A stretch of 64,000 nucleotides of DNA, taken from contig CM026401.1 in NCBI GenBank assembly GCA_014843695.1, positions 29,840,510 through 29,904,509 on the forward strand, written 5' to 3'. This DNA comes from Archivesica marissinica. Its lineage: Eukaryota; Mollusca; Bivalvia; Venerida; Vesicomyidae. Positions 1-64,000 of this stretch are shown one piece after another. The notes under the pieces were generated by a model. That model saw nothing but the letters and a program-made list of their open reading frames with translations. It had not been told where the DNA came from and did no database searches. Numbering within the stretch: position 1 is the first letter of the stretch; each line of letters opens with the position of its first letter. Made by a program: the position numbers and the translations under genes.

Positions 1-585
1 AACGAAAATGTCGAACTGCAATGTTAAACTATTTCAGAATCAAAAGTATGCGAAAGTATCTCACTAAAGAAGCTGCAGAAACGCTCATGTTGTCACGGTT
101 ATTTCACATCTTGACTATTGTAATATAATACTCCATGGAATCGCACATAGCGAGATTAACAAATTGCAACGTATACAAAACATGTGAGCAAAACTAGTCC
201 TTAATGGCAGGAAATATGACAGCTCTACGCAAGCTTTGTTTGACCTGCATTGGTTACCCATCAAAGCCAGAATTACATTCAAAATGTTAACTTTTATGTA
301 CAACTGCTCAGTTGGTAATTCTCCTGACTACCTTACCGAGATTCTAACAATACATACCCCATCACGGAACTTACGATCGTCCCATTCTATTAGTGGGTGC
401 TATGTTGTGCCATTTAATAAGAGAAAACATTTACATTTAGTGATAGAAGTTTTTGTACTGTGGGACCAAAAATGTGGAATGAGTTGCCTATCGGCATCAG
501 CAACTCAAAGACTTTTAAAAAAACAATTTAAGAAGAAACTGAAAACGCATTACTTTCGAGACTTTTACGCACTATTTGAGTGAAT
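1..585 (+). pseudogene. Decayed non-LTR retrotransposon reverse transcriptase, C-terminal part
   Basis: This is a remnant of the C-terminal region of a LINE-type reverse transcriptase. Reading across frames gives the hallmarks of that region: an RKYLTKEAAETL stretch near base 55, then SHLDYCN near 110, INKLQRIQNM near 160, LHWLPIKARI near 240, PSRNLRSS near 360 and FKKKLKTHYF near 540. At least two frameshifts and in-frame stops separate these blocks, so the copy is dead. The longest surviving open stretch is 236-583. It lies downstream (in minus-strand sense) of PIGA exon 5, probably within a PIGA intron or its 3' flank. The 5' part of the element is outside the window. The family assignment rests on conserved motifs remembered from LINE tails; the clade is not resolved. 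Confidence 0.8.
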
Positions 586-1085
586 GCAGTGACTGAGATA
601 GAAAGTAAATTGTATTAAATGAATAATGTTAATTTTACCTTGTAGATAATAAAAGTGCATCAGTTAGTCTTAAACATACTGTTTTATGTTCTTATTCATG
701 AATGTAATATTTTAATATTTATTATTATGCCGAGTTTTATATTGGTTTTAGGAGATTGTATTTTATTCTAATTATCTCAGAGTTTAATTAATAACTGTTA
801 AGACGTGTGATGTATATGTCTTTTATTAATTTGCTTTGCTATTTATTTTATTTATTGTACAAATATTGTACTGCCTTTGAATATGTTTTTATGTAAATAT
901 AGGCGTTTTATCAATTTTTCACAGGAGTTTACTGTAATAGTGAGCTCTAAATGAGCTTTACGGAAGATGACCACGCTTCAGACGATGATCATATATAACA
1001 AATTGTTAAAGTAGAAATGCTGGTCAAAATGTCACAGTTTTTATTATTACCTGAAATAATCATAAAAGCTGTAAGTTGACATAGT
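586..1085. other. AT-rich stretch without recognisable gene
   Basis: AT-rich sequence between the reverse-transcriptase remnant and the first minisatellite. I searched the minus strand for the next PIGA exon, expected to begin with the residues after FIIG, and did not find it. The first part may be the 3' untranslated region of the LINE remnant. Confidence 0.5.
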
Positions 1086-1310
1086 ACCAGTAAGTGGTTA
1101 GTTACCTATTATAAACTGTACGTCTGGTGTACCAGTAAGTGGTTAGTTACCTATTATAAACTGTACGTCTGGTGTACCAGTAAGTGGTTAGTTACCTATT
1201 ATAAACTGTACGTCTGGTGTACCAGTAAGTGGTTAGTTACCTATTATAAACTGTACGTCTGGTGTACCAGTAAGTGGTTAGTTACCTATTATAAACTGTA
1301 CGTCTGGATG
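1086..1310. repeat. 45-bp minisatellite spanning the PIGA exon 5 donor
   Basis: Five nearly identical 45-bp copies. On the minus strand each holds the last 22 exonic bases of exon 5, the donor ATAG/GTAACTAAC, and about 23 intronic bases. Only the copy at 1,266-1,310 is attached to the rest of the exon. Retaining sequence past the first donor gives GGT AAC TAA, a stop two codons on. Confidence 0.93.
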
Positions 1311-1393
1311 CTTAGCACATATCTCGGGTATTATACCTGCCAGGAGGTCCATACCCTTCCTGTAGACCAGTCTACTCACTATCACTATGGTAA
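1286..1393 (-). CDS. PIGA: PIGA exon 5
   Basis: 108 bp, entered at phase 2 (TT completes an Ile codon), encoding [19 protein letters not shown], then [16 protein letters not shown], and leaving at phase 1 before GTAACTAAC. This starts the C-terminal GT-B domain, the UDP-sugar side; vertebrate PIGA reads [12 protein letters not shown] and FIIGGEGP here, so the next exon should begin by completing GGEGP. Both splice sites of this exon are embedded in tandem arrays: a 62-bp repeat covers its acceptor and first 28 bases, and a 45-bp repeat covers its last 22 bases and donor. Confidence 0.93.
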
Positions 1394-4300
1394 CTGGAAA
1401 CAAGAGAGTAGAACAGTAAACACAGGAACCAGTCTACTCACTATCACTATGGTAACTGTAAACAAGAGAGTAGAACAGTAAATACAGGAACCAGTCTACT
1501 CACTATCACTATGGTAACTGGAAACCAGATAGTAGAACAGTAAATACAGGAACCAGTCTACTCACTATCACTATGGTAACTGGAAACCAGATAGTAGAAC
1601 AGTAAATACAGGAACCAGTCTACTCACTATCACTATGGTAACTGGAAACCAGATAGTAGAACAGTAAATACAGGAACCAGTCTACTCACTATCACTATGG
1701 CAACTGTAAACAAGAGAGTAGAACAGTAAATACAAGAACCAGTCTACTCACTATCACTATGGTAACTGGAAACCAGAGAGTAGAACAGTAAATACAAGAA
1801 CCAGTCTAGTCACTATCACTATGGTAACTGTAAACAAGAGAGTAGAACAGTAAACACAGGAACCAGTCTACTCACTATCACTGTGGTAACTGTAAACAGA
1901 GAGTAGAACAGTAAACACAGGAACCAGTCTACTCACTATCACTATGGTAACTGGAAATCAGGTAGTCAAACAGTAAACACAGGAACCAGTCTACTCACTA
2001 TCACTATGGTAACTGGAAATCAGGTAGTCAAACAGTAAACACAGGAACCAGTCTACTCACTATCACTGTGGTAACTGTAAACAAGAGAGTAGAACAGTAA
2101 ACACAGGAACCAGTCTACTCACTATCACTGTGGTAACTGGAAACAAGAGAGTAGAACAGTAAACACAGGAACCAGTCTACTCACTATCACTATGGTAACT
2201 GGAAATCAGGTAGTCAAACAGTAAATACAGGAACAAATCTTGCAGATATATTGGGTATATACATACAGTTTACATACATCAGATATAAAAAGGTATGCAC
2301 ACTTTTATCTGGCTGTCTCTTGGACGGATCAGGATGGAACATGGTGGAATCAACAGCATTCGGTATTACAGACACCAGGTCCGGTTTGATACATGCCCGT
2401 AACACTGTATTTTCTTTACTGAAATAATAAAACACATGTCCAACATTCAATAAAGATAATTATCCACGTGGATTGTGGAATCCAGGTGTAATAGGAAATA
2501 TATTGTTACTACAAATGTTCAAAGTGGAAATAAATGTGCATAAACTAAACAAATGTTCGAGAAGGTGTAATTAAGAGTGGTTAAGGTCATTCACTTCAAA
2601 ACATTTTGTTTTGAAAATTTCTAATGCGGCGCAATTCGTGTTGAAACGAGCGTGTTAGATGGTTTTTTATATGAAGAATAATCATAATCCAATCAGAACG
2701 CTCGTTTCAACGCGAATTGCGCCGCTTTAGAAATGTTCAAAACAAATTGAAAATGCTACGAAATCTCTTTTTGACGTACATTTTTGCTGAATAAACCTAC
2801 ACGTTAGTGGAAACACATTTTATTGATAATGTTATTCACAGTTAAAACTCTCCCGTTGAAGATTTTTTTTTGTTGCTGACAGAACCCGTGTCCTAGTATG
2901 GAAATGTGACCTGCTATGGCCAATGTATGTGGCAATTGTTTGCAAAGTATACATGCATGCAGCTTAAAGTTGTATTTTATTTGAAGAACAATATAAAGAC
3001 TCGGGATAGGCGTTATATTTGGACAGCTTTGTACAAAATTGTTTCAGATAGGGCCATTTTACTGATCGATGCGAAAGAAATCTGACATCCAACAGAGTAG
3101 AATCCCTGTACTTAAATATATACTAGTACCCCCAAACGTGCTGAATCCCTGTGACACAGATAGTATGACTACAGTTAGGTAGGGAGTGGATATGTTACTG
3201 TGCATGTGATACACAGATAGCATGACTACAGTTAGGCAAGGAGTGGATACGTTACCTTGTATGTGATACACAGATAGCATGACTACAGTTAGGCAAGGAG
3301 TGGATATGTTACCTTGTATGTGATACACAGATAGCATGACTACAGTTAGGCAAGGAGTGGATACGTTACCTTGTATGTGATACACAGATAGCATGACTAC
3401 AGTTAGGCAAGGAGTAGATACGTTACCTTGTATGTGATACACAGATAGCATGACTACAGTTAGGCAAGGAGTGGATATGTTACCTTGTATGTGATACACA
3501 GATAGCATGACTACAGTTAGGCAAGGAGTGGATATGTTACCTTGTATGTGATACACAGATAGCATGACTACAGTTAGGCAAGGAGTAGATACGTTACCTT
3601 GTATGTGATACACAGATAGCATGACAACAGTCAGCTAAGGAGAACTTGAGCAATTTGTTTGTGAGTATTGAACTGGCATCAGCAAATCCGAACAAAGAAT
3701 GGTCAGTGAAAACTGTCTTTAAACCCATATTACGAGCATGGAACATTGCCTCATGGGCCATCGTTGAAAATGCCTGAAAAAAAAGGTCGTAATAGATTAC
3801 GTAAACCTACCTGTAACTAACACAACAAACAAAAAGTGCATGTAAACTGTATGTAAACAGATCTTAAAACACTAACTCAATATAAATACATTATAGTACA
3901 ATATGGCGGCAGTATCAGTAAAAATATGATCCATATAAAATTCAGGGGCCTTCATGGCCGAATGGTATAAATGTTGGTATCGAATCACTTGCCCCTCACA
4001 TATGTAGGTTTGAATCCCACTCGGCCCTGAGGATGCTAGGAAGCTGGATGCTGTAGGTTGGTGGTTCTAACCTGGATGTCCGCTGGGCCTAAAACACGGC
4101 TCGGTTGTGCACCCGGGGTCTTCCTCCCCCAATAACAGCTGGAAGGACAATCTGCTTTCGTTAACCAACAATACAATCGTTATAATCTTAAATCAAAGTT
4201 TAGATGTTAAAACATGTACAGTCAAACCTGTCTTTAGCAGCCAGCCAAGGGAGTGGTAAAAATTGGCTGCTTAACACAGGTGGCTGCTTAATTGAGGTTA

Positions 4301-7300
4301 AGTGCTGAACCAATTGCCATAGTTGGAGTTTGGTTACTGGTTGCTTAATAGAGGTTGGCTGCTTCATAGAGGTGACCGCAAACACAGGTTTGATTGTACA
4401 TAGCTGATTTCATCAAATTTTACCCACATGTGAAATTAATTAAAATAAATCTTTCAAACGTGAAGGGTACAACTAAGGACACATACGGTAGGACCATTTT
4501 GTCATGACATCCTTGGGACAGTGAGACATTCTGTCATGACATCCTTGGAGCAGTGGGACATTCTGTCATGACTTCCTTGGGACAGTGAGACATTCTGTCA
4601 TGACATCCTTGGGACAGTGAGACATTCTGTCATGACATCCTTGGGACAGTGAGACATTCTGTCATGACATCCTTGGGACAGTGGGACATTCTGTCATGAC
4701 ATCCTTGGGACAGTGAGACATTCTGTCATGACATCCTTGGGACAGTGGGACATTCTGTCATGACATCCTTGGAGCAGTGGGACATTCTGTCATGACTTCC
4801 TTGGGACAGTGAGACATTCTGTCATGACATCCTTGGGACAGTGAGACATTCTGTCATGACATCCTTGGGACAGTGGGACATTCTGTCATGACATCCTTGG
4901 GACAGTGAGACATTCTGTCATGACATCCTTGGGACAGTGAGACATTCTGTCATGACATCCTTGGGACAGTGAGACATTCTGTCATGACATCCTTGGGACA
5001 GTGGGACATTCTGTCATGACATCCTTGGGACAGTGAGACATTCTGCATGACATCCTTGGGACAGTGGGACATTCTGTCATGACATCCTTGGGACAGTGAG
5101 ACATTCTGTCATGACATCCTTGGGACAGTGAGACATTCTGTCATGACATCCTTGGGACAGTGAGACATTCTGTCATGACATCCTTGGGACAGTGAGACAT
5201 TCTGTCATGACATCCTTGGGACAGTGGGACATTCTGTCATGACATCCTTGGGACAGTGGGACATTCTGTCATGACATCCTTGGGACAGTGGGACATTCTG
5301 TCATGACATCCTTGGGACAGTGAGACATTCTGTCATGACATCCTTGGGACAGTGAGACATTCTGTCATGACTTCCTTGGGACAGTGAGACATTCTGCCAT
5401 GACTTCCTTGGGACAGTGGGACATTCTGTCATGACATCCTTGGGACAGTGAGACATTCTGTCATGACATCCTTGGGACAGTGAGACATTCTGTCATGACA
5501 TCCTTGGGACAGTGAGACATTCTGTCATGACATCCTTGGGACAGTGAGACATTCTGTCATGACTTCCTTGGGACAGTGAGACATTCTGTCATGACTTCCT
5601 TGGGACAGTGAGACATTCTGTCATGACTTCCTTGTAGCAGTGAGACATTCTGTCATGACTTCCTTGGAACAGTGAGACATTCTGTCATGACATCCTTGGG
5701 ACAGTGAGACATTCTGTCATGACATCCTTGGGACAGTGGGACATTATGTCATGACATCCTTGGGACAGTGGGACATTCTGTCATGACATCCTTGGGACAG
5801 TGGGACATTCTGTCATGACATCCTTGGAACAGTGGGACATTCTGTCATGACATCCTTGGGACAGTGGGACATTCTGTCATGACATCCTTGGGACAGTGGG
5901 ACATTCTGTCATGACATCTTTGGAACAGTGGGACATTCTGTCATGACATCCTTGGGACAGTGGGACATTCTGTCATGACATCCTTGGGACAGTGGGACAT
6001 TCTGTCATGACATCCTTGGGACAGTGGGACATTCTGTCATGACATCATTGGGACAGTGGGACATTCTGTCATGACATCCTTGGGACAGTGGGACATTCTG
6101 TCATGACATCCTTGGGACAGTGGGACATTCTGTCATGACTTCCTTGGGACAGTGAGACATTCTGTCATGACATCCTTGGAACAGTGGGACATTCTGTCAT
6201 GACATCCTTGGGACAGTGGGACATTCTGTCATGACATCCTTGGAACAGTGGGACATTCTGTCATGACATCCTTGGGACAGTCTGTCATGACATCCTTGGG
6301 ACAGTGGGACATTCTGTCATGACTTCCTTGTAGCAGTGGGACATTCTGTCATGACATCCTTGGAACAGTGGGACATTCTGTCATGACATCCTTGGAACAG
6401 TGAGACATTCTGTCATGACATCCTTGGGACAGTGGGACATTCTGTCATGACATCCTTGGAACAGTGGGACATTCTGTCATGACTTCCTTGGAACAGTGGG
6501 ACATTCTGTCATGACATCCTTGGGACAGTGGGACATTCTGTCATGACATCCTTGGGACAGTGGGACATTCTGTCATGACTTCCTTGGAGCAGTGGGACAT
6601 TCTGTCATGACTTCCTTGGGACAGTGGGACATGATGTCATGACATCCTTGGGACAGTGGGACATTCTGTCATGACTTCCTTGGAACAGTGGGACATTCTG
6701 TCATGACATCCTTGGGACAGTGGGACATTCTGCCATGACATCCTTGGGACAGTGGGACATTATGTCATGACATCCTTGGGACAGTGGGTCATTCTGTCAT
6801 GACATCCTTGGGACAGTGGGACATTCTGCCATGACATCCTTGGGACAGTGGGACATTCTGCCATGACTTCCTTGGGACAGTGGGACATTCTGCCATGACT
6901 TCCTTGGAACAGTGGGACATTCTGCCATGACTTCCTTGGAACAATGGGACATTCTGTCATGACTTCCTTGGGACATCAGTGGCACACTCTGTCATGAATC
7001 TAATTTGCAACAATGAGTAAGGTGCTAACTAACTTACCGAATGGCCATGAACAATGGTTATTCTCTCTCGTATAAATATGTTCCTGAGTAGAGGAAATGT
7101 AGTGAGTATGGTGGGCAGAACACACTGGTTGTACATCGTCGGGAAGGGGAGATAATATACCTAGAAGTACATAAAACATGGTTACAGATAATATACCTGG
7201 AAGTTCATAAAACATGGTTACAGACAATATACCTAGAAGTACATCAAACATGGTTACAGACAATATACCTAGAAGTAAATCAAACATGGTTACAGACAAT

Positions 7301-8630
7301 ATACCTAGAAGTACATAAAACATGGTTACAGACAATATACCTAGAAGTAAATCAAACATGGTTACAGATAATATACCTAGAAGTACATAAAACATGGTTA
7401 CAGACAATATACCTAGAAGTAAATTAATTTGATTTAAACATGGTTACAGACAATATACCTTGAAGTAAATCAAACATGGTTACAGGCAGTATACCTAGAA
7501 GTACATAAAACATGGTTACAGACAATATACCTAGAAGTAAATCAAACATGGCTACAGACAATATACCTAGAAGTACATAAAACATGGTTACGGACAATAT
7601 ACCTAGAAGTAAATCAAACATGGTTACAGACAATATACCTAGAAGTAAATCAAACATGGTTACAGATAATATACCTAGAAGTACATAAAACATGGTTACA
7701 GACAATATACCTAGAAGTACATCAAACATGGTTACAGATAATATACATAGAAGTACATAAAGCATGGTTACAGACAATATACCTAGAAGTAAATCAAACA
7801 TGGTTACAGATAATATACCTAGAAGTACATAAAACATGGTTACAGACAATATACCTAGAAGTAAATCAAACATGGTTACAGACAATATACCTAGAAGTAC
7901 ATCAAACATGGTTACAGACAATATACTCTAGAAGTAAATCAAACATGGTTACAGACAATATACCTAGAAGTAAATCAAACATGGTTACAGACAATATACT
8001 CTAGAAGTAAATCAAACATGGTTACAGACAATATACAAAGAACTAAATCAAACATGGTTTCAAACAATATACCTTGAAGTAAATCAAACATGGCTACAGA
8101 CAAAATACAAGGAATTAAATCCAACATGCTTCCTCAGAATCATATAGAATGCATATATATATACATAACACTTTCACTCAATATGTAACAGAAGGCTGTA
8201 GAGCGCAATCGGTTAAACGTTGAACTATCATGCTGGAGGTCAGGGTTCGATTCTACAAGAAACTGTTTCATATTGACATTAGATTTGTAATTATGATTGA
8301 TATTTAATTAGATAAATCAATGCATGAACAATTGTTTCGGAGAGGATGCCCCTAGACAAGGCTTACACACTTGGTGCTCGATTCCATGCCCCCTCCCAAA
8401 TACGGAATCCACACCCGCAATATCCCAAACAGAAATACTGACAAATTGAAAGTGATCTACAGTATGTTATTACCTTGAGTCCATTATCGAGGTAGCGCAC
8501 ACCTTTTCGGTTACCATAGAAATGCGTGACAACAATCACTTTGTGGCCTCTGTTGATGAGGCACTGTGACAGATGGTAGATATGACTCTCCACGCCACCC
8601 TGGTTCGGGTAGAAAAAGTCTGACACCATA
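1286..8630 (-). CDS. PIGA: PIGA homologue, internal part of gene (five exons)
   Basis: PIGA is the catalytic subunit of the GPI-N-acetylglucosaminyltransferase complex in the ER membrane. It transfers GlcNAc from UDP-GlcNAc to phosphatidylinositol, the first step of GPI-anchor synthesis, and belongs to glycosyltransferase family GT4. Five exons join at 8630-8474, 7160-7038, 3773-3598, 2418-2303 and 1393-1286 (157, 123, 176, 116 and 108 bp), giving about 226 codons without a stop. All phases match: 0, 0, 2, 1, and 1 at the end. Blocks seen in order are [62 protein letters not shown] and [14 protein letters not shown], all close to my recollection of vertebrate PIGA. The N-terminal codons before MVSDFF and everything after FIIG are missing: the former lies further right or was not found, the latter left of the window. 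The introns (1,313, 3,264, 1,179 and 909 bp) are mostly minisatellite. No lesion is seen in the exons, so I take it as a functional gene. Confidence 0.93.
1366..2228. repeat. 62-bp minisatellite spanning the PIGA exon 5 acceptor
   Basis: About 14 copies of a 62-bp unit with few substitutions and one short indel. On the minus strand each copy contains a pyrimidine-rich stretch, TTTACAG or TTTCCAG, and the first 28 bases of exon 5. It makes up nearly all of the 909-bp intron. Because 62 is not a multiple of three, use of an adjacent upstream acceptor would shift the frame. Confidence 0.93.
2303..2418 (-). CDS. PIGA: PIGA exon 4
   Basis: 116 bp, starting with the T that completes a Ser codon (AG joined to T), then [30 protein letters not shown] and [16 protein letters not shown] and SVIPNAVD are signature blocks of PIGA, and the second corresponds to the IPNGVD-type motif common in GT4 enzymes. 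The acceptor is TTATTATTTCAG. The donor is AAAA followed by GTGTGC, weaker than the others but forced by frame: joining to exon 5 gives [10 protein letters not shown]. Confidence 0.93.
2596..2757. mobile_element. Palindromic MITE-like element in PIGA intron
   Basis: Two inverted arms of about 50 bases, 2,605-2,655 and 2,696-2,745, share TTGAAACGAGCG and GCGGCGCAATTCG in opposite orientation around a roughly 40-base loop. It lies in the intron between PIGA exons 3 and 4. No transposase is visible, and I could not fix a target duplication. Confidence 0.65.
2838..3153. mobile_element. Truncated CACAGGG-terminus element
   Basis: The body and right end are nearly identical to the complete element at 50,803-51,214, including the right terminal CCGAATCCCTGTG motif (here with one change). 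The left terminal repeat is absent. It lies in the PIGA intron and its right end abuts the outermost unit of the 57-bp exon 3 donor array. Confidence 0.8.
3154..3640. repeat. 57-bp minisatellite spanning the PIGA exon 3 donor
   Basis: About nine units at 57-bp spacing (CATGAC cores at 3,221, 3,278, 3,335 and so on to 3,620). On the minus strand each contains a copy of the end of exon 3 and the donor CACATACAAG/GTAACG. The copy at 3,598-3,640 is the real exon end. An open frame over the array encodes a 19-residue repeat but is out of phase with PIGA and not taken as a gene. Confidence 0.93.
3598..3773 (-). CDS. PIGA: PIGA exon 3
   Basis: 176 bp, entered at phase 0 after a long T tract and CAG, leaving at phase 2 (ACA AG, then GTAACG). 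It encodes [44 protein letters not shown] and [10 protein letters not shown]. This is the part of the family that carries the HSLFGFAD block near the acceptor-substrate site. The last 30 or so exonic bases plus the donor are repeated about eight times downstream in the intron as a 57-bp array. Reading past the true donor gives an immediate TAA. Confidence 0.93.
3943..4195 (+). mobile_element. SINE-E, tRNA-derived
   Basis: The head resembles a tRNA with A-box-like GGCCGAATGGTATAAATG and B-box-like GGTTTGAATCCCACTC. The body contains AGCTGG and GGTGGTTCTAACC blocks and a CGGGGTCTTCCTCC block that recur in the copy at 62,110 and the tail at 54,905. It lies in the PIGA intron between exons 2 and 3, antisense to the gene. 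Confidence 0.75.
4218..4400. mobile_element. MITE with ACAGTCAAACCTG terminal inverted repeats
   Basis: Begins ACAGTCAAACCTG and ends with the complement-like CAGGTTTGATTGT. The interior is built of imperfect GGCTGCTTAA repeats in both orientations. A second copy lies at 43,765-43,946 and a partial one near 28,440-28,600. Confidence 0.75.
4497..6990. repeat. 32-bp minisatellite in PIGA intron 2-3
   Basis: Close to 78 copies of a 32-bp unit with core TTCTGTCATGACATCCTTGG and variants (CTTCC for CATCC, AACAG for GACAG). Purine/pyrimidine balance differs between strands. It ends about 45 bp from the exon 2 donor but does not include it, so unlike the neighbouring arrays it is not junction-spanning. 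Confidence 0.95.
7038..7160 (-). CDS. PIGA: PIGA exon 2
   Basis: 123 bp, 41 codons, phase 0 at both ends. The product begins [12 protein letters not shown] and ends [11 protein letters not shown], matching the PIGA segment that in vertebrates reads YYLP..MYNQ and ends IIHSHS. The donor is TCG followed by GTAAGTT, a strong site. The acceptor is TACTTCTAG before GTATATTATC. The first 11 exonic bases and the acceptor are also the core of the 36-bp tandem array that fills the upstream intron, so this acceptor is the last of about 26 near-identical copies. Confidence 0.92.
7141..8110. repeat. 36-bp minisatellite spanning the PIGA exon 2 acceptor
   Basis: About 26 copies of a 36-bp unit, interrupted near 7,421 by a short AT insertion and degenerating after 7,925. 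On the minus strand each unit carries TACTTCTAG/GTATATTATCTG: the acceptor and first 11 bases of exon 2. Use of an upstream copy would read GTA TAT TAT CTG TAA and terminate translation. The long open frames over the array are repeat artefacts. Confidence 0.93.
8190..8265 (+). repeat. tRNA-like segment, possible SINE head
   Basis: An A-box-like TGTAGAGCGCAATCGG is followed about 35 bases later by B-box-like GGGTTCGATTCT. Surrounding sequence does not fold into a convincing tRNA. It is probably the head of a degenerate SINE in the first visible PIGA intron. Confidence 0.35.
8474..8630 (-). CDS. PIGA: PIGA exon 1 of those visible (N-terminal PIGA domain)
   Basis: 157 bp, entered at phase 1 (one base T, then ATG). 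The acceptor reads TTGTTTTGCAG directly before it, and the donor is AAG followed by GTAATA. It encodes [16 protein letters not shown], then a helix with [12 protein letters not shown], then [14 protein letters not shown] and DNGLK. These are the first beta strand and the glycine loop of the GT-B N-terminal domain, including the family's GGVE motif. The Met is internal: in animal PIGA the residues before it (normally HNIC) come from an upstream exon that I could not find. A short SINE-A tail fragment lies just upstream in the intron. Confidence 0.93.
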
Positions 8631-8639
8631 CTGCAAAAC

Positions 8640-8690
8640 AATATATGACGTGTTTCGCAATAGAGCTAAAATAGATTTGTGTATTCAAGT
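8640..8690 (+). mobile_element. SINE-A tail fragment
   Basis: TTCGCAATAGAGCTAAAATA matches the 3' tail of SINE-A copies (for example 55,240-55,273). The remainder is missing. It lies just upstream of PIGA exon 1 in antisense orientation. Confidence 0.55.
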
Positions 8691-8724
8691 ATATGGGAGT
8701 ATAGTATCCAATATAAGTAACAGA

Positions 8725-11163
8725 GAGAATATGCATCCATACACTATCACATACCGAGAGAATATGCATCCATACACTATCACATACCGAGAGAATATGC
8801 ATCCATACACTCACATACCGAGAGAATATGCATCCATACACTATCACATACCGAGAGAATATGCATCCGTACACTATCACATACAGAGAGAATATGCATC
8901 CATACACTATCACATACAGAGAGAATATGCATCCGTACACTCACATACCGAGAGAATATGCATCTATACACTCACATACCGAGAGAATATGCATCCGTAC
9001 ACTATCACATACAGAGAGANNNNNNNNNNNNNNNNNNNNNNNNNNNNNNNNNNNNNNNNNNNNNNNNNNNNNNNNNNNNNNNNNNNNNNNNNNNNNNNNN
9101 NNNNNNNNNNNNNNNNNNNNNNNNNNNNNNNNNNNNNNNNNNNNNNNNNNNNNNNNNNNNNNNNNNNNNNNNNNNNNNNNNNNNNNNNNNNNNNNNNNNN
9201 NNNNNNNNNNNNNNNNNNNNNNNNNNNNNNNNNNNNNNNNNNNNNNNNNNNNNNNNNNNNNNNNNNNNNNNNNNNNNNNNNNNNNNNNNNNNNNNNNNNN
9301 NNNNNNNNNNNNNNNNNNNNNNNNNNNNNNNNNNNNNNNNNNNNNNNNNNNNNNNNNNNNNNNNNNNNNNNNNNNNNNNNNNNNNNNNNNNNNNNNNNNN
9401 NNNNNNNNNNNNNNNNNNNNNNNNNNNNNNNNNNNNNNNNNNNNNNNNNNNNNNNNNNNNNNNNNNNNNNNNNNNNNNNNNNNNNNNNNNNNNNNNNNNN
9501 NNNNNNNNNNNNNNNNNNNNNNNNNNNNNNNNNNNNNNNNNNNNNNNNNNNNNNNNNNNNNNNNNNNNNNNNNNNNNNNNNNNNNNNNNNNNNNNNNNNN
9601 NNNNNNNNNNNNNNNNNNNNNNNNNNNNNNNNNNNNNNNNNNNNNNNNNNNNNNNNNNNNNNNNNNNNNNNNNNNNNNNNNNNNNNNNNNNNNNNNNNNN
9701 NNNNNNNNNNNNNNNNNNNNNNNNNNNNNNNNNNNNNNNNNNNNNNNNNNNNNNNNNNNNNNNNNNNNNNNNNNNNNNNNNNNNNNNNNNNNNNNNNNNN
9801 NNNNNNNNNNNNNNNNNNNNNNNNNNNNNNNNNNNNNNNNNNNNNNNNNNNNNNNNNNNNNNNNNNNNNNNNNNNNNNNNNNNNNNNNNNNNNNNNNNNN
9901 NNNNNNNNNNNNNNNNNNNNNNNNNNNNNNNNNNNNNNNNNNNNNNNNNNNNNNNNNNNNNNNNNNNNNNNNNNNNNNNNNNNNNNNNNNNNNNNNNNNN
10001 NNNNNNNNNNNNNNNNNNNCACATACCGAGAGAATATGCATCTATACACTATCACATACCGAGAGAATATGCATCCATACACTCACATACCGAGAGAATA
10101 TGCATCTATACACTATCACATACCGAGAGAATATGCATCTATACACTATCACATACCGAGAGAATATGCATCCATACACTCACATACCGAGAGAATATGC
10201 ATCCGTACACTATCACATACCGAGAGAATATGCAGCCATACACTATCACATACAGAGAGAATATGCATCCGTACACTATCACATACAGAGAGAATATGCA
10301 TCCGTACACTATCACATACAGAGAGAATATGCATCCGTACACTATCACATACCGAGAGAATATGCATCCGTACACTATCACATACCGAGAGAATATGCAT
10401 CCATACACTCACATACAGAGAGAATATGCATCCGTACACTATCACATACAGAGAGAATATGCATCCGTACACTATCACATACAGAGAGAATATGCATCCA
10501 TACACTATCACATACAGAGAGAATATGCATCCGTACACTCACATACCGAGAGAATATGCATCTACACTATCACATACCGAGAGAATATGCATCCATACAC
10601 TATCACATACAGAGAGAATATGCATCCATACACTATCACATACAGAGAGAATATGCATCCGTACACTATCACATACCGAGAGAATATGCATCCATACACT
10701 CACATACAGAGAGAATATGCATCCATACACTATCACATACCGAGAGAATATACATCCATACACTATCACATACCGAGAGAATATGCATCCATACACTATC
10801 ACATACCCAGAGAATATGCATCCATACACTCACATACCGAGAGAATATGCATCCATACACTCACATACCGAGAGAATATGCATCTATACACTATCACATA
10901 CAGAGAGAATATGCATCTATACACTATCACATACAGAGAGAATATGCATCTATACACTATCACATACAGAGAGAATATGCATCTATACACTATCACATAC
11001 CCAGAGAATATGCATCCATACACTATCACATACAGAGAGAATATGCATCTATACACTATCACATACCGAGAGAATATGCATCCATACACTCACATACCGA
11101 GAGAATATGCATCCATACACTATCACATACCGAGAGAATATGCATCCGTACACTATCACATAC
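8725..11163. repeat. 30/33-bp minisatellite with internal assembly gap
   Basis: The unit has core CGAGAGAATATGCATCC followed by ATACACTATCAC (33 bp) or ATACACTCAC (30 bp). The two unit lengths alternate irregularly, CCGAG and CAGAG variants are mixed, and a 1,000-N gap sits inside. Long open frames in several phases arise because both unit lengths are multiples of three. Confidence 0.95.
9020..10019. other. Assembly gap (1,000 N)
   Basis: Exactly 1,000 N, flanked on both sides by the same 30/33-bp minisatellite. The round size suggests a placeholder, so the true array length is unknown. Confidence 0.98.
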
Positions 11164-11227
11164 CATCATAAGTGAGTGCTTAAAACATTTTAAAATATTA
11201 AAATATGTTACATGTAAATGGGTTAGT

Positions 11228-11450
11228 GTATACAAATTTATTTTAGCTTGATTGCGAAACAAGTTCTTACAACTTATATTCTCGAGACCTCATTCCTGAT
11301 GGAATCCATCGCCACGAGGGAGAGAGAAGAGGCAACGTGGAATTTAACTGCCTTGCCTAAGGGCACAATCGCAACGGCTCCAGCGGGGCTCGAACTCCGG
11401 ACCTTTCACACCCGAAGCGACCGCCACTGTGCTATCACGACTTCCATCAT
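11228..11450 (-). mobile_element. SINE-A, near full length
   Basis: On the minus strand the tRNA-like head (GTGATAGCACAGTGG, then GGAGTTCGAGCC) is followed by a conserved body and a tail complementary to TTTAGCTTGATTGCGAAAC. About eight further SINE-A copies or fragments occur in the window. Confidence 0.85.
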
Positions 11451-11525
11451 GTAAATGGTAGTAGGCCCCTATCCATAATTACGTCTTAGAAAGGAAAGCA
11501 CTCTGACACAGAAAATATCTTCAAC

Positions 11526-12228
11526 TTGCACTGGCCGAACATGCAATTTATACTTGCACTGGCCGAACATGCAATTTATACTTGCACTGGCCGAACATGC
11601 AATTTATACTTGCACTGGCCGAACATGCAATTTATACTTGCACTGGCCGAACATGCAATTTATACTTGCACTGGCCGAACATGCAATTTATACTTGCACT
11701 GGCCGAACATGCAATTTATACTTGCACTGGCCGAACATGCAATTTATACTTGCACTGGCCGAACATGCAATTTATACTTGCACTGGCCGAACATGCAATT
11801 TATACTTGCACTGGCCGAACATGCAATTTATACTTGCACTGGCCAAACATGCAATTTATACTTGCACTGGCCAAACATGCAATTTATACTTGCACTGGCC
11901 AACATGCAATTTATACTTGCACTGGCCGAACATGCAATTTATACTTGCACTGGCCGAACATGCAATTTATACTTGCACTGGCCGAACATGCAATTTATAC
12001 TTGCACTGGCCGAACATGCAATTTATACTTGCACTGGCCGAACATGCAATTTATACTTGCACTGGCCGAACATGCAATTTATACTTGCACTGGCCGAACA
12101 TGCAATTTATACTTGCACTGGCCGAACATGCAATTTATACTTGCACTGGCCGAACATGCAATTTATACTTGCACTGGCCGAACATGCAATTTATACTTGC
12201 ACTGGCCGAACATGCAATTTATACTTGT
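11526..12228. repeat. 28-bp minisatellite, almost perfectly homogeneous
   Basis: About 25 copies of a 28-bp unit (core GCACTGGCCGAACATGCAAT) that differ by only two A-for-G changes and one single-base deletion near 11,900. Overlapping long open frames over it are a consequence of the periodicity. Confidence 0.95.
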
Positions 12229-13100
12229 GCCTGGTGTCCATTTGATCAACATATCTTATATAACATAACAGATTTTATTGGCATTAAACATTTACATATT
12301 TGCACCACAGCTGTATATTGTAGATGTAAATATATATTTCGAAACAGCATCTATTACTTTAGTCTTTACTTTATATGCGAGTGCATGTCATAACCCACAG
12401 ATTTCAGGACCGTGAGATCACCTTATAGGTGAGCATGGACGGTACTCGGATAAACAGGCTCTGTATACTATATTGATGCATATTATCCGCAGTGCAGTTA
12501 CAGATGTATGCCAATCCTATCATTGTACATTGTAAATTAGAGCGTCGTTCTTAGCCTGGGAACAGGCTTCGATATATTTTGCTTGGTCAGTCAAATAAAT
12601 ATATTTTAACACCAAGACTATTAATTGGGCCATATTGAATTTCTGAACATATCAACGCCTGGGAAACTCGACGGGTTTTCCGTGAAATTATTGATTATCA
12701 TTAATCCTATTAATAGGCCTATTAGCATGTGACTTAATTAATGACGTACTTGAATCGAAAGCGACGCACTGCAATGTTGATCAATCTTTATAATTGGCCG
12801 CCATTGTTTACAGATCAACGGAATGATAAATAGTTTAAAAAGTACAAAGTGCGTCCGATTTGACATATTTACTCAAGATTTAAGTCGTCCTTACTTCAAT
12901 TAAGCCGAATCGACACATCACCACCTAAACGTAATAGTTAAAATCTGCCATCTCGTCGATATAACACAGAAACGGCAAATTATATGTTTAAAATGTAAAT
13001 GAGGCTACGGGAGCATTTGTGTATATTCGGAAATGCTCGTGTATAAACGTGCCTGTTCGGTGATTTCCGGTAGAATTCCATTTCTATATTTAGCGATAGT
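12229..13100. other. Unique sequence without recognised gene
   Basis: No protein family, SINE or tandem array recognised. It contains a TGACGTAC element near 12,743 and moderately GC-richer sequence from about 12,900, so it could hold regulatory sequence for the weak open frame that follows. I see no firm promoter signal. Confidence 0.4.
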
Positions 13101-13103
13101 ATC

Positions 13104-13391
13104 TTGTACAGAAGAGTTGTCGTTCTTCAAATCTACACCCTTAATAATGAGGGTGTAAGTAGATGGCGCTACGATCGGAAATCAAGTTTCCCCAGGCTGT
13201 CATTTTGCCAGAAGTTAAAAAAGGAAAAATCGACAGACTGGAACCCAGGCTACGTCGTTCTTTACACACATCTTCAGCCCTTGAGTGGGATTTCAATATT
13301 TGCAACTCTTGGAGGTATATTGGAGAATATTGCATGTATACTCTTGAGTGAGGTAATCGATGGAGAAGATGCACAATGTTTATCAATTTGA
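13104..13391 (+). CDS. Weak candidate open frame, unrecognised
   Basis: A 95-codon open frame in which a hydrophobic stretch (PLSGISIFATLGGILENIAC, roughly residues 58-77) precedes a possible donor GAG/GTAATCG at about 13,353. An overlapping frame from ATG 13,163 (MALRSEIKFPQAV) also stays open for 62 codons. Neither resembles a family I know. It could be a first exon or chance; listed only because it sits in otherwise unique DNA. Confidence 0.15.
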   Translation: MYRRVVVLQIYTLNNEGVSRWRYDRKSSFPRLSFCQKLKKEKSTDWNPGYVVLYTHLQPLSGISIFATLGGILENIACILLSEVIDGEDAQCLSI

Positions 13392-13930
13392 ACTGGAAAT
13401 ATATCCACGATCAATGACCTGTGTCACCATTGTTCATGAATCTACAAGTAAGTATCTGACACTGGGACAAGTGATCAACAGTTCCACATGTTTTACGACA
13501 TCCCGACTCACAGACATGATACTCTAGTGACAAAATCATTCATTCCAGTCAGACAATTATTATGTTCCACAACTTATAGAAATCACATGACAGCACTTAC
13601 CAGATATGGTGCCTCATGCTTGGATGATACACCAGTCCTGTCTTGCATCTGTAATCCAGAAAGTAATTATTACATATATACTAATGGATAAAAGAAACTG
13701 TGCACAACAGAAAATGTTACACACAAAAAGATATTTTAGAAGGTAAAAACATAGCGGACAATAAACACTTGGGAAATCATTTTGCATCAAATTTTATCTC
13801 ATGTTTCCCCGAGTGGCACGTGCACTTCGTTTACACACGTGATTTTGAAAATTTAAGAACGGTTCATTATTCACTTGGCTCTAAATATTGTAAAAAACAT
13901 GTTAATTTAAACCTGAATTATGCGTACGTC
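13392..13930. other. Unique sequence flanking transposase
   Basis: No recognisable coding or repeat content. The 3' half may be the left flank of the Tc1-like element. I looked for terminal inverted repeats matching the right flank after 14,925 and saw none convincing. Confidence 0.4.
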
Positions 13931-14924
13931 ATGCCACGGCTTACAGAAATTCAACGTCTTCGCGCCGTGTGTATGCTTGAAACTGGAATGGCCCAAATTG
14001 AAGTTGCCAGACATTTTGGTGTCCATCGAAACACGATAATATCTCTATGGAGACGTTTTCAACAGAATGGAAACACGAGGGACTTGTCTCGGACCGGCCG
14101 TCCACGCGTGACGTCACGTCAGCAAGACAACCGCATTTGACTGACTCATCTCAGAAATCGATTCCAGAGTTCCAGCTTGACCTCTCGGACCATTCCTGGC
14201 CTTCGTCCAATCAGTTCCAGGACTGTACGGAACCGACTGAGGGAGCGCATTATCCGGCCCAGACGGCCTGCAGGCACGTCTTGCCTGGTGCAGACAGCAT
14301 CTACGGTACAGGAGACAAGATTGGGACGGTGTTCTGTTCACTGACGAGTCGAGATTTCACCTGGACTGCTCAGATGGCAGGGCAATGGTGTACAGACGTC
14401 CAGGTGAACGGTATGCTGACGCGTGCGTAGTTCAACGTCGAGCGTTTGGTGGCGGCAGCGTTATGGTATGGGGAGGTATCACATCTCATGGGCGGACCCA
14501 ACTTGTCATTGTGAATGGCAATCTAACAGGACTGCGATACAGGGAAGAAATCATTCGGCCTCATGTGCAAACGTTTATTCAAGGACAAAGACGTAACGTC
14601 ACGTTTCAGCAAGATAATGCCCGTCCACACGTGACTCATGTTGTGACAGACTTCTTGAGACAGCACAACATAGCGGTCCTTCCCTGGCCATCTGTTTCTC
14701 CAGACCTGTCTCCTATCGAGCACGCATGGGATGAAATGGGGCGATGTCTACGTCAGGCCCCGAATCAGTCATTGACGTTAGCTGCTTTGGGACAAATGTT
14801 GGTTGGGATATGGAACAACATTCCACAAGCATGTTCTTATGTTTTGTCATTAGAAAATACCATGCCTGCAGCTGATGCACAGTTCCTTTTTTATCCATTA
14901 GTATATATTCAACGTCACATATAA
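13931..14924 (+). pseudogene. Tc1/mariner-type transposase, inactivated
   Basis: This is a cut-and-paste transposase of the Tc1 group, about 331 codons against a usual length near 340. It begins MPRLTEIQRLRAV with a helix-turn-helix (IEVARHFGVHRNTIISLWRR) and a GRPR hook at residue 55-60. The catalytic domain has LFTDESRFHLD, then GGGSVMVWGGI, FQQDNARPH and SPDLSPIEHAWDE. The spacing from the second Asp to the Glu is 34 residues, so a DD34E triad is present. Two lesions are seen: a nonsense codon (probable CGA to TGA) at 14,138-14,140 after DNRI, and a one-base frameshift near 14,270. The C-terminal half from 14,385 is fully open. No clear terminal inverted repeats were found. Confidence 0.9.
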
Positions 14925-15150
14925 CACTGGATAGTCAAGTCTTGTATGAGGGACTGTGCTCAACATATTGAGTGCATGCCACCTAGGCAGAGAGGTGGGC
15001 AAGGCATGGCATCTTTCAATTTACTTTGGTGAGCAGAGAGAAAGAACTGAAGAGCAAAGGGCTAGTATGTACAGTGAGAGATGGTTGATTAAATGAAGAC
15101 AATGGTCCAGCTAGACTTAAACAAAGAGGCACCTTGGCCATTCAGAGTTT
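14925..15150. other. Spacer between transposase and 39-bp array
   Basis: No gene recognised. Probably the right flank or right end of the Tc1-like element followed by unique sequence. Confidence 0.4.
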
Positions 15151-15155
15151 ACGCT

Positions 15156-16440
15156 GACGTCCTGATTGGCCTACCTAGTGCTCCTGTCCCTCACAGCGTC
15201 CTGATTGGCCTACCTAGTGCTCCTGTCCCTCACAGCGTCCTGATTGGTCTACGTAGTGCTTCTGTCCCTCACAGCGTCCTGATTGGCCTACCTAGTGCTC
15301 CTGTCCCTCACAGCATCCTGATTGGTTTACCTAATGCTCCTGTCCCTCACAGCGTCCTGATTGGCCTACCTAGTGCTCCTGTCCCTCAGTGTCCTGATTG
15401 GTCTATCTAGTGCTCCTGTCCCTCACAGCGTCCTGATTGGTCTATCTAGTGCTCCTGTCCCTCACAGCATCCTGATTGGCCTACCTAGTGCTCCTGTCCC
15501 TCACAGCATCCTGATTGGCCTACCTAGTGCTCCTGTCCTGTACCTTACAGTGTCCTGATTGGCCTACCTAGTGGTCCTGTACATTACAGCATCCTGATTG
15601 GTCTACCTAGTGCTCATGTCCCTCACAGCGTCCTGATTGGCCTACCTAGTGCTCATGTCCCTCACAGCGTCCTGATTGGCCTACCTAGTGCTCCTGTCCC
15701 TCACAGCATCCTGATTGGCCACCTAGTGCTCCTGTACCTTACAGTGTCCTGATTGGCCTACCTAGTGGTCCTGTACATTAACACAGGGATTCGGCACGTT
15801 TGGGGGTACTAGTATATATACTTAAATATATATACTAGTACCCCAAACGTGCCGAATCTCTGTGTACATTACAGCATCCTGATTGGTCTACCTAGTTTCA
15901 TGTCCCTCACAGCATCCTGATTGGTCTATCTAGTGCTCCTGTCCCCCACAGCGTCCTGATTGGCCTATATAGTGCTCCTGTCCCTCACAGCGTCCTGATT
16001 GGCCTACCTAGTGCTCCTGTCCCTCACAGCGTCCTGATTGGCCTACCTAGTGCTCCTGTCCCTCATAGCGTCCTGATTGGTCTACTTAGTACTAATGTCC
16101 CTCACAGCATCCTGATTGGCCTACCTAGTGATCCTGTCCCTCACAGCGTCCTGATTGGCCTACCTAGTGCTCCTGTCCCTCACAGCATCCTGATTGGCCT
16201 ACCTAGTGCTCCTGTCTCTCACAGCGTCCTGATTGGCCTACCTAGTGCTCCTGTCTCTCACAGCGTCCTGATTGGCCTACCTAGTGCTCCTGTCTCTCAC
16301 AGCGTCCTGATTGGCCTACCTAGTACTCCTGTCTATCACAGCATCCTGATTGGCCTACCTAGTGCTCCTGTCTCTCACAGCGTCCTGATTGGCCTACCTA
16401 GTGCTCCTGTCTCTCACAGCGTCCTGATTGGCCTTCCTAA
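15156..16440. repeat. 39-bp minisatellite
   Basis: About 30 units with core CCTGATTGGCCTACCTAGTG followed by CTCCTGTCCCTCACAGC. Each unit carries a splice-acceptor-like CTGTCCCTCACAG on the plus strand. A palindromic MITE is inserted at 15,782-15,864. Short open frames inside reflect the 13-codon period. Confidence 0.95.
15782..15864. mobile_element. CACAGGG MITE inserted in the 39-bp array
   Basis: 83-bp near-perfect palindrome: CACAGGGATTCGGCACG on the left and the complement ending CTCTGTG on the right. It is flanked by TACATTAA and TACATTAC, an 8-bp target duplication with one change, whose sequence is part of the array unit. The 8-bp duplication and terminal form are typical of hAT elements. 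Confidence 0.85.
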
Positions 16441-16526
16441 TTCCCAATATTCATAATGTGTATTGTATCCTACTACTAAGTTGTCAATATTTCATTGCCA
16501 AACAACTGTGAATGTGTCCAATCAAA

Positions 16527-16947
16527 CAGAGCTCTAGATAAGTTTTGGTGTAACGGGTATTTTACCCCTTGACTTTTTTGGCAACGGGTAATTTACTCCT
16601 AAATATTAAACTTAAAGGGTATTCTGAAAAGTTAAATACAACCCATGTAAACTTTCAAATGCCAAACGACATTTTTGTAAATGGCGCATTTGGTTGAGCG
16701 GAACAATGTTCCTCTAATCGATTATAAGTTCACATGGAACTAAACCATGCGATTTATAAGCAAAGGTCTCTGAGCGGAACAATGTTCCTCTAATCGATTA
16801 TAAGTTCACATGGAACTAAATCATGCGATTTATTACGCAAAGGTCTCAATCTTCAAAACGTATTTTACGCACGACGATATATTTTAATATGTTTTTTAGA
16901 AAAACCAATGCGTAATTAATCATATACGCACCTTATCTAGAGGTCTG
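16527..16947. mobile_element. Possible hAT-like MITE with internal duplication
   Basis: The ends read CAGAGCTCTAGATAAG and the complement of CAGACCTCTAGATAAG, 15 of 16 matching. Inside, a segment of about 80 bp containing GGAACAATGTTCCTCTAATC is tandemly duplicated (16,700 and 16,778). No coding capacity. Confidence 0.6.
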
Positions 16948-17154
16948 ATCAAGCCGCAAGGCATGTGTGTAGCACCATGGCATGAAATGTTGTATCTACC
17001 TGTCATTAATAAATGATACCCCAAAATACAGCCATAGTCAGCATGCTCCCGGAGTGGTAACTTACAATACACAGGAGCTGATCAATAGTTTAACCTGTCA
17101 TGTACATGGGATCATGCTTACGATTGTTGCCATAGGCTGTATTGTTCTTAGTTG

Positions 17155-17345
17155 TTAATACAAATTTATTTTAGCTCAATTGCGAAACAAGTTTTTACAC
17201 CATTAGATTCATCGCTCTTGAGACCTCACTCCTGATAGAATCAGGGACAGAGAAGAGGCAATGTGGATTCTGACGGGGCTCAAACTCATAACCTCTCGAT
17301 TACAGGGTGGATACCATATCCATTACACCATGGAGGCTCCACCGA
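17155..17345 (-). mobile_element. SINE-A, divergent copy
   Basis: The tail matches TTTAGCTCAATTGCGAAAC and the body matches GAGACCTCACTCCTGAT. The head region (near ATTACACCATGGAGG) is diverged from the other copies. Confidence 0.75.
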
Positions 17346-17894
17346 TCTTAGTGCAAGCATACAGACGGGGGGAAAACAGGTTTTGTTGACAATCTGCACA
17401 GCATTTCTCCAATTCTCACTTTCTTCTACATGAATTAATAATCTTTTTGGTTTCCTTAAAGCGCTGATTACATTTTGACATAAATATCAAATGGAATTAT
17501 TCTAAACAATGATAGCTAGGACAATAATCCCCCCCATGATTTTTAATACAGGAGGACAAAATCCCCAATCTAGGGTTAGAGATCTACCTTGAATCTGAAT
17601 GGTGGGGGGGCTGATATGTTACCGGTTTTATATATGTGTGGGATTATGTCCGCTTATGTAAAAAAAATGTAAAAATTGTATCCAACACTTGTAACCCTTG
17701 CAAACTGACAAAGTATGTGTCTATTAACACCTGTTATATGCCAGTGCTTTGAGTGAGTGGCTTTGACTTTCTCATTTAATGTTTTAATAGTCCATTAAAG
17801 AAAGGAGAATGAACAAATTACATGTATCACAATGTTGATTGTAATTGAAAACAGTTATGTTTTTAATAAATACTAATGACCTTGCCACCATATT
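17346..17894. other. Unique AT-rich stretch
   Basis: No gene recognised. It contains short homopolymer runs (CCCCCC near 17,530, GGGGGG near 17,606) only. Confidence 0.4.
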
Positions 17895-18145
17895 TATTGT
17901 CTGTCTCCGTGATCGCTGACTTGTATACCATTATAACCTATCATCAGTGATGGGCATGGGTTTGAGCCCCACTCAGACCGTGTCTCTTTATATGAAAAAG
18001 TTGGCAGTTTTTTACAGAGGTTTTTGCACCAATTACTGGTTAACCACTGGAGCCTGCCCAGAAAAGAGGTTGTTAGGTAAACTGCCCATTGCTCAAATTG
18101 GCAACCGGTAGCAACGTTAAATAAACATAAATTAAAAATACAAAA
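17895..18145 (+). mobile_element. SINE-D
   Basis: The tRNA-like head includes a B-box-like GGGTTTGAGCCCCACTC near 17,957, and the body runs to a tail with GGCAACCGGTAGCAACG followed by TTAAATAAACATAAA. The same family, inverted, occurs at 49,285-49,576. The segment GTATACCATTATAACCTATC in its head is the precursor-like sequence of the 28-bp array at 49.6 kb. Confidence 0.75.
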
Positions 18146-19165
18146 CATTTATTCACTGTGTGAGAAGCCTAGCTCAATGACATACGAGTCCGAGTATAGA
18201 ATCTGGTGTCATATACCATTGGCGTACCGGTAATCGGCCGTCTAAGGCTTTTCGGTGAATGGCTTCTTGTTTTACAGCAGGTGAAATAATATTACTAAGT
18301 AAAGTGATCATGTTTACATTTAATGCAATTGTCTAAACTGAGATTGCATAACAAATGTTCAAAAAAAAATACCTATTATCGGCCGACCCTGAAAATGAAT
18401 GTAACAGAAAAGTTGATTACAGTTAAATTCCAAAAAGCTAATTAACATTGAGCATAGTAATAATTGTTACTCGAAACGGAGAAATTTAACACCCAACAAA
18501 TTATTATTACTCTTCAATGTGAGGTAAGTTGTGACATGGAGAGAAATGTCACTTAATGTGGAGAGTGGCACACCATACTGTCTTGCTGTCTTGCTGCCGA
18601 TTTTACTAGCAAACCCATGTCTCCAACAACCTGATATGCATTTGCCAGTGCACTTGGTGAATAGAGACGCAGATTGGATTTGAAAAAATCCCAGATAAAA
18701 CTGAATCAGTCTAAATAGTAAATATCTTGGACAATAGTATTTTTGAAGAAAAATTGTTAAAAAACTGTAAGAGAAACACTATATTTGAATTGACCTGTAA
18801 AATGCGCATTATGACATTGTCTCATAACTATCACATGACCTTCCTGAGCAGACGATGAAATTTCTCATTTTACAAAAACAAACACATATTTCTTTATATT
18901 TACCTCTGTTTAAGGGAATTTCAAGCTACACATAAATGGGATTAATGAAAACATCAACAATTGCATACTTTCAATTAAAATCATAATGTGAATATTTATC
19001 TGCTTTACGCGCAGTTTGCTCTTTGATAAGTAATATGTGAATATCATAAGTACAAAATATGTGGAATATCAGAAGAATTTGTTTTTAGAGCAATGATGTC
19101 ATTCGCGTGCCGGAAGTAAACAAAAATCACGTGAATAAACAAAGGCTGAAAACAGGTGAGGGCCG
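18146..19165. other. Unique AT-rich stretch
   Basis: Nothing recognised on either strand: no open frame with family motifs, no tandem array. Confidence 0.4.
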
Positions 19166-19169
19166 ATAT

Positions 19170-19295
19170 CAGGGATGTTGACGATACAATATTGACCCAC
19201 CGTCGAAATAATCACAGGAACTTGAAATTTTGGTGGCTTATGGATAAAATTTCAAGTTCCTGTGAAATAATGAACCGCGGGTCAATATTCGGCCA
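19170..19295. mobile_element. Palindromic element
   Basis: Inverted arms share AATATTGACCC at the outside and CACAGGAACTTGAAATTT on the inside, separated by about 17 bases of loop. It is hairpin-forming and MITE-like, with no coding content. Confidence 0.6.
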
Positions 19296-19861
19296 TAGAA
19301 CGGGACCATTGGGCGTTGACAAATGAGTGATGGCGGTTAATGATGTCAATGCTGGTGGCAGGTAAAATCTAAATCCATGGGTTAGGGGGGGGGTAAAACA
19401 AGGATGTTCTTATTTGAAAGTTGTAGAAATCAATGCAATGCTTTTTGTGTTTCAGTTTGGAATATCAGTTCAGTTGTCACAAAATAAGTTCATTTGGTAA
19501 TGAGCGCCCACTGACCCGGATTGATTATTCGCAGTTAATCTTTGAAATTTGTAATATATCTACATTTATAGATGGGAATTACATACAACACACTATATTA
19601 TTTGTTTACAATTCATTTCTAAGCGATATACTGATGCGATAGAGGTTCATCTCATATGAATAATTAAAAGGTTTGTTTACAAACATCGGCTACTACTGCG
19701 CCTGCTGATCCTGACTAAAATTTGGCGCATAATATTTACATGAACGTGCAAATAAATTCAAAGGTTAAAGAACACTAATTTATTACAGAAACTTTTACTA
19801 GATACTTTGTGGTCGAATGGTCTAGCGCATAGCCATACCTGAATGCATACGACAGAATGAA
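19296..19861. other. Unique AT-rich stretch
   Basis: A 69-codon open frame at 19,433 has no recognisable motif and I do not call it a gene. Confidence 0.4.
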
Positions 19862-20132
19862 GATCTGTAGTCCAGTGGTAACACGCTGGATTAGTAATCC
19901 AGGGATCACAGGTTCGATTCCCCGCCTGACCCTAATAAAATTAACAGTCTTTCAGACAGAGGTCTCGTGGCGGTGTTGTATACCGTGCACGTAAAAGAAC
20001 CAAATGAGACTCTGGAATGGGTCTCTGTCTGTATCTTTGCACTATCCTCCAAAACTCTAAAATGACTAGATTAGTCAGGAGACGTCGCTCACATGGTATA
20101 CCGTTAGCGACGATAAATAAACATAAAAAAAC
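19862..20132 (+). mobile_element. SINE-C, full length
   Basis: The tRNA-like head has A-box-like TCCAGTGGTAACACGCTGG and B-box GGTTCGATTCC. The body contains CAGTCTTTCAGACAGAGG and GTGCACGTAAAAGAACC. The tail is GCGACGATAAATAAAC. Five other copies or fragments occur in the window. Confidence 0.88.
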
Positions 20133-21794
20133 ACAAGATCTTGAATAAAAGCGGCATTAACAGGTCGGAGAGATAATTATTTATAACAATATGGCTAAAA
20201 CAGTTAACGTGAATCTCTTATAATTATTATTGAGTTGGCACACACTTCTATTTACAATTGTGTACCAGTTTATAGTAATGTGTTCCATGAACTGATGTCC
20301 ATCACTAGTACAGTGTGTACCATGAACTGATGTCCAGCACTAGTACAGTGTGTACCATGAACTGATGTCCAGCACTAGTACAGTGTGTACCATGACCTGA
20401 TGTCCACCACTAGTACAGTGTGTACCATGACCTGATGTCCATCACTAGTACAGTGTGTACCATGACCTGATGTCCATCACTAGTACAGTGTGTACCATGA
20501 ACTGATTTCCATCACTGGTACAGTGTGTACCATGAACTGATGTACATCACTGTACAGTGTGTACCATGACCTGATGTCCACCACTAGTACAGTGTGTACC
20601 ATGACCTGATGTCCATCATTAGTACAGTGTGCACCATGACCTGATGTCCATCACTAGTACAGTGTGTACCATGACCTGATGTCCATCACTGGTACAGTAG
20701 TACCATGACCTGATATCCATCGCTAGTACAGTGTGTACCATGACCTGATATCCATCACTAGTACAGTGTGTACCATGAACTGATGTCCATCACTAGTACA
20801 GTGTGTACCATGACCTGATATATATCACTAGTACAGTGTGTACCATGAACTGATGTCCATCACTAGTACAGTGTGTACCATGACCTGATATCCATCACTA
20901 GTACAGTGTGTACCATGAACTGATGTCCATCACTAGTACAGTGTGAACCATGAACAGATGTCCATCACTAGTACAGTGTGTACCATGAACTGATGTCCAT
21001 CACTAGTACAGTGTGTACCATGACCAGATGTCCATCATTAGTACAGTGTGTACCATGAACTGATGTCCATCACTAGTACAGTGTGTACCATGAACTGATG
21101 TCCATCACTGGTACAGTGTGTAACATGAACTGATGTCCATACTAGTACAGTGTGTACCATGACCTGATGTCCATCACTGGTACAGTGTGTACCATGTACT
21201 GATGTCCATCACTAGTACAGTGTGTACCATGACCTGATGTCCATCACTAGTACAGTGTGTACCATGAACTGATGTCCATCACTAGTACAGTGTGTACCAT
21301 GAACTGATGTCCATCACTAGTACAGTGTGTACCATGACCTGATGTCCATCACTGGTACAGTGTGTACCATGTACTGATGTCCATCACTAGTACAGTGTGT
21401 ACCATGACCTGATGTCCATCACTATTACAGTGTGTACCATGAACTGATGTCCATCACTAGTACAGTGTGTACCATGAACTGATGTCCATTACTAGTACAG
21501 TGTGTACCATGACCTGATGTCCATCACTGGTACAGTGTGTACCATGTACTGATGTCCATCACTAGTACAGTGTGTACCATGACCTGATGTCCATCACTAA
21601 TACAGTGTGTACCATGAACTGATGTCCATCACTAGTACAGTGTGTACCATGAACTGATGTCCATCACTAGTACAGTGTGTACCATGACCTGATGTCCATC
21701 ACTAGTACAGTGTGTACCATGACCTGATGTCCATCACTAGTACAGTGTGTACCATGACCTGATGTCCATCACTAGTACAGTGTGTACCATGACC

Positions 21795-22842
21795 GGATCC
21801 GTACTTGGACCCCTGCTTTTCCTAGCCTACATAAACGACCTCCCACAAAACATCAGTTCCAAAGTCCGCATCTTTGCAGATAATACTGCAGTGTATCTAT
21901 CACTGACATCTGCAAATGAATCGGTCACACTCCAACATGATCTTAAGAGATTAGAAGAGTGGGAGTTGGAGTGGAACATGGAATTTAACCCCTCCAAATG
22001 TCAAGTTATCCACGTCACCAGAAGGAAACATCCTATTCCCAGCAAATATAAACTCCATTGAGTCCTACTTGAGTCGGTCACCTCAGCCAAATACCTTGGC
22101 GTGGATATCTCAAACAACCTGTCGTGGGACACCCACATAAAAAGGTCAACAAAGAAAGCAAACCAAACATTAGGATTTCTACGTAGAAACCTCCAGGTCA
22201 AATCTGAACCCCTTAAGACCATGGCTTACCAGATATTAGTGAGACCCCAGCTTGAATATGGCTCCGAGATCTGGTCGCCCCATACCCAAACATTGATAGA
22301 CCAAATTGAAGGTGTACAGCGAAGAGCAGCCCATTGGATAAAGGCTGACTTCTATCGTACCTCTAGTGTTACAGACATGCTACATTCCCTAAATCTACGC
22401 AGACTAGATCAACGGCGTATTGACAATAGGTTATCCCTTATGTATACAATTCATAATGATCTTGTTGCTATTCCCATTGAAAATTACCTAGTTCCCCTCT
22501 CCCGTCCTACTCGCCATTGCCATTCCTTAAGCTATAGGTTAATTACAGCAACTACAGACTACTACAAGTTCTCCTTCTTTCCAAGAACAATCTATCATTG
22601 GAACCACCTCCCTCCTGACATTGTCCATCTCCCTAGCATAGAGCAATTCAATACGGCAGTTTGCCATATTGAACATGCCAGTCCCTAGTTGTTCTGCATA
22701 GCTGCTTTTAAACTTTTACCACAACTTATTTCCATACCTTTTTAAATTATACTTTTAACTACTCATACTTTTAACTTCTTAGCGGTTTTTGACGCGCAAC
22801 ATGTCTACGTCCCCGCGAGGGGTTCGAAATTAAAGGAAGATA
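21795..22842 (+). pseudogene. 5'-truncated LINE, copy 1 (reverse transcriptase C-terminal half)
   Basis: The coding part starts inside the reverse transcriptase at GSVLGPLLFLAYINDLP and runs through the catalytic block FADNTAVY, the NPSKCQV block, YLGVDISNNLSW and the C-terminal LVRPQLEYGSEIWSPH and VQRRAAHWI region to a stop at 22,686-22,688. It is inactive: the second catalytic Asp is Asn, and a TGA interrupts the frame at about 22,059. A 3' untranslated region of about 155 bases ends in a GC-rich hairpin-like segment (GTCCCCGCGAGGGG) and AAGGAAGATAG. It is truncated on the 5' side exactly where the minisatellite unit resumes, and it differs from copy 2 at roughly 1% of positions. Confidence 0.92.
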
Positions 22843-23716
22843 GATGTCCATCACTGGTACAGTGTGTACCATGAACTGATGTCCATCACTAGTACAGTGT
22901 GTACCATGAACTGATGTCCATCACTAGTACATTGTGTACCATGAACTGATGTCCATCACTAGTACAGTGTGTACCATGACCTGATGTCCATCACTAGTAC
23001 AGTGTGTACCATGAACTGATGTCCATCACTAGTACAATGTGTACCATGACCTGATGTCCATCACTAGTACAGTGTGTACCATGACCTGATGTCCATCACT
23101 GGTACAGTGTGTACCATGACCTGATGTCCACCACTAGTACAGTGTGTACCATGAACTGATGTCCATCACTAGTACAGTGTGTACCATGACCTGATGTCCA
23201 TCACTAGTACAGTGTGTACCATGACCTGATGTCCATCACTAGTACAGTGTGTACTATGACCTGATGTCCATCACTAGTACAGTGTGTACCATGACCTGAT
23301 GTCCATCACTAGTACAGTGTGTACCATGAACTGATGTCCATCACTGGTACAGTGTGTACCATGTACTGATGTCCATCACTAGTACAGTATGTACCATGAC
23401 CTGATGTCCATCACTAGTACAGTGTGTACCATGAACTGATGTACATCACTAGTACAATGTGTACCATGAACTGATGTCCATCACTAGTACAGTGTGTACC
23501 ATGAACTGATGTCCATCACTAGTACAGTGTGTACCATGACCTGATATTCATCACTAGTACAGTGTGTACCATGAACTGATGTCCATCACTAGTACAGTGT
23601 GTACCATGAACTGATGTCCATCACTAGTACAGTGTGTACCATGACCTGATGTCCATCACTGGTACAGTGTGTACCATGACCTGATGTCCATCACTAGTAC
23701 AGTGTGTACCATGACC

Positions 23717-24764
23717 GGATCCGTACTTGGACCCCTGCTTTTCCTAGCCTACATAAACGACCTCCCACAAAATATCAGTTCCAAAGTCCGCATCTTTGCA
23801 GATGATACTGCAGTATATCTATCACTGACATCTGCAAATGAATCGGTCACACTCCAAAATGATCTTAAGAGATTAGAAGAGTGGGAGTTGGAGTGGGACA
23901 TGGAATTTAACCCCTCCAAATGTCAAGTTATCCACGTCACCAGAAGGAAACATCCTATTCCCAGCAAATATAAACTCCATGGAGTCCTACTTGAGTCGGT
24001 CACCTCAGCCAAATACCTTGGCGTGGATATCTCAAACAACCTGTCGTGGGACACCCACATAAAAAGGTCAACAAAGAAAGCAAACCAAACATTAGGATTT
24101 CTACGTAGAAACCTCCAGGTCAAATCTGAACCCCTTAAGACCATGGCTTACCAGATATTAGTGAGACCCCAGCTTGAATATGGCTCCGAGATCTGGTCGC
24201 CCCATACCCAAACATTGATAGACCAAATTGAAGGTGTCCAGCGAAGAGCAGCCCGTTGGATAAAGGCTGACTTCTATCGTACCTCTAGTGTTACAGACAT
24301 GCTACATTCCCTAAATCTACGCAGACTAGATCAACGGCGTATTGACAATAGGTTATCCCTTATGTATAAAATTCATAATGATCTTGTTGCTATTCCCATT
24401 GAAAATTACCTAGTTCCCCTCTCCCGTCCTACTCGCCATTGCCATTCCTTAAGCTATAGGTTAATTACAGCAACTACAGACTACTACAAGTTCTCCTTCT
24501 TTCCAAGAACAATCTATCATTGGAACCACCTCCCTCCTGACATTGTCCATCTCTCTACCATAGAGCAATTCAATACGGCAGTTTGCCATATTGAACATGC
24601 CAGTCCCTAGTTGTTCTGCATAGCTGCTTTTAAACTTTTACCACAACTTATTTTCATACCTTTTTAAATTATACTTTTAACTACTCATACTTTTAACTTC
24701 TTAGCGGTTTTTGACGCGCAACCTGTCTACGTCCCCGCGAGGGGTTCGAAATTAAAGGAAGATA
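23717..24764 (+). CDS. 5'-truncated LINE, copy 2 (open reverse transcriptase C-terminal half)
   Basis: Same segment as copy 1 but with an uninterrupted frame to 24,610: GSVLGPLLF, catalytic FADDTAVY, NPSKCQV, YLGVDISNNLSW, LVRPQLEYGSEIW and VQRRAARWI. The arrangement of blocks is that of Jockey/CR1-type non-LTR retrotransposons; the clade is my inference. There is no endonuclease domain and no promoter, and the apparent upstream ATG belongs to the minisatellite, so it is not an autonomous element. Both end junctions with the 35-bp array equal those of copy 1, with an offset of 1,922 bp. Confidence 0.92.
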
Positions 24765-26030
24765 GATGTCCATCACTGGTACAGTGTGTACCATGAACTG
24801 ATGTCCAGCACTAGTACAGTGTGTACCATGAACTGATGTCCAGCACTAGTAGAGTGTGTACCATGACCTGATGTCCATCACTAGTACAGTGTGTACCATG
24901 ACCTGATGTCCATCACTAGTACAGTGTGTACCATGACCTGATGTCCATCACTAGTACAGTGTGTACCATGACCTGATGTCCATCACTGGTACAGTGTGTA
25001 CCATGAACTGATGTCCATCACTAGTACAGTGTGTACTATGACCTGATGTCCATCACTGGTACAGTGTGTACCATGAACTGATGTCCATCACTGGTACAGT
25101 GTGTACCATGAACTGATGTCCATCACTAGTACAGTGTGTACCATGACCTGATGTCCATCACTAGTACAGTGTGTACCATGAACTGATGTCCATCACTAGT
25201 ACAGTGTGTACCATGACCTGATGTCCATCACTAGTACAGTGTGTACCATGAACTGATGTCCATCACTGGTACAGTGTGTACCATGAACTGATGTCCATCA
25301 CTAGTACAGTGTGTACCATGACCTGATGTCCATCACTAGTACAGTGTGTACCATGAACTGATGTCCATCACTAGTACAGTGTGTACCATGAACTGATGTC
25401 CATCACTAGTACAGTGTGTACCATGAACTGATGTCCATCACTAGTACAGTGTGTACCATGACCTGATGTCCATCACTAGTACAGTGTGTACCATGAACTG
25501 ATGTCCATCATCTAGTACAGTGTGTACCATGAACTGATGTCCATCACTAGTACAGTGTGTACCATGAACTGATGTCCATCACTAGTACAGTAGTCTGTAC
25601 CATGAACTGATGTCCATCACTAGTACAGTGTGTACCATGAACTGATGTCCATCACTAGTACAGTAGTACAGTGTGTACCATGAACTGAAGTAAGTAGTAC
25701 AGGTGTAGATGTCCATCACTAGTACAGTAGTACAGTGTGTACCATGAACTGATGTCCATCACTAATACAGTAGTACAGTGTGTACCATGACCTGATGTCC
25801 ATCACTAGTACAGTAGTACAGTGTGTACCATGACCTGATGTCCATCACTAGTACAGTAGTACAGTGTGTACCATGAACTGATGTCCATCACTAGTACAGT
25901 AGTACAGTGTGTACCATGAGCTGATGTCCATCACTAGTACAGTGTGTACCATGACCTGATGTCCATCACTAGTACAGTGTGTACCATGACCTGATGTCCA
26001 TCACTAGTACAATGTGTACCATGAACTGAT

Positions 26031-26439
26031 ATCAATCACTTATTTCGATCAAAAGATTATACAAACCACGTACAATACAAACGGAATCATCTCTACAAGT
26101 GGGCTTTATATCGTCTCTTGTTGAAAAATGTTAATATAAAGTACATTCCATTCTACAAATAATCAATTATCTGTGGGTAAATTCAATTATCCTATCGAGA
26201 ACTTCAAATTTATTGTATGCATTCTGAACACATATCATATGTCAGAAACCACAACGGAGTAATGAAGGACCAGGGGTGTCTAGTAAGGACAACACAAAGG
26301 GCATTATCCTATCCATATATTAAAAAGAGCCATACACTCTGTAGCAGTTTGAGTTAATACAAAATCTACACTGTATAAGTGTAGACTATTAGATTTGATA
26401 AAGTGATTTAGTAAACACTAACACTAATTGACTATTAAA
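26031..26439. other. Unique AT-rich stretch
   Basis: No gene or repeat family recognised. Confidence 0.4.
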
Positions 26440-26605
26440 TTTTATTTATTTTACAATGATTGCGAAACAAGCTTAAACAATTTATATTAATCACTCTCGT
26501 TAGCGCGGATGAAAGCGTAAATGTGGTTATTTGTGTGCGAGGAAACCGGAGTACTCGGAGAAAACCCACCTGTCCGATCTGGCGACCACCGTACCATCTC
26601 ACATA
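26440..26605 (-). mobile_element. SINE-B, partial
   Basis: The tail resembles SINE-A (ATTGCGAAACAAGC, ATTAATCACTCTCG), but the body reads GCGCGGATGAAAGCG and AAACCCACCTGTCCGATCTG, as at 32,308-32,556. The head is missing. Confidence 0.75.
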
Positions 26606-26689
26606 CTTCTCAATATTCTTCTAGAATATTTAATTTAAGTGATTAAAGTTAACACTAACACTAATTGACTATTGACTGTGTTTACGTTT

Positions 26690-26985
26690 ATTTATCGTCT
26701 CTACCGGTTGTCCATATGGGCGACGTCTCCTGAAGAGATTAGTCATTGTAGAATTTTGGAGAATAGTGCAATGATACGGACAGAGACTCATTCCAGAGTC
26801 TCCTCTGGTTCGTTTACGTGCATTGTGTAAAGCACCGACACGAGACCTCGGTTTAAAGTACCATCTGAAAGACTGTTAATGTTATTATGGTCAAACAGGG
26901 GATCGGGGGAAAAAACTTGCGATCCCTGGATTATCATTGGATCACAGATCAGTCTGTGACTGTTGACTAGTGAAGAAGAAGCGTT
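26690..26985 (-). mobile_element. SINE-C
   Basis: Inverted copy: the tail complement TTTATCGTCTCTACCGG is at the left and GGAGACTCTGGAATG-type body in the middle. The head is diverged on the right (TCAGTCTGTGACTG instead of the canonical A-box side). Confidence 0.75.
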
Positions 26986-28435
26986 ATGGTCCGAAACAAT
27001 TTAGCGGGAAGTGCACATAATTAGTTATGTTAGGAATTCACTCATTCGGCGCCTGACTTGACCATCACTCACTATCAGTACTGTATACACAACAGTAATG
27101 CAGTAATACAATAGAACCATATATGACCATACTACATACTCCATTTCATAGGCCATAACGAGACAACTATTGGGCTGTACGCTTGCAGCGGGGTTACATA
27201 ATGTATAATCTGCCATCATTATTTACACGGCGTTATTGGTTTCCGGAGATGTAGTACATAACGGACTCCTGTAGATTTTGAATATTCATACACTGCAAGC
27301 AAATCAAGTTTAACCGAATAAACAACATTTTATCTTTCATTCATAAAAATCTCGAATAAACTCGATTGTTTATTTTTGGAGAAAAGTCGAAAAAACGGAG
27401 GCACCTCGCTCAGTAATCCGGAATGACATCACATGTTTTCACCTAACTGTGGAACTTGCTCACAGAGCGAGCAACAGTATGTAAACAACAGTTATTTTTA
27501 ACAAAACAATATACATTTGTAAATAAGGAACAATAACTTTAATAGCAGGCTTAATGTATCATTTACACTAAAAATTCATTTGTTGGACAAAATGCTGTCT
27601 ATATACTGTATCTAGGCTACAACACTAACATTTAGTTTGACTTGGGCAAACACATGGGGCATACGAAGTCGTCATCCCTACTCTGACTGTGTGCAGAACC
27701 GTAACTAGACCCATCCATCGAACACATCACACGGTGCCTAACAGAGAATAACTAGGTTTACACAACCATGTATATCAATTGGAGAGTCTCTGTGACAACG
27801 CATGGACCTGCAGGCGAACATCGGTGAACATTTATAATTTCAGTAAGGACCCCTTGTGTGTAATAACGGATGAAACTCACACACATGGAACAGTGAGACT
27901 GGTTGTGCGCTTTAAAAGTCGTTTGGTGTATTCTATAACTATTAATAATTTTACAATTAGACAAAGATGTTGCTGTTCCCTCTGTGGTTCCCGTCATAGG
28001 AGATTGTTCTGAATGTGTCTAGAATAAATAACTTTATTGATAAGAGACCAAACCACATCCACGACAGACTGGTACTCCCCCCGGGATAAATAAATTCCTC
28101 GCGCAGCAATCTACACATGTTTTATTATTTTGAATTAAAACAAAAATGCCCCCTGAAAGATCTGTAGTGAATGTAGATTGTTTTTAATAAAACTGATAAA
28201 ACGTCAATCTGCTATGCAATAATGCAATGTACAACACAAGAAAGACATTCGCGTGTGGTTTGTTCAAGAGTCTAAATTGTGTGGTTTTGATTCATATTAA
28301 ATGTATAAATTATAAACATGTGAACACTTTTTTCCTAAGTGGCTTGCAAATGTCTGGAATTCTGGGGAAATATGGGTTGCATAACCTCAGTGCATTTCAA
28401 AATTATTTCTAGGCAAACTGAAATGCTAGCGGACC
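26986..28435. other. Unique AT-rich stretch
   Basis: Several short open frames exist (for example 27,779-28,012 and 28,227-28,412), but none shows a recognisable motif, splice context or family resemblance. No tandem array. Confidence 0.4.
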
Positions 28436-28602
28436 TGTCTCTCGTTTATTATTACTGTCAATACTGTCTTAAGCAGCAATCCAAGGGATTGACTGAACGT
28501 GTTTGCACAGGTGGCTACTTAATAGAAGTAAAATGTATAATAAAACAACATATTTTGGAATCAATCTGGACGCTGGATGCTTAATACAGGTTGATAGCTT
28601 AG
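28436..28602. mobile_element. Partial CAGTCAAACCTG-type MITE
   Basis: Contains TCTTAAGCAGCAATCCAAGG and GGTGGCTACTTAATAGAAG blocks seen in the complete copies at 4,218 and 43,765. The terminal repeats are missing or degraded. Confidence 0.5.
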
Positions 28603-28815
28603 TTTATACAAATTTATTTGAGCTCTATTGCGAAATAAGTTCTTACAACTTATATTAATCACTCGAGACCTCATTCGGAAATCGAGAGAAGAGGCAACGT
28701 GGAATTTAAATGCCTTGCCTAACGGTCAATCGTAACGGCTCCAGCGGGGCTCGAACTCCGGACCTTTCGCACCTGAAGCAAACGCGCATCTACTGCGCTA
28801 TCACGACTTCCACAC
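28603..28815 (-). mobile_element. SINE-A
   Basis: The tail complement (GAGCTCTATTGCGAAATAAG) is at the left. The B-box complement GGGGCTCGAACTCCGG and the head (CTGCGCTATCACGACTTCC) are at the right; the last 20 bases of the head are duplicated. A short internal deletion removes part of the body. Confidence 0.85.
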
Positions 28816-28960
28816 TGCGCTATCACGACTTCCACACATGTACATCCAGAAACCTGATGCATTTCAACAATGTTCAAGGTCATCAAATCTCTGGTTTCAG
28901 GTTAGCAAACACCAACTGTTAGAGTTACAAGCGTCATCTTCTTGTTTGTATCGATGGGCT

Positions 28961-28970
28961 GCGCATGCGC
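28961..28970. promoter_or_regulatory. Perfect NRF1-type palindrome GCGCATGCGC
   Basis: CTGCGCATGCGCAC matches the NRF1 consensus (YGCGCATGCGCR), a common element of animal housekeeping promoters. No adjacent open frame supports a promoter here, so this is a motif match only. Confidence 0.3.
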
Positions 28971-29094
28971 ACTAGTAATTATCCATCGACAATTTTAGTT
29001 TTACGTGGTATATGTGAATTGTTTTCAGAAATATTAGATTTCAAATAGAAGTTCATCCGGTACTTTTATGCAACAACTCCAATACATCGTATAC

Positions 29095-30398
29095 ACTATA
29101 CGTATACTAACACTTTATCTGTACCTCGTATACCAACACTTGATCTGTACCTCGTTACCTGGCACTTGATCTGTACCTCGTTACATGACACTTGAGCTGT
29201 ACATCGTTACATGACACTTGATCTGTACCTCGTTACATGACACTTGATCTGTACCTCGTTACATGACACTTGAGCTGTACCTCGTTACATGACACTTGAT
29301 CTGTACCTCGTTACATGACACTTGATCTGTACCTCGTTACATGACACTTGATATGTACCTCGTTACATGACACTTGATCTGCACCTCGTTACATGACACT
29401 TGATCTGTACCTCGTTACATGACACTTGATCTGTACCTCGTTACATGACACTTGATCTGTACCTCGTTACATGACACTTGATCTGTACCTCGTTACATGA
29501 CACTTGATCTGTACCTCGTTACATGACACTTGATCTGCACCTCGTTACATGACACTTGATCTGTACCTCGTTACATGACACTTGATCTGCACCTCGTTAC
29601 ATGACACTTGATCTGCACCTCGTTACATGACACTTGATCTGTACCTCGTTACATGACACTTGATATGTACCTCGTTACCTGGCACTTGATCTGTACCTCG
29701 TTACATGACACTTGATCTGCACCTCGTTACATGACACTTGATCTGCACCTCGTTACATGACACTTGATCTGTACCTCGTTACATGACACTTGATCTGTAC
29801 CTCGTTACATGACACTTGAGCTGTACCTCGTTACATGACACTTGATCTGTACCTCGTTACATGACACTTGATCTGTACCTCGTTACATGACACTTGATCT
29901 GTACCTCGTTACATGACACTTGATCTGCACCTCGTTACATGACACTTGATCTGTACCTCGTTACATGACACTTGATCTGTACCTCGTTACATGACACTTG
30001 AGCTGTACCTCGTTACATGACACTTGATCTGTACCTCGTTACATGACACTTGATCTGTACCTCGTTACATGACACTTGATCTGTACCTCGTTACATGACA
30101 CTTGATCTGCACCTCGTTACATGACACTTGATCTGCACCTCGTTACATGACACTTGATCTGTACCTCGTTACATGACACTTGATATGTACCTCGTTACCT
30201 GGCACTTGATCTGTACCTCGTTACATGACACTTGATCTGTACTTCGTTACATGACACTTGATCTGCACCTCGTTACATGACACTTGAGCTGTACCTCGTT
30301 ACATGACACTTGATCTGTACCTCGTTACATGCCACTTGATGACACTTGAGCTGTACCTCGTTACATGACACTTGATCTGTACCTCGTTACATGACACA
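29095..30398. repeat. 26-bp minisatellite
   Basis: About 50 copies of ACACTTGATCTGTACCTCGT plus TACATG, with GAGCTG, ATATG and CTGCAC variants. The variants recur in the same order over several hundred bases, indicating block duplications. Confidence 0.95.
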
Positions 30399-31134
30399 TA
30401 CTCGGTAACTCGTACATGTGTGGACATACAATAAACGTTCACTGACTTCCATGAAAGGACTGGCCTTGTGACCTTGTTATTCTCAATAACAAGCTGTGGG
30501 CAAACATAATTAAATTGCACCAACTCACTAAAAACAACACTGCTTTTCAAAGGCTCTCGAAGTCACAAGAATAAAGAAACAAAAACAAATGTGTTGTACT
30601 TGTCGCACCCACAGCTCGTACAGTAGATCTGCATGCTATATAAAAAATGATGTTTCAAACTCCTGTAGTTTTATATACATAACGCATAGAGTAACGTCAA
30701 GAAGGTAAACTTATTTTTAAAGTTATCTTAAAATCTGCATACATAAAATATATCTTTCTGGATTTTAATTATCTCTGCGGTTATTTTCATCTTTTGATGT
30801 TTTATTGTTGTTCACTGACGGCGTTACCAAAGACATACTACCTCACATCAATCGCAGTTTTATATGTTTCAATTTTCTCAAAATCTAATGTATTATTTCA
30901 ACTTGTATAGAATATTAATATCAAGAAATTGAAGGCCACAGTGAGCAGCATGACGCTGAATCTAATTGCCCTGAACAAGGCTTATTTCACGCACCAAGTT
31001 GCCACCAACACTCCTTCACGAAACACACTTGTCAAATTTATCTACGTACATACTAGAACAGATTAGTGTTACAATATGATGAAATTAACAAATCAAAATT
31101 AATTAACGAATATATTTACAACAAATGGAATTGT
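30399..31134. other. Unique AT-rich stretch
   Basis: No gene or repeat family recognised. A minus-strand open frame at 30,299-30,550 starts inside the 26-bp array and is not credible. Confidence 0.4.
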
Positions 31135-32305
31135 TTTGAGTACAAGCTATATTGAATGTACTATACATAGTGACGTATAACACGTGTACAAGCTATATTG
31201 AATGTACTATACATAGTGACGTATAACACGAGCACAAGCTATATTGAATGTACTATACATAGTGACGTATAACACGTGTACAAGCTATATTGAATGTACT
31301 ATACATAGTGACGTATAACACGAGCACAAGCTATATTGAATGTACTATACATAGTGACGTATAACACGAGTACAAGCTATATTGAATGTACTATACATAG
31401 TGACGTATAACACGAGCACAAGCTATATTGAATGTACTATACATAGTGACGTATAACACGAGAACAAGCTATATTGAATGTACTATACATAGTGACGTAT
31501 AACACGAGCACAAGCTATATTGAATGTACTATACATAGTGACGTATAACACGAGCACAAGCTATATTGAATGTACTATACATAGTGACGTATAACACGAG
31601 CACAAGCTATATTGAATGTACTATACATAGTGACGTATAACACGAGCACAAGCTATATTGAATGTACTATACATAGTGACGTATAAAACGAATAAGCGCT
31701 ATATTGAATGTACTATACATAGTGACGTATAACACGAGCACACGCTATATTGAATGCACTATGCATAGTGACGTATAACACGAGCACACGCTATATTGAA
31801 TGTACTATACATAGTGACGTATAACACGAGCACAAGCTATATTGAATGCACTATGCATAGTGACGTATAACACGAGCACAAGCTATATTGAATGTACTAT
31901 ACATAGTGACGTATAACACGAGCACACGCTATATTGAATGCACTATGCATAGTGACGTATAACACGAGCACAAGCTATATTGAATGTACTATACATAGTG
32001 ACGTATAACACGAGCACAAGCTATATTGAATGTACTATACATAGTGACGTATAACACGAGCACAAGCTATATTGAATGTACTATACATAGTGACGTATAA
32101 AACGAATAAGCGCTATATTGAATGTACTATACATAGTGACGTATAACACGAGCACACGCTATATTGAATGCACTATACATAGTGACGTATAACACGAGCA
32201 CACGCTATATTGAATGCACTATGCATAGTGACGTATAAAACGAGTAAACGCTATATTGAATACACTATACATAGTGACGTATTACACGTGTACAAGCTAT
32301 ATTGA
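31135..32305. repeat. 46-bp minisatellite with TGACGTAT in every unit
   Basis: About 25 copies with core TATATTGAATGTACTATACA then TAGTGACGTATAACACGAGC. A variant block (AAAACGAATAAGCGC) occurs twice 417 bp apart, showing block duplication. The right end passes directly into the 3' tail of a SINE-B. Confidence 0.95.
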
Positions 32306-32307
32306 AC

Positions 32308-32556
32308 TTTATTTATTTGACAACGTTTGCAAATAAGCTGTAACAACTTATATTAATCACTCTCGTTGGCGCGGCTGAATGCGTAAATGTGGTCATTCGT
32401 GTGGAGGGAACCCGGAGTATCCGGAGTAAACCCACCTGTCCGATCTGGTGACCACCCTACCCTCTCACCATTCCCGGTCCGAGGATCGAACCCGGTTTGC
32501 AGTGGTGACAAGCGAACGTGCTAAGCACTGTACTGTACTGCTATACTGACCAGGAC
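32308..32556 (-). mobile_element. SINE-B, full length
   Basis: Minus-strand tRNA-derived element: the head lies to the right (AGTACAGTGCTTAGCACG and B-box-like GGGTTCGATCCTCGG), the body has CGGACAGGTGGGTTTACTCC, and the tail is AT-rich like SINE-A. It is wedged between two different minisatellites: the 46-bp array abuts its tail and the 41-bp array abuts its head. Confidence 0.82.
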
Positions 32557-32908
32557 CCATGTTTCCAGCTAGGAGTAACACACCTACTGGCCAGGACACA
32601 TATTTCCAGCTAGGAGTATCACACCTACTGACCAGGGCACATGTTTCCAGCTAGGAGTAACACACCTACTGACCAGGGCACATGTTTCCAGCTAGGAGTA
32701 GCACACCTACTGGCCAGGGCACATGTTTCCAGCTAGGAGTAGCACACCTACTGACCAGGGCACACGTTTCCAACTAGGAGTAACACACCTACTGACCAGG
32801 GCACATGTTTCCAGCTAGGAGTAACACACCTACTGACCTGGGCACATGTTTCCAGCTAGTAGTAGCACACCTACTGGCCAGGACACATGTTTCCAGCTAG
32901 GAGTAGCT
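32557..32908. repeat. 41-bp minisatellite
   Basis: About eight copies with core TTTCCAGCTAGGAGTAACAC then ACCTACTGACCAGGGCACATG. It begins at the head end of the SINE-B. Confidence 0.93.
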
Positions 32909-32989
32909 AGTTCCGTCCATGCGGAATGTTGTGACAATTGTCTTTAACTCTCATGTGATGTGTTGTTATTGATGCTTTCATTAATTCCT

Positions 32990-33555
32990 CGTTTCTGATG
33001 ACATATTCTGACCACCAGAGTCTCGTTTCTGACGGCATATACTGACCACTCTGAGCCTCGTTTCTGACGGCATATTCTGACCACCGGCCCATCGTTTCTG
33101 ACGGCATATTCTGTCCACTCAAAGCCTCGTATCTGACGGCATATTCTGACCACCGGCCCGTCGTTTCTGACGGCATATTCTGCCCACTCGGAGCCTCGTA
33201 TCTGACGGCATATTCTGACCACCGGCCCATCGTTTCTGACGGCATATTCTGACCACCGGCGCATCGTTTCTGACGGCATATTCTGACCACCGGCCCATCG
33301 TTTCTGACGGCATATTCTGACCACCGGAGCCTCGTTTCTGACGACATATTCCGACCACTCACTCGGAGCCTCGTTTCTGACGACATATTCCGACCACTCG
33401 GAGCCTCGATTCTGACGACATATTCCGACCACTCGGAGCCTCGTTTCTGACGGCATATTCTGACCACCGGCGCATCGTTTCTGACGGCATATTCTGACCA
33501 CCGGAGCCTCGTTTCTGACGACATATTCCGACCACTCGGAGCCTCGTTTCTGACT
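32990..33555. repeat. 34-bp minisatellite
   Basis: About 16 copies with core TTTCTGACGGCATATTCTGA then CCACCGG or CCACTCGGAGCC. The minus-strand open frames are repeat artefacts. Confidence 0.93.
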
Positions 33556-33879
33556 GCTTGTTAATATTGCAATGACGCATAATTAAGACAGGTCAATATG
33601 CACGCACTGTCAAACTGAAAAAAGTGCATGCAAGTACCGTGCATGAGTTGTGTGGGCCTTGTAGATGCACCTGCGTGTATTTGCTTGCACATAGGCGAAA
33701 AAGGAACAAATTACTCTAGATTATATTAAACTAATCCGGTTTGAAGCAACTGAATGACAAATCATAAAACATTTTCATATGACAGGGCGTGTAGTGGTTA
33801 GCCCCCCCCTTGCGGTTAATACCGCATAACACGATGACACACTCACAGGTGAGCATGACTCGTTAACAAACAGTATACA
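33556..33879. other. Unique stretch
   Basis: No gene recognised. Confidence 0.4.
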
Positions 33880-34262
33880 ATATGAGAGACATTGCTGGTG
33901 CTTCTATTACCTCCCTTGACAGATAAAGTCCGATATATACCGGAATGTATATTGGTCCTATTTCCTTTGTTTTTACTGTTCTTTTCTAACCAAATGTTGC
34001 GATAAGATAATGTAATGTTATCAAAATCATGTTACTTGATTGGTAACCAATTTATACAGTAACGTATCCATTGTACATGTATATACTGTAAGATATCTGA
34101 CGAGAATTAGTAATTAATAATTTAATAATTATAAGATAAGAAAACGGATGAAAATTGATAGCATGTGGTAAAAAGGAACAACGATAAAAGCAGAGGAAAC
34201 CAATTAAGAGGACCAATATACTTATAGGAGTAGTCATGCGCAGTAACTGACAAATGTTCCTC
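33880..34262 (+). repeat. Dispersed repeat G, copy 1
   Basis: Shares TTCTATTACCTCCCTTG, CCTTTGTTTTTACTGTT, TATCAAAATCATGTT and AGCAGAGGAAACCA-type blocks, in order, with 44,330-44,692 and 47,345-47,672. No coding capacity. Probably a non-autonomous transposon or a LINE/SINE tail; class unknown. Confidence 0.75.
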
Positions 34263-34384
34263 ATTTTAAAGGTTTTTAATGACACTGCATGTAGATGCAT
34301 TTGTATACAAATAGCTTGGTAGATACATAGAAAATATGCAGACATATAGCTTTACTATATTTACTGAGGATGGCAGACTGTTTG

Positions 34385-35068
34385 TTACTGTGAGTAGCAT
34401 TGTGTGACTTGAAAGACACGGTGAGTAGCATTTTGTGACTTGGAAGACACGGTGAGTAGCATTGTGTGATTTGGAAGACACGGTGAGTAGCATTGTGTGA
34501 TTTGGAAGACACGGTGAGTAGCATTGTGTGACTTGGAAGACACGGTGAGTAGCATTGTGTGATTTGGAAGACACGGTGAGTAGCATTGTGTGACTTGGAA
34601 GACACGGTGAGTAGCATTGTGTGATTTGGAAGACACGGTGAGTAGCATTGTGTAACTTGGAAGACACGGTGAGTAGCATTGTGTGATTTGGAAGACACGG
34701 TGAGTAGCATTGTGTGACTTGGAAGACACGGTGAGTAGCATTGTGTGATTTGGAAGACACGGTGAGTAGCATTGTGTAACTTGGAAGACACGGTGAGTAG
34801 CATTGTGTGATTTGGAAGACACGGTGAGTAGCATTGTGTGACTTGGAAGACACGGTGAGTAGCATTGTGTGATGTGGAAGACACGGTGAGTAGCATTGTG
34901 TGATTTGGAAGACACGGTGAGTAGCATTGTGTGACTTGGAAGACACGGTGAGTAGCATTGTGTGACTTGGAAGACACGATGAGTAGCATTGTGTGACTTG
35001 GAAGACACGGTGAGTAGCATTGTGTGATTTGGAAGACACGGTGAGTAGCATGTTGTGACTTGGAAGAC
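34385..35068. repeat. 31-bp minisatellite with GTGAGT in every unit
   Basis: 22 copies with core GACACGGTGAGTAGCATTGT then GTGATTTGGAA. Each unit carries a consensus-quality donor (CACG/GTGAGT) on the plus strand. I found no exon that these would serve. Minus-strand open frames are artefacts. Confidence 0.95.
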
Positions 35069-35339
35069 AGTGGGGGTAATTTGGTGCAAATTTGCGCAAA
35101 GACACGCTGATATACAGACACTACTTCACAACCTGTACGCCGTCTCGGTGACTCAAAATTAAAGGCTGGGGTAGAACGCGTGATTTTGATGTAGGTGGGA
35201 GGGGGGTGGGGTATTATTTATTACTATATGTAATGAAGCATAACTTGTCAAATGTTGCTGATGTTGAGTAGCATGACAGAAAGCCTTTACGGTGATAGTA
35301 GTAAATGGATTCTATTAAGTTGAATTTCTTAGGGAAAAA

Positions 35340-35760
35340 TCATGTGCACGTATATAGTGTCATTGAGCAAGGCACCTCACACACATTGCTAATTAGTACT
35401 GGTTAACCGCTTAGGTCCACAGGGATTCGGCACGTGTGGGGGTACTAGTATATATATTTAAGTATATAATACTTAAACAGGGATTCGGTACGATTGGGGG
35501 TACTAGTATATATATTTAAGTATATAAAATATATATACATGTACTAGTACCCCCTAACGTGCCGAATCCCTGATACTTAAATATATATACTAGTACCCCC
35601 AAACGTGCCGAATCCCTGATACTTAAATATATATACTAGTACCCCCAAACGTGCCGAATCCCTGATACTTAAATATATATACTAGTACCCCCAAACGTGC
35701 CGAATCCCTGTGCTTAGGTCGGCTAAGTTTGTCTAGGAAAACATATGCCCCATATGTTGT
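35340..35760 (+). mobile_element. SINE-F tail interrupted by a MITE
   Basis: TTGAGCAAGGCACCTCACAC and AGTACTGGTTAACCGCTTAG match the SINE-F at 45,185-45,428. The copy is split at CTTAGGTC by the element at 35,418-35,712 and resumes with GTCTAGGAAAACATATG. The tRNA-like head is not recognisable. Confidence 0.7.
35418..35712. mobile_element. CACAGGG MITE with serially repeated ends
   Basis: Bounded by CACAGGGATTCGGCACG and its complement, with a perfect 8-bp target duplication CTTAGGTC (35,410-35,417 and 35,713-35,720). Inside, the left terminal sequence occurs twice and the right terminal sequence four times at about 60-base spacing, all with ACTAGTATATATATTTAAGT cores. Confidence 0.88.
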
Positions 35761-36360
35761 AGTCACTGTGTCTGTCTGTATCATAATTCATTTTCTCAAG
35801 CCAACTAAACCATTTAATAACACATTTTAAACAGAGTAACTTGATCCAAACAGGGTAATAGTAATTTCAAACCAACCAGCCCCGCCGCCGGCACGCCCCG
35901 TTTCGTCGACGTATGGAGAACCCTGGTATATATGCATGATCCATTACTTTTTACTTCTTTTTTAACAGAACATATTGTTTATTAGATTTAAGCATTGCAT
36001 AGCTCATCATCATCATAATAGTACATATACAATGTGCATGCAATGAAAAATAATAGTGATACATATATGAAGACTGTTTAACTGATGGTAGATATACATG
36101 TTGATTAAAATATTTCCCATTACTTGGGTATGCTATGTCAGCACATTGCGCAAGAAACCACAACTATTCCAACAAACAACGTGAATAACATGCCCTGTGA
36201 TTAGAGACGCAGCCTCGATTGTTCTAGAATGCTGAGTTACGGCTTACATTCGAACAACCTCTGAACTGATTTATTACAATACTCATTTTACTGACAAGCT
36301 CGTCAGTATTTATTACTTATTAAGTATTTAATAATGGGGCGGGCAACACACTGTGGTTAA
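35761..36360. other. Unique AT-rich stretch
   Basis: No gene recognised up to the reverse-transcriptase remnant. A short GC-rich patch (CCCGCCGCCGGCACGCCCC) at about 35,881 is of unknown meaning. Confidence 0.4.
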
Positions 36361-36573
36361 AGTCACAGATGTGGTGGCATAGAAGATAACATCCACTTCT
36401 TTCAATGCCAGTTCTATGATCAACTACGTATAAAACTCTTCAGTAATCTGTCCACAATTTGTAATGTCAACTTAAACACACTACTTCTCGGTTACACTTA
36501 TAATGTTATTTCAACCAACACCGTAATTTTCCTTGCTGTACCCGAATATATTATTGGCAGTGAAAGGTTCTGA
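36361..36573 (+). pseudogene. C-terminal end of a non-LTR reverse transcriptase
   Basis: A 70-codon open segment ending in a stop. It reads HRCGGIEDNIHFFQCQFYDQ and LRIKLFSNLS, then NTLLLGYTYN, and finally a VPEYIIGSERF end. This is the zinc-knuckle-like CGG.ED..H...C..Y...R block and the terminal YI..(S/T).RF block that close many LINE ORF2 proteins in aquatic invertebrates. The upstream part is interrupted (a TAA sits four codons before), and no more of the protein is recognisable to the left, so it is a relic. It belongs to a different LINE family from those at 21.8 and 23.7 kb. Confidence 0.75.
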
Positions 36574-36881
36574 GATGGATGATTTCTAAAATGTTCACAT
36601 GGCGGATTCCAATCTGAATGCTGTCGTTATTGACACAACAACCGACAATATTCAACCACTTTTCTTTATACTAATCTCTTTTTCTTCTCGTGCTCCGATT
36701 TGATAGTTCATGTTCTTGAACTTTCTTCAAATAGTCCTTTAAATATTAACCATTTTCTTTTTTACATCCAAAACTATTGACTCACTAATACAATAAGTTC
36801 TGAAATTCTTTAACATATACCTAGAATATATTTCACGTATATTCATTGTTATATATATTATTCTCCTGTCTATTTGTACAG

Positions 36882-36912
36882 ACGGAAATGTAGTCCAGTG
36901 GTAACACGCTGG
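36882..36912 (+). mobile_element. SINE-C head fragment
   Basis: TGTAGTCCAGTGGTAACACG matches the SINE-C head at 19,868 and 58,549. The 56-bp array begins immediately after CACGCTGG, replacing the rest of the SINE. Confidence 0.75.
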
Positions 36913-38060
36913 TCCCGGTACAGTCACAATGGGTATACTGTAAGTGCGGACACATACTGTGGTTAATGTCCCGGTACAGATACAATGGGTATACTGTAAG
37001 TGCGTACACATACTGTGGTTAATGTCCCGGTACAGATACAATGGGTATACTGTAAGTGCGGACACAGATTGTGGTTAATGTCCCGGTACAGACACAATGG
37101 ATATACTGTAAGAGCGTACACATACTGCGGTTAATGTCCCGGTACAGACACAATGGGTATACTGTAAGTGCGGACACATACTGTGGTTAATGTCCCGGTA
37201 CAGACACAATGGGTATACTGTAAATGCGTACACATACTGTGGTTAATGTCCCGGTACAGACACAATGGGTATACTGTAAGTACGTACACAGACTGTGGTT
37301 AATGTCCCGGTACAGACACAATGGATATACTGTAAGTGCGTACACATACTGTGGTTAATGTCCCGGTACAGACACAATGGGTATACTGTAAGTGCCGACA
37401 CATACTGTGGTTAATGTCCCGGTACAGTCACAATGGGTATACTGTAAGTACGTACACATACTGTGGTTAATGTCCCGGTACAGACACAATGGATATACTG
37501 TAAGTGCGGACACATACTGTGGTTAATGTCCCGGTACAGACACAATGGATATACTGTAAGTACGTATACAGACTGTGGTTAATGTCCCGGTACAGACACA
37601 ATGGGCATACTGTAAGTGCGGACACATACTGTGGTTAATGTCCCGGTACAGTCACAATGGGTATACTGTAAGTACGTACACATACTGTGGTTAATGTCCC
37701 GGTACAGACACAATGGATATACTGTAAGTGCGGACACATACTGTGGTTAATGTCCCGGTACAGACACAATGGGCATACTGTAAGTGCGGACACATACTGT
37801 GGTTAATGTCCCGGTACAGTCACAATGGGTATACTGTAAGTACGTACACATACTGTGGTTAATGTCCCGGTACAGACACAATGGATATACTGTAAGTGCG
37901 GACACATACTGTGGTTAATGTCCCGGTACAGACACAATGGATATACTGTAAGTACGTATACAGACTGTGGTTAATGTCCCGGTACAGACACAATGGGCAT
38001 ACTGTAAGTGCGGACACATACTGTGGTTAATGTTCCGGTACAATCACAATGGGTATACTG
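36912..38060. repeat. 56-bp minisatellite (36.9 kb)
   Basis: About 20 copies with core GTCCCGGTACAGACACAATG then GGTATACTGTAAGTGCGG and ACACATACTGTGGTTAAT. Blocks of about three units with the same variants (GATATACTG, GGCATACTG) recur, indicating higher-order duplication. Confidence 0.95.
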
Positions 38061-38087
38061 CACCGGTATATTACTTGTCACTAGCAA

Positions 38088-38192
38088 CTACACGTATGAC
38101 ATCGCCATAGTCGCATAAAAGCGCCATTGCAAAATGCCGACACTCAGGCTATATGCTGATTGCTCTTCAGACAGTGGAGCTGAAGCACCTGT
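38088..38192 (-). CDS. Candidate terminal exon with array-embedded acceptor
   Basis: Minus-strand open segment of 34 codons plus TAG, preceded by acceptor-like TTGTTTGCTATCCAG. It reads TGASAPLSEEQSAYSLSVG and then ILQWRFYATMAMSYV. The first 17 or so codons and the acceptor lie in the last unit of a 76-bp tandem array that extends upstream in minus-strand sense; the rest is unique sequence. This is the same geometry as PIGA exons 2 and 5. I do not recognise the protein, and a chance open frame of this length is quite possible, so the call rests mainly on the array analogy. Confidence 0.25.
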   Translation of the reverse strand, partial: TGASAPLSEEQSAYSLSVGILQWRFYATMAMSYV

Positions 38193-38690
38193 CTGGATAG
38201 CAAACAACATAGTGGCTGATCTGGCTATATGCTGATTGCTCTTCAGACAGTGGAGCTGAAGCACCTGTCTGGATAGCAAACAACATAGTGGCTGATCAGG
38301 CTATATGCTGATTGCTCTTCAGACAGTGGAGCTGAAGCACCTGTCTGGATAGCAAACAACATAGTGGCTGATCAGGCTATATGCTGATTGCTCTTCAGAC
38401 AGTGGAGCTGAAGCACCTGTCTGGATAGCAAACAACATAGTGGCTGATCAGGCTATATGCTGATTGCTCTTCAGACAGTGGAGCTGAAGCACCTGTCCGA
38501 GTATCAAACAACATAGTGGCTGATCTGGCTATATGCTCGTTGCCCTTCAGACAGTAGAGCTGAAGCACCTGTCTGGATAGCAAACAACATAGTGGCTGAT
38601 CAGGCTACATGCTCGTTGCCTTTCAGACAGTGGAGCTGAAGCACCTGTCTGGATAGCAAACAACATAGTGGCTGATCTGGATCTATGTTG
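38145..38690. repeat. 76-bp minisatellite
   Basis: About seven copies of a 76-bp unit containing GACAGTGGAGCTGAAGCACC and CAAACAACATAGTGGCTGAT. On the minus strand each unit holds a possible acceptor (TTTGCTATCCAG/ACAGG). Unit variants include GCTCGTTGCC and CCGAGTATC. Confidence 0.93.
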
Positions 38691-39059
38691 TTTGCCCATT
38701 GCTTTAATTTATTCTGCACTGAAAGTGTTAATAATCATGTAAAATCTGTATCAATAAAGATAGGCAACAAAGATAGATCCACACCTACGATGTACATATA
38801 GTGAAACATGTATTAATGACACTCTAATATTAATAATAATAAAGACTTTATTTTAACGAGAGATCGCATTTGAACAATAAAGTCAATCTACCAGGATGCT
38901 CTCAACAAATTAAAATATGAAATAGCATAATGAAACATGTAAACAGTAACCAGTAAAACTTTCATAGGAAATAGGATATAAGCTGCAAGAACTAATAATT
39001 GTATACATGTGACCGCATATCTTTATAAGGTCCACTATTAATATCTGCAAATAAGTTGA
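38691..39059. other. Unique AT-rich stretch
   Basis: No gene or repeat family recognised. Confidence 0.4.
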
Positions 39060-42000
39060 ATCAGTTGATATAGCAACCCGATACAATGAACAGTTGATAT
39101 AACACCCTGATACAGTGAACAGTTGATATAATAACCCGATACAGTGAACAGTTGATATAACAACCAGATACAGTGAACAGTTGATATAACAACCCGATAC
39201 AGTGAACAGTTGATATAACAACCCGATACAGTGAACAGTTGATATAACATCCCGATACAGTGGACAGTTGATATAGCACCCCGATACAGTGAACAGTTGA
39301 TATAATAACCCGATACAGTGAACAGTTGATATAACAACCAGATACAGTGAACAGTTGATATAACAACCCGATACAGTGAACAGTTGATATAACAACCCGA
39401 TACAGTGAACAGTTGATATAACAACCAGATACAGTGAACAGTTGATATAACAACCCGATACAGTGAACAGTTGATATAACAACCCGATACAGTGAACAGT
39501 TGATATAACAACCAGATACAGTGAACAGTTGATATAACAACCCGATACAGTGAACAGTTGATATAATTGATATAACACCGATACAGTGAACATTGATATA
39601 ACACCCCGATACAGTGAACAGTTGATATAACATCCCAATACAGTGAACAGTTGATATAACAACCCGATACAGTGAACAGTTGATATAACATCCCGATACA
39701 GTGGACAGTTGATATAGCACCCCGATACAGTAAACAGTTGATATAACAACCCGATACAGTGAACGGTTGATATAACAACCCGATACAATGAACAGTTGAT
39801 ATAACACCCCGATACAATGAACAGTTGATTTAAAACCCCGATACAGTGAACAGTTGATATAAACACCGATACAATGAACAGTTGATATAAGAACCCGATA
39901 CAGTTTTAACAACCGATACAGTGAACAGTTGATATAACAACCCGATACAGTGAACAGTTGATATAACAACCCGATACAGTGAACAGTTGATATAACAACC
40001 AGAAACAGTGAACAGTTGATATAACAACCCGATATAGTGAACAGTTGATATAACAACCCGATACAGTGAACAGTTGATATAACAGCCCGATACAGTGAAC
40101 AGTTGATATAACAACCAGATACAGTGAACAGTTGATATAACAACCCGATACAGTGAACACTTGATATAACACCCCGATACAGTGAACAGTTGATATAACA
40201 TCCCAAATACAGTGAACAGTTGATATAACAACCCGATACAGTGAACAGTTGATATAACATCCCGATACAGTGGACAGTTGATATAACACCCCGATACAGT
40301 AAACAGTTGATATAACAACCCGATACAGTGAACAGTTGATATAACAACCCGATACAATGAACAGTTGATATAACACCCCGATACAATGAACAGTTGATAT
40401 AAAACCCCGATACAGTGAACAGTTGATATAACACCCCGATACAGTGAACAGTTGATATAAGAACCCGATACAGTGAACAGTTGATATAACACCCCGATAC
40501 AGTGAACAGTTGATATAACACCCCGATACAGTGAACAGTTGATATAACATCCCGATACAGTGAACAGTTGATATAACATCCCGATACAGTGAACAGTTGA
40601 TATAGCAACCCGATACAGTGAACAGTTGATATAACAACCAGATACAGTGAACAGTTGATATAACAACCCGATGCAGTGAACAGTTGATATAACACCCCGG
40701 TACAGTGAACAGTTAATATAACAACCCGATACAGTGAACAGTTGATATAACACCCCGATACAGTGAACAGTTGATATAACAACCAGAAACAGTGAACAGT
40801 TGATATAACAACCCGATACAGTGAACAGTTGATATAACAACCCGATACAGTGAACAGTTGATATAACAACCCGATACAGTGAACAGTTGATATAACAGCC
40901 CGATACAGTGAACAGTTGATATAACAACCAGATACAGTGAACAGTTGATATAACAACCCGATACAGTGAACACTTGATATAACACCCCGATACAGTGAAC
41001 AGTTGATATAACATCCCAATACAGTGAACAGTTGATATAACAACCCGATACAGTGAACAGTTGATATAACATCCCGATACAGTGGACAGTTGATATAGCA
41101 CCCCGATACAGTAAACAGTTGATATAACAACCCGATACAGTGAACGGTTGATATAACAACCCGATACAATGAACAGTTGATATAACACCCCGATACAATG
41201 AACAGTTGATTTAAAACCCCGATACAGTGAACAGTTGATATAACACACCGATACAATGAACAGTTGATATAAGAACCCGATACAATGAACAGTTGATATA
41301 ACAACCCGATACAGTGAACAGTTGATATAACAACCCGATACAGTGAACAGTTGATATAACAACCCGATACAGTGAACAGTTGATATAACAACCAGAAACA
41401 GTGAACAGTTGATATAACAACCCGATATAGTGAACAGTTGATATAACAACCCGATACAGTGAACAGTTGATATAACAGCCCGATACAGTGAACAGTTGAT
41501 ATAACAACCAGATACAGTGAACAGTTGATATAACAACCCGATACAGTGAACACTTGATATAACACCCCGATACAGTGAACAGTTGATATAACATCCCAAA
41601 TACAGTGAACAGTTGATATAACAACCCGATACAGTGAACAGTTGATATAACATCCCGATACAGTGGACAGTTGATATAACACCCCGATACAGTAAACAGT
41701 TGATATAACAACCCGATACAGTGAACAGTTGATATAACAACCCGATACAATGAACAGTTGATATAACACCCCGATACAATGAACAGTTGATATAAAACCC
41801 CGATACAGTGAACAGTTGATATAACACCCCGATACAGTGAACAGTTGATATAAGAACCCGATACAGTGAACAGTTGATATAACACCCCGATACAGTGAAC
41901 AGTTGATATAACACCCCGATACAGTGAACAGTTGATATAACATCCCGATACAGTGAACAGTTGATATAACATCCCGATACAGTGAACAGTTGATATAGCA

Positions 42001-43462
42001 ACCCGATACAGTGAACAGTTGATATAACAACCAGATACAGTGAACAGTTGATATAACAACCCGATGCAGTGAACAGTTGATATAACACCCCGGTACAGTG
42101 AACAGTTAATATAACAACCCGATACAGTGAACAGTTGATATAACATCCCGATACAGTGAATAGTTGATAAAACAACCTGATACAGTGAACAGTTGATAAA
42201 ACACCCCGATACAGTGAACAGTTGATATAACAACCCGATACAATGAACAGTTGATATAACACCCCGATGCAGTGAACAGTTGATATAACTACCAGATACA
42301 GTGAACAGTTGATATAGCAACCCGATACAGTGAACAGTTGATATAACAACCAGATACAGTGAGCAGTTGATATAACAACCAGATACAGCGAACAGTTGAT
42401 ATAACACCCCGAAACAGTGAACAGTTGATATAACATCCCGATACAGTGAACAGTTGATATAACAACCAGATACAGTGAACAGTTGATATAACACCCCAAT
42501 ACAGTGAACAGTTGATATAACACCCCGATACAGTGAACAGTTGTTATAACAACCAGATACAGTGAACAGTTGATATAACAACCTGATACAGTGAACAGTT
42601 GATATAATAGCCCGATACAGTGAACAGTTGATATAACAACCCGATACAGTGAACAGTTGATATAACAACCCGATACAGTGAACAGTTGATATAACATCCC
42701 GATACAGTGAACAGTTGATATAACAGACAGATACAGTGAACAGTTAATATAACATCCCGATACAGTGAACAGTTGATATAACAACCCGATACAGTGAACA
42801 GTTGATATAACAACCCGATACAGTGAACAGTTGATATAACAACCCGATACAGTGAACAGTTGATATAACAGCCCGATACAGTGAACAGTTGATATAACAC
42901 CCCGATACAGTGAACAGTTGATAGAATACCCCGATACAGTGAACAGTTGATATAACAACCCGATACAGTGAACAGTTAATATAACAGCCCGATACAGTGA
43001 ACAGTTGATATAACAACCCGATACAGTGAACAGTTGATATAACAACCCGATACAGTGAACAGTTGATATAACATCCCGATACAGTGAACAGTTGATATAA
43101 CAACCCGATACAGTGAACAGTTAATATAACAGCCCGATACAGTGAACAGTTGATATAACACCCCGATACAGTGAACAGTTGATATAACAACCTGATACAG
43201 TGAACAGTTGATATAACAGCCCGATACAGTGAACAGTTGATATAACAACCTGATACAGTGAATAGTTGATATAACACCCCGATACAGTGAACAGTTGATA
43301 TAACAGACAGATAGAGTGAACAGCTGATATAACATCCCGATACAGTGAACAGTTGATATAACAACCCGATACAGTGAACAGTTAATATAACAACCCGATA
43401 CAGTGAACAGTTGATATAACAACCCGATACAGTGAACAGTTAATATAACACCCCGGTACAGT
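39060..43462. repeat. 29-bp minisatellite, 4.4 kb, with higher-order structure
   Basis: Roughly 150 copies of CCCGATACAGTGAACAGTTG then ATATAACAA. Marker variants (CACTTGATATAAC, TCCCAAATACAG, CGATATAGTG, CCGGTACAG) recur in the same order about 1,394 bp apart, so blocks of nearly 50 units have been duplicated. Because 29 is not a multiple of three, all three minus-strand phases stay open for up to about 1,000 codons; these are artefacts with a 29-residue period, not proteins. Confidence 0.96.
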
Positions 43463-43612
43463 GATTTAATCATTAACATGATTTTGATCAAATTACATGT
43501 ATCATATCTCAACAGCTGGTCAGAAAACATCAGTAAAAACAAAGGATTCCAACTAAAATTACCAATATTAATTTCGGGATAACTCGGACTAAGGTCAAGG
43601 GAGGCAATAGAA
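43456..43612 (-). repeat. Dispersed repeat G, inverted fragment
   Basis: AACATGATTTTGATCAAATT, AGTAAAAACAAAGGATTCC and GGGAGGCAATAGAA are the complements of repeat G blocks seen at 44,330. The 29-bp array begins within or next to it. Confidence 0.7.
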
Positions 43613-43764
43613 AAACTAGAAATAACTCTCAATATACCAGTGGATTATAGGTGTGATCGTATATTTGGAAACTGCCTGTGATGTGGGATGAATTATTGTA
43701 TAACTTCCCGGGGGTCATGCACTTTCTACTTGGCTTACTCTTTTGATTGGACATGTTTATAATA

Positions 43765-43946
43765 TACAGTCAAACCTGTGTTAGTGGTCACCTCTATTAA
43801 GTAGCCAACCTGTATTAAGCAGCCAGTTTCAAGATTCCAAATATGTTGTTTTACTATGCATCTGTCCTCTATTAAGCAGCCACCTGTGCAGAACAGCCAC
43901 TTTCTGTGATTCCAATGGGTGGCTGCTTATCACAGATTTGACTGTA
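43765..43946. mobile_element. MITE with ACAGTCAAACCTG terminal inverted repeats, copy 2
   Basis: Starts ACAGTCAAACCTG and ends AGATTTGACTGT, with an internal series of AAGCAGCCA / TGGCTGCTT inverted motifs. It matches the element at 4,218-4,400. Confidence 0.78.
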
Positions 43947-44329
43947 TTTCGTATTTATTCATCATTAAGGTCATTCAAAGGCTAGCAATACGAGGTAATA
44001 ATAATACATATGCAGAGTTACGAGAAACCGATATAGTTGGCCTTAATTCCACTTCACTTAGCATCATATTTCATTTGTTAAAAATCATTAAACCCGCACT
44101 TGGAATAATCGCGTACTGACAAAGGAAACCAGTTGCACTATTACTATCCAGTGGTGTAGTACAGCACAATTACGTTAATAACGAACTCATTCGTGAACTC
44201 CATTGCTGTATACCTCACTGCATTAATTAAGTAACAACCCCCGAATACGCAATACCAACATATGCAATACTATACAACGAACTGTATTTACTGTGTACAT
44301 AACAACGATACGAACACAATGCAATGAGG
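43947..44329. other. Unique stretch
   Basis: No gene recognised; a 66-codon open frame from 43,919 lacks any motif. Confidence 0.4.
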
Positions 44330-44692
44330 GACCTCGCTGGCTCTTCTATTACCTCCCTTGGCAGATAAAGCCCGAATTATCCCGAAATTCATAACGGTTG
44401 GAATCCTTTGTTTTTACTGTTATTCTGTAACCAGATGTTGAGGCATGATAAATGTGATTTTATCAAAATCATGTTGATTTAATTGATAGCATTGTTTTAC
44501 AGATAAGTACCAATTACTACATTACATAGAATATATGTCGACATATAATAATTTAATAACTATAAGATGAGAAAGTGGGTAGCAGGTTGTGCAAAGGAAA
44601 CAACGATACAGACAGAGGAAACAACTATATATGGACATATATACTATTAGGGAGTATTCAGGGGCAGTAACTGACTAATGTCTCGCATTAAA
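44330..44692 (+). repeat. Dispersed repeat G, copy 2
   Basis: Most complete of the three direct copies; blocks in the same order as at 33,880 (CCTCCCTTGGCAGATAAAG, AATCCTTTGTTTTTACTG, AGTAACTGAC near the end). Confidence 0.75.
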
Positions 44693-45184
44693 AATAACTG
44701 AAGACTTGCAGTTTTATTTCAATTGTATTTCATATTTAGTTGTATAATATTTTCGCACTCTAGACAAGTTGTTGTATCGGGTGATTTAGTGGGTGTGTCA
44801 TGCCCCAAACACGCGCTGTAGCATCCCTGCAACTATATGCACATGCACAATACATGTATATAATAAAAAAGAATTCATTCGGATTTCTTTTGTGAAGATT
44901 GCGCAGAAAAAAATGGGAGAATCTCACCTGTCGATTTCAAACAGCTAAATGATATGCACAACGGTTAGACAATATATATATATGTATATATATATTATTC
45001 TTAACATCAATGCACACATTTATAACCGTTCATGTCCGAAAAGCTTCAAAATATTGGTCAGAAATCCCGCCATCGGATCAGGGCGGAAAATGCTATGCGA
45101 AAATGAGCTTTAACGATTAAAGACCTCGAAATAACAGAAATTATTTCTTATGTAGAGGTCTTATTTATAGGACTACATCAATGT
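44693..45184. other. AT-rich stretch with TA microsatellite
   Basis: Contains a short TATATATG run near 44,970. No gene recognised. Confidence 0.45.
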
Positions 45185-45428
45185 GTCCTAGTTCCACACC
45201 AAGTACCTGTGCTTTGTATGTATGTATGTTCCATTAATGTCAAACCCCTCTCGGGGACCTAGACATGTTTTCCTGGGCAGAATTACCTATCTAAGCGATT
45301 AACCAGTACTAAGCAATGTGTATGAGGTGCCTTGCTCAATTACACTACATACGTGGCCTGTCCGAGTATCGAACCCGGGACCGTTCGATTCCAAATCCGA
45401 CACTCTACCACTGGGCGCCACGGACGCC
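45185..45428 (-). mobile_element. SINE-F, near full length
   Basis: On the minus strand the tRNA-like head reads GGCGCCCAGTGGTAGAGTG with B-box GGGTTCGATACTCGG. The body has ATTGAGCAAGGCACC. The tail ACATGTCTAGGTCCCCGAG then AGGGGTTTGACATTAATGG matches the 3' end of the LINE copies at 22,800 and 24,720. Confidence 0.82.
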
Positions 45429-46274
45429 ACTTTGTATGCATCTAGAAGAAACAGTAAGTACATGTCGATGTTCTACATTGAACAACTATATCCAACGTAT
45501 CATTGCATTGCGAGCATCTGCATTTACAGTGTGTCATCCTACATGTCGTCAATGTGTGGTCACGCACATGTGGCACGAAACTCAAGATTCCGTGGGCGTT
45601 GTATCCGCATTGTATCGCAGTACGCACAATGTGTTGTAGTTATAAACCTGTCGACATCGTGTCCCGTGATATATTGCGAGCAGTGTAGTATTTGGTCTCA
45701 CATGGTGCGTGGGAGTGGATTTTGATTGGCGGGATAGGCTACTAACGATAACGAGTCACTCCATTCATAAATTGTTCAGCAGGAATGCAAGCTATACGTG
45801 GATTACAGGCACGTTCTGTAAAGTAAATCTACGTCTGAACATTATATGTGTTCCTGGTTTATATGCACGAATTTAATGAATACATCCGATTTACCCATGT
45901 TAGTGTATTGTGAGAATGTATAAGCGACCACTGTATCGGGAACGTGTCAATATACAGAACTATCCATGTAAGATAATGATCATAAAATCTCATGAAGACC
46001 AGGTGGAACTAGACAAGTGACAACAATGAGGAGATAATGACATAACAATAGTTCAGAAGAACAATATACATTTTCTTTCGTTCTAACTTCTAAACAGTCT
46101 CAGTGGCCTAGTGGATCATTCTGATATGGCCGGATGGTCAGCCACACGCTAGTTAAATAATGGTTACCGATTGCATATCAGCCTGGTACCTGGCTTACAA
46201 GGATAGGGTTCCGGAAGTACTGATGTTCATAAGAGGTGTCTGAATAAGAAATGACTGGCCCTTTCACACGAAGC
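45429..46274. other. Unique stretch
   Basis: Several overlapping short open frames (45,316-45,725) begin inside the SINE and have no motif. A tRNA-like AGTGGCCTAGTGGATCATTC near 46,102 may be another SINE head. No gene called. Confidence 0.4.
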
Positions 46275-46510
46275 GACGCCTCCTGAAGAGATTAGTCATT
46301 TCAGATTTATGGAGGATATTTCAATGATACAGACAGAGACCCATTACAGAGTATCCACTTGTTCTTTTACGTGCACAGTGTAAAGCACCGACAGGAGACC
46401 ATCTGAAATTGAAGATTGTTAATTTTATTATGGTCAGACGGGGGATCGACCTTACGACCCCTGGATTCCCAGCCCATCGTGTTAACCACTGGCCTACGTA
46501 TCCGTCTGTT
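46275..46510 (-). mobile_element. SINE-C
   Basis: Inverted copy: GCGACGCCTCCTGAAGAGAT, then GTTCTTTTACGTGCACAGTG, and the head complement CCTGGATTCCCAGCCCATCG GTGTTAACCACTGG at the right. The tail end is missing. Confidence 0.8.
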
Positions 46511-46548
46511 TATATGTAGACTGATGTTAATTCTCTTATATATTTAAA

Positions 46549-46705
46549 GAATGAATCGCGGGTTAATAGTTTCCATTGGGGTATGAACTATATTGGGCTT
46601 GGTTAAAGTGTATGTATGCCGAACTTACTTTTACATTGATTCTTCATTTCATCCTCAATGTAGTTCATACCCCGATGGAAACTATCAACCATCGATTCAT
46701 TACTT
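46549..46705. mobile_element. Palindromic MITE-like element
   Basis: Arms 46,551-46,600 and 46,657-46,701 are inverted copies sharing ATGAATCG, TAGTTTCCAT and GGGGTATGAACTA. The loop is about 55 bases. No coding content. Confidence 0.65.
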
Positions 46706-47344
46706 ATGATTATTTACATTAATTATTCTTTTCAATGACACAAAGAAACTATAGCACACTTTGCAATTAAAATGTGCTTAGTCCAGATTTCCCACTTACC
46801 GTCTGCCGGATCAGGTACATATATCATCCTTGGAACAGCGTAAACTGTAAGACACGCCTTTTCTCGCGACTAACGCTGCCTAACACTACGAATGCGCATG
46901 CCCGTATCTTCTAGTGCGCATGTCAGCTGCATATAATAAGTATTAGTTGGGATCCCTCATACGAAAAGTTACGCAATCAGGGCACATACGTTCATCGAAC
47001 GAAATACAATAACGATGTAAATATATGTATGTAAAGTACTGAAATAAATAATGTTTAAACTAAATATTTCCAATTCAACAGAAGAGTGGTTTACCAGGGA
47101 AGTCAATTTGTACTCTAGGTTTCTAAGTTGTGCTTTCCAATTGAATCTAGAACTTTATTAGTGAACTGATATGTGTTTATTCACTGATTGCAAATCATGA
47201 CATTATACATTTCATTCTCACATGCGAGGCTGTTGGTTGCCAGCCAATACAGTTTAATACACCGCGGCTTAGGCCAGGGCCCAAATACAGCGAGATTGCA
47301 TCGTTTTATCCCAAAGCATTTCCCAGCCTAAAATGCACCCGCTT
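46706..47344. other. Unique stretch with NRF1-like half sites
   Basis: ATGCGCATGCC near 46,890 and GTGCGCATGTC near 46,914 resemble NRF1 sites. No associated open frame. Confidence 0.35.
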
Positions 47345-47672
47345 TCAGTGTAATGAGCGATTTCGTTGGCTTTTCTGTTACCTCTCTTGGCCGATAAGTC
47401 AGATTTTGTTTTTACTGTTGTTTCCTATCCAGATGTTGCGGTATGATAATTGCTAACAAATCTTTACAGATAAGTACCCATTGGATATACTGTAGTATAT
47501 CTGTCGAGATATAGTAATTTAATAATTATGAGATGAGAAAGTGGATGAAGATTGACAGCATGCTGTACAGGGGATAACAGATAAAACATAACGATAAAAG
47601 CAGAGGAAAACACTTGAGCGGTTATGTCCACGTTTAGGGAGTATTCAGTTTCCAGGGACAGTAACTGACGCG
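47345..47672 (+). repeat. Dispersed repeat G, copy 3
   Basis: A shorter copy with TTACCTCTCTTGGCCGATAAG, TTTGTTTTTACTGTTG and ATAAAAGCAGAGGAAAAC blocks and the AGTAACTGAC end. Confidence 0.7.
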
Positions 47673-49284
47673 TTGGCCGTCATTGAATGGTCGGAGTAAA
47701 GTCCACCCATGAACATTAAACGCTTGCTTTTCTCATGCTAATCTAAACTAAAACGTTCTCAAAAGGTCTATTTAGGAATAAAATACTGAAAACTTAATAT
47801 AGGCACTTAGTCTAGTGTGCAAAGATAAAAAAAAATGGTTTGAGAAATCCGATATCAATGTTGATCAGATCAAAGTTGAACTGATTAGCAGCGACTATTC
47901 AAATGTATGCATACTGCATAAAGATAAACACACATTTACGTTAAAACACACTCCTGATATATAACTAAGAATGATAGTGTATTATTTATATATAGGTATA
48001 GCTTATAGGTATAAAGAACGTTCAGTGCATCACTGGTTTACTCTAGTTATCACTAATCAAGTATTGATGCATCATAATATGTGGAATGGAGTTTGGTGTC
48101 TGCACATACTTATTGAATTTCTGGAATGTAATAAATTCATTCACTGTGACACTCGCAAAACGTGTATCTGCTTAATACTATGGTATATATATATATATAT
48201 AGTTACATAAATTCAAACATGACGAAGTTGTTTTTCATGTCCGTGTATCTTACACGTTTAAACCCTAAATATCTATGTTCATTCGCGTTATTATTAAATA
48301 TCTGAGTCACGTTGTCTAAGGTCATGGCCTGAGTGTTGGGGTTAAACATACGCGCGCAAATTAACGCGTAGTAGAGCTAATATGTAGGAGATGTGAGAAA
48401 TACTTGCAACGAGAAAATTATATAACCAGTGATTGAATAACGTGTCCCGAAAGGTCACTGACGGGGTCACTATAAGGTCGTCAGTAGGTCATTCTTTGTA
48501 TCCTGCGAGTAGCTTAACCGCAATTCCAAACCAAGTGTGGTTATTACGTACTTTAAAAGTGAAAACCTATGGGGTCAAAATAGGAAATCGGTTTCTTCCT
48601 CGCATTAAGTAGTACCCGAACAAAGGAAAAAACGAGGTGCATTGCACCGCAACTACTTCCATGGCTGGTAAATAACTGCAAAACGTTATATTTGAAATAC
48701 AACATTAAATAATATTTACAGCTGCTTGCGGTATGCCACGAAAAACACTAATGTGTTAGAACTTTATAATGGATGTATTAGTTCTTTTTTCTTTTTTTTT
48801 GCGCAGTAGGAACATGGACAGATGTCGTTTCGTATTATTGGCATTCCTTTTTAAGTCCAAACCAATAATGATGCAAAGGCACACCCGTATAAATAATTAA
48901 AAGCAATGAAGGAGCGGCTTTTTTCATTCACAAATTGTATTCGTAATCTTCCTTGGTTCAAGTCATAATCGATATTCTTACGCGATTTGTCGTCTGGCGC
49001 GGTGATTGGGTGCACATGTATATACATGCGCTCGGTGCACTCGTGTTTCCGATGTCCTTGTGATAACGTACTTTTTCATTCTTGATGTTTGTTTGTGTGT
49101 GTGGTGGGGGTGAGGGGGGTTAACTTACGAAGCAACTGTTTAAGTCGTTAGTTGGCAGTTAGTCTGTTATTGGCAGCAGTAGAATATTTAACCGACATTC
49201 AACACGCTGTTCCTAGTTCTTCATGCCTCGCCCCTACAAGTATATGCTTTGATCTGTAAGTTAAACTTTTATAACAAATGTGCA
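47673..49284. other. Unique AT-rich stretch
   Basis: Longest region without tandem array or recognisable repeat. Holds a TA microsatellite at about 48,184 and poly-T near 48,785. Open frames up to 79 codons (47,971) show no motif. I see no gene. Confidence 0.45.
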
Positions 49285-49400
49285 ATCTAGAAATAGTGTC
49301 CCTATTTAACGTCGCTACCGGTTGCCATCACCATCAGCGTGATATACACTGTATATGTATACACGTCAGCGACAGAAACCACTCGACCACGAAGGCGGGT
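49285..49400 (-). mobile_element. SINE-D fragment
   Basis: The tail complement (CTATTTAACGTCGCTACCGG) is followed by TACACGTCAGCGACAGAAAC and ACCACTCGACCACGAAGG, a sequence repeated at the far end of the 28-bp array (50,222-50,262). The body between tail and head is deleted. Confidence 0.6.
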
Positions 49401-49414
49401 GTATGTTTTTTCAA

Positions 49415-49576
49415 TTTACGTTTATTTAACGTCGCTGCCGGTTGCCCATTTGAGCGACGGCGAGTTTACCTAACAACAACTTTCCTAGGCTGGCTCCAGC
49501 GGTTGACCTCCGTAAGAAACTGCCAGATATACGGCCTGAGCGGGGCCCGAACCCGCCAGTGACTATCAGTCATGAT
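49415..49576 (-). mobile_element. SINE-D, second copy
   Basis: Inverted copy of the 17,895 element: GTTTATTTAACGTCGCTGCC, TTAGGTAA-type body and B-box complement GGGGCCCGAACCCGCC. Its tRNA-like head at the right grades directly into the 28-bp array. Confidence 0.8.
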
Positions 49577-50243
49577 AGGTTACAGTAGTATGCACGTCAG
49601 CAACAGGTTACAGTGATATGCACGTCAGTGACAGGTTACATCAATATGCACGTCAGTGACAGGTTACAGTGGTATGCACGTCAGTGATAGGTTACAGTGG
49701 TATGCACGTCAGTGATAGGTTACAGTGGTATGCACGTCAGTGATAGGTTACAGTGGTATGCACGTCAGTGACAGGTTACAGCAATATGCACGTCAGTGAC
49801 AGGTTACAGTGGTATGCACGTCAGTGACAGGTTACAGTGGTATGCACGTCAGCGACAGGCTACAGTGGTATGCATGTCAGCGACAGGTTACAGTGGCATG
49901 CACGTCAGTGATAGGTTACAGCGGTATGCACGTCAGTTACAGTGGTATGCACGTCAGTGACAGGTTACAGTGGTATGCACGTCAGTGACAGGTTACAGAG
50001 GTATGCACGTCAGTGACAGGTTACATCGGTGTGCACGTCAGTGACAGGTTACAGTGGTATGCACGTCAGTGACAGGTTACAGTGGTATGCACGTCAGCGA
50101 CAGGTTACAGTGGTATGCACGTCAGTGACAGGTTACAGCGGTATGCACGTCAGTGACAGGTTACAGTGGTATGCACGTCAGCGATAGGTTACAGTGGTAT
50201 ACACGTCAGCGATAGGTTACAGTGGTATGCACGTCAGCGACAT
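49577..50243. repeat. 28-bp minisatellite derived from a SINE head
   Basis: About 24 copies with core GGTTACAGTGGTATGCACGT then CAGTGACA. The same phrase in single copy, GATAGGTTATAATGGTATAC then AAGTCAGCGAT, is the complement of the SINE-D head at 17,900-17,950, so the array grew inside the SINE. Confidence 0.92.
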
Positions 50244-50365
50244 TAAACACTCGACAACGGGAGCGGATGCACATACTCGTACTGTTGGAGAATATATGTG
50301 CATTATATCGTAACATTGTTATTGGTGAGGCGTTTTGAAGATAGGTCATTAAATGATAGGTCACT

Positions 50366-50495
50366 AGAATGTTCCTGCGTTCACCAGAACCGACTGGAAG
50401 CTATCCAGGGTTGACTGATTCACCGCAGTTTGAGGAAGTTCGTTCTGCAGGATTATAGTGTTTGCAAGAAGCGGTGTAGGAGATAACAATCTTAG
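50366..50495 (-). pseudogene. Reverse-transcriptase C-terminal relic (weak)
   Basis: The minus-strand open segment reads ANTIILQNELPQTAVNQ then STLDSFQSVLVNAGTF and a stop. It resembles the (F/P)xTIxxWNxLP...V....SLxxFK tail that ends many LINE reverse transcriptases. Upstream it is cut by a SINE-A fragment. Length and divergence make the call tentative. Confidence 0.4.
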
Positions 50496-50590
50496 TTTAT
50501 GCAAATTTAATTTAGCTCCATTGGGAAACAAGTTCCTACAAATGATATTAATCACTCTCGAGACCTCATTTCTGGTGCAATCCATCGCCA
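50496..50590 (-). mobile_element. SINE-A fragment
   Basis: Tail and first body block only (TTTAGCTCCATTGGGAAAC to GTGCAATCCATCGCC); the head half is absent. Confidence 0.7.
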
Positions 50591-50802
50591 GCCCGCCGTC
50601 TCTGTGCACCGAGGTTCAGGCTAAAACCATCCGCCTGCTATCCGCCGTCTACAGCACCGAGCATTGCTGTCTCGCCAAGTAGGGAAGTTACTTTGAGGCT
50701 ACTCGTACTGAGTCACACTTCTTCTTCTGTTCCCATAGTGAGGCTGGCATCAGCGAAGTCCGTGACCCATTTCCCTGCTGTGTGCTGTGCCTAGGTCACG
50801 AC

Positions 50803-51214
50803 CACAGGGATTCGGCACGTTTGGGAGTACTAGTATATATATTTAAGTACAGGGATTCTACTCTGTGGGATGTCAGATTTCGCATCAATCAGTAAAAAAT
50901 CACTGTTAAAACTCTCCCGTCGAAGATTTTTGTTGTTGCTGACAGAACCCGTGTCCTAGTATGGAAATGTGACTTGCTATGGCCAATGTATGTGGCAATT
51001 GTTTGCAAAGTATACATGCCTGCAGCTTAAAGTTGTGTTTTATTTGAAGAACAATATAAAGACTCGAGATAGGCGTTATATTTGGACAGATTTGTTCAAA
51101 ATTGTTTCAGATAGGGCCATTTTACTGATTGATGCGAAATCTGACATCCCACAGAGTAGAATCCCTGTACTTAAATATATATACTAGTACCCCCAAACGT
51201 GCCGAATCCCTGTG
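50803..51214. mobile_element. CACAGGG element, longest complete copy
   Basis: 412 bp with long terminal inverted repeats starting CACAGGGATTCGGCACG and continuing through ACTAGTATATATATTTAAGT and GATTCTACTCTGTGGGATG. It is flanked by GTCACGAC and GTCATGAC, an 8-bp target duplication with one change. The central part has a 72-codon open frame without recognisable motif. Non-autonomous, hAT-like by duplication length; the truncated sister copy is at 2,838-3,153. Confidence 0.88.
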
Positions 51215-51349
51215 GTCATGACGTGCACGACGTGGAGGAGAGACCTTGTTGAATTTAAATGACTTGCCTAGGGGCACAATCCTAGCGTCTACAACTGATA
51301 GCTTTCATGCAATAGATAAGTGTGTATTGTTGGGAATGGTGTGTGTGTG

Positions 51350-51605
51350 TGTGTTTTACGTTTATTTATCGTCGCTACCGGTTGCCCTTATGAGCGACGC
51401 CTCCTGAAGAAATTAGTCATTTTAGATTGTTGGAGGATAGTGCAATGATACATACATATACCCATTCCAGAGTCTCCTCTGGTTCTTTTACGTGCACGGT
51501 ATAAAGCACCGATACGAGACCTCGGTTTAACGTCCCATCTGAAAGACTGTTAATTGTATTAGTGTCAGACGGGGGATCGAACCTGCGATACCTGGATTAC
51601 CAGTT
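51350..51605 (-). mobile_element. SINE-C
   Basis: Inverted copy with tail complement TTATTTATCGTCGCTACCGG, body GTTCTTTTACGTGCACGG and TAACGTCCCATCTGAAAGAC, and a head truncated near CTGGATTACCAG. Confidence 0.82.
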
Positions 51606-52039
51606 GGGAATGGCCTATGGTTCAATTAACTATATTCGTACTGGTGTGTCATAAAGATGTTCAGGTTTTTGTAGAGCATTGTGGTCTGTTAGAATACATA
51701 ATTTCCAAGAAAACATAGTTCGTGTGTCCTTCTTGTCAAATACAACAAACCTCGTAAATAGTAGCTATACTTGAGAGCATTATATTAATTCACATTTGTC
51801 AAAATACTTGTTGTTGCTTCATCCGGGATGTTAAAGCGTTAATACTTAAAATTTTAAAAATACTTCCGTATGACGTCAAACTGTAGGATGTGATGTTTGC
51901 TATTGGACACAGCGGAATCTGTAGATATTCTACACCAGGAAGCAATCGACGCATGTAATGTGAGGGGTTTATTATTGTGTGCTATATGAGATGTACACGG
52001 TATGAGACTATAGAGCTCAGTGTCAAATATTAACTACCT
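51606..52039. other. Unique AT-rich stretch
   Basis: No gene recognised. Confidence 0.4.
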
Positions 52040-52530
52040 CATTTAAAGCGACATTGCATCGCAAGACAATGCACGTTTAGGCGTATAAATAGCAATGCTA
52101 CTACACATTCTTCCGAAATAATTTAAATAATTAATTTTCATCAGTAAACGAGGTTTATGCGATCTATAAACTCACAAAATTGAAAGTAGTAATTTCCGAA
52201 ACGGTTAACATGTCCCGGAAAGAACCATAACTTATTACGCTTAGTACTCAATTTATATTACAGTGGAGCAAATCGCGTGATAGGGTCGTCTAAAGGGTAG
52301 CTTAATTCAGATTACTTTGAAAATAAATGTGTGTATGTTTAACGGCTGAGTTATAACGGTTAATGAATACGAATACTCTTTGAGACCATTGATAGCATGC
52401 CTTTATTCATGATACTCGTGATGTGTCACGCATTGATTAAGAACTAATTGTTATATGTAAACAAGCGTCGTATACGATGCTTGTTTACTAGTTGAAATAT
52501 TCAGAGGCAAATATTGGGGGGGGGGGGATA
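52040..52530. mobile_element. Dispersed element H, copy 1
   Basis: Begins TTTAAAGCGACATTGCATC, then CGTATAAATAGCAATGCTAC and ACACATTCTTCCGAA, and near the end GTTTACTAGTTGAAATATTC. The same blocks occur inverted at 57,205-57,598. No coding content; probably a non-autonomous DNA transposon. Confidence 0.7.
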
Positions 52531-52539
52531 CAATACAGG

Positions 52540-52765
52540 AACTTATTCTCTGTACAAATGTTCTTTTCTTACACCATTTAGTGTCGTCGCTTTAATACTT
52601 TGCGATTCACATTCACCCTATCTAACCCGATACAACAAAGAGACTGTACTGCGAAGAGTCAGTACACTCTGTACACATGTTCTTTTCTTTCACCAATTAG
52701 TGTCGCTTTAATACTTTGCTATTCACCCTATCTAACCCGATACAACAACGAGTCTGTACTGTGAA
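52540..52765. repeat. Two-copy tandem duplication (about 128 bp)
   Basis: ATGTTCTTTTCTTACACCA and the second version ATGTTCTTTTCTTTCACCA each lead into TTTAATACTTTGC, CTATCTAACCCGATACAAC and AGTCTGTACTG-type sequence. Confidence 0.8.
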
Positions 52766-53000
52766 GAGTTGGTAGACCTGAACAGGAAGCTGAACTAGCG
52801 ATTGAAATAACCGAGGTAAGATTGCTATTGCTACAAGCGATGTTCTTCTTCCGTTGTATCAGCTTTTTCCTATTAAACAATTTGTTGTATCGGGTTTCAT
52901 AAATATATTAGCAACAGCAACTTAAAATATCAATAAACCTAAACAAGTAGGGTCAGTTGCTTTTGGGACGCCCTAATGCTTGGAATGGTGTGTGTTTGGA

Positions 53001-54000
53001 NNNNNNNNNNNNNNNNNNNNNNNNNNNNNNNNNNNNNNNNNNNNNNNNNNNNNNNNNNNNNNNNNNNNNNNNNNNNNNNNNNNNNNNNNNNNNNNNNNNN
53101 NNNNNNNNNNNNNNNNNNNNNNNNNNNNNNNNNNNNNNNNNNNNNNNNNNNNNNNNNNNNNNNNNNNNNNNNNNNNNNNNNNNNNNNNNNNNNNNNNNNN
53201 NNNNNNNNNNNNNNNNNNNNNNNNNNNNNNNNNNNNNNNNNNNNNNNNNNNNNNNNNNNNNNNNNNNNNNNNNNNNNNNNNNNNNNNNNNNNNNNNNNNN
53301 NNNNNNNNNNNNNNNNNNNNNNNNNNNNNNNNNNNNNNNNNNNNNNNNNNNNNNNNNNNNNNNNNNNNNNNNNNNNNNNNNNNNNNNNNNNNNNNNNNNN
53401 NNNNNNNNNNNNNNNNNNNNNNNNNNNNNNNNNNNNNNNNNNNNNNNNNNNNNNNNNNNNNNNNNNNNNNNNNNNNNNNNNNNNNNNNNNNNNNNNNNNN
53501 NNNNNNNNNNNNNNNNNNNNNNNNNNNNNNNNNNNNNNNNNNNNNNNNNNNNNNNNNNNNNNNNNNNNNNNNNNNNNNNNNNNNNNNNNNNNNNNNNNNN
53601 NNNNNNNNNNNNNNNNNNNNNNNNNNNNNNNNNNNNNNNNNNNNNNNNNNNNNNNNNNNNNNNNNNNNNNNNNNNNNNNNNNNNNNNNNNNNNNNNNNNN
53701 NNNNNNNNNNNNNNNNNNNNNNNNNNNNNNNNNNNNNNNNNNNNNNNNNNNNNNNNNNNNNNNNNNNNNNNNNNNNNNNNNNNNNNNNNNNNNNNNNNNN
53801 NNNNNNNNNNNNNNNNNNNNNNNNNNNNNNNNNNNNNNNNNNNNNNNNNNNNNNNNNNNNNNNNNNNNNNNNNNNNNNNNNNNNNNNNNNNNNNNNNNNN
53901 NNNNNNNNNNNNNNNNNNNNNNNNNNNNNNNNNNNNNNNNNNNNNNNNNNNNNNNNNNNNNNNNNNNNNNNNNNNNNNNNNNNNNNNNNNNNNNNNNNNN
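53001..54000. other. Assembly gap (1,000 N)
   Basis: Exactly 1,000 N, a placeholder size. Unlike the first gap, the flanks are not an obvious tandem array. Confidence 0.98.
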
Positions 54001-54033
54001 TATTATGCGAAGGTATAATATTCGTCCAAATAA

Positions 54034-54234
54034 GGCCATAATAAAATAAATCCTAGATTTTCATCCAAATTTTTTTGAAAATGGGGGCGGGGGGTGATTT
54101 ATTTTATATTTTCAGGATATCGATATTTATGCTGATAAAATGGTGTTTTGACAAGAGTAATAAAAAAAATCGGGGCGGGCCCAAAAAACGGGGGCGGGCG
54201 GGGATGAAAATCTAGGAAATATTTTATTATGGCC
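54034..54234. mobile_element. PIF/Harbinger-like MITE, copy 1
   Basis: Terminal repeats GGCCATAATAAAATAAATCC and its complement, with inner GATTTTCATCC / GGATGAAAATC. The 3-bp duplication TAA is on both sides. The interior is GC-rich purine (GGGGGCGGGG). TWA duplications and GG...CC ends are typical of PIF/Harbinger. Confidence 0.85.
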
Positions 54235-54237
54235 TAA

Positions 54238-54900
54238 TGGAAGAAAAAATATATCCTGACGCAGAAATTTTATTAATAGTATACATTTTTAATTTCGTGC
54301 ATACCTTTATATGCTATAATTACAACATAGTACATTAATTAATATGGAAACCATCTTTACACCTTATTGCTGTATGCCTTTTCCCCCCATTCACGTTCAG
54401 TCTATTGCTGTTAATTTATATGTAAAATGTTAATTCTGTTATGTACATGTAAAATACTGAAATAAATAATGTGTAAACTAAATTATCACCATGTTTAGAA
54501 ACTTGGTAATTGTTCTGTCAATGTACATTAATCGCATGGGGAGGGCTGTAAATAATGTTGTCATAACTTGTAGCACAACCCATTTTGCTTTTTCCCCATA
54601 CAGCAATAATAATAAATCCTAATTTAATTTATAATTGTTTTCCACGTATTTCATTGAATGTATAATTGCAATGTAATGTATGGACAAATGCAATACATTA
54701 TTATTAAGAAAATTATTCACATATATTTAATACATACACATATATTTAATACATATATGTATATATACCAAAACTGATAATACCGTAATGCTGAACATTA
54801 TGTGATATCTAAGGATGCATATATTTGAAGCATGTTTAATATTAATGTATAACTGTATGTATGATATATATATACCTGTTTTTTCTTCTGGCTTGCAGAA
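54238..54900. other. AT-rich unique stretch
   Basis: TA-rich runs near 54,720-54,770 and 54,860. No gene recognised. Confidence 0.45.
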
Positions 54901-54904
54901 GGAA

Positions 54905-55020
54905 AGCGGTTCTACCTGGTGCACGTCAGTGTCTGCAATACCCGGAGTCTTCCTCGACCAATAATAGCTGGAGAGTCTCCATGTGACCTAATCTGACTTT
55001 AAGCCCCCAAAACCAATATA
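54905..55020 (+). mobile_element. SINE-E tail fragment
   Basis: CCCGGAGTCTTCCTCGACC and AATAATAGCTGGAGAG match the 3' half of the SINE-E at 3,943. Confidence 0.65.
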
Positions 55021-55039
55021 TAACTAAAGGAATGTACGT

Positions 55040-55273
55040 CGAAGTCGTGATAGCGCAGTGGATGAGCGTTCGCTTCAGGTGCGAAAGGTCCGGAGTTCGA
55101 GCCCCACTGGAGCCGTTACGATTGTGCCCTTAGGCAAGGCATTTAAATTCCACATTACCCCTTCTCTCTCCTTCATGGCGATGGATTCCATCAGGAATGA
55201 GGTCTCGAGAGTGATTAATATAAGTTGAAAGAACTTGTTTCGCAATCGAGCTAAAATAAATTTGTATAAACTA
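55040..55273 (+). mobile_element. SINE-A, full length (reference copy)
   Basis: The head GTGATAGCGCAGTGGATGAG carries the A box; GGAGTTCGAGCCCCACTGG carries the B box. The body reads CCCTTAGGCAAGGCATTTAA, then GGATTCCATCAGGAATGAGG, and the tail is TTTCGCAATCGAGCTAAAAT. It is the best plus-strand copy for defining the family. The A and B boxes are characteristic of a tRNA-derived RNA polymerase III promoter. Confidence 0.9.
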
Positions 55274-55304
55274 CGTAAGCATGTTATTTAGAATTGCAAA
55301 ATAT

Positions 55305-55390
55305 CTACATGTCTTCCGCCAAATAAAAGATCTCATTCACATTGTCATACCGACCAATGATGTGCTCCAACGCCAAACAACTTTCATGAC
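55305..55390 (-). CDS. Candidate terminal exon, unrecognised
   Basis: Minus strand: acceptor-like TTTTGTTTTTCAG at 55,391 onward is followed by 28 open codons and TAG. The product is HESCLALEHIIGR then YDNVNEIFYLAEDM. Residue composition and the strong acceptor look exonic; the entry phase would be 1. The putative upstream intron begins about 35 bases before a 29-bp minisatellite. I do not recognise the protein, and an open run of this length has a sizeable chance of being random. Confidence 0.3.
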
Positions 55391-55426
55391 CTGAAAAACA
55401 AAATGTCAGTCAACAATAAACTAGAG

Positions 55427-56995
55427 CAAGAGTGGAACAAGAGTTGGTAAAATTGCCCCGGTGGAACAAGCGTTGGTAACATTACCCCGGTGGGAACAAG
55501 CGTTGGTAACATTACCCCGGTGGAACAAGCGTTGGTAACATTAACCCGGTGGGAACAAGCGTTGGTAACATTACCCCGATGGAACAAGCGTTGGTAACAT
55601 TACCCCGGTCAACAAGAGTTGGTAAAATTACCCCGGTGGAACAAGAGTTGGTAAAATTACCCCGGTGGAACAAGCGTTGGTAACATTACCCCGATGGAAC
55701 AAGCGTTGGTAACATTACCCGGTCAACAAGCGTTGGTAACATTACCCCGGTCAACAAGAGTTGGTAAAATTACCCCGGTGAAACAAGAGTTGGTAAAATT
55801 ACCCCGGTCAACAAGCGTTGGTAACATTACCCCGGTCAACAAGCGTTGGTAACATTGCCCCGGTGGAACAAGCGTTGATAAAATTACCCCGGTGGAACAA
55901 GCGTTGGTAACATTACCCCGGTGGAACAAGAGTTGGTAACATTGCCCCGGTGGAACAAGCGTTGGTAACATTACCCCGGTGAAACAAGCGTTGGTAACAT
56001 TACCCCGGTGGAACAAGCGTTGGTAACATTACCCCGGTCAACAAGCATTGGTAACATTACCCTGGTGGAACAAGCGTTGGTAACATTACCCCGGTCAACA
56101 AGCATTGGTAACATTACCCTGGTGGAACAAGCATTGGTAAAATTACCCCGGTGAAACAAGCGTTGGTAACATTACCCCGGTCAACAAGCGTTGGTAACAT
56201 TACCCCGGTGGAACAAGCGTTGGTAAAATTACCCCGGTGGAACAAGCGTTGGTAACATTACCCTGGTGGAACAAGCGTTGGTAACATTACCCGGTGGAAC
56301 AAGCGTTGGTAACATTACCCCGGTCAACAAGCGTTGGTAACATTACCCCGGTGGAACAAGCGTTGGTAACATTACCCCGTGGAACAAGCGTTGGTAACAT
56401 TACCCGGTGGAACAAGCGTTGGTAACATTACCCCGTGGAACAAGCGTTGGTAAAATAACCCGGTGGAACAAGCGTTGGTAACATTACCCTGGTGGAACAA
56501 GCGTTGGTAACATTACCCCGGTCAACAAGCGTTGGTAACATTACCCCGGTGGGAACAAGCGTTGGTAACATTACCCCGGTCAACAAGCGTTGGTAACATT
56601 ACCCCGGTGGAACTGGTAACATTACCCCGGTGGAACAAGCGTTGGTAACATTAACCCGGTCAACAAGCGTTGGTAACATTACCCCGGTGGAACAAGCGTT
56701 GGTAAAATTACCCCGGTGGAACAAGCGTTGGTAACATTACCCCGGTGGAACAAGCGTTGGTAACATTACCCCGATGGAACAAGCATTGGTAACATTACCC
56801 CGATGGAACAAGCGTTGGTAACATTACCCCGGTGGAACAAGCGTTGGTAACATTACCCCGGTGGAACAAGCGTTGGTAAAATTACCCCGGTGGAACAAGC
56901 GTTGGTAACATTACCCAGGTGGAACAAGAGTTGGTAAAATTACCCCGGTGGAACAAGCGTTGGTAACATTACCCCGGTGGAACAAGCGTTGATAT
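55427..56995. repeat. 29/26-bp minisatellite with GGTAAC in every unit
   Basis: About 55 copies with core GGAACAAGCGTTGGTAACAT plus TACCCCGGT. A shorter 26-bp version (CCGGTCAACAAG) is interspersed. Short minus-strand open frames are artefacts. Confidence 0.95.
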
Positions 56996-57204
56996 TGCTG
57001 CTGTGTGTACTTAGTGCTTGCTAGAGATGCGTACATGCTACATGTAAATGTAATACATAAACAGGTTAACTTGAAGAAAAGATTAAAAGATATTCTGCCC
57101 ATCCCTACAACCGCAAGAACTAAACAAAGAACTGATTTTATCATATGCAAACACAGGAGTTTGAAGTTTCAAACTAAATAAACAAACGAAAGGTTTTTAA
57201 CCTT

Positions 57205-57598
57205 TTATCTTAAAGCGACACTACATCAATGAAAATGCAAATTTCTGCAGAATGTAATTTCCTATTATATGGTATAATTTTGTTTCCAAATATTTGCCTC
57301 AAAAACTGAGTATTTCAACTAATAAACAAACGTTGTATACACGGTTTGTTTACATAACAAAATAATGTAAATAAGGTCGACATCCATGCGTAATACAACG
57401 TGTGTATCCTGAATAACACGATACATGGTACAGATTTATCGTTATATGAAATCCTACTTTCAATTTTGAAAGGTTAAAGACCACAAAAACACTGTTCATT
57501 GATTCAATGTTAGTGTTCGAAAGTATTCGGAAGAATTTGTAGTAGCAATGCATTTATACGTGAAAAATGCGTGAAAAATGTAATGTCGCTTTAACATA
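57205..57598. mobile_element. Dispersed element H, copy 2 (inverted)
   Basis: Left end TTAAAGCGACACTACATC and right end AATGTCGCTTTAA form inverted termini of about 13-15 bases. Internal blocks GGAAGAATTTGTAGTAGCAA and TTCAACTAATAAACAAACG are the complements of copy 1. Confidence 0.75.
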
Positions 57599-57817
57599 TT
57601 CAACTACCAGCTATATATATAACAGCGGTGAGGCAGTCACGATGTTTTTTCATTCAAAGTTCTTCCATCTACTCAAAAAGATACAAGTCAAACAAAAAAC
57701 GACAAAATAAATTATATAGAAACTAGATTGTTCGCAACTTTTTTATATTTCATGAAAATTCAAGCTCCTGTGATGCTAATATGCGTTTACTCAAACATAA
57801 GTCACCTTGAACTACAA

Positions 57818-57995
57818 TAAGATTACAACGATTTCGAAACAAGTTCTAACAAGTTATATTTATCACTGTCGCAGGCGTGGAAATGATGTCCTCGGTGGAA
57901 GCAGCTGAACACGGAGAAAACTCGCAGGTGCATCTGATCTAGCGATCACAGCACACTCTCACATGCTGTTCAGAACGGTGATCGAACCCGGTTGA
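57818..57995 (-). mobile_element. SINE-B, divergent
   Basis: TTTCGAAACAAGTTCTAAC tail, GGAGAAAACTCGCAGG body and B-box complement GATCGAACCCGG near 57,980. Confidence 0.7.
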
Positions 57996-58039
57996 ACTTG
58001 GATGTGAAATAAGCATTATAAAAGCTACATTAATTAATT

Positions 58040-58115
58040 ATACAATCTATCTTATCTCGATTGCGAAACAAGTTCTTACAACATGTAGTTTAATCGCTCT
58101 CGAGACCTCATTCCA
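58040..58115 (-). mobile_element. SINE-A tail fragment
   Basis: CTCGATTGCGAAACAAGTTC through GCTCTCGAGACCTCATTCC, then breaks off. Confidence 0.7.
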
Positions 58116-58224
58116 TTACCATGACAGGGGCGTAGCCAGCAGCTGAAAATAACCGAGGTAAACCTTCAAGTGCATGTGGTACGGGGGCATGCTCTCCCGG
58201 AATGTATTTTTGAAATATACACAT

Positions 58225-58446
58225 TTATTATTAGCTCGATTGCGAAACAAGTTATTACAACTTATATTAATCACTATCGAGGCCTCATTCCTGGTGGAAT
58301 CCATCGCCACGAGGGAGAGAGAAGAGGTAATGTGGACTTTAAATGCCTTGTCTAAGGGCACAACTGTAACGGTTACAGAAGGGCGCGAACTCGGGGGTGT
58401 TGGTACCTGAAGCGAAGCCCTACCACAGCGCTATCATGACTTCCAC
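58225..58446 (-). mobile_element. SINE-A
   Basis: Full inverted copy: AGCTCGATTGCGAAACAAG at the left, body GGTGGAATCCATCGCCACG, head complement GCGCTATCATGACTTCC at the right. The B-box region is diverged (GGGCGCGAACTCGGG). Confidence 0.85.
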
Positions 58447-58537
58447 TTTTTTGAAGATGCTTGTCTGTGCGTTTTGGTGCATCATGAAGGCAGTTTATCT
58501 CTGTATATCTATACATACTTATGTTCGTTACTTACAG

Positions 58538-58826
58538 ACGGATCTGTAGTCCAGTGGTAACACGCTGGACTGGTAATCCACGGATCGCAGGTTCGATCAC
58601 CCGACTGACCCTAATAAAGTTAACAGTCTTTCAGGTGTGACGTTAAACGGAGATCTCGTGTCGGTGCTTTACACCGTGCACGTTAAAGAACCAGAGCAGA
58701 CTCTGGAATGGGTCTATATCTGTATCATTGCACTATCCTCCACCAAAAATATAAAATGACTAATCTCTTTAGGAGGGGTCGCTCATATTGGCAACAGGTA
58801 TCGACGATAAATAAACGTAAAACACA
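58538..58826 (+). mobile_element. SINE-C, full length
   Basis: CTGTAGTCCAGTGGTAACAC head, GGTTCGATCACCCGACTGAC B-box region, GAGATCTCGTGTCGGTGC body, and GACGATAAATAAACGTAAAA tail. Confidence 0.88.
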
Positions 58827-58973
58827 CATTTTGGCTACAGGCCTGCATGGGGTAGAGATAGAATATACAACCTGGATTTATAAGAGTCTTGCCTAAGGCC
58901 ATAACAATCGAGGTGGACGCCGCATCCATTTTACTGTGACAGAATAGGGTTTAGTTTAATCATATTTTATTGC

Positions 58974-60532
58974 AAATCATTATTATATATGTCATGCATA
59001 AACAGATATAATACATAATATGAACATGCAAATCATTATTATATATGTCATGCATAAACAGATATAATACATAATATGAACATGCAAATCATTATTATAT
59101 ATGTCATGCATAAACAGATATAATACATAATATGAACATGCAAATCATTATTATATATGTCATGCATAAACAGATATAATACATAATATGAACATGCAAA
59201 TCATTATTATATATGTCATGCATAAACAGATATAATACATAATATGAACATGCAAATCATTATTATATATGTCATGCATAAACAGATATAATACATAATA
59301 TGAACATGCAAATCATTATTATATATGTCATGCATAAACAGATATAATACATAATATGAACATGCAAATCATTATTATATATGTCATGCATAAACAGATA
59401 TAATACATAATATGAACATGCAAATCATTATTATATATGTCATGCATAAACAGATATAATACATAATATGAACATGCAAATCATTATTATATATGTCATG
59501 CATAAACAGATATAATACATAATATGAACATGCAAATCATTATTATATATGTCATGCATAAACAGATATAATACATAATATGAACATGCAAATCATTATT
59601 ATATATTCATGCATAACAGATATAATACATATATGAACATGCAAATCTATTATATATGTCATGCATAAACAGATATAATACATAATATGAACATGCAAAT
59701 CATTATTATATATGTCATGCATAAACAGATAAATATAATATGAACATGCAAATCATTATTATATATGTCATGCATAAACAGATATAATACATATATGAAC
59801 ATGCAAATCATTATTATATATGTCATGCATAAACAGATATAATACATAATATGAACATGCAAATCATTATTATATATGTCATGCATAAACAGATATAATA
59901 CATAATATGAACATGCAAATCATTATTATATATGTCATGCATAAACAGATATAATACATAATATGAACATGCAAATCATTATTATATATGTCATGCATAA
60001 ACAGATATAATACATAATATGAACATGCAAATCATTATTATATATGTCATGCATAAACAGATATAATACATAATATGAACATGCAAATCATTATTATATA
60101 TGTCATGCATAAACAGATATAATACATAATATGAACATGCAAATCATTATTATATATGTCATGCATAAACAGATATAATACATAATATGAACATGCAAAT
60201 CATTATTATATATGTCATGCATAAACAGATATAATACATAATATGAACATGCAAATCATTATTATATATGTCATGCATAAACAGATATAATACATAATAT
60301 GAACATGCAAATCATTATTATATATGTCATGCATAAACAGATATAATACATAATATGAACATGCAAATCATTATTATATATGTCATGCATAAACAGATAT
60401 AATACATAATATGAACATGCAAATCATTATTATATATGTCATGCATAAACAGATATAATACATAATATGAACATGCAAATCATTATTATATATGTCATGC
60501 ATAAACAGATATAATACATAATATGAACATGC
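58974..60532. repeat. 56-bp minisatellite, nearly identical units, octamer motif in each
   Basis: About 28 copies with core ATGCAAATCATTATTATATA then TGTCATGCATAAACAGATAT and AATACATAATATGAAC. Most units are identical; a few short deletions cluster at 59,600-59,790. Each unit contains ATGCAAAT. Confidence 0.96.
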
Positions 60533-61690
60533 CACGTGGTTTGGGCCACAAGTTTTAACAACATTAGACAACGGCCCGCACCAGGATCGGGTGACGTGTT
60601 TACACGCTGCAAAATACTAGTATAGGCCTACTTTCCTATTCCATAAAGGACCAAATAACGTAATCAAAATTATTAATCAATTTCGTTCTATAACACGACC
60701 GACATAATGTCTCTCTCGCTTTAAGCACACGAACTTGAGATTGTATCTATAAGGCACCATAAACCATGTGTTGGGCATCCGGAACCCTGTATCTATATCA
60801 GAGGCCACCCCATATATATATATATATACCAGACAGGCCCGTCGCTGGGCATACGCAAGTACGCACGTGCGTATTATTGGTCTCAGAAAACGAAAAAAAT
60901 GAAAACTCCAAAAATGCATTAAAACCCCGGGGGTGGGCTTGTAGGGATACATAGGCGCCGTGATGTGTGTAATGGTGGAATAATTGAGCCCATTGCAAAT
61001 ATTGTGCATCTCAAAATTTAGTTTGTGCTATTTTACGTGCTTGTTTAATTGATAAGGGCGATAGATCATGTCATGTATATTATACATCTAGCCTTAATTT
61101 ATACCTTTATTCGGATTGTCGTAAGAACTTTGTATGCTACAAAATGCAAGAAATTGCTTCCTCATTTCAAAAAATCTCCGGGGGACATGGCCCCGGACCC
61201 CCCTAGCGTACTCGCTCGCTATGCTCACTCGACAAAAAAGCATATTTTGGCCGTGCGTATCATCAAAATAGCGCCAGCAACGAGGGCATAGAAAACGCAC
61301 ACTTCGGATAAGTGTGTCTTTGCATGAAAAACAAGAACTATATAAATACATAGTTTTAAACATTTTGGAATATATTTAGTTGTTCAGTTTGTGTTTTGTA
61401 ATAAAGATGTGATATATCTTTGATGGAATCCTTCGTATATATATATATAAGTCGGCCTTGAGATCGTTTTTCAATATCGGCGCCAAAATCGTTTTTAGAA
61501 TTTTATTGACAAATTTTCCCCACATGCTTATATATAATAAATGTGTACACACGAGTTTCGCACAATAGAAATATCACCACAAGTATGTGGAATTAGACGA
61601 CTTTTAGTTCGTGTTACTTTATATAGGAAGACAAAGTTAAACAAGTGTGCAAATTCCCGCCAGATATTGTGTTGCCTTATTTAATTACAC
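60533..61690. other. Unique stretch with possible DNA-transposon remnant
   Basis: A TA microsatellite lies at 60,810-60,827. GCATACGCAAGTACGCACGTGCG near 60,850 and GGCCGTGCGTATCATC near 61,248 may be inverted ends of an element, and CATGGCCCCGGACCCCCCTA at about 61,185 has the look of a repeat. No gene recognised. Confidence 0.35.
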
Positions 61691-61699
61691 CATTATCTG

Positions 61700-62033
61700 C
61701 GTACAGACAGATGAACAAACACGTTCTGTGTCGCATTCGCTGCGCACAGACAGATGGACACACACGTTCTTTGTCGCATTCGCTGCGCACAGCCAGATGG
61801 ACAAACATGTTCTTTGTCGCATTCGCTGCGCACAGACAGATGGACAAACACGTTCTTTGTCGCATTCGCTGCGCACAGACAGATGGACAAACACGTTCTT
61901 TGTCGCATTCAATGCGCACAGACAGATGGACAAACACGTTCTTTGTCGCATTCGCTGCGCACAGACAGATGGACAAACATGTTCTTTGTCGCATTCGCTG
62001 CGCACAGACAGATGGACAAACACGTTCTTCAAC
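61700..62033. repeat. 43-bp minisatellite
   Basis: Eight copies with core ACAGACAGATGGACAAACAC then GTTCTTTGTCGCATTCGCTGCGC. All six phases stay partly open, giving several artefactual open frames. Confidence 0.95.
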
Positions 62034-62109
62034 TTATTTGCTGCTCGAAATAACGATTGAGTTATTTATAATAATAGTATATTGCATTGTACCATTTATA
62101 TTATTATAA

Positions 62110-62335
62110 TTTGGGTTCATAAAATGTATTAAAGTGATTGGCTTCCCCTGTCCACTGTAAGTTCGAATCCCACTGGGGTGAGAAAACTATCCAGCTGGCT
62201 TTTGGAAGATCGGTGGTTCTCGTCGGGTGCCTGAAATACTGCTCGGTTGGGACACTCGGTGTCTTCATCCACCAATGATAACTGGAGACGCGCCATAATG
62301 ACCTACGTTGTGGGTGTGAAACTGTAATAGCAACA
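62110..62335 (+). mobile_element. SINE-E
   Basis: AAGTTCGAATCCCACTGGGG gives the B box; GATCGGTGGTTCTCGTCG, CTGCTCGGTTGGGACACTCG and CACCAATGATAACTGG match the SINE-E at 3,943. The A-box side of the head is degraded. Confidence 0.72.
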
Positions 62336-62581
62336 AAACAAGAGCAGGCCTGCAAGGAGTTACTGAACCTGATTCTCTTAAAGTCTCTAAATTCGAAAAA
62401 TAATACTATACTAATAAGCATATACAAACGTATCCTGTGTTAACTGTAGTGACTTACCATTTACAGAGATATTGCCATGGTGATTTTCCTAAAACAATAT
62501 CCATAAACGGTAGTAATTTACAAATGATAATTTCACAAAAGCAGGTTCGTTTGTGGGCATATTTTTACAATTTTACTGTTA

Positions 62582-62827
62582 GGCCATAATAAAATAAATC
62601 CTAGATTTTCATCCAAATTTTTTTGAAAATGGGGGCGGGGGTGAAATTTTATTTTTTATTTTATATTTTCAGGATATCGATATTTATGCTGATAAAATGG
62701 TGTTTTGACAAGATTCAACTTGACAAGATTTTTTTTTTTTTTTCAAATAGTAATTAAAAAAATCGGGGCGGGCCCTAAAAACGGGGGCGGGCGGGGATGA
62801 AAATCTAGGAAATATTTTATTATGGCC
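62582..62827. mobile_element. PIF/Harbinger-like MITE, copy 2
   Basis: Same termini and interior as 54,034-54,234 (GGCCATAATAAAATAAATCC), with TTA duplicated on both sides (62,579-62,581 and 62,828-62,830). It is longer by a T-rich insertion near 62,730. Confidence 0.87.
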
Positions 62828-62964
62828 TTAACTATAATAATTTATTTTTGAAAAATAAAAATATATGACAATAATCACAATATCTAATCATCTGCTCTTT
62901 ACACTATATTGGTGTGCAGCACATTCTACGTAAACGCATATCGGGGCTTTAATAACCTAAAAAA

Positions 62965-63200
62965 ATGTTATACAAATTTATTTTAGCTCGATTACGAAAC
63001 AAGTTATTTCAACTTATATTAATCACTCTCGAGACCTCATTCCTGATGGAATCCATCGCCACGAGGGGGAGAGAAGAGGCAACGTGGAATTTAAATGCCT
63101 TGTCTAAGGGCACAATCGTAACGGCTCCAGTGGGGCTCGAACTCCGGACCTTTCGCACCTGAAGGGAACGCGTATCCACTGCGCTATCACGACTTCCACT
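62965..63200 (-). mobile_element. SINE-A, full length
   Basis: Tail complement TTTAGCTCGATTACGAAAC at the left, GATGGAATCCATCGCCACG body, B-box complement GGGGCTCGAACTCCGG, head complement CTGCGCTATCACGACTTCC at the right. Confidence 0.9.
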
Positions 63201-63711
63201 TTAATAACCTTTAGAAACATACTCACTATGAGTGGATATGATAAGGGCGAACTAATTTTAGAATCAATAATTGAGAAAACATTTAAAACATTGTATTAAA
63301 ATTAAGAGTGGTGGAACCTATGCTCGGCGTATTCATATGCTTGTCGTATTTGTCCATTTACATCCGTATTAACTATATTTATATAGTTCTATGCTAATTT
63401 CGCTGACAGAGTTGAAGCATGGTAGCTATTTTGTACTGTTTTCTGATGTACTATTTTGTACTGTTTTCCGATGTACTCTTTTTGTACTGTTTTCTGATGT
63501 ACTGTTTTGTACTGTTTTTTGATGTACTGTTTTGTACTGTTTTCTGATGTACTGTTTTCTGTACTGTTTTCTGATATACTGTTTTCTGATGTACTGTTTT
63601 GTACTGTTTTCTGATGTACTGTTTTCTGATGTACTGTATTCTGATGTACTGTTTTAGTGTGTGTTTACATACTTTATATCGTCAGCTCTATTTAATAATT
63701 TATATTCACAG
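63201..63711. other. Unique stretch ending in a short irregular repeat and acceptor
   Basis: 63,415-63,655 is a GTACTGTTTTCTGAT-type irregular tandem repeat. The last 20 bases, with TTATATTCACAG ending at 63,711, form an acceptor-like signal for the candidate exon that follows. Confidence 0.6.
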
Positions 63712-63826
63712 TTATTTTACCGTACCAATGTGCGTCTGGCATGTCTTATGATTCCCGGGACACCCTGCTGTGCGATATGATCGATGTACCTGACTGCCAC
63801 ACACACGAGCCGGCATTGTTACCCAA
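63712..63826 (+). CDS. Candidate exon: chitin-binding type 2 (CBM14) domain, C-terminal half
   Basis: 115 bp between acceptor TATATTCACAG and donor CCAA/GTATGT, phase 2 in and phase 2 out, open for 37 codons in one frame only. It encodes ILPYQCASGMSYDSRD, TLLCDMIDVPDC and HTHEPALLP. C-x13-C-x7-C with the Y.C..G..YD pattern is the spacing of the last three cysteines of peritrophin-A (CBM14) domains, which bind chitin in secreted matrix or mucosal proteins. The first half of the domain should lie in an upstream exon, which I did not find in the window. Its 3' end and donor are the first unit of a 62-bp tandem array. Function is inferred from cysteine spacing only. Confidence 0.45.
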
Positions 63827-64000
63827 GTATGTTCTATAGCATTGTCCGTACCTGACTGCCACACACACGAGCCGGCATTGTTACCCAATTATGTTCTATA
63901 GCATTGTCCGTACATGACTGCCACACACACGAGCCGGCATTGTTACCCAATTATGTTCTATAGCATTGTCCGTACATGACTGCCACACACACGAGCCGGC
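63787..64000. repeat. 62-bp minisatellite spanning the candidate exon's donor
   Basis: Three and a half copies, cut by the window end. Each unit holds about 41 bases matching the exon's 3' end (CTGCCACACACACGAGCC, GGCATTGTTACCCAA) plus about 21 intronic bases. In the first unit the donor reads CAA/GTATGT; in the following ones the G is T, so the GT is lost. Confidence 0.85.

Follow-up and report, generated by a model that had tools for sequence, protein, structure and literature searches.

Four of the 11 exon-intron junctions visible in a clam PIGA gene, two donors and two acceptors, lie within tandem arrays in which every repeat unit joins 11 to 45 nt of exon to 12 to 34 nt of intron across the splice site. 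Our preferred reading, to which we assign a probability of roughly 0.68, is that these are four independent minisatellites of the type described in amphioxus as mirages, and that they reflect frequent birth of arrays in place together with tolerance in splicing. The window, by which we mean the whole 64,000-bp stretch of DNA that we analyzed, is rich in tandem repeats, which cover 27,638 bp of it (43%).

PIGA gene structure

PIGA is a GPI-anchor glycosyltransferase. Its coding exons in the window are as follows, and none was seen in the 64 kb beyond these six.

13601-13617, reverse strand: likely PIGA coding exon 1 (MRHHIC), from a pattern search aimed at short initial exons (one mismatch)
8474-8630, reverse strand: PIGA exon 2 (exon 1 of the earlier note)
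7038-7160, reverse strand: PIGA exon 3 (earlier exon 2), arrayed at its acceptor edge, 7160
3598-3773, reverse strand: PIGA exon 4 (earlier exon 3), arrayed at its donor edge, 3598
2303-2418, reverse strand: PIGA exon 5 (earlier exon 4), with no array at either junction
1286-1393, reverse strand: PIGA exon 6 (earlier exon 5), 108 nt, with arrays on the acceptor (1393) and the donor (1286) alike

Given the likely tiny exon 1, each exon number used here is one higher than in the earlier note. That note had counted four arrayed junctions out of nine; the four hold, while the addition of the likely exon 1 brings the visible junctions to 11. Positions 13601-13617 likely represent an upstream, tiny first coding exon, judging from the six predicted residues, which are identical to the N-terminus of Mactra PIGA (MRHHIC), and from the donor that follows them (CTG/GTAAGT), which has no array.

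When joined, the six exons give an open coding sequence of 697 nt with no stop or frameshift, and canonical splice sites are present at 11 of 11 visible edges. The product matches PIGA in Pfam at 2e-45, and the joined exons align to clam PIGA proteins without an insert. Among the 120 matches listed for a query padded with X, the closest PIGA was that of Mercenaria mercenaria (96% identity over 226 aa), and the other identities were 89% for a relative denoted P0122, 90% for Mya, 87% for Mactra, and 90% for Dreissena. These matches place the window in a bivalve near Mercenaria, a genus of the order Venerida.

We recognized no second host gene in the 64-kb window using Pfam and inspection of open reading frames by eye. 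Among 10 window proteins, the Pfam families above cut-off were PIGA, DDE transposase, and reverse transcriptase, and a helix-turn-helix match beside the DDE transposase fell narrowly under the cut-off. We also ordered 283 further open reading frames (38 aa or longer) by composition, and inspection of the first 60 by eye revealed no convincing host exon. Rfam (at the gathering threshold) and tRNA scans gave no matches in the window, and a search of other collections for clam contigs via the reverse transcriptase pattern returned 15 and 3 matches, with no relative among them.

Four splice junctions multiplied in tandem

The earlier note had placed four PIGA junctions inside tandem arrays with periods of 36, 57, 62, and 45 bp, and Tandem Repeats Finder recovered all four, with scores of 448-1500.

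7150-8128, reverse strand: 36-bp array at the exon 3 acceptor; unit of 25 nt intron plus 11 nt exon; 26.9 copies, 89% match
3154-3642, reverse strand: 57-bp array at the exon 4 donor; unit of 45 nt exon plus 12 nt intron; 8.6 copies, 95% match
1366-2234, reverse strand: 62-bp array at the exon 6 acceptor; unit of 34 nt intron plus 28 nt exon; 14.0 copies, 94% match
1084-1307, reverse strand: 45-bp array at the exon 6 donor; unit of 22 nt exon plus 23 nt intron; 5.0 copies, 100% match

In all four, the unit combines exonic sequence, the splice site, and intronic sequence, just as had been claimed. Alignments agree with exon overlaps of 22, 28, 45, and 11 nt for the 45-, 62-, 57-, and 36-bp arrays; an automatic estimate, which includes some slack, gave 25, 31, 48, and 13 nt. 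Exon 6 is flanked by one array on either side. The complete identity of the 45-bp copies fits a recent turnover of that array. A dispersed palindromic repeat adjoins the distal end of the 57-bp array.

We counted a junction copy when it lay within 6-8 mismatches of a 21- to 25-nt probe, so very diverged copies escape the count; for the 36-bp array this procedure found 24 copies, compared with the 26.9 reported by Tandem Repeats Finder. With the authentic junction included in each case, AG is kept in 22 of the 24 copies in the 36-bp array and in 14 of 14 in the 62-bp array, and GT is kept in 8 of 8 copies in the 57-bp array and in 5 of 5 in the 45-bp array. Summed over the four arrays, 49 of 51 junction copies retain the splice dinucleotide. 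Three of the four unit lengths are multiples of 3, which does not amount to a significant frame preference (P of about 0.11, hand calculation).

It had also been stressed that the arrays always extend into the intron and never through the body of the exon. This is true, although it carries no independent information: the copy beside the unique exon sequence is read as exon, and the remainder is intron by definition, so the geometry dictates the outcome.

Separate origins and the fate of spare copies

The four arrays arose separately, as the earlier note had proposed. Across 24 array units, the highest pairwise similarity score was 21, within the range of maxima from 30 shuffled sets (18-26), and the units are thus no likelier to resemble one another than shuffled sequences are.

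The 57-bp array also preserves a hint of its ancestry. Read in the frame of the exon, its copies have Ser at a position where exon 4 itself has Cys. Ser is found at that position in Mercenaria, P0122, and Mactra, and His in Mya and Dreissena, while Cys was present in 0 of 146 motif-matching PIGA proteins (236 fetched). Since the array copies agree with the three relatives that have Ser and differ from the exon, the array is probably an offshoot of exon 4 that split off before the change to Cys.

A premature stop would result from every one of the 45 canonical spares if it alone were used. The suggestion that a frame-safe copy can still serve is therefore sound for the exon-proximal copy, which alone is safe, and fails for the spares. 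These copies have first stops in common, and the 45 stops consequently amount to about four independent facts. Even so counted, they imply that splicing in a functional gene has to rely mostly on the proximal copy, and the intact gene together with the amphioxus precedent suggests that the proximal copy may be the only one used. At exon 3, the authentic acceptor would then have to outcompete up to 21 canonical rivals. Within the spares, the columns that hold the splice dinucleotide are no more conserved than the rest (58-98% of all columns show the same or less variation), and we therefore see no sign that selection acts on these copies.

Placement of arrays at junctions

Three other arrays within PIGA introns served as comparison cases.

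4495-6997, no strand assigned: 32-bp array in intron 3 with 78 copies; its nearer end lies 40 bp from the exon 3 donor
8720-11164, no strand assigned: 33-bp array, treated as a single array, in intron 1; stops 89 bp before the exon 2 acceptor
11524-12227, no strand assigned: 28-bp array in intron 1 with 25 copies

We compared the placement of arrays with a null model in which each array was collapsed to one unit and seeded uniformly, with seeds that fell within an exon or across two edges excluded. Seven arrays entered this model, and an 18-bp two-copy row at 4338-4373 was left out. Four of the seven arrays in visible PIGA straddle a junction, compared with 0.68 expected under uniform seeding (P = 0.0023). 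When at least 8 nt were required on either side of the junction, the expectation fell to 0.45 (P = 0.0005). The same null gave 0.85 expected for the five arrays in the span covered by the earlier note (P = 0.0033) and 1.18 expected once interspersed repeats, judged by eye, had been removed (P = 0.018). Placement at junctions thus exceeds chance only moderately, in what is a post hoc comparison on one gene that was noticed for its arrays. For the same reason, and with 43% of the window taken up by arrays, we take the excess in PIGA to be suggestive.

Elsewhere in the window, a strong donor-like site occurs in the array at 34390, beside which no coding exon was seen, and a strong acceptor-like site occurs in the array at 15158.

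How the junction arrays may have formed

Under our preferred reading, a stretch of 36-62 bp that straddles an exon-intron border would duplicate in tandem, in place, and the resulting array would grow through the usual turnover of minisatellites. The exon-proximal copy would remain the working splice site, while the other copies would turn into intron. Selection would remove duplications that lie wholly within exons and tolerate those at borders, since the latter leave the mRNA unchanged. At a high rate of minisatellite birth, borders would be struck like any other tolerated site, and because this DNA makes arrays so often, the junction arrays would mostly represent the border's share of general array birth. 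The spare copies would on this reading be neutral, and the birth rate would be high outside this window as well. Tolerance was one of two explanations originally put forward, and it appears sufficient in itself, given that the exon-proximal copy is predicted to still yield an intact mRNA.

The other, a process linked to the junction itself, is one that we consider unlikely while giving it real weight. Here, arrays would be started preferentially at junctions, either by the word GGTAAC, which is near the 5' splice consensus, or by a splicing-linked lesion. The number of junction matches above the uniform-seeding null agrees with such a process, as does the recurrence of GTAAC. For the k-mer, splice-score, and similarity tests we used 24 units, one per array, having dropped repeats of an already-used unit (8723, 22843, 24765, and 39057), irregular or two-copy arrays (52548 and 63429), and short or secondary Tandem Repeats Finder rows. 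GTAAC, on either strand, is present in 4 of 4 junction units, which was matched in 0 of 3000 random-segment sets and 3 of 1000 shuffles. It is present in 9 of the 24 units and absent from 15; random unique segments gave 1.65 expected (0 of 3000 sets as high), and dinucleotide shuffles gave 3.35 (1 of 1000). GTAAC passes a family-wise test over all 5-mers (z of 5.2, where the 95% null maximum is 4.7), as GGTAAC does over all 6-mers (z of 6.6 versus 5.6). However, the motif was chosen after looking, and the excess is weak in the 20 non-junction units, 5 of which contain GTAAC (1.37 expected; 21 of 3000 random segments and 63 of 1000 shuffles). Likewise, GTAAC lies within 30 nt of all four arrayed junctions and one of the seven others, but at 45 nt it is also found at three of the seven unarrayed junctions. 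GTAAC is not the sole recurring word, either, since ACAGTG is in clearer excess among the non-junction units (5 of 20, with 0.53 expected; 0 of 3000 random segments and 12 of 1000 shuffles) and occurs in none of the junction units. Outside the four junction arrays, donor-like sites are weakly enriched in the units (P = 0.04) and acceptor-like sites show no enrichment (P = 0.38). We therefore regard the GTAAC excess as a lead and not as a result.

The remaining accounts each strike us as very improbable. If the spare sites were used, array length could tune PIGA output through unproductive splicing; the stop produced by every spare canonical copy would suit such a role, and many copies closely resemble the authentic site, making competition plausible. 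Against this stand the small number of independent cases behind those stops, the lack of a selection signal in the splice columns, and the amphioxus mirages, which in the available part of their description apparently leave regular splicing undisturbed (PMC3087553). That assembly produced the arrays, by collapsing, expanding, or misjoining copies, is no easier to accept. A gap of 1000 N within the intron 1 array (9020-10019) does show that the assembly is incomplete there, and exact copy numbers are doubtful as a result, but point variants distinguish the copies within three of the four arrays, the exon-intron join is correct at the working end of each unit, and the 45-bp array, in which the copies are identical, spans only 224 bp and should be within reach of a single read. 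We would also give little credence to decay of the locus into a pseudogene, where junction arrays could accumulate freely: although no more than six exons are in view, their open frame, their canonical edges, and their 96% identity to Mercenaria PIGA all argue against decay.

Relation to known junction repeats

The earlier note knew of no repeated seeding of arrays on authentic junctions of one gene, but this kind of repeat has been published for amphioxus (PMC3087553, PMC3902484). In the parts of these papers available to us, mirages are minisatellite-like tandem repeats that span intron-exon boundaries in Adh3 and in the globins BflGb6 and BflGb9, with units of 10-72 bp in Adh3 and 150-160 bp in the globins, and with lengths that differ between haplotypes; RT-PCR and Adh3 data suggest that they leave regular splicing intact (PMC3087553). 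As far as these descriptions go, the clam PIGA arrays are similar in that all four have a unit that spans the exon-intron boundary, in the minisatellite size range, with 5' and 3' boundaries both hit. Likewise, many copies, though not all, keep AG or GT (49 of 51 in PIGA), and the array sequence is particular to each boundary, pointing to an origin in situ. Normal splicing of the mRNA is a further trait of mirages, one that the open reading frame of PIGA would fit. Mirages are reported to be unstable in length, also somatically, while our comparison for PIGA is of one haplotype. Mirages come from a cephalochordate and the arrays described here from a mollusc, the PIGA of which is nearest to that of Mercenaria (Venerida). 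Because the difference is one of taxon and not of mechanism, we call the PIGA arrays mirage-like. They are also more numerous within the gene than in the two globins: in the available account BflGb6 and BflGb9 have one affected boundary each, whereas PIGA has four, with up to 24 junction copies.

Other systems are more distant. Duplications in lancelet PGBD5 are presented as a mirage case, with troponin C also named as a mirage gene, in the accessible part of PMC3902484, and unlike the PIGA arrays they are imperfect, few in copies (2-7), and cephalochordate. Internal tandem repeats in human segmental duplications, as far as PMC2812944 was available, have units of about 30 bp on average and arise by minisatellite expansion, partly at exon-intron boundaries, with altered gene structure. 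The effect discussed there is that introns newly arise and that exons or introns lengthen, while PIGA has multiplied junctions it already had and is predicted to keep the same mRNA. The Rogers model, in which introns are gained by tandem duplication of AG/GT sites (as cited in the available part of PMC3087553), similarly involves tandem duplication around a splice signal, but PIGA carries no sign of a new intron in a comparison of proteins alone, its exons matching clam proteins. An intronic minisatellite has been described in abalone, and the available part of that description mentions no junction array (PMC6905558). None was found in the available parts of two clam genome papers (PMC11899663 and PMC7831173) or of a paper on earthworm metallothionein (PMC12783039). 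We recognized no further case, molluscan or other, among the matches listed, as judged from titles and the beginnings of abstracts in mostly open-access literature. Within the literature searched, the kind of repeat is already known, and a mollusc gene with four arrayed junctions, set in a window of which arrays make up 43%, seems to be new.

We find it decidedly doubtful that seeding on a GGTAAC core in clam genomes makes junctions hot spots and that clams and amphioxus independently grew introns by multiplying junctions. The arrays nevertheless serve as a warning to gene finders, since any spare copy resembles a real junction. Should mirage-type arrays prove common in clams, they would provide natural constructs with up to 22 similar, canonical splice sites in tandem within a conserved gene, in which the choice of site could be studied directly, and what the available papers describe mainly from amphioxus would become a wider route of intron lengthening and splice-site multiplication.

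Tandem arrays and splice-like sites beyond the PIGA junctions

Judged from the 64-kb window alone, this region is strikingly rich in minisatellites, with 33 merged tandem-repeat intervals totaling 27,638 bp (positions 1-64000) and unit lengths of 26-76 bp in the 24 arrays we tested. ACAGTG, the second recurring word among array units, was present in 5 of the 20 units from outside the four arrays over PIGA splice junctions, against 0.53 expected. Away from those junctions, the unit of array 34390-35069 contains a strong donor-like site (CACG/GTGAGTA), and that of array 15158-16439 a strong acceptor-like site (ctgtccctcacag/CG). From their sequence, these two are possible candidates for junction arrays of unrecognised transcripts; we looked for a coding exon adjoining array 34390-35069 and saw none.

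Dispersed repeats, mobile-element remains and assembly gaps

We also recorded the following features.

3090-3150, 15780-15865 and 35410-35710: dispersed palindromic repeat (CAGGGATTCGGCACGTTTGGGGGTACTAGTATATA with its complement)
9020-10019: run of exactly 1000 N, within the array of 33-bp units in PIGA intron 1
53001-54000: run of exactly 1000 N
13922-14921: DDE_3 transposase remains, upstream of the PIGA start codon
21741-22058 and 22062-22685: ORFs of a first reverse-transcriptase-like stretch
23645-24607: ORF of a second such stretch

One occurrence of the palindromic repeat lies at the end of the array over the PIGA exon 4 donor, one lies within a 39-bp array, and one is tandem in itself (46 bp x 3.8). 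Beside the transposase remains, a helix-turn-helix match fell slightly under the cut-off. Both reverse-transcriptase-like stretches lie within 20279-26040, where each is preceded by an array of a common 35-bp unit and a third array of that unit follows them both. This region looks like a larger duplication in which array and retroelement were copied together.
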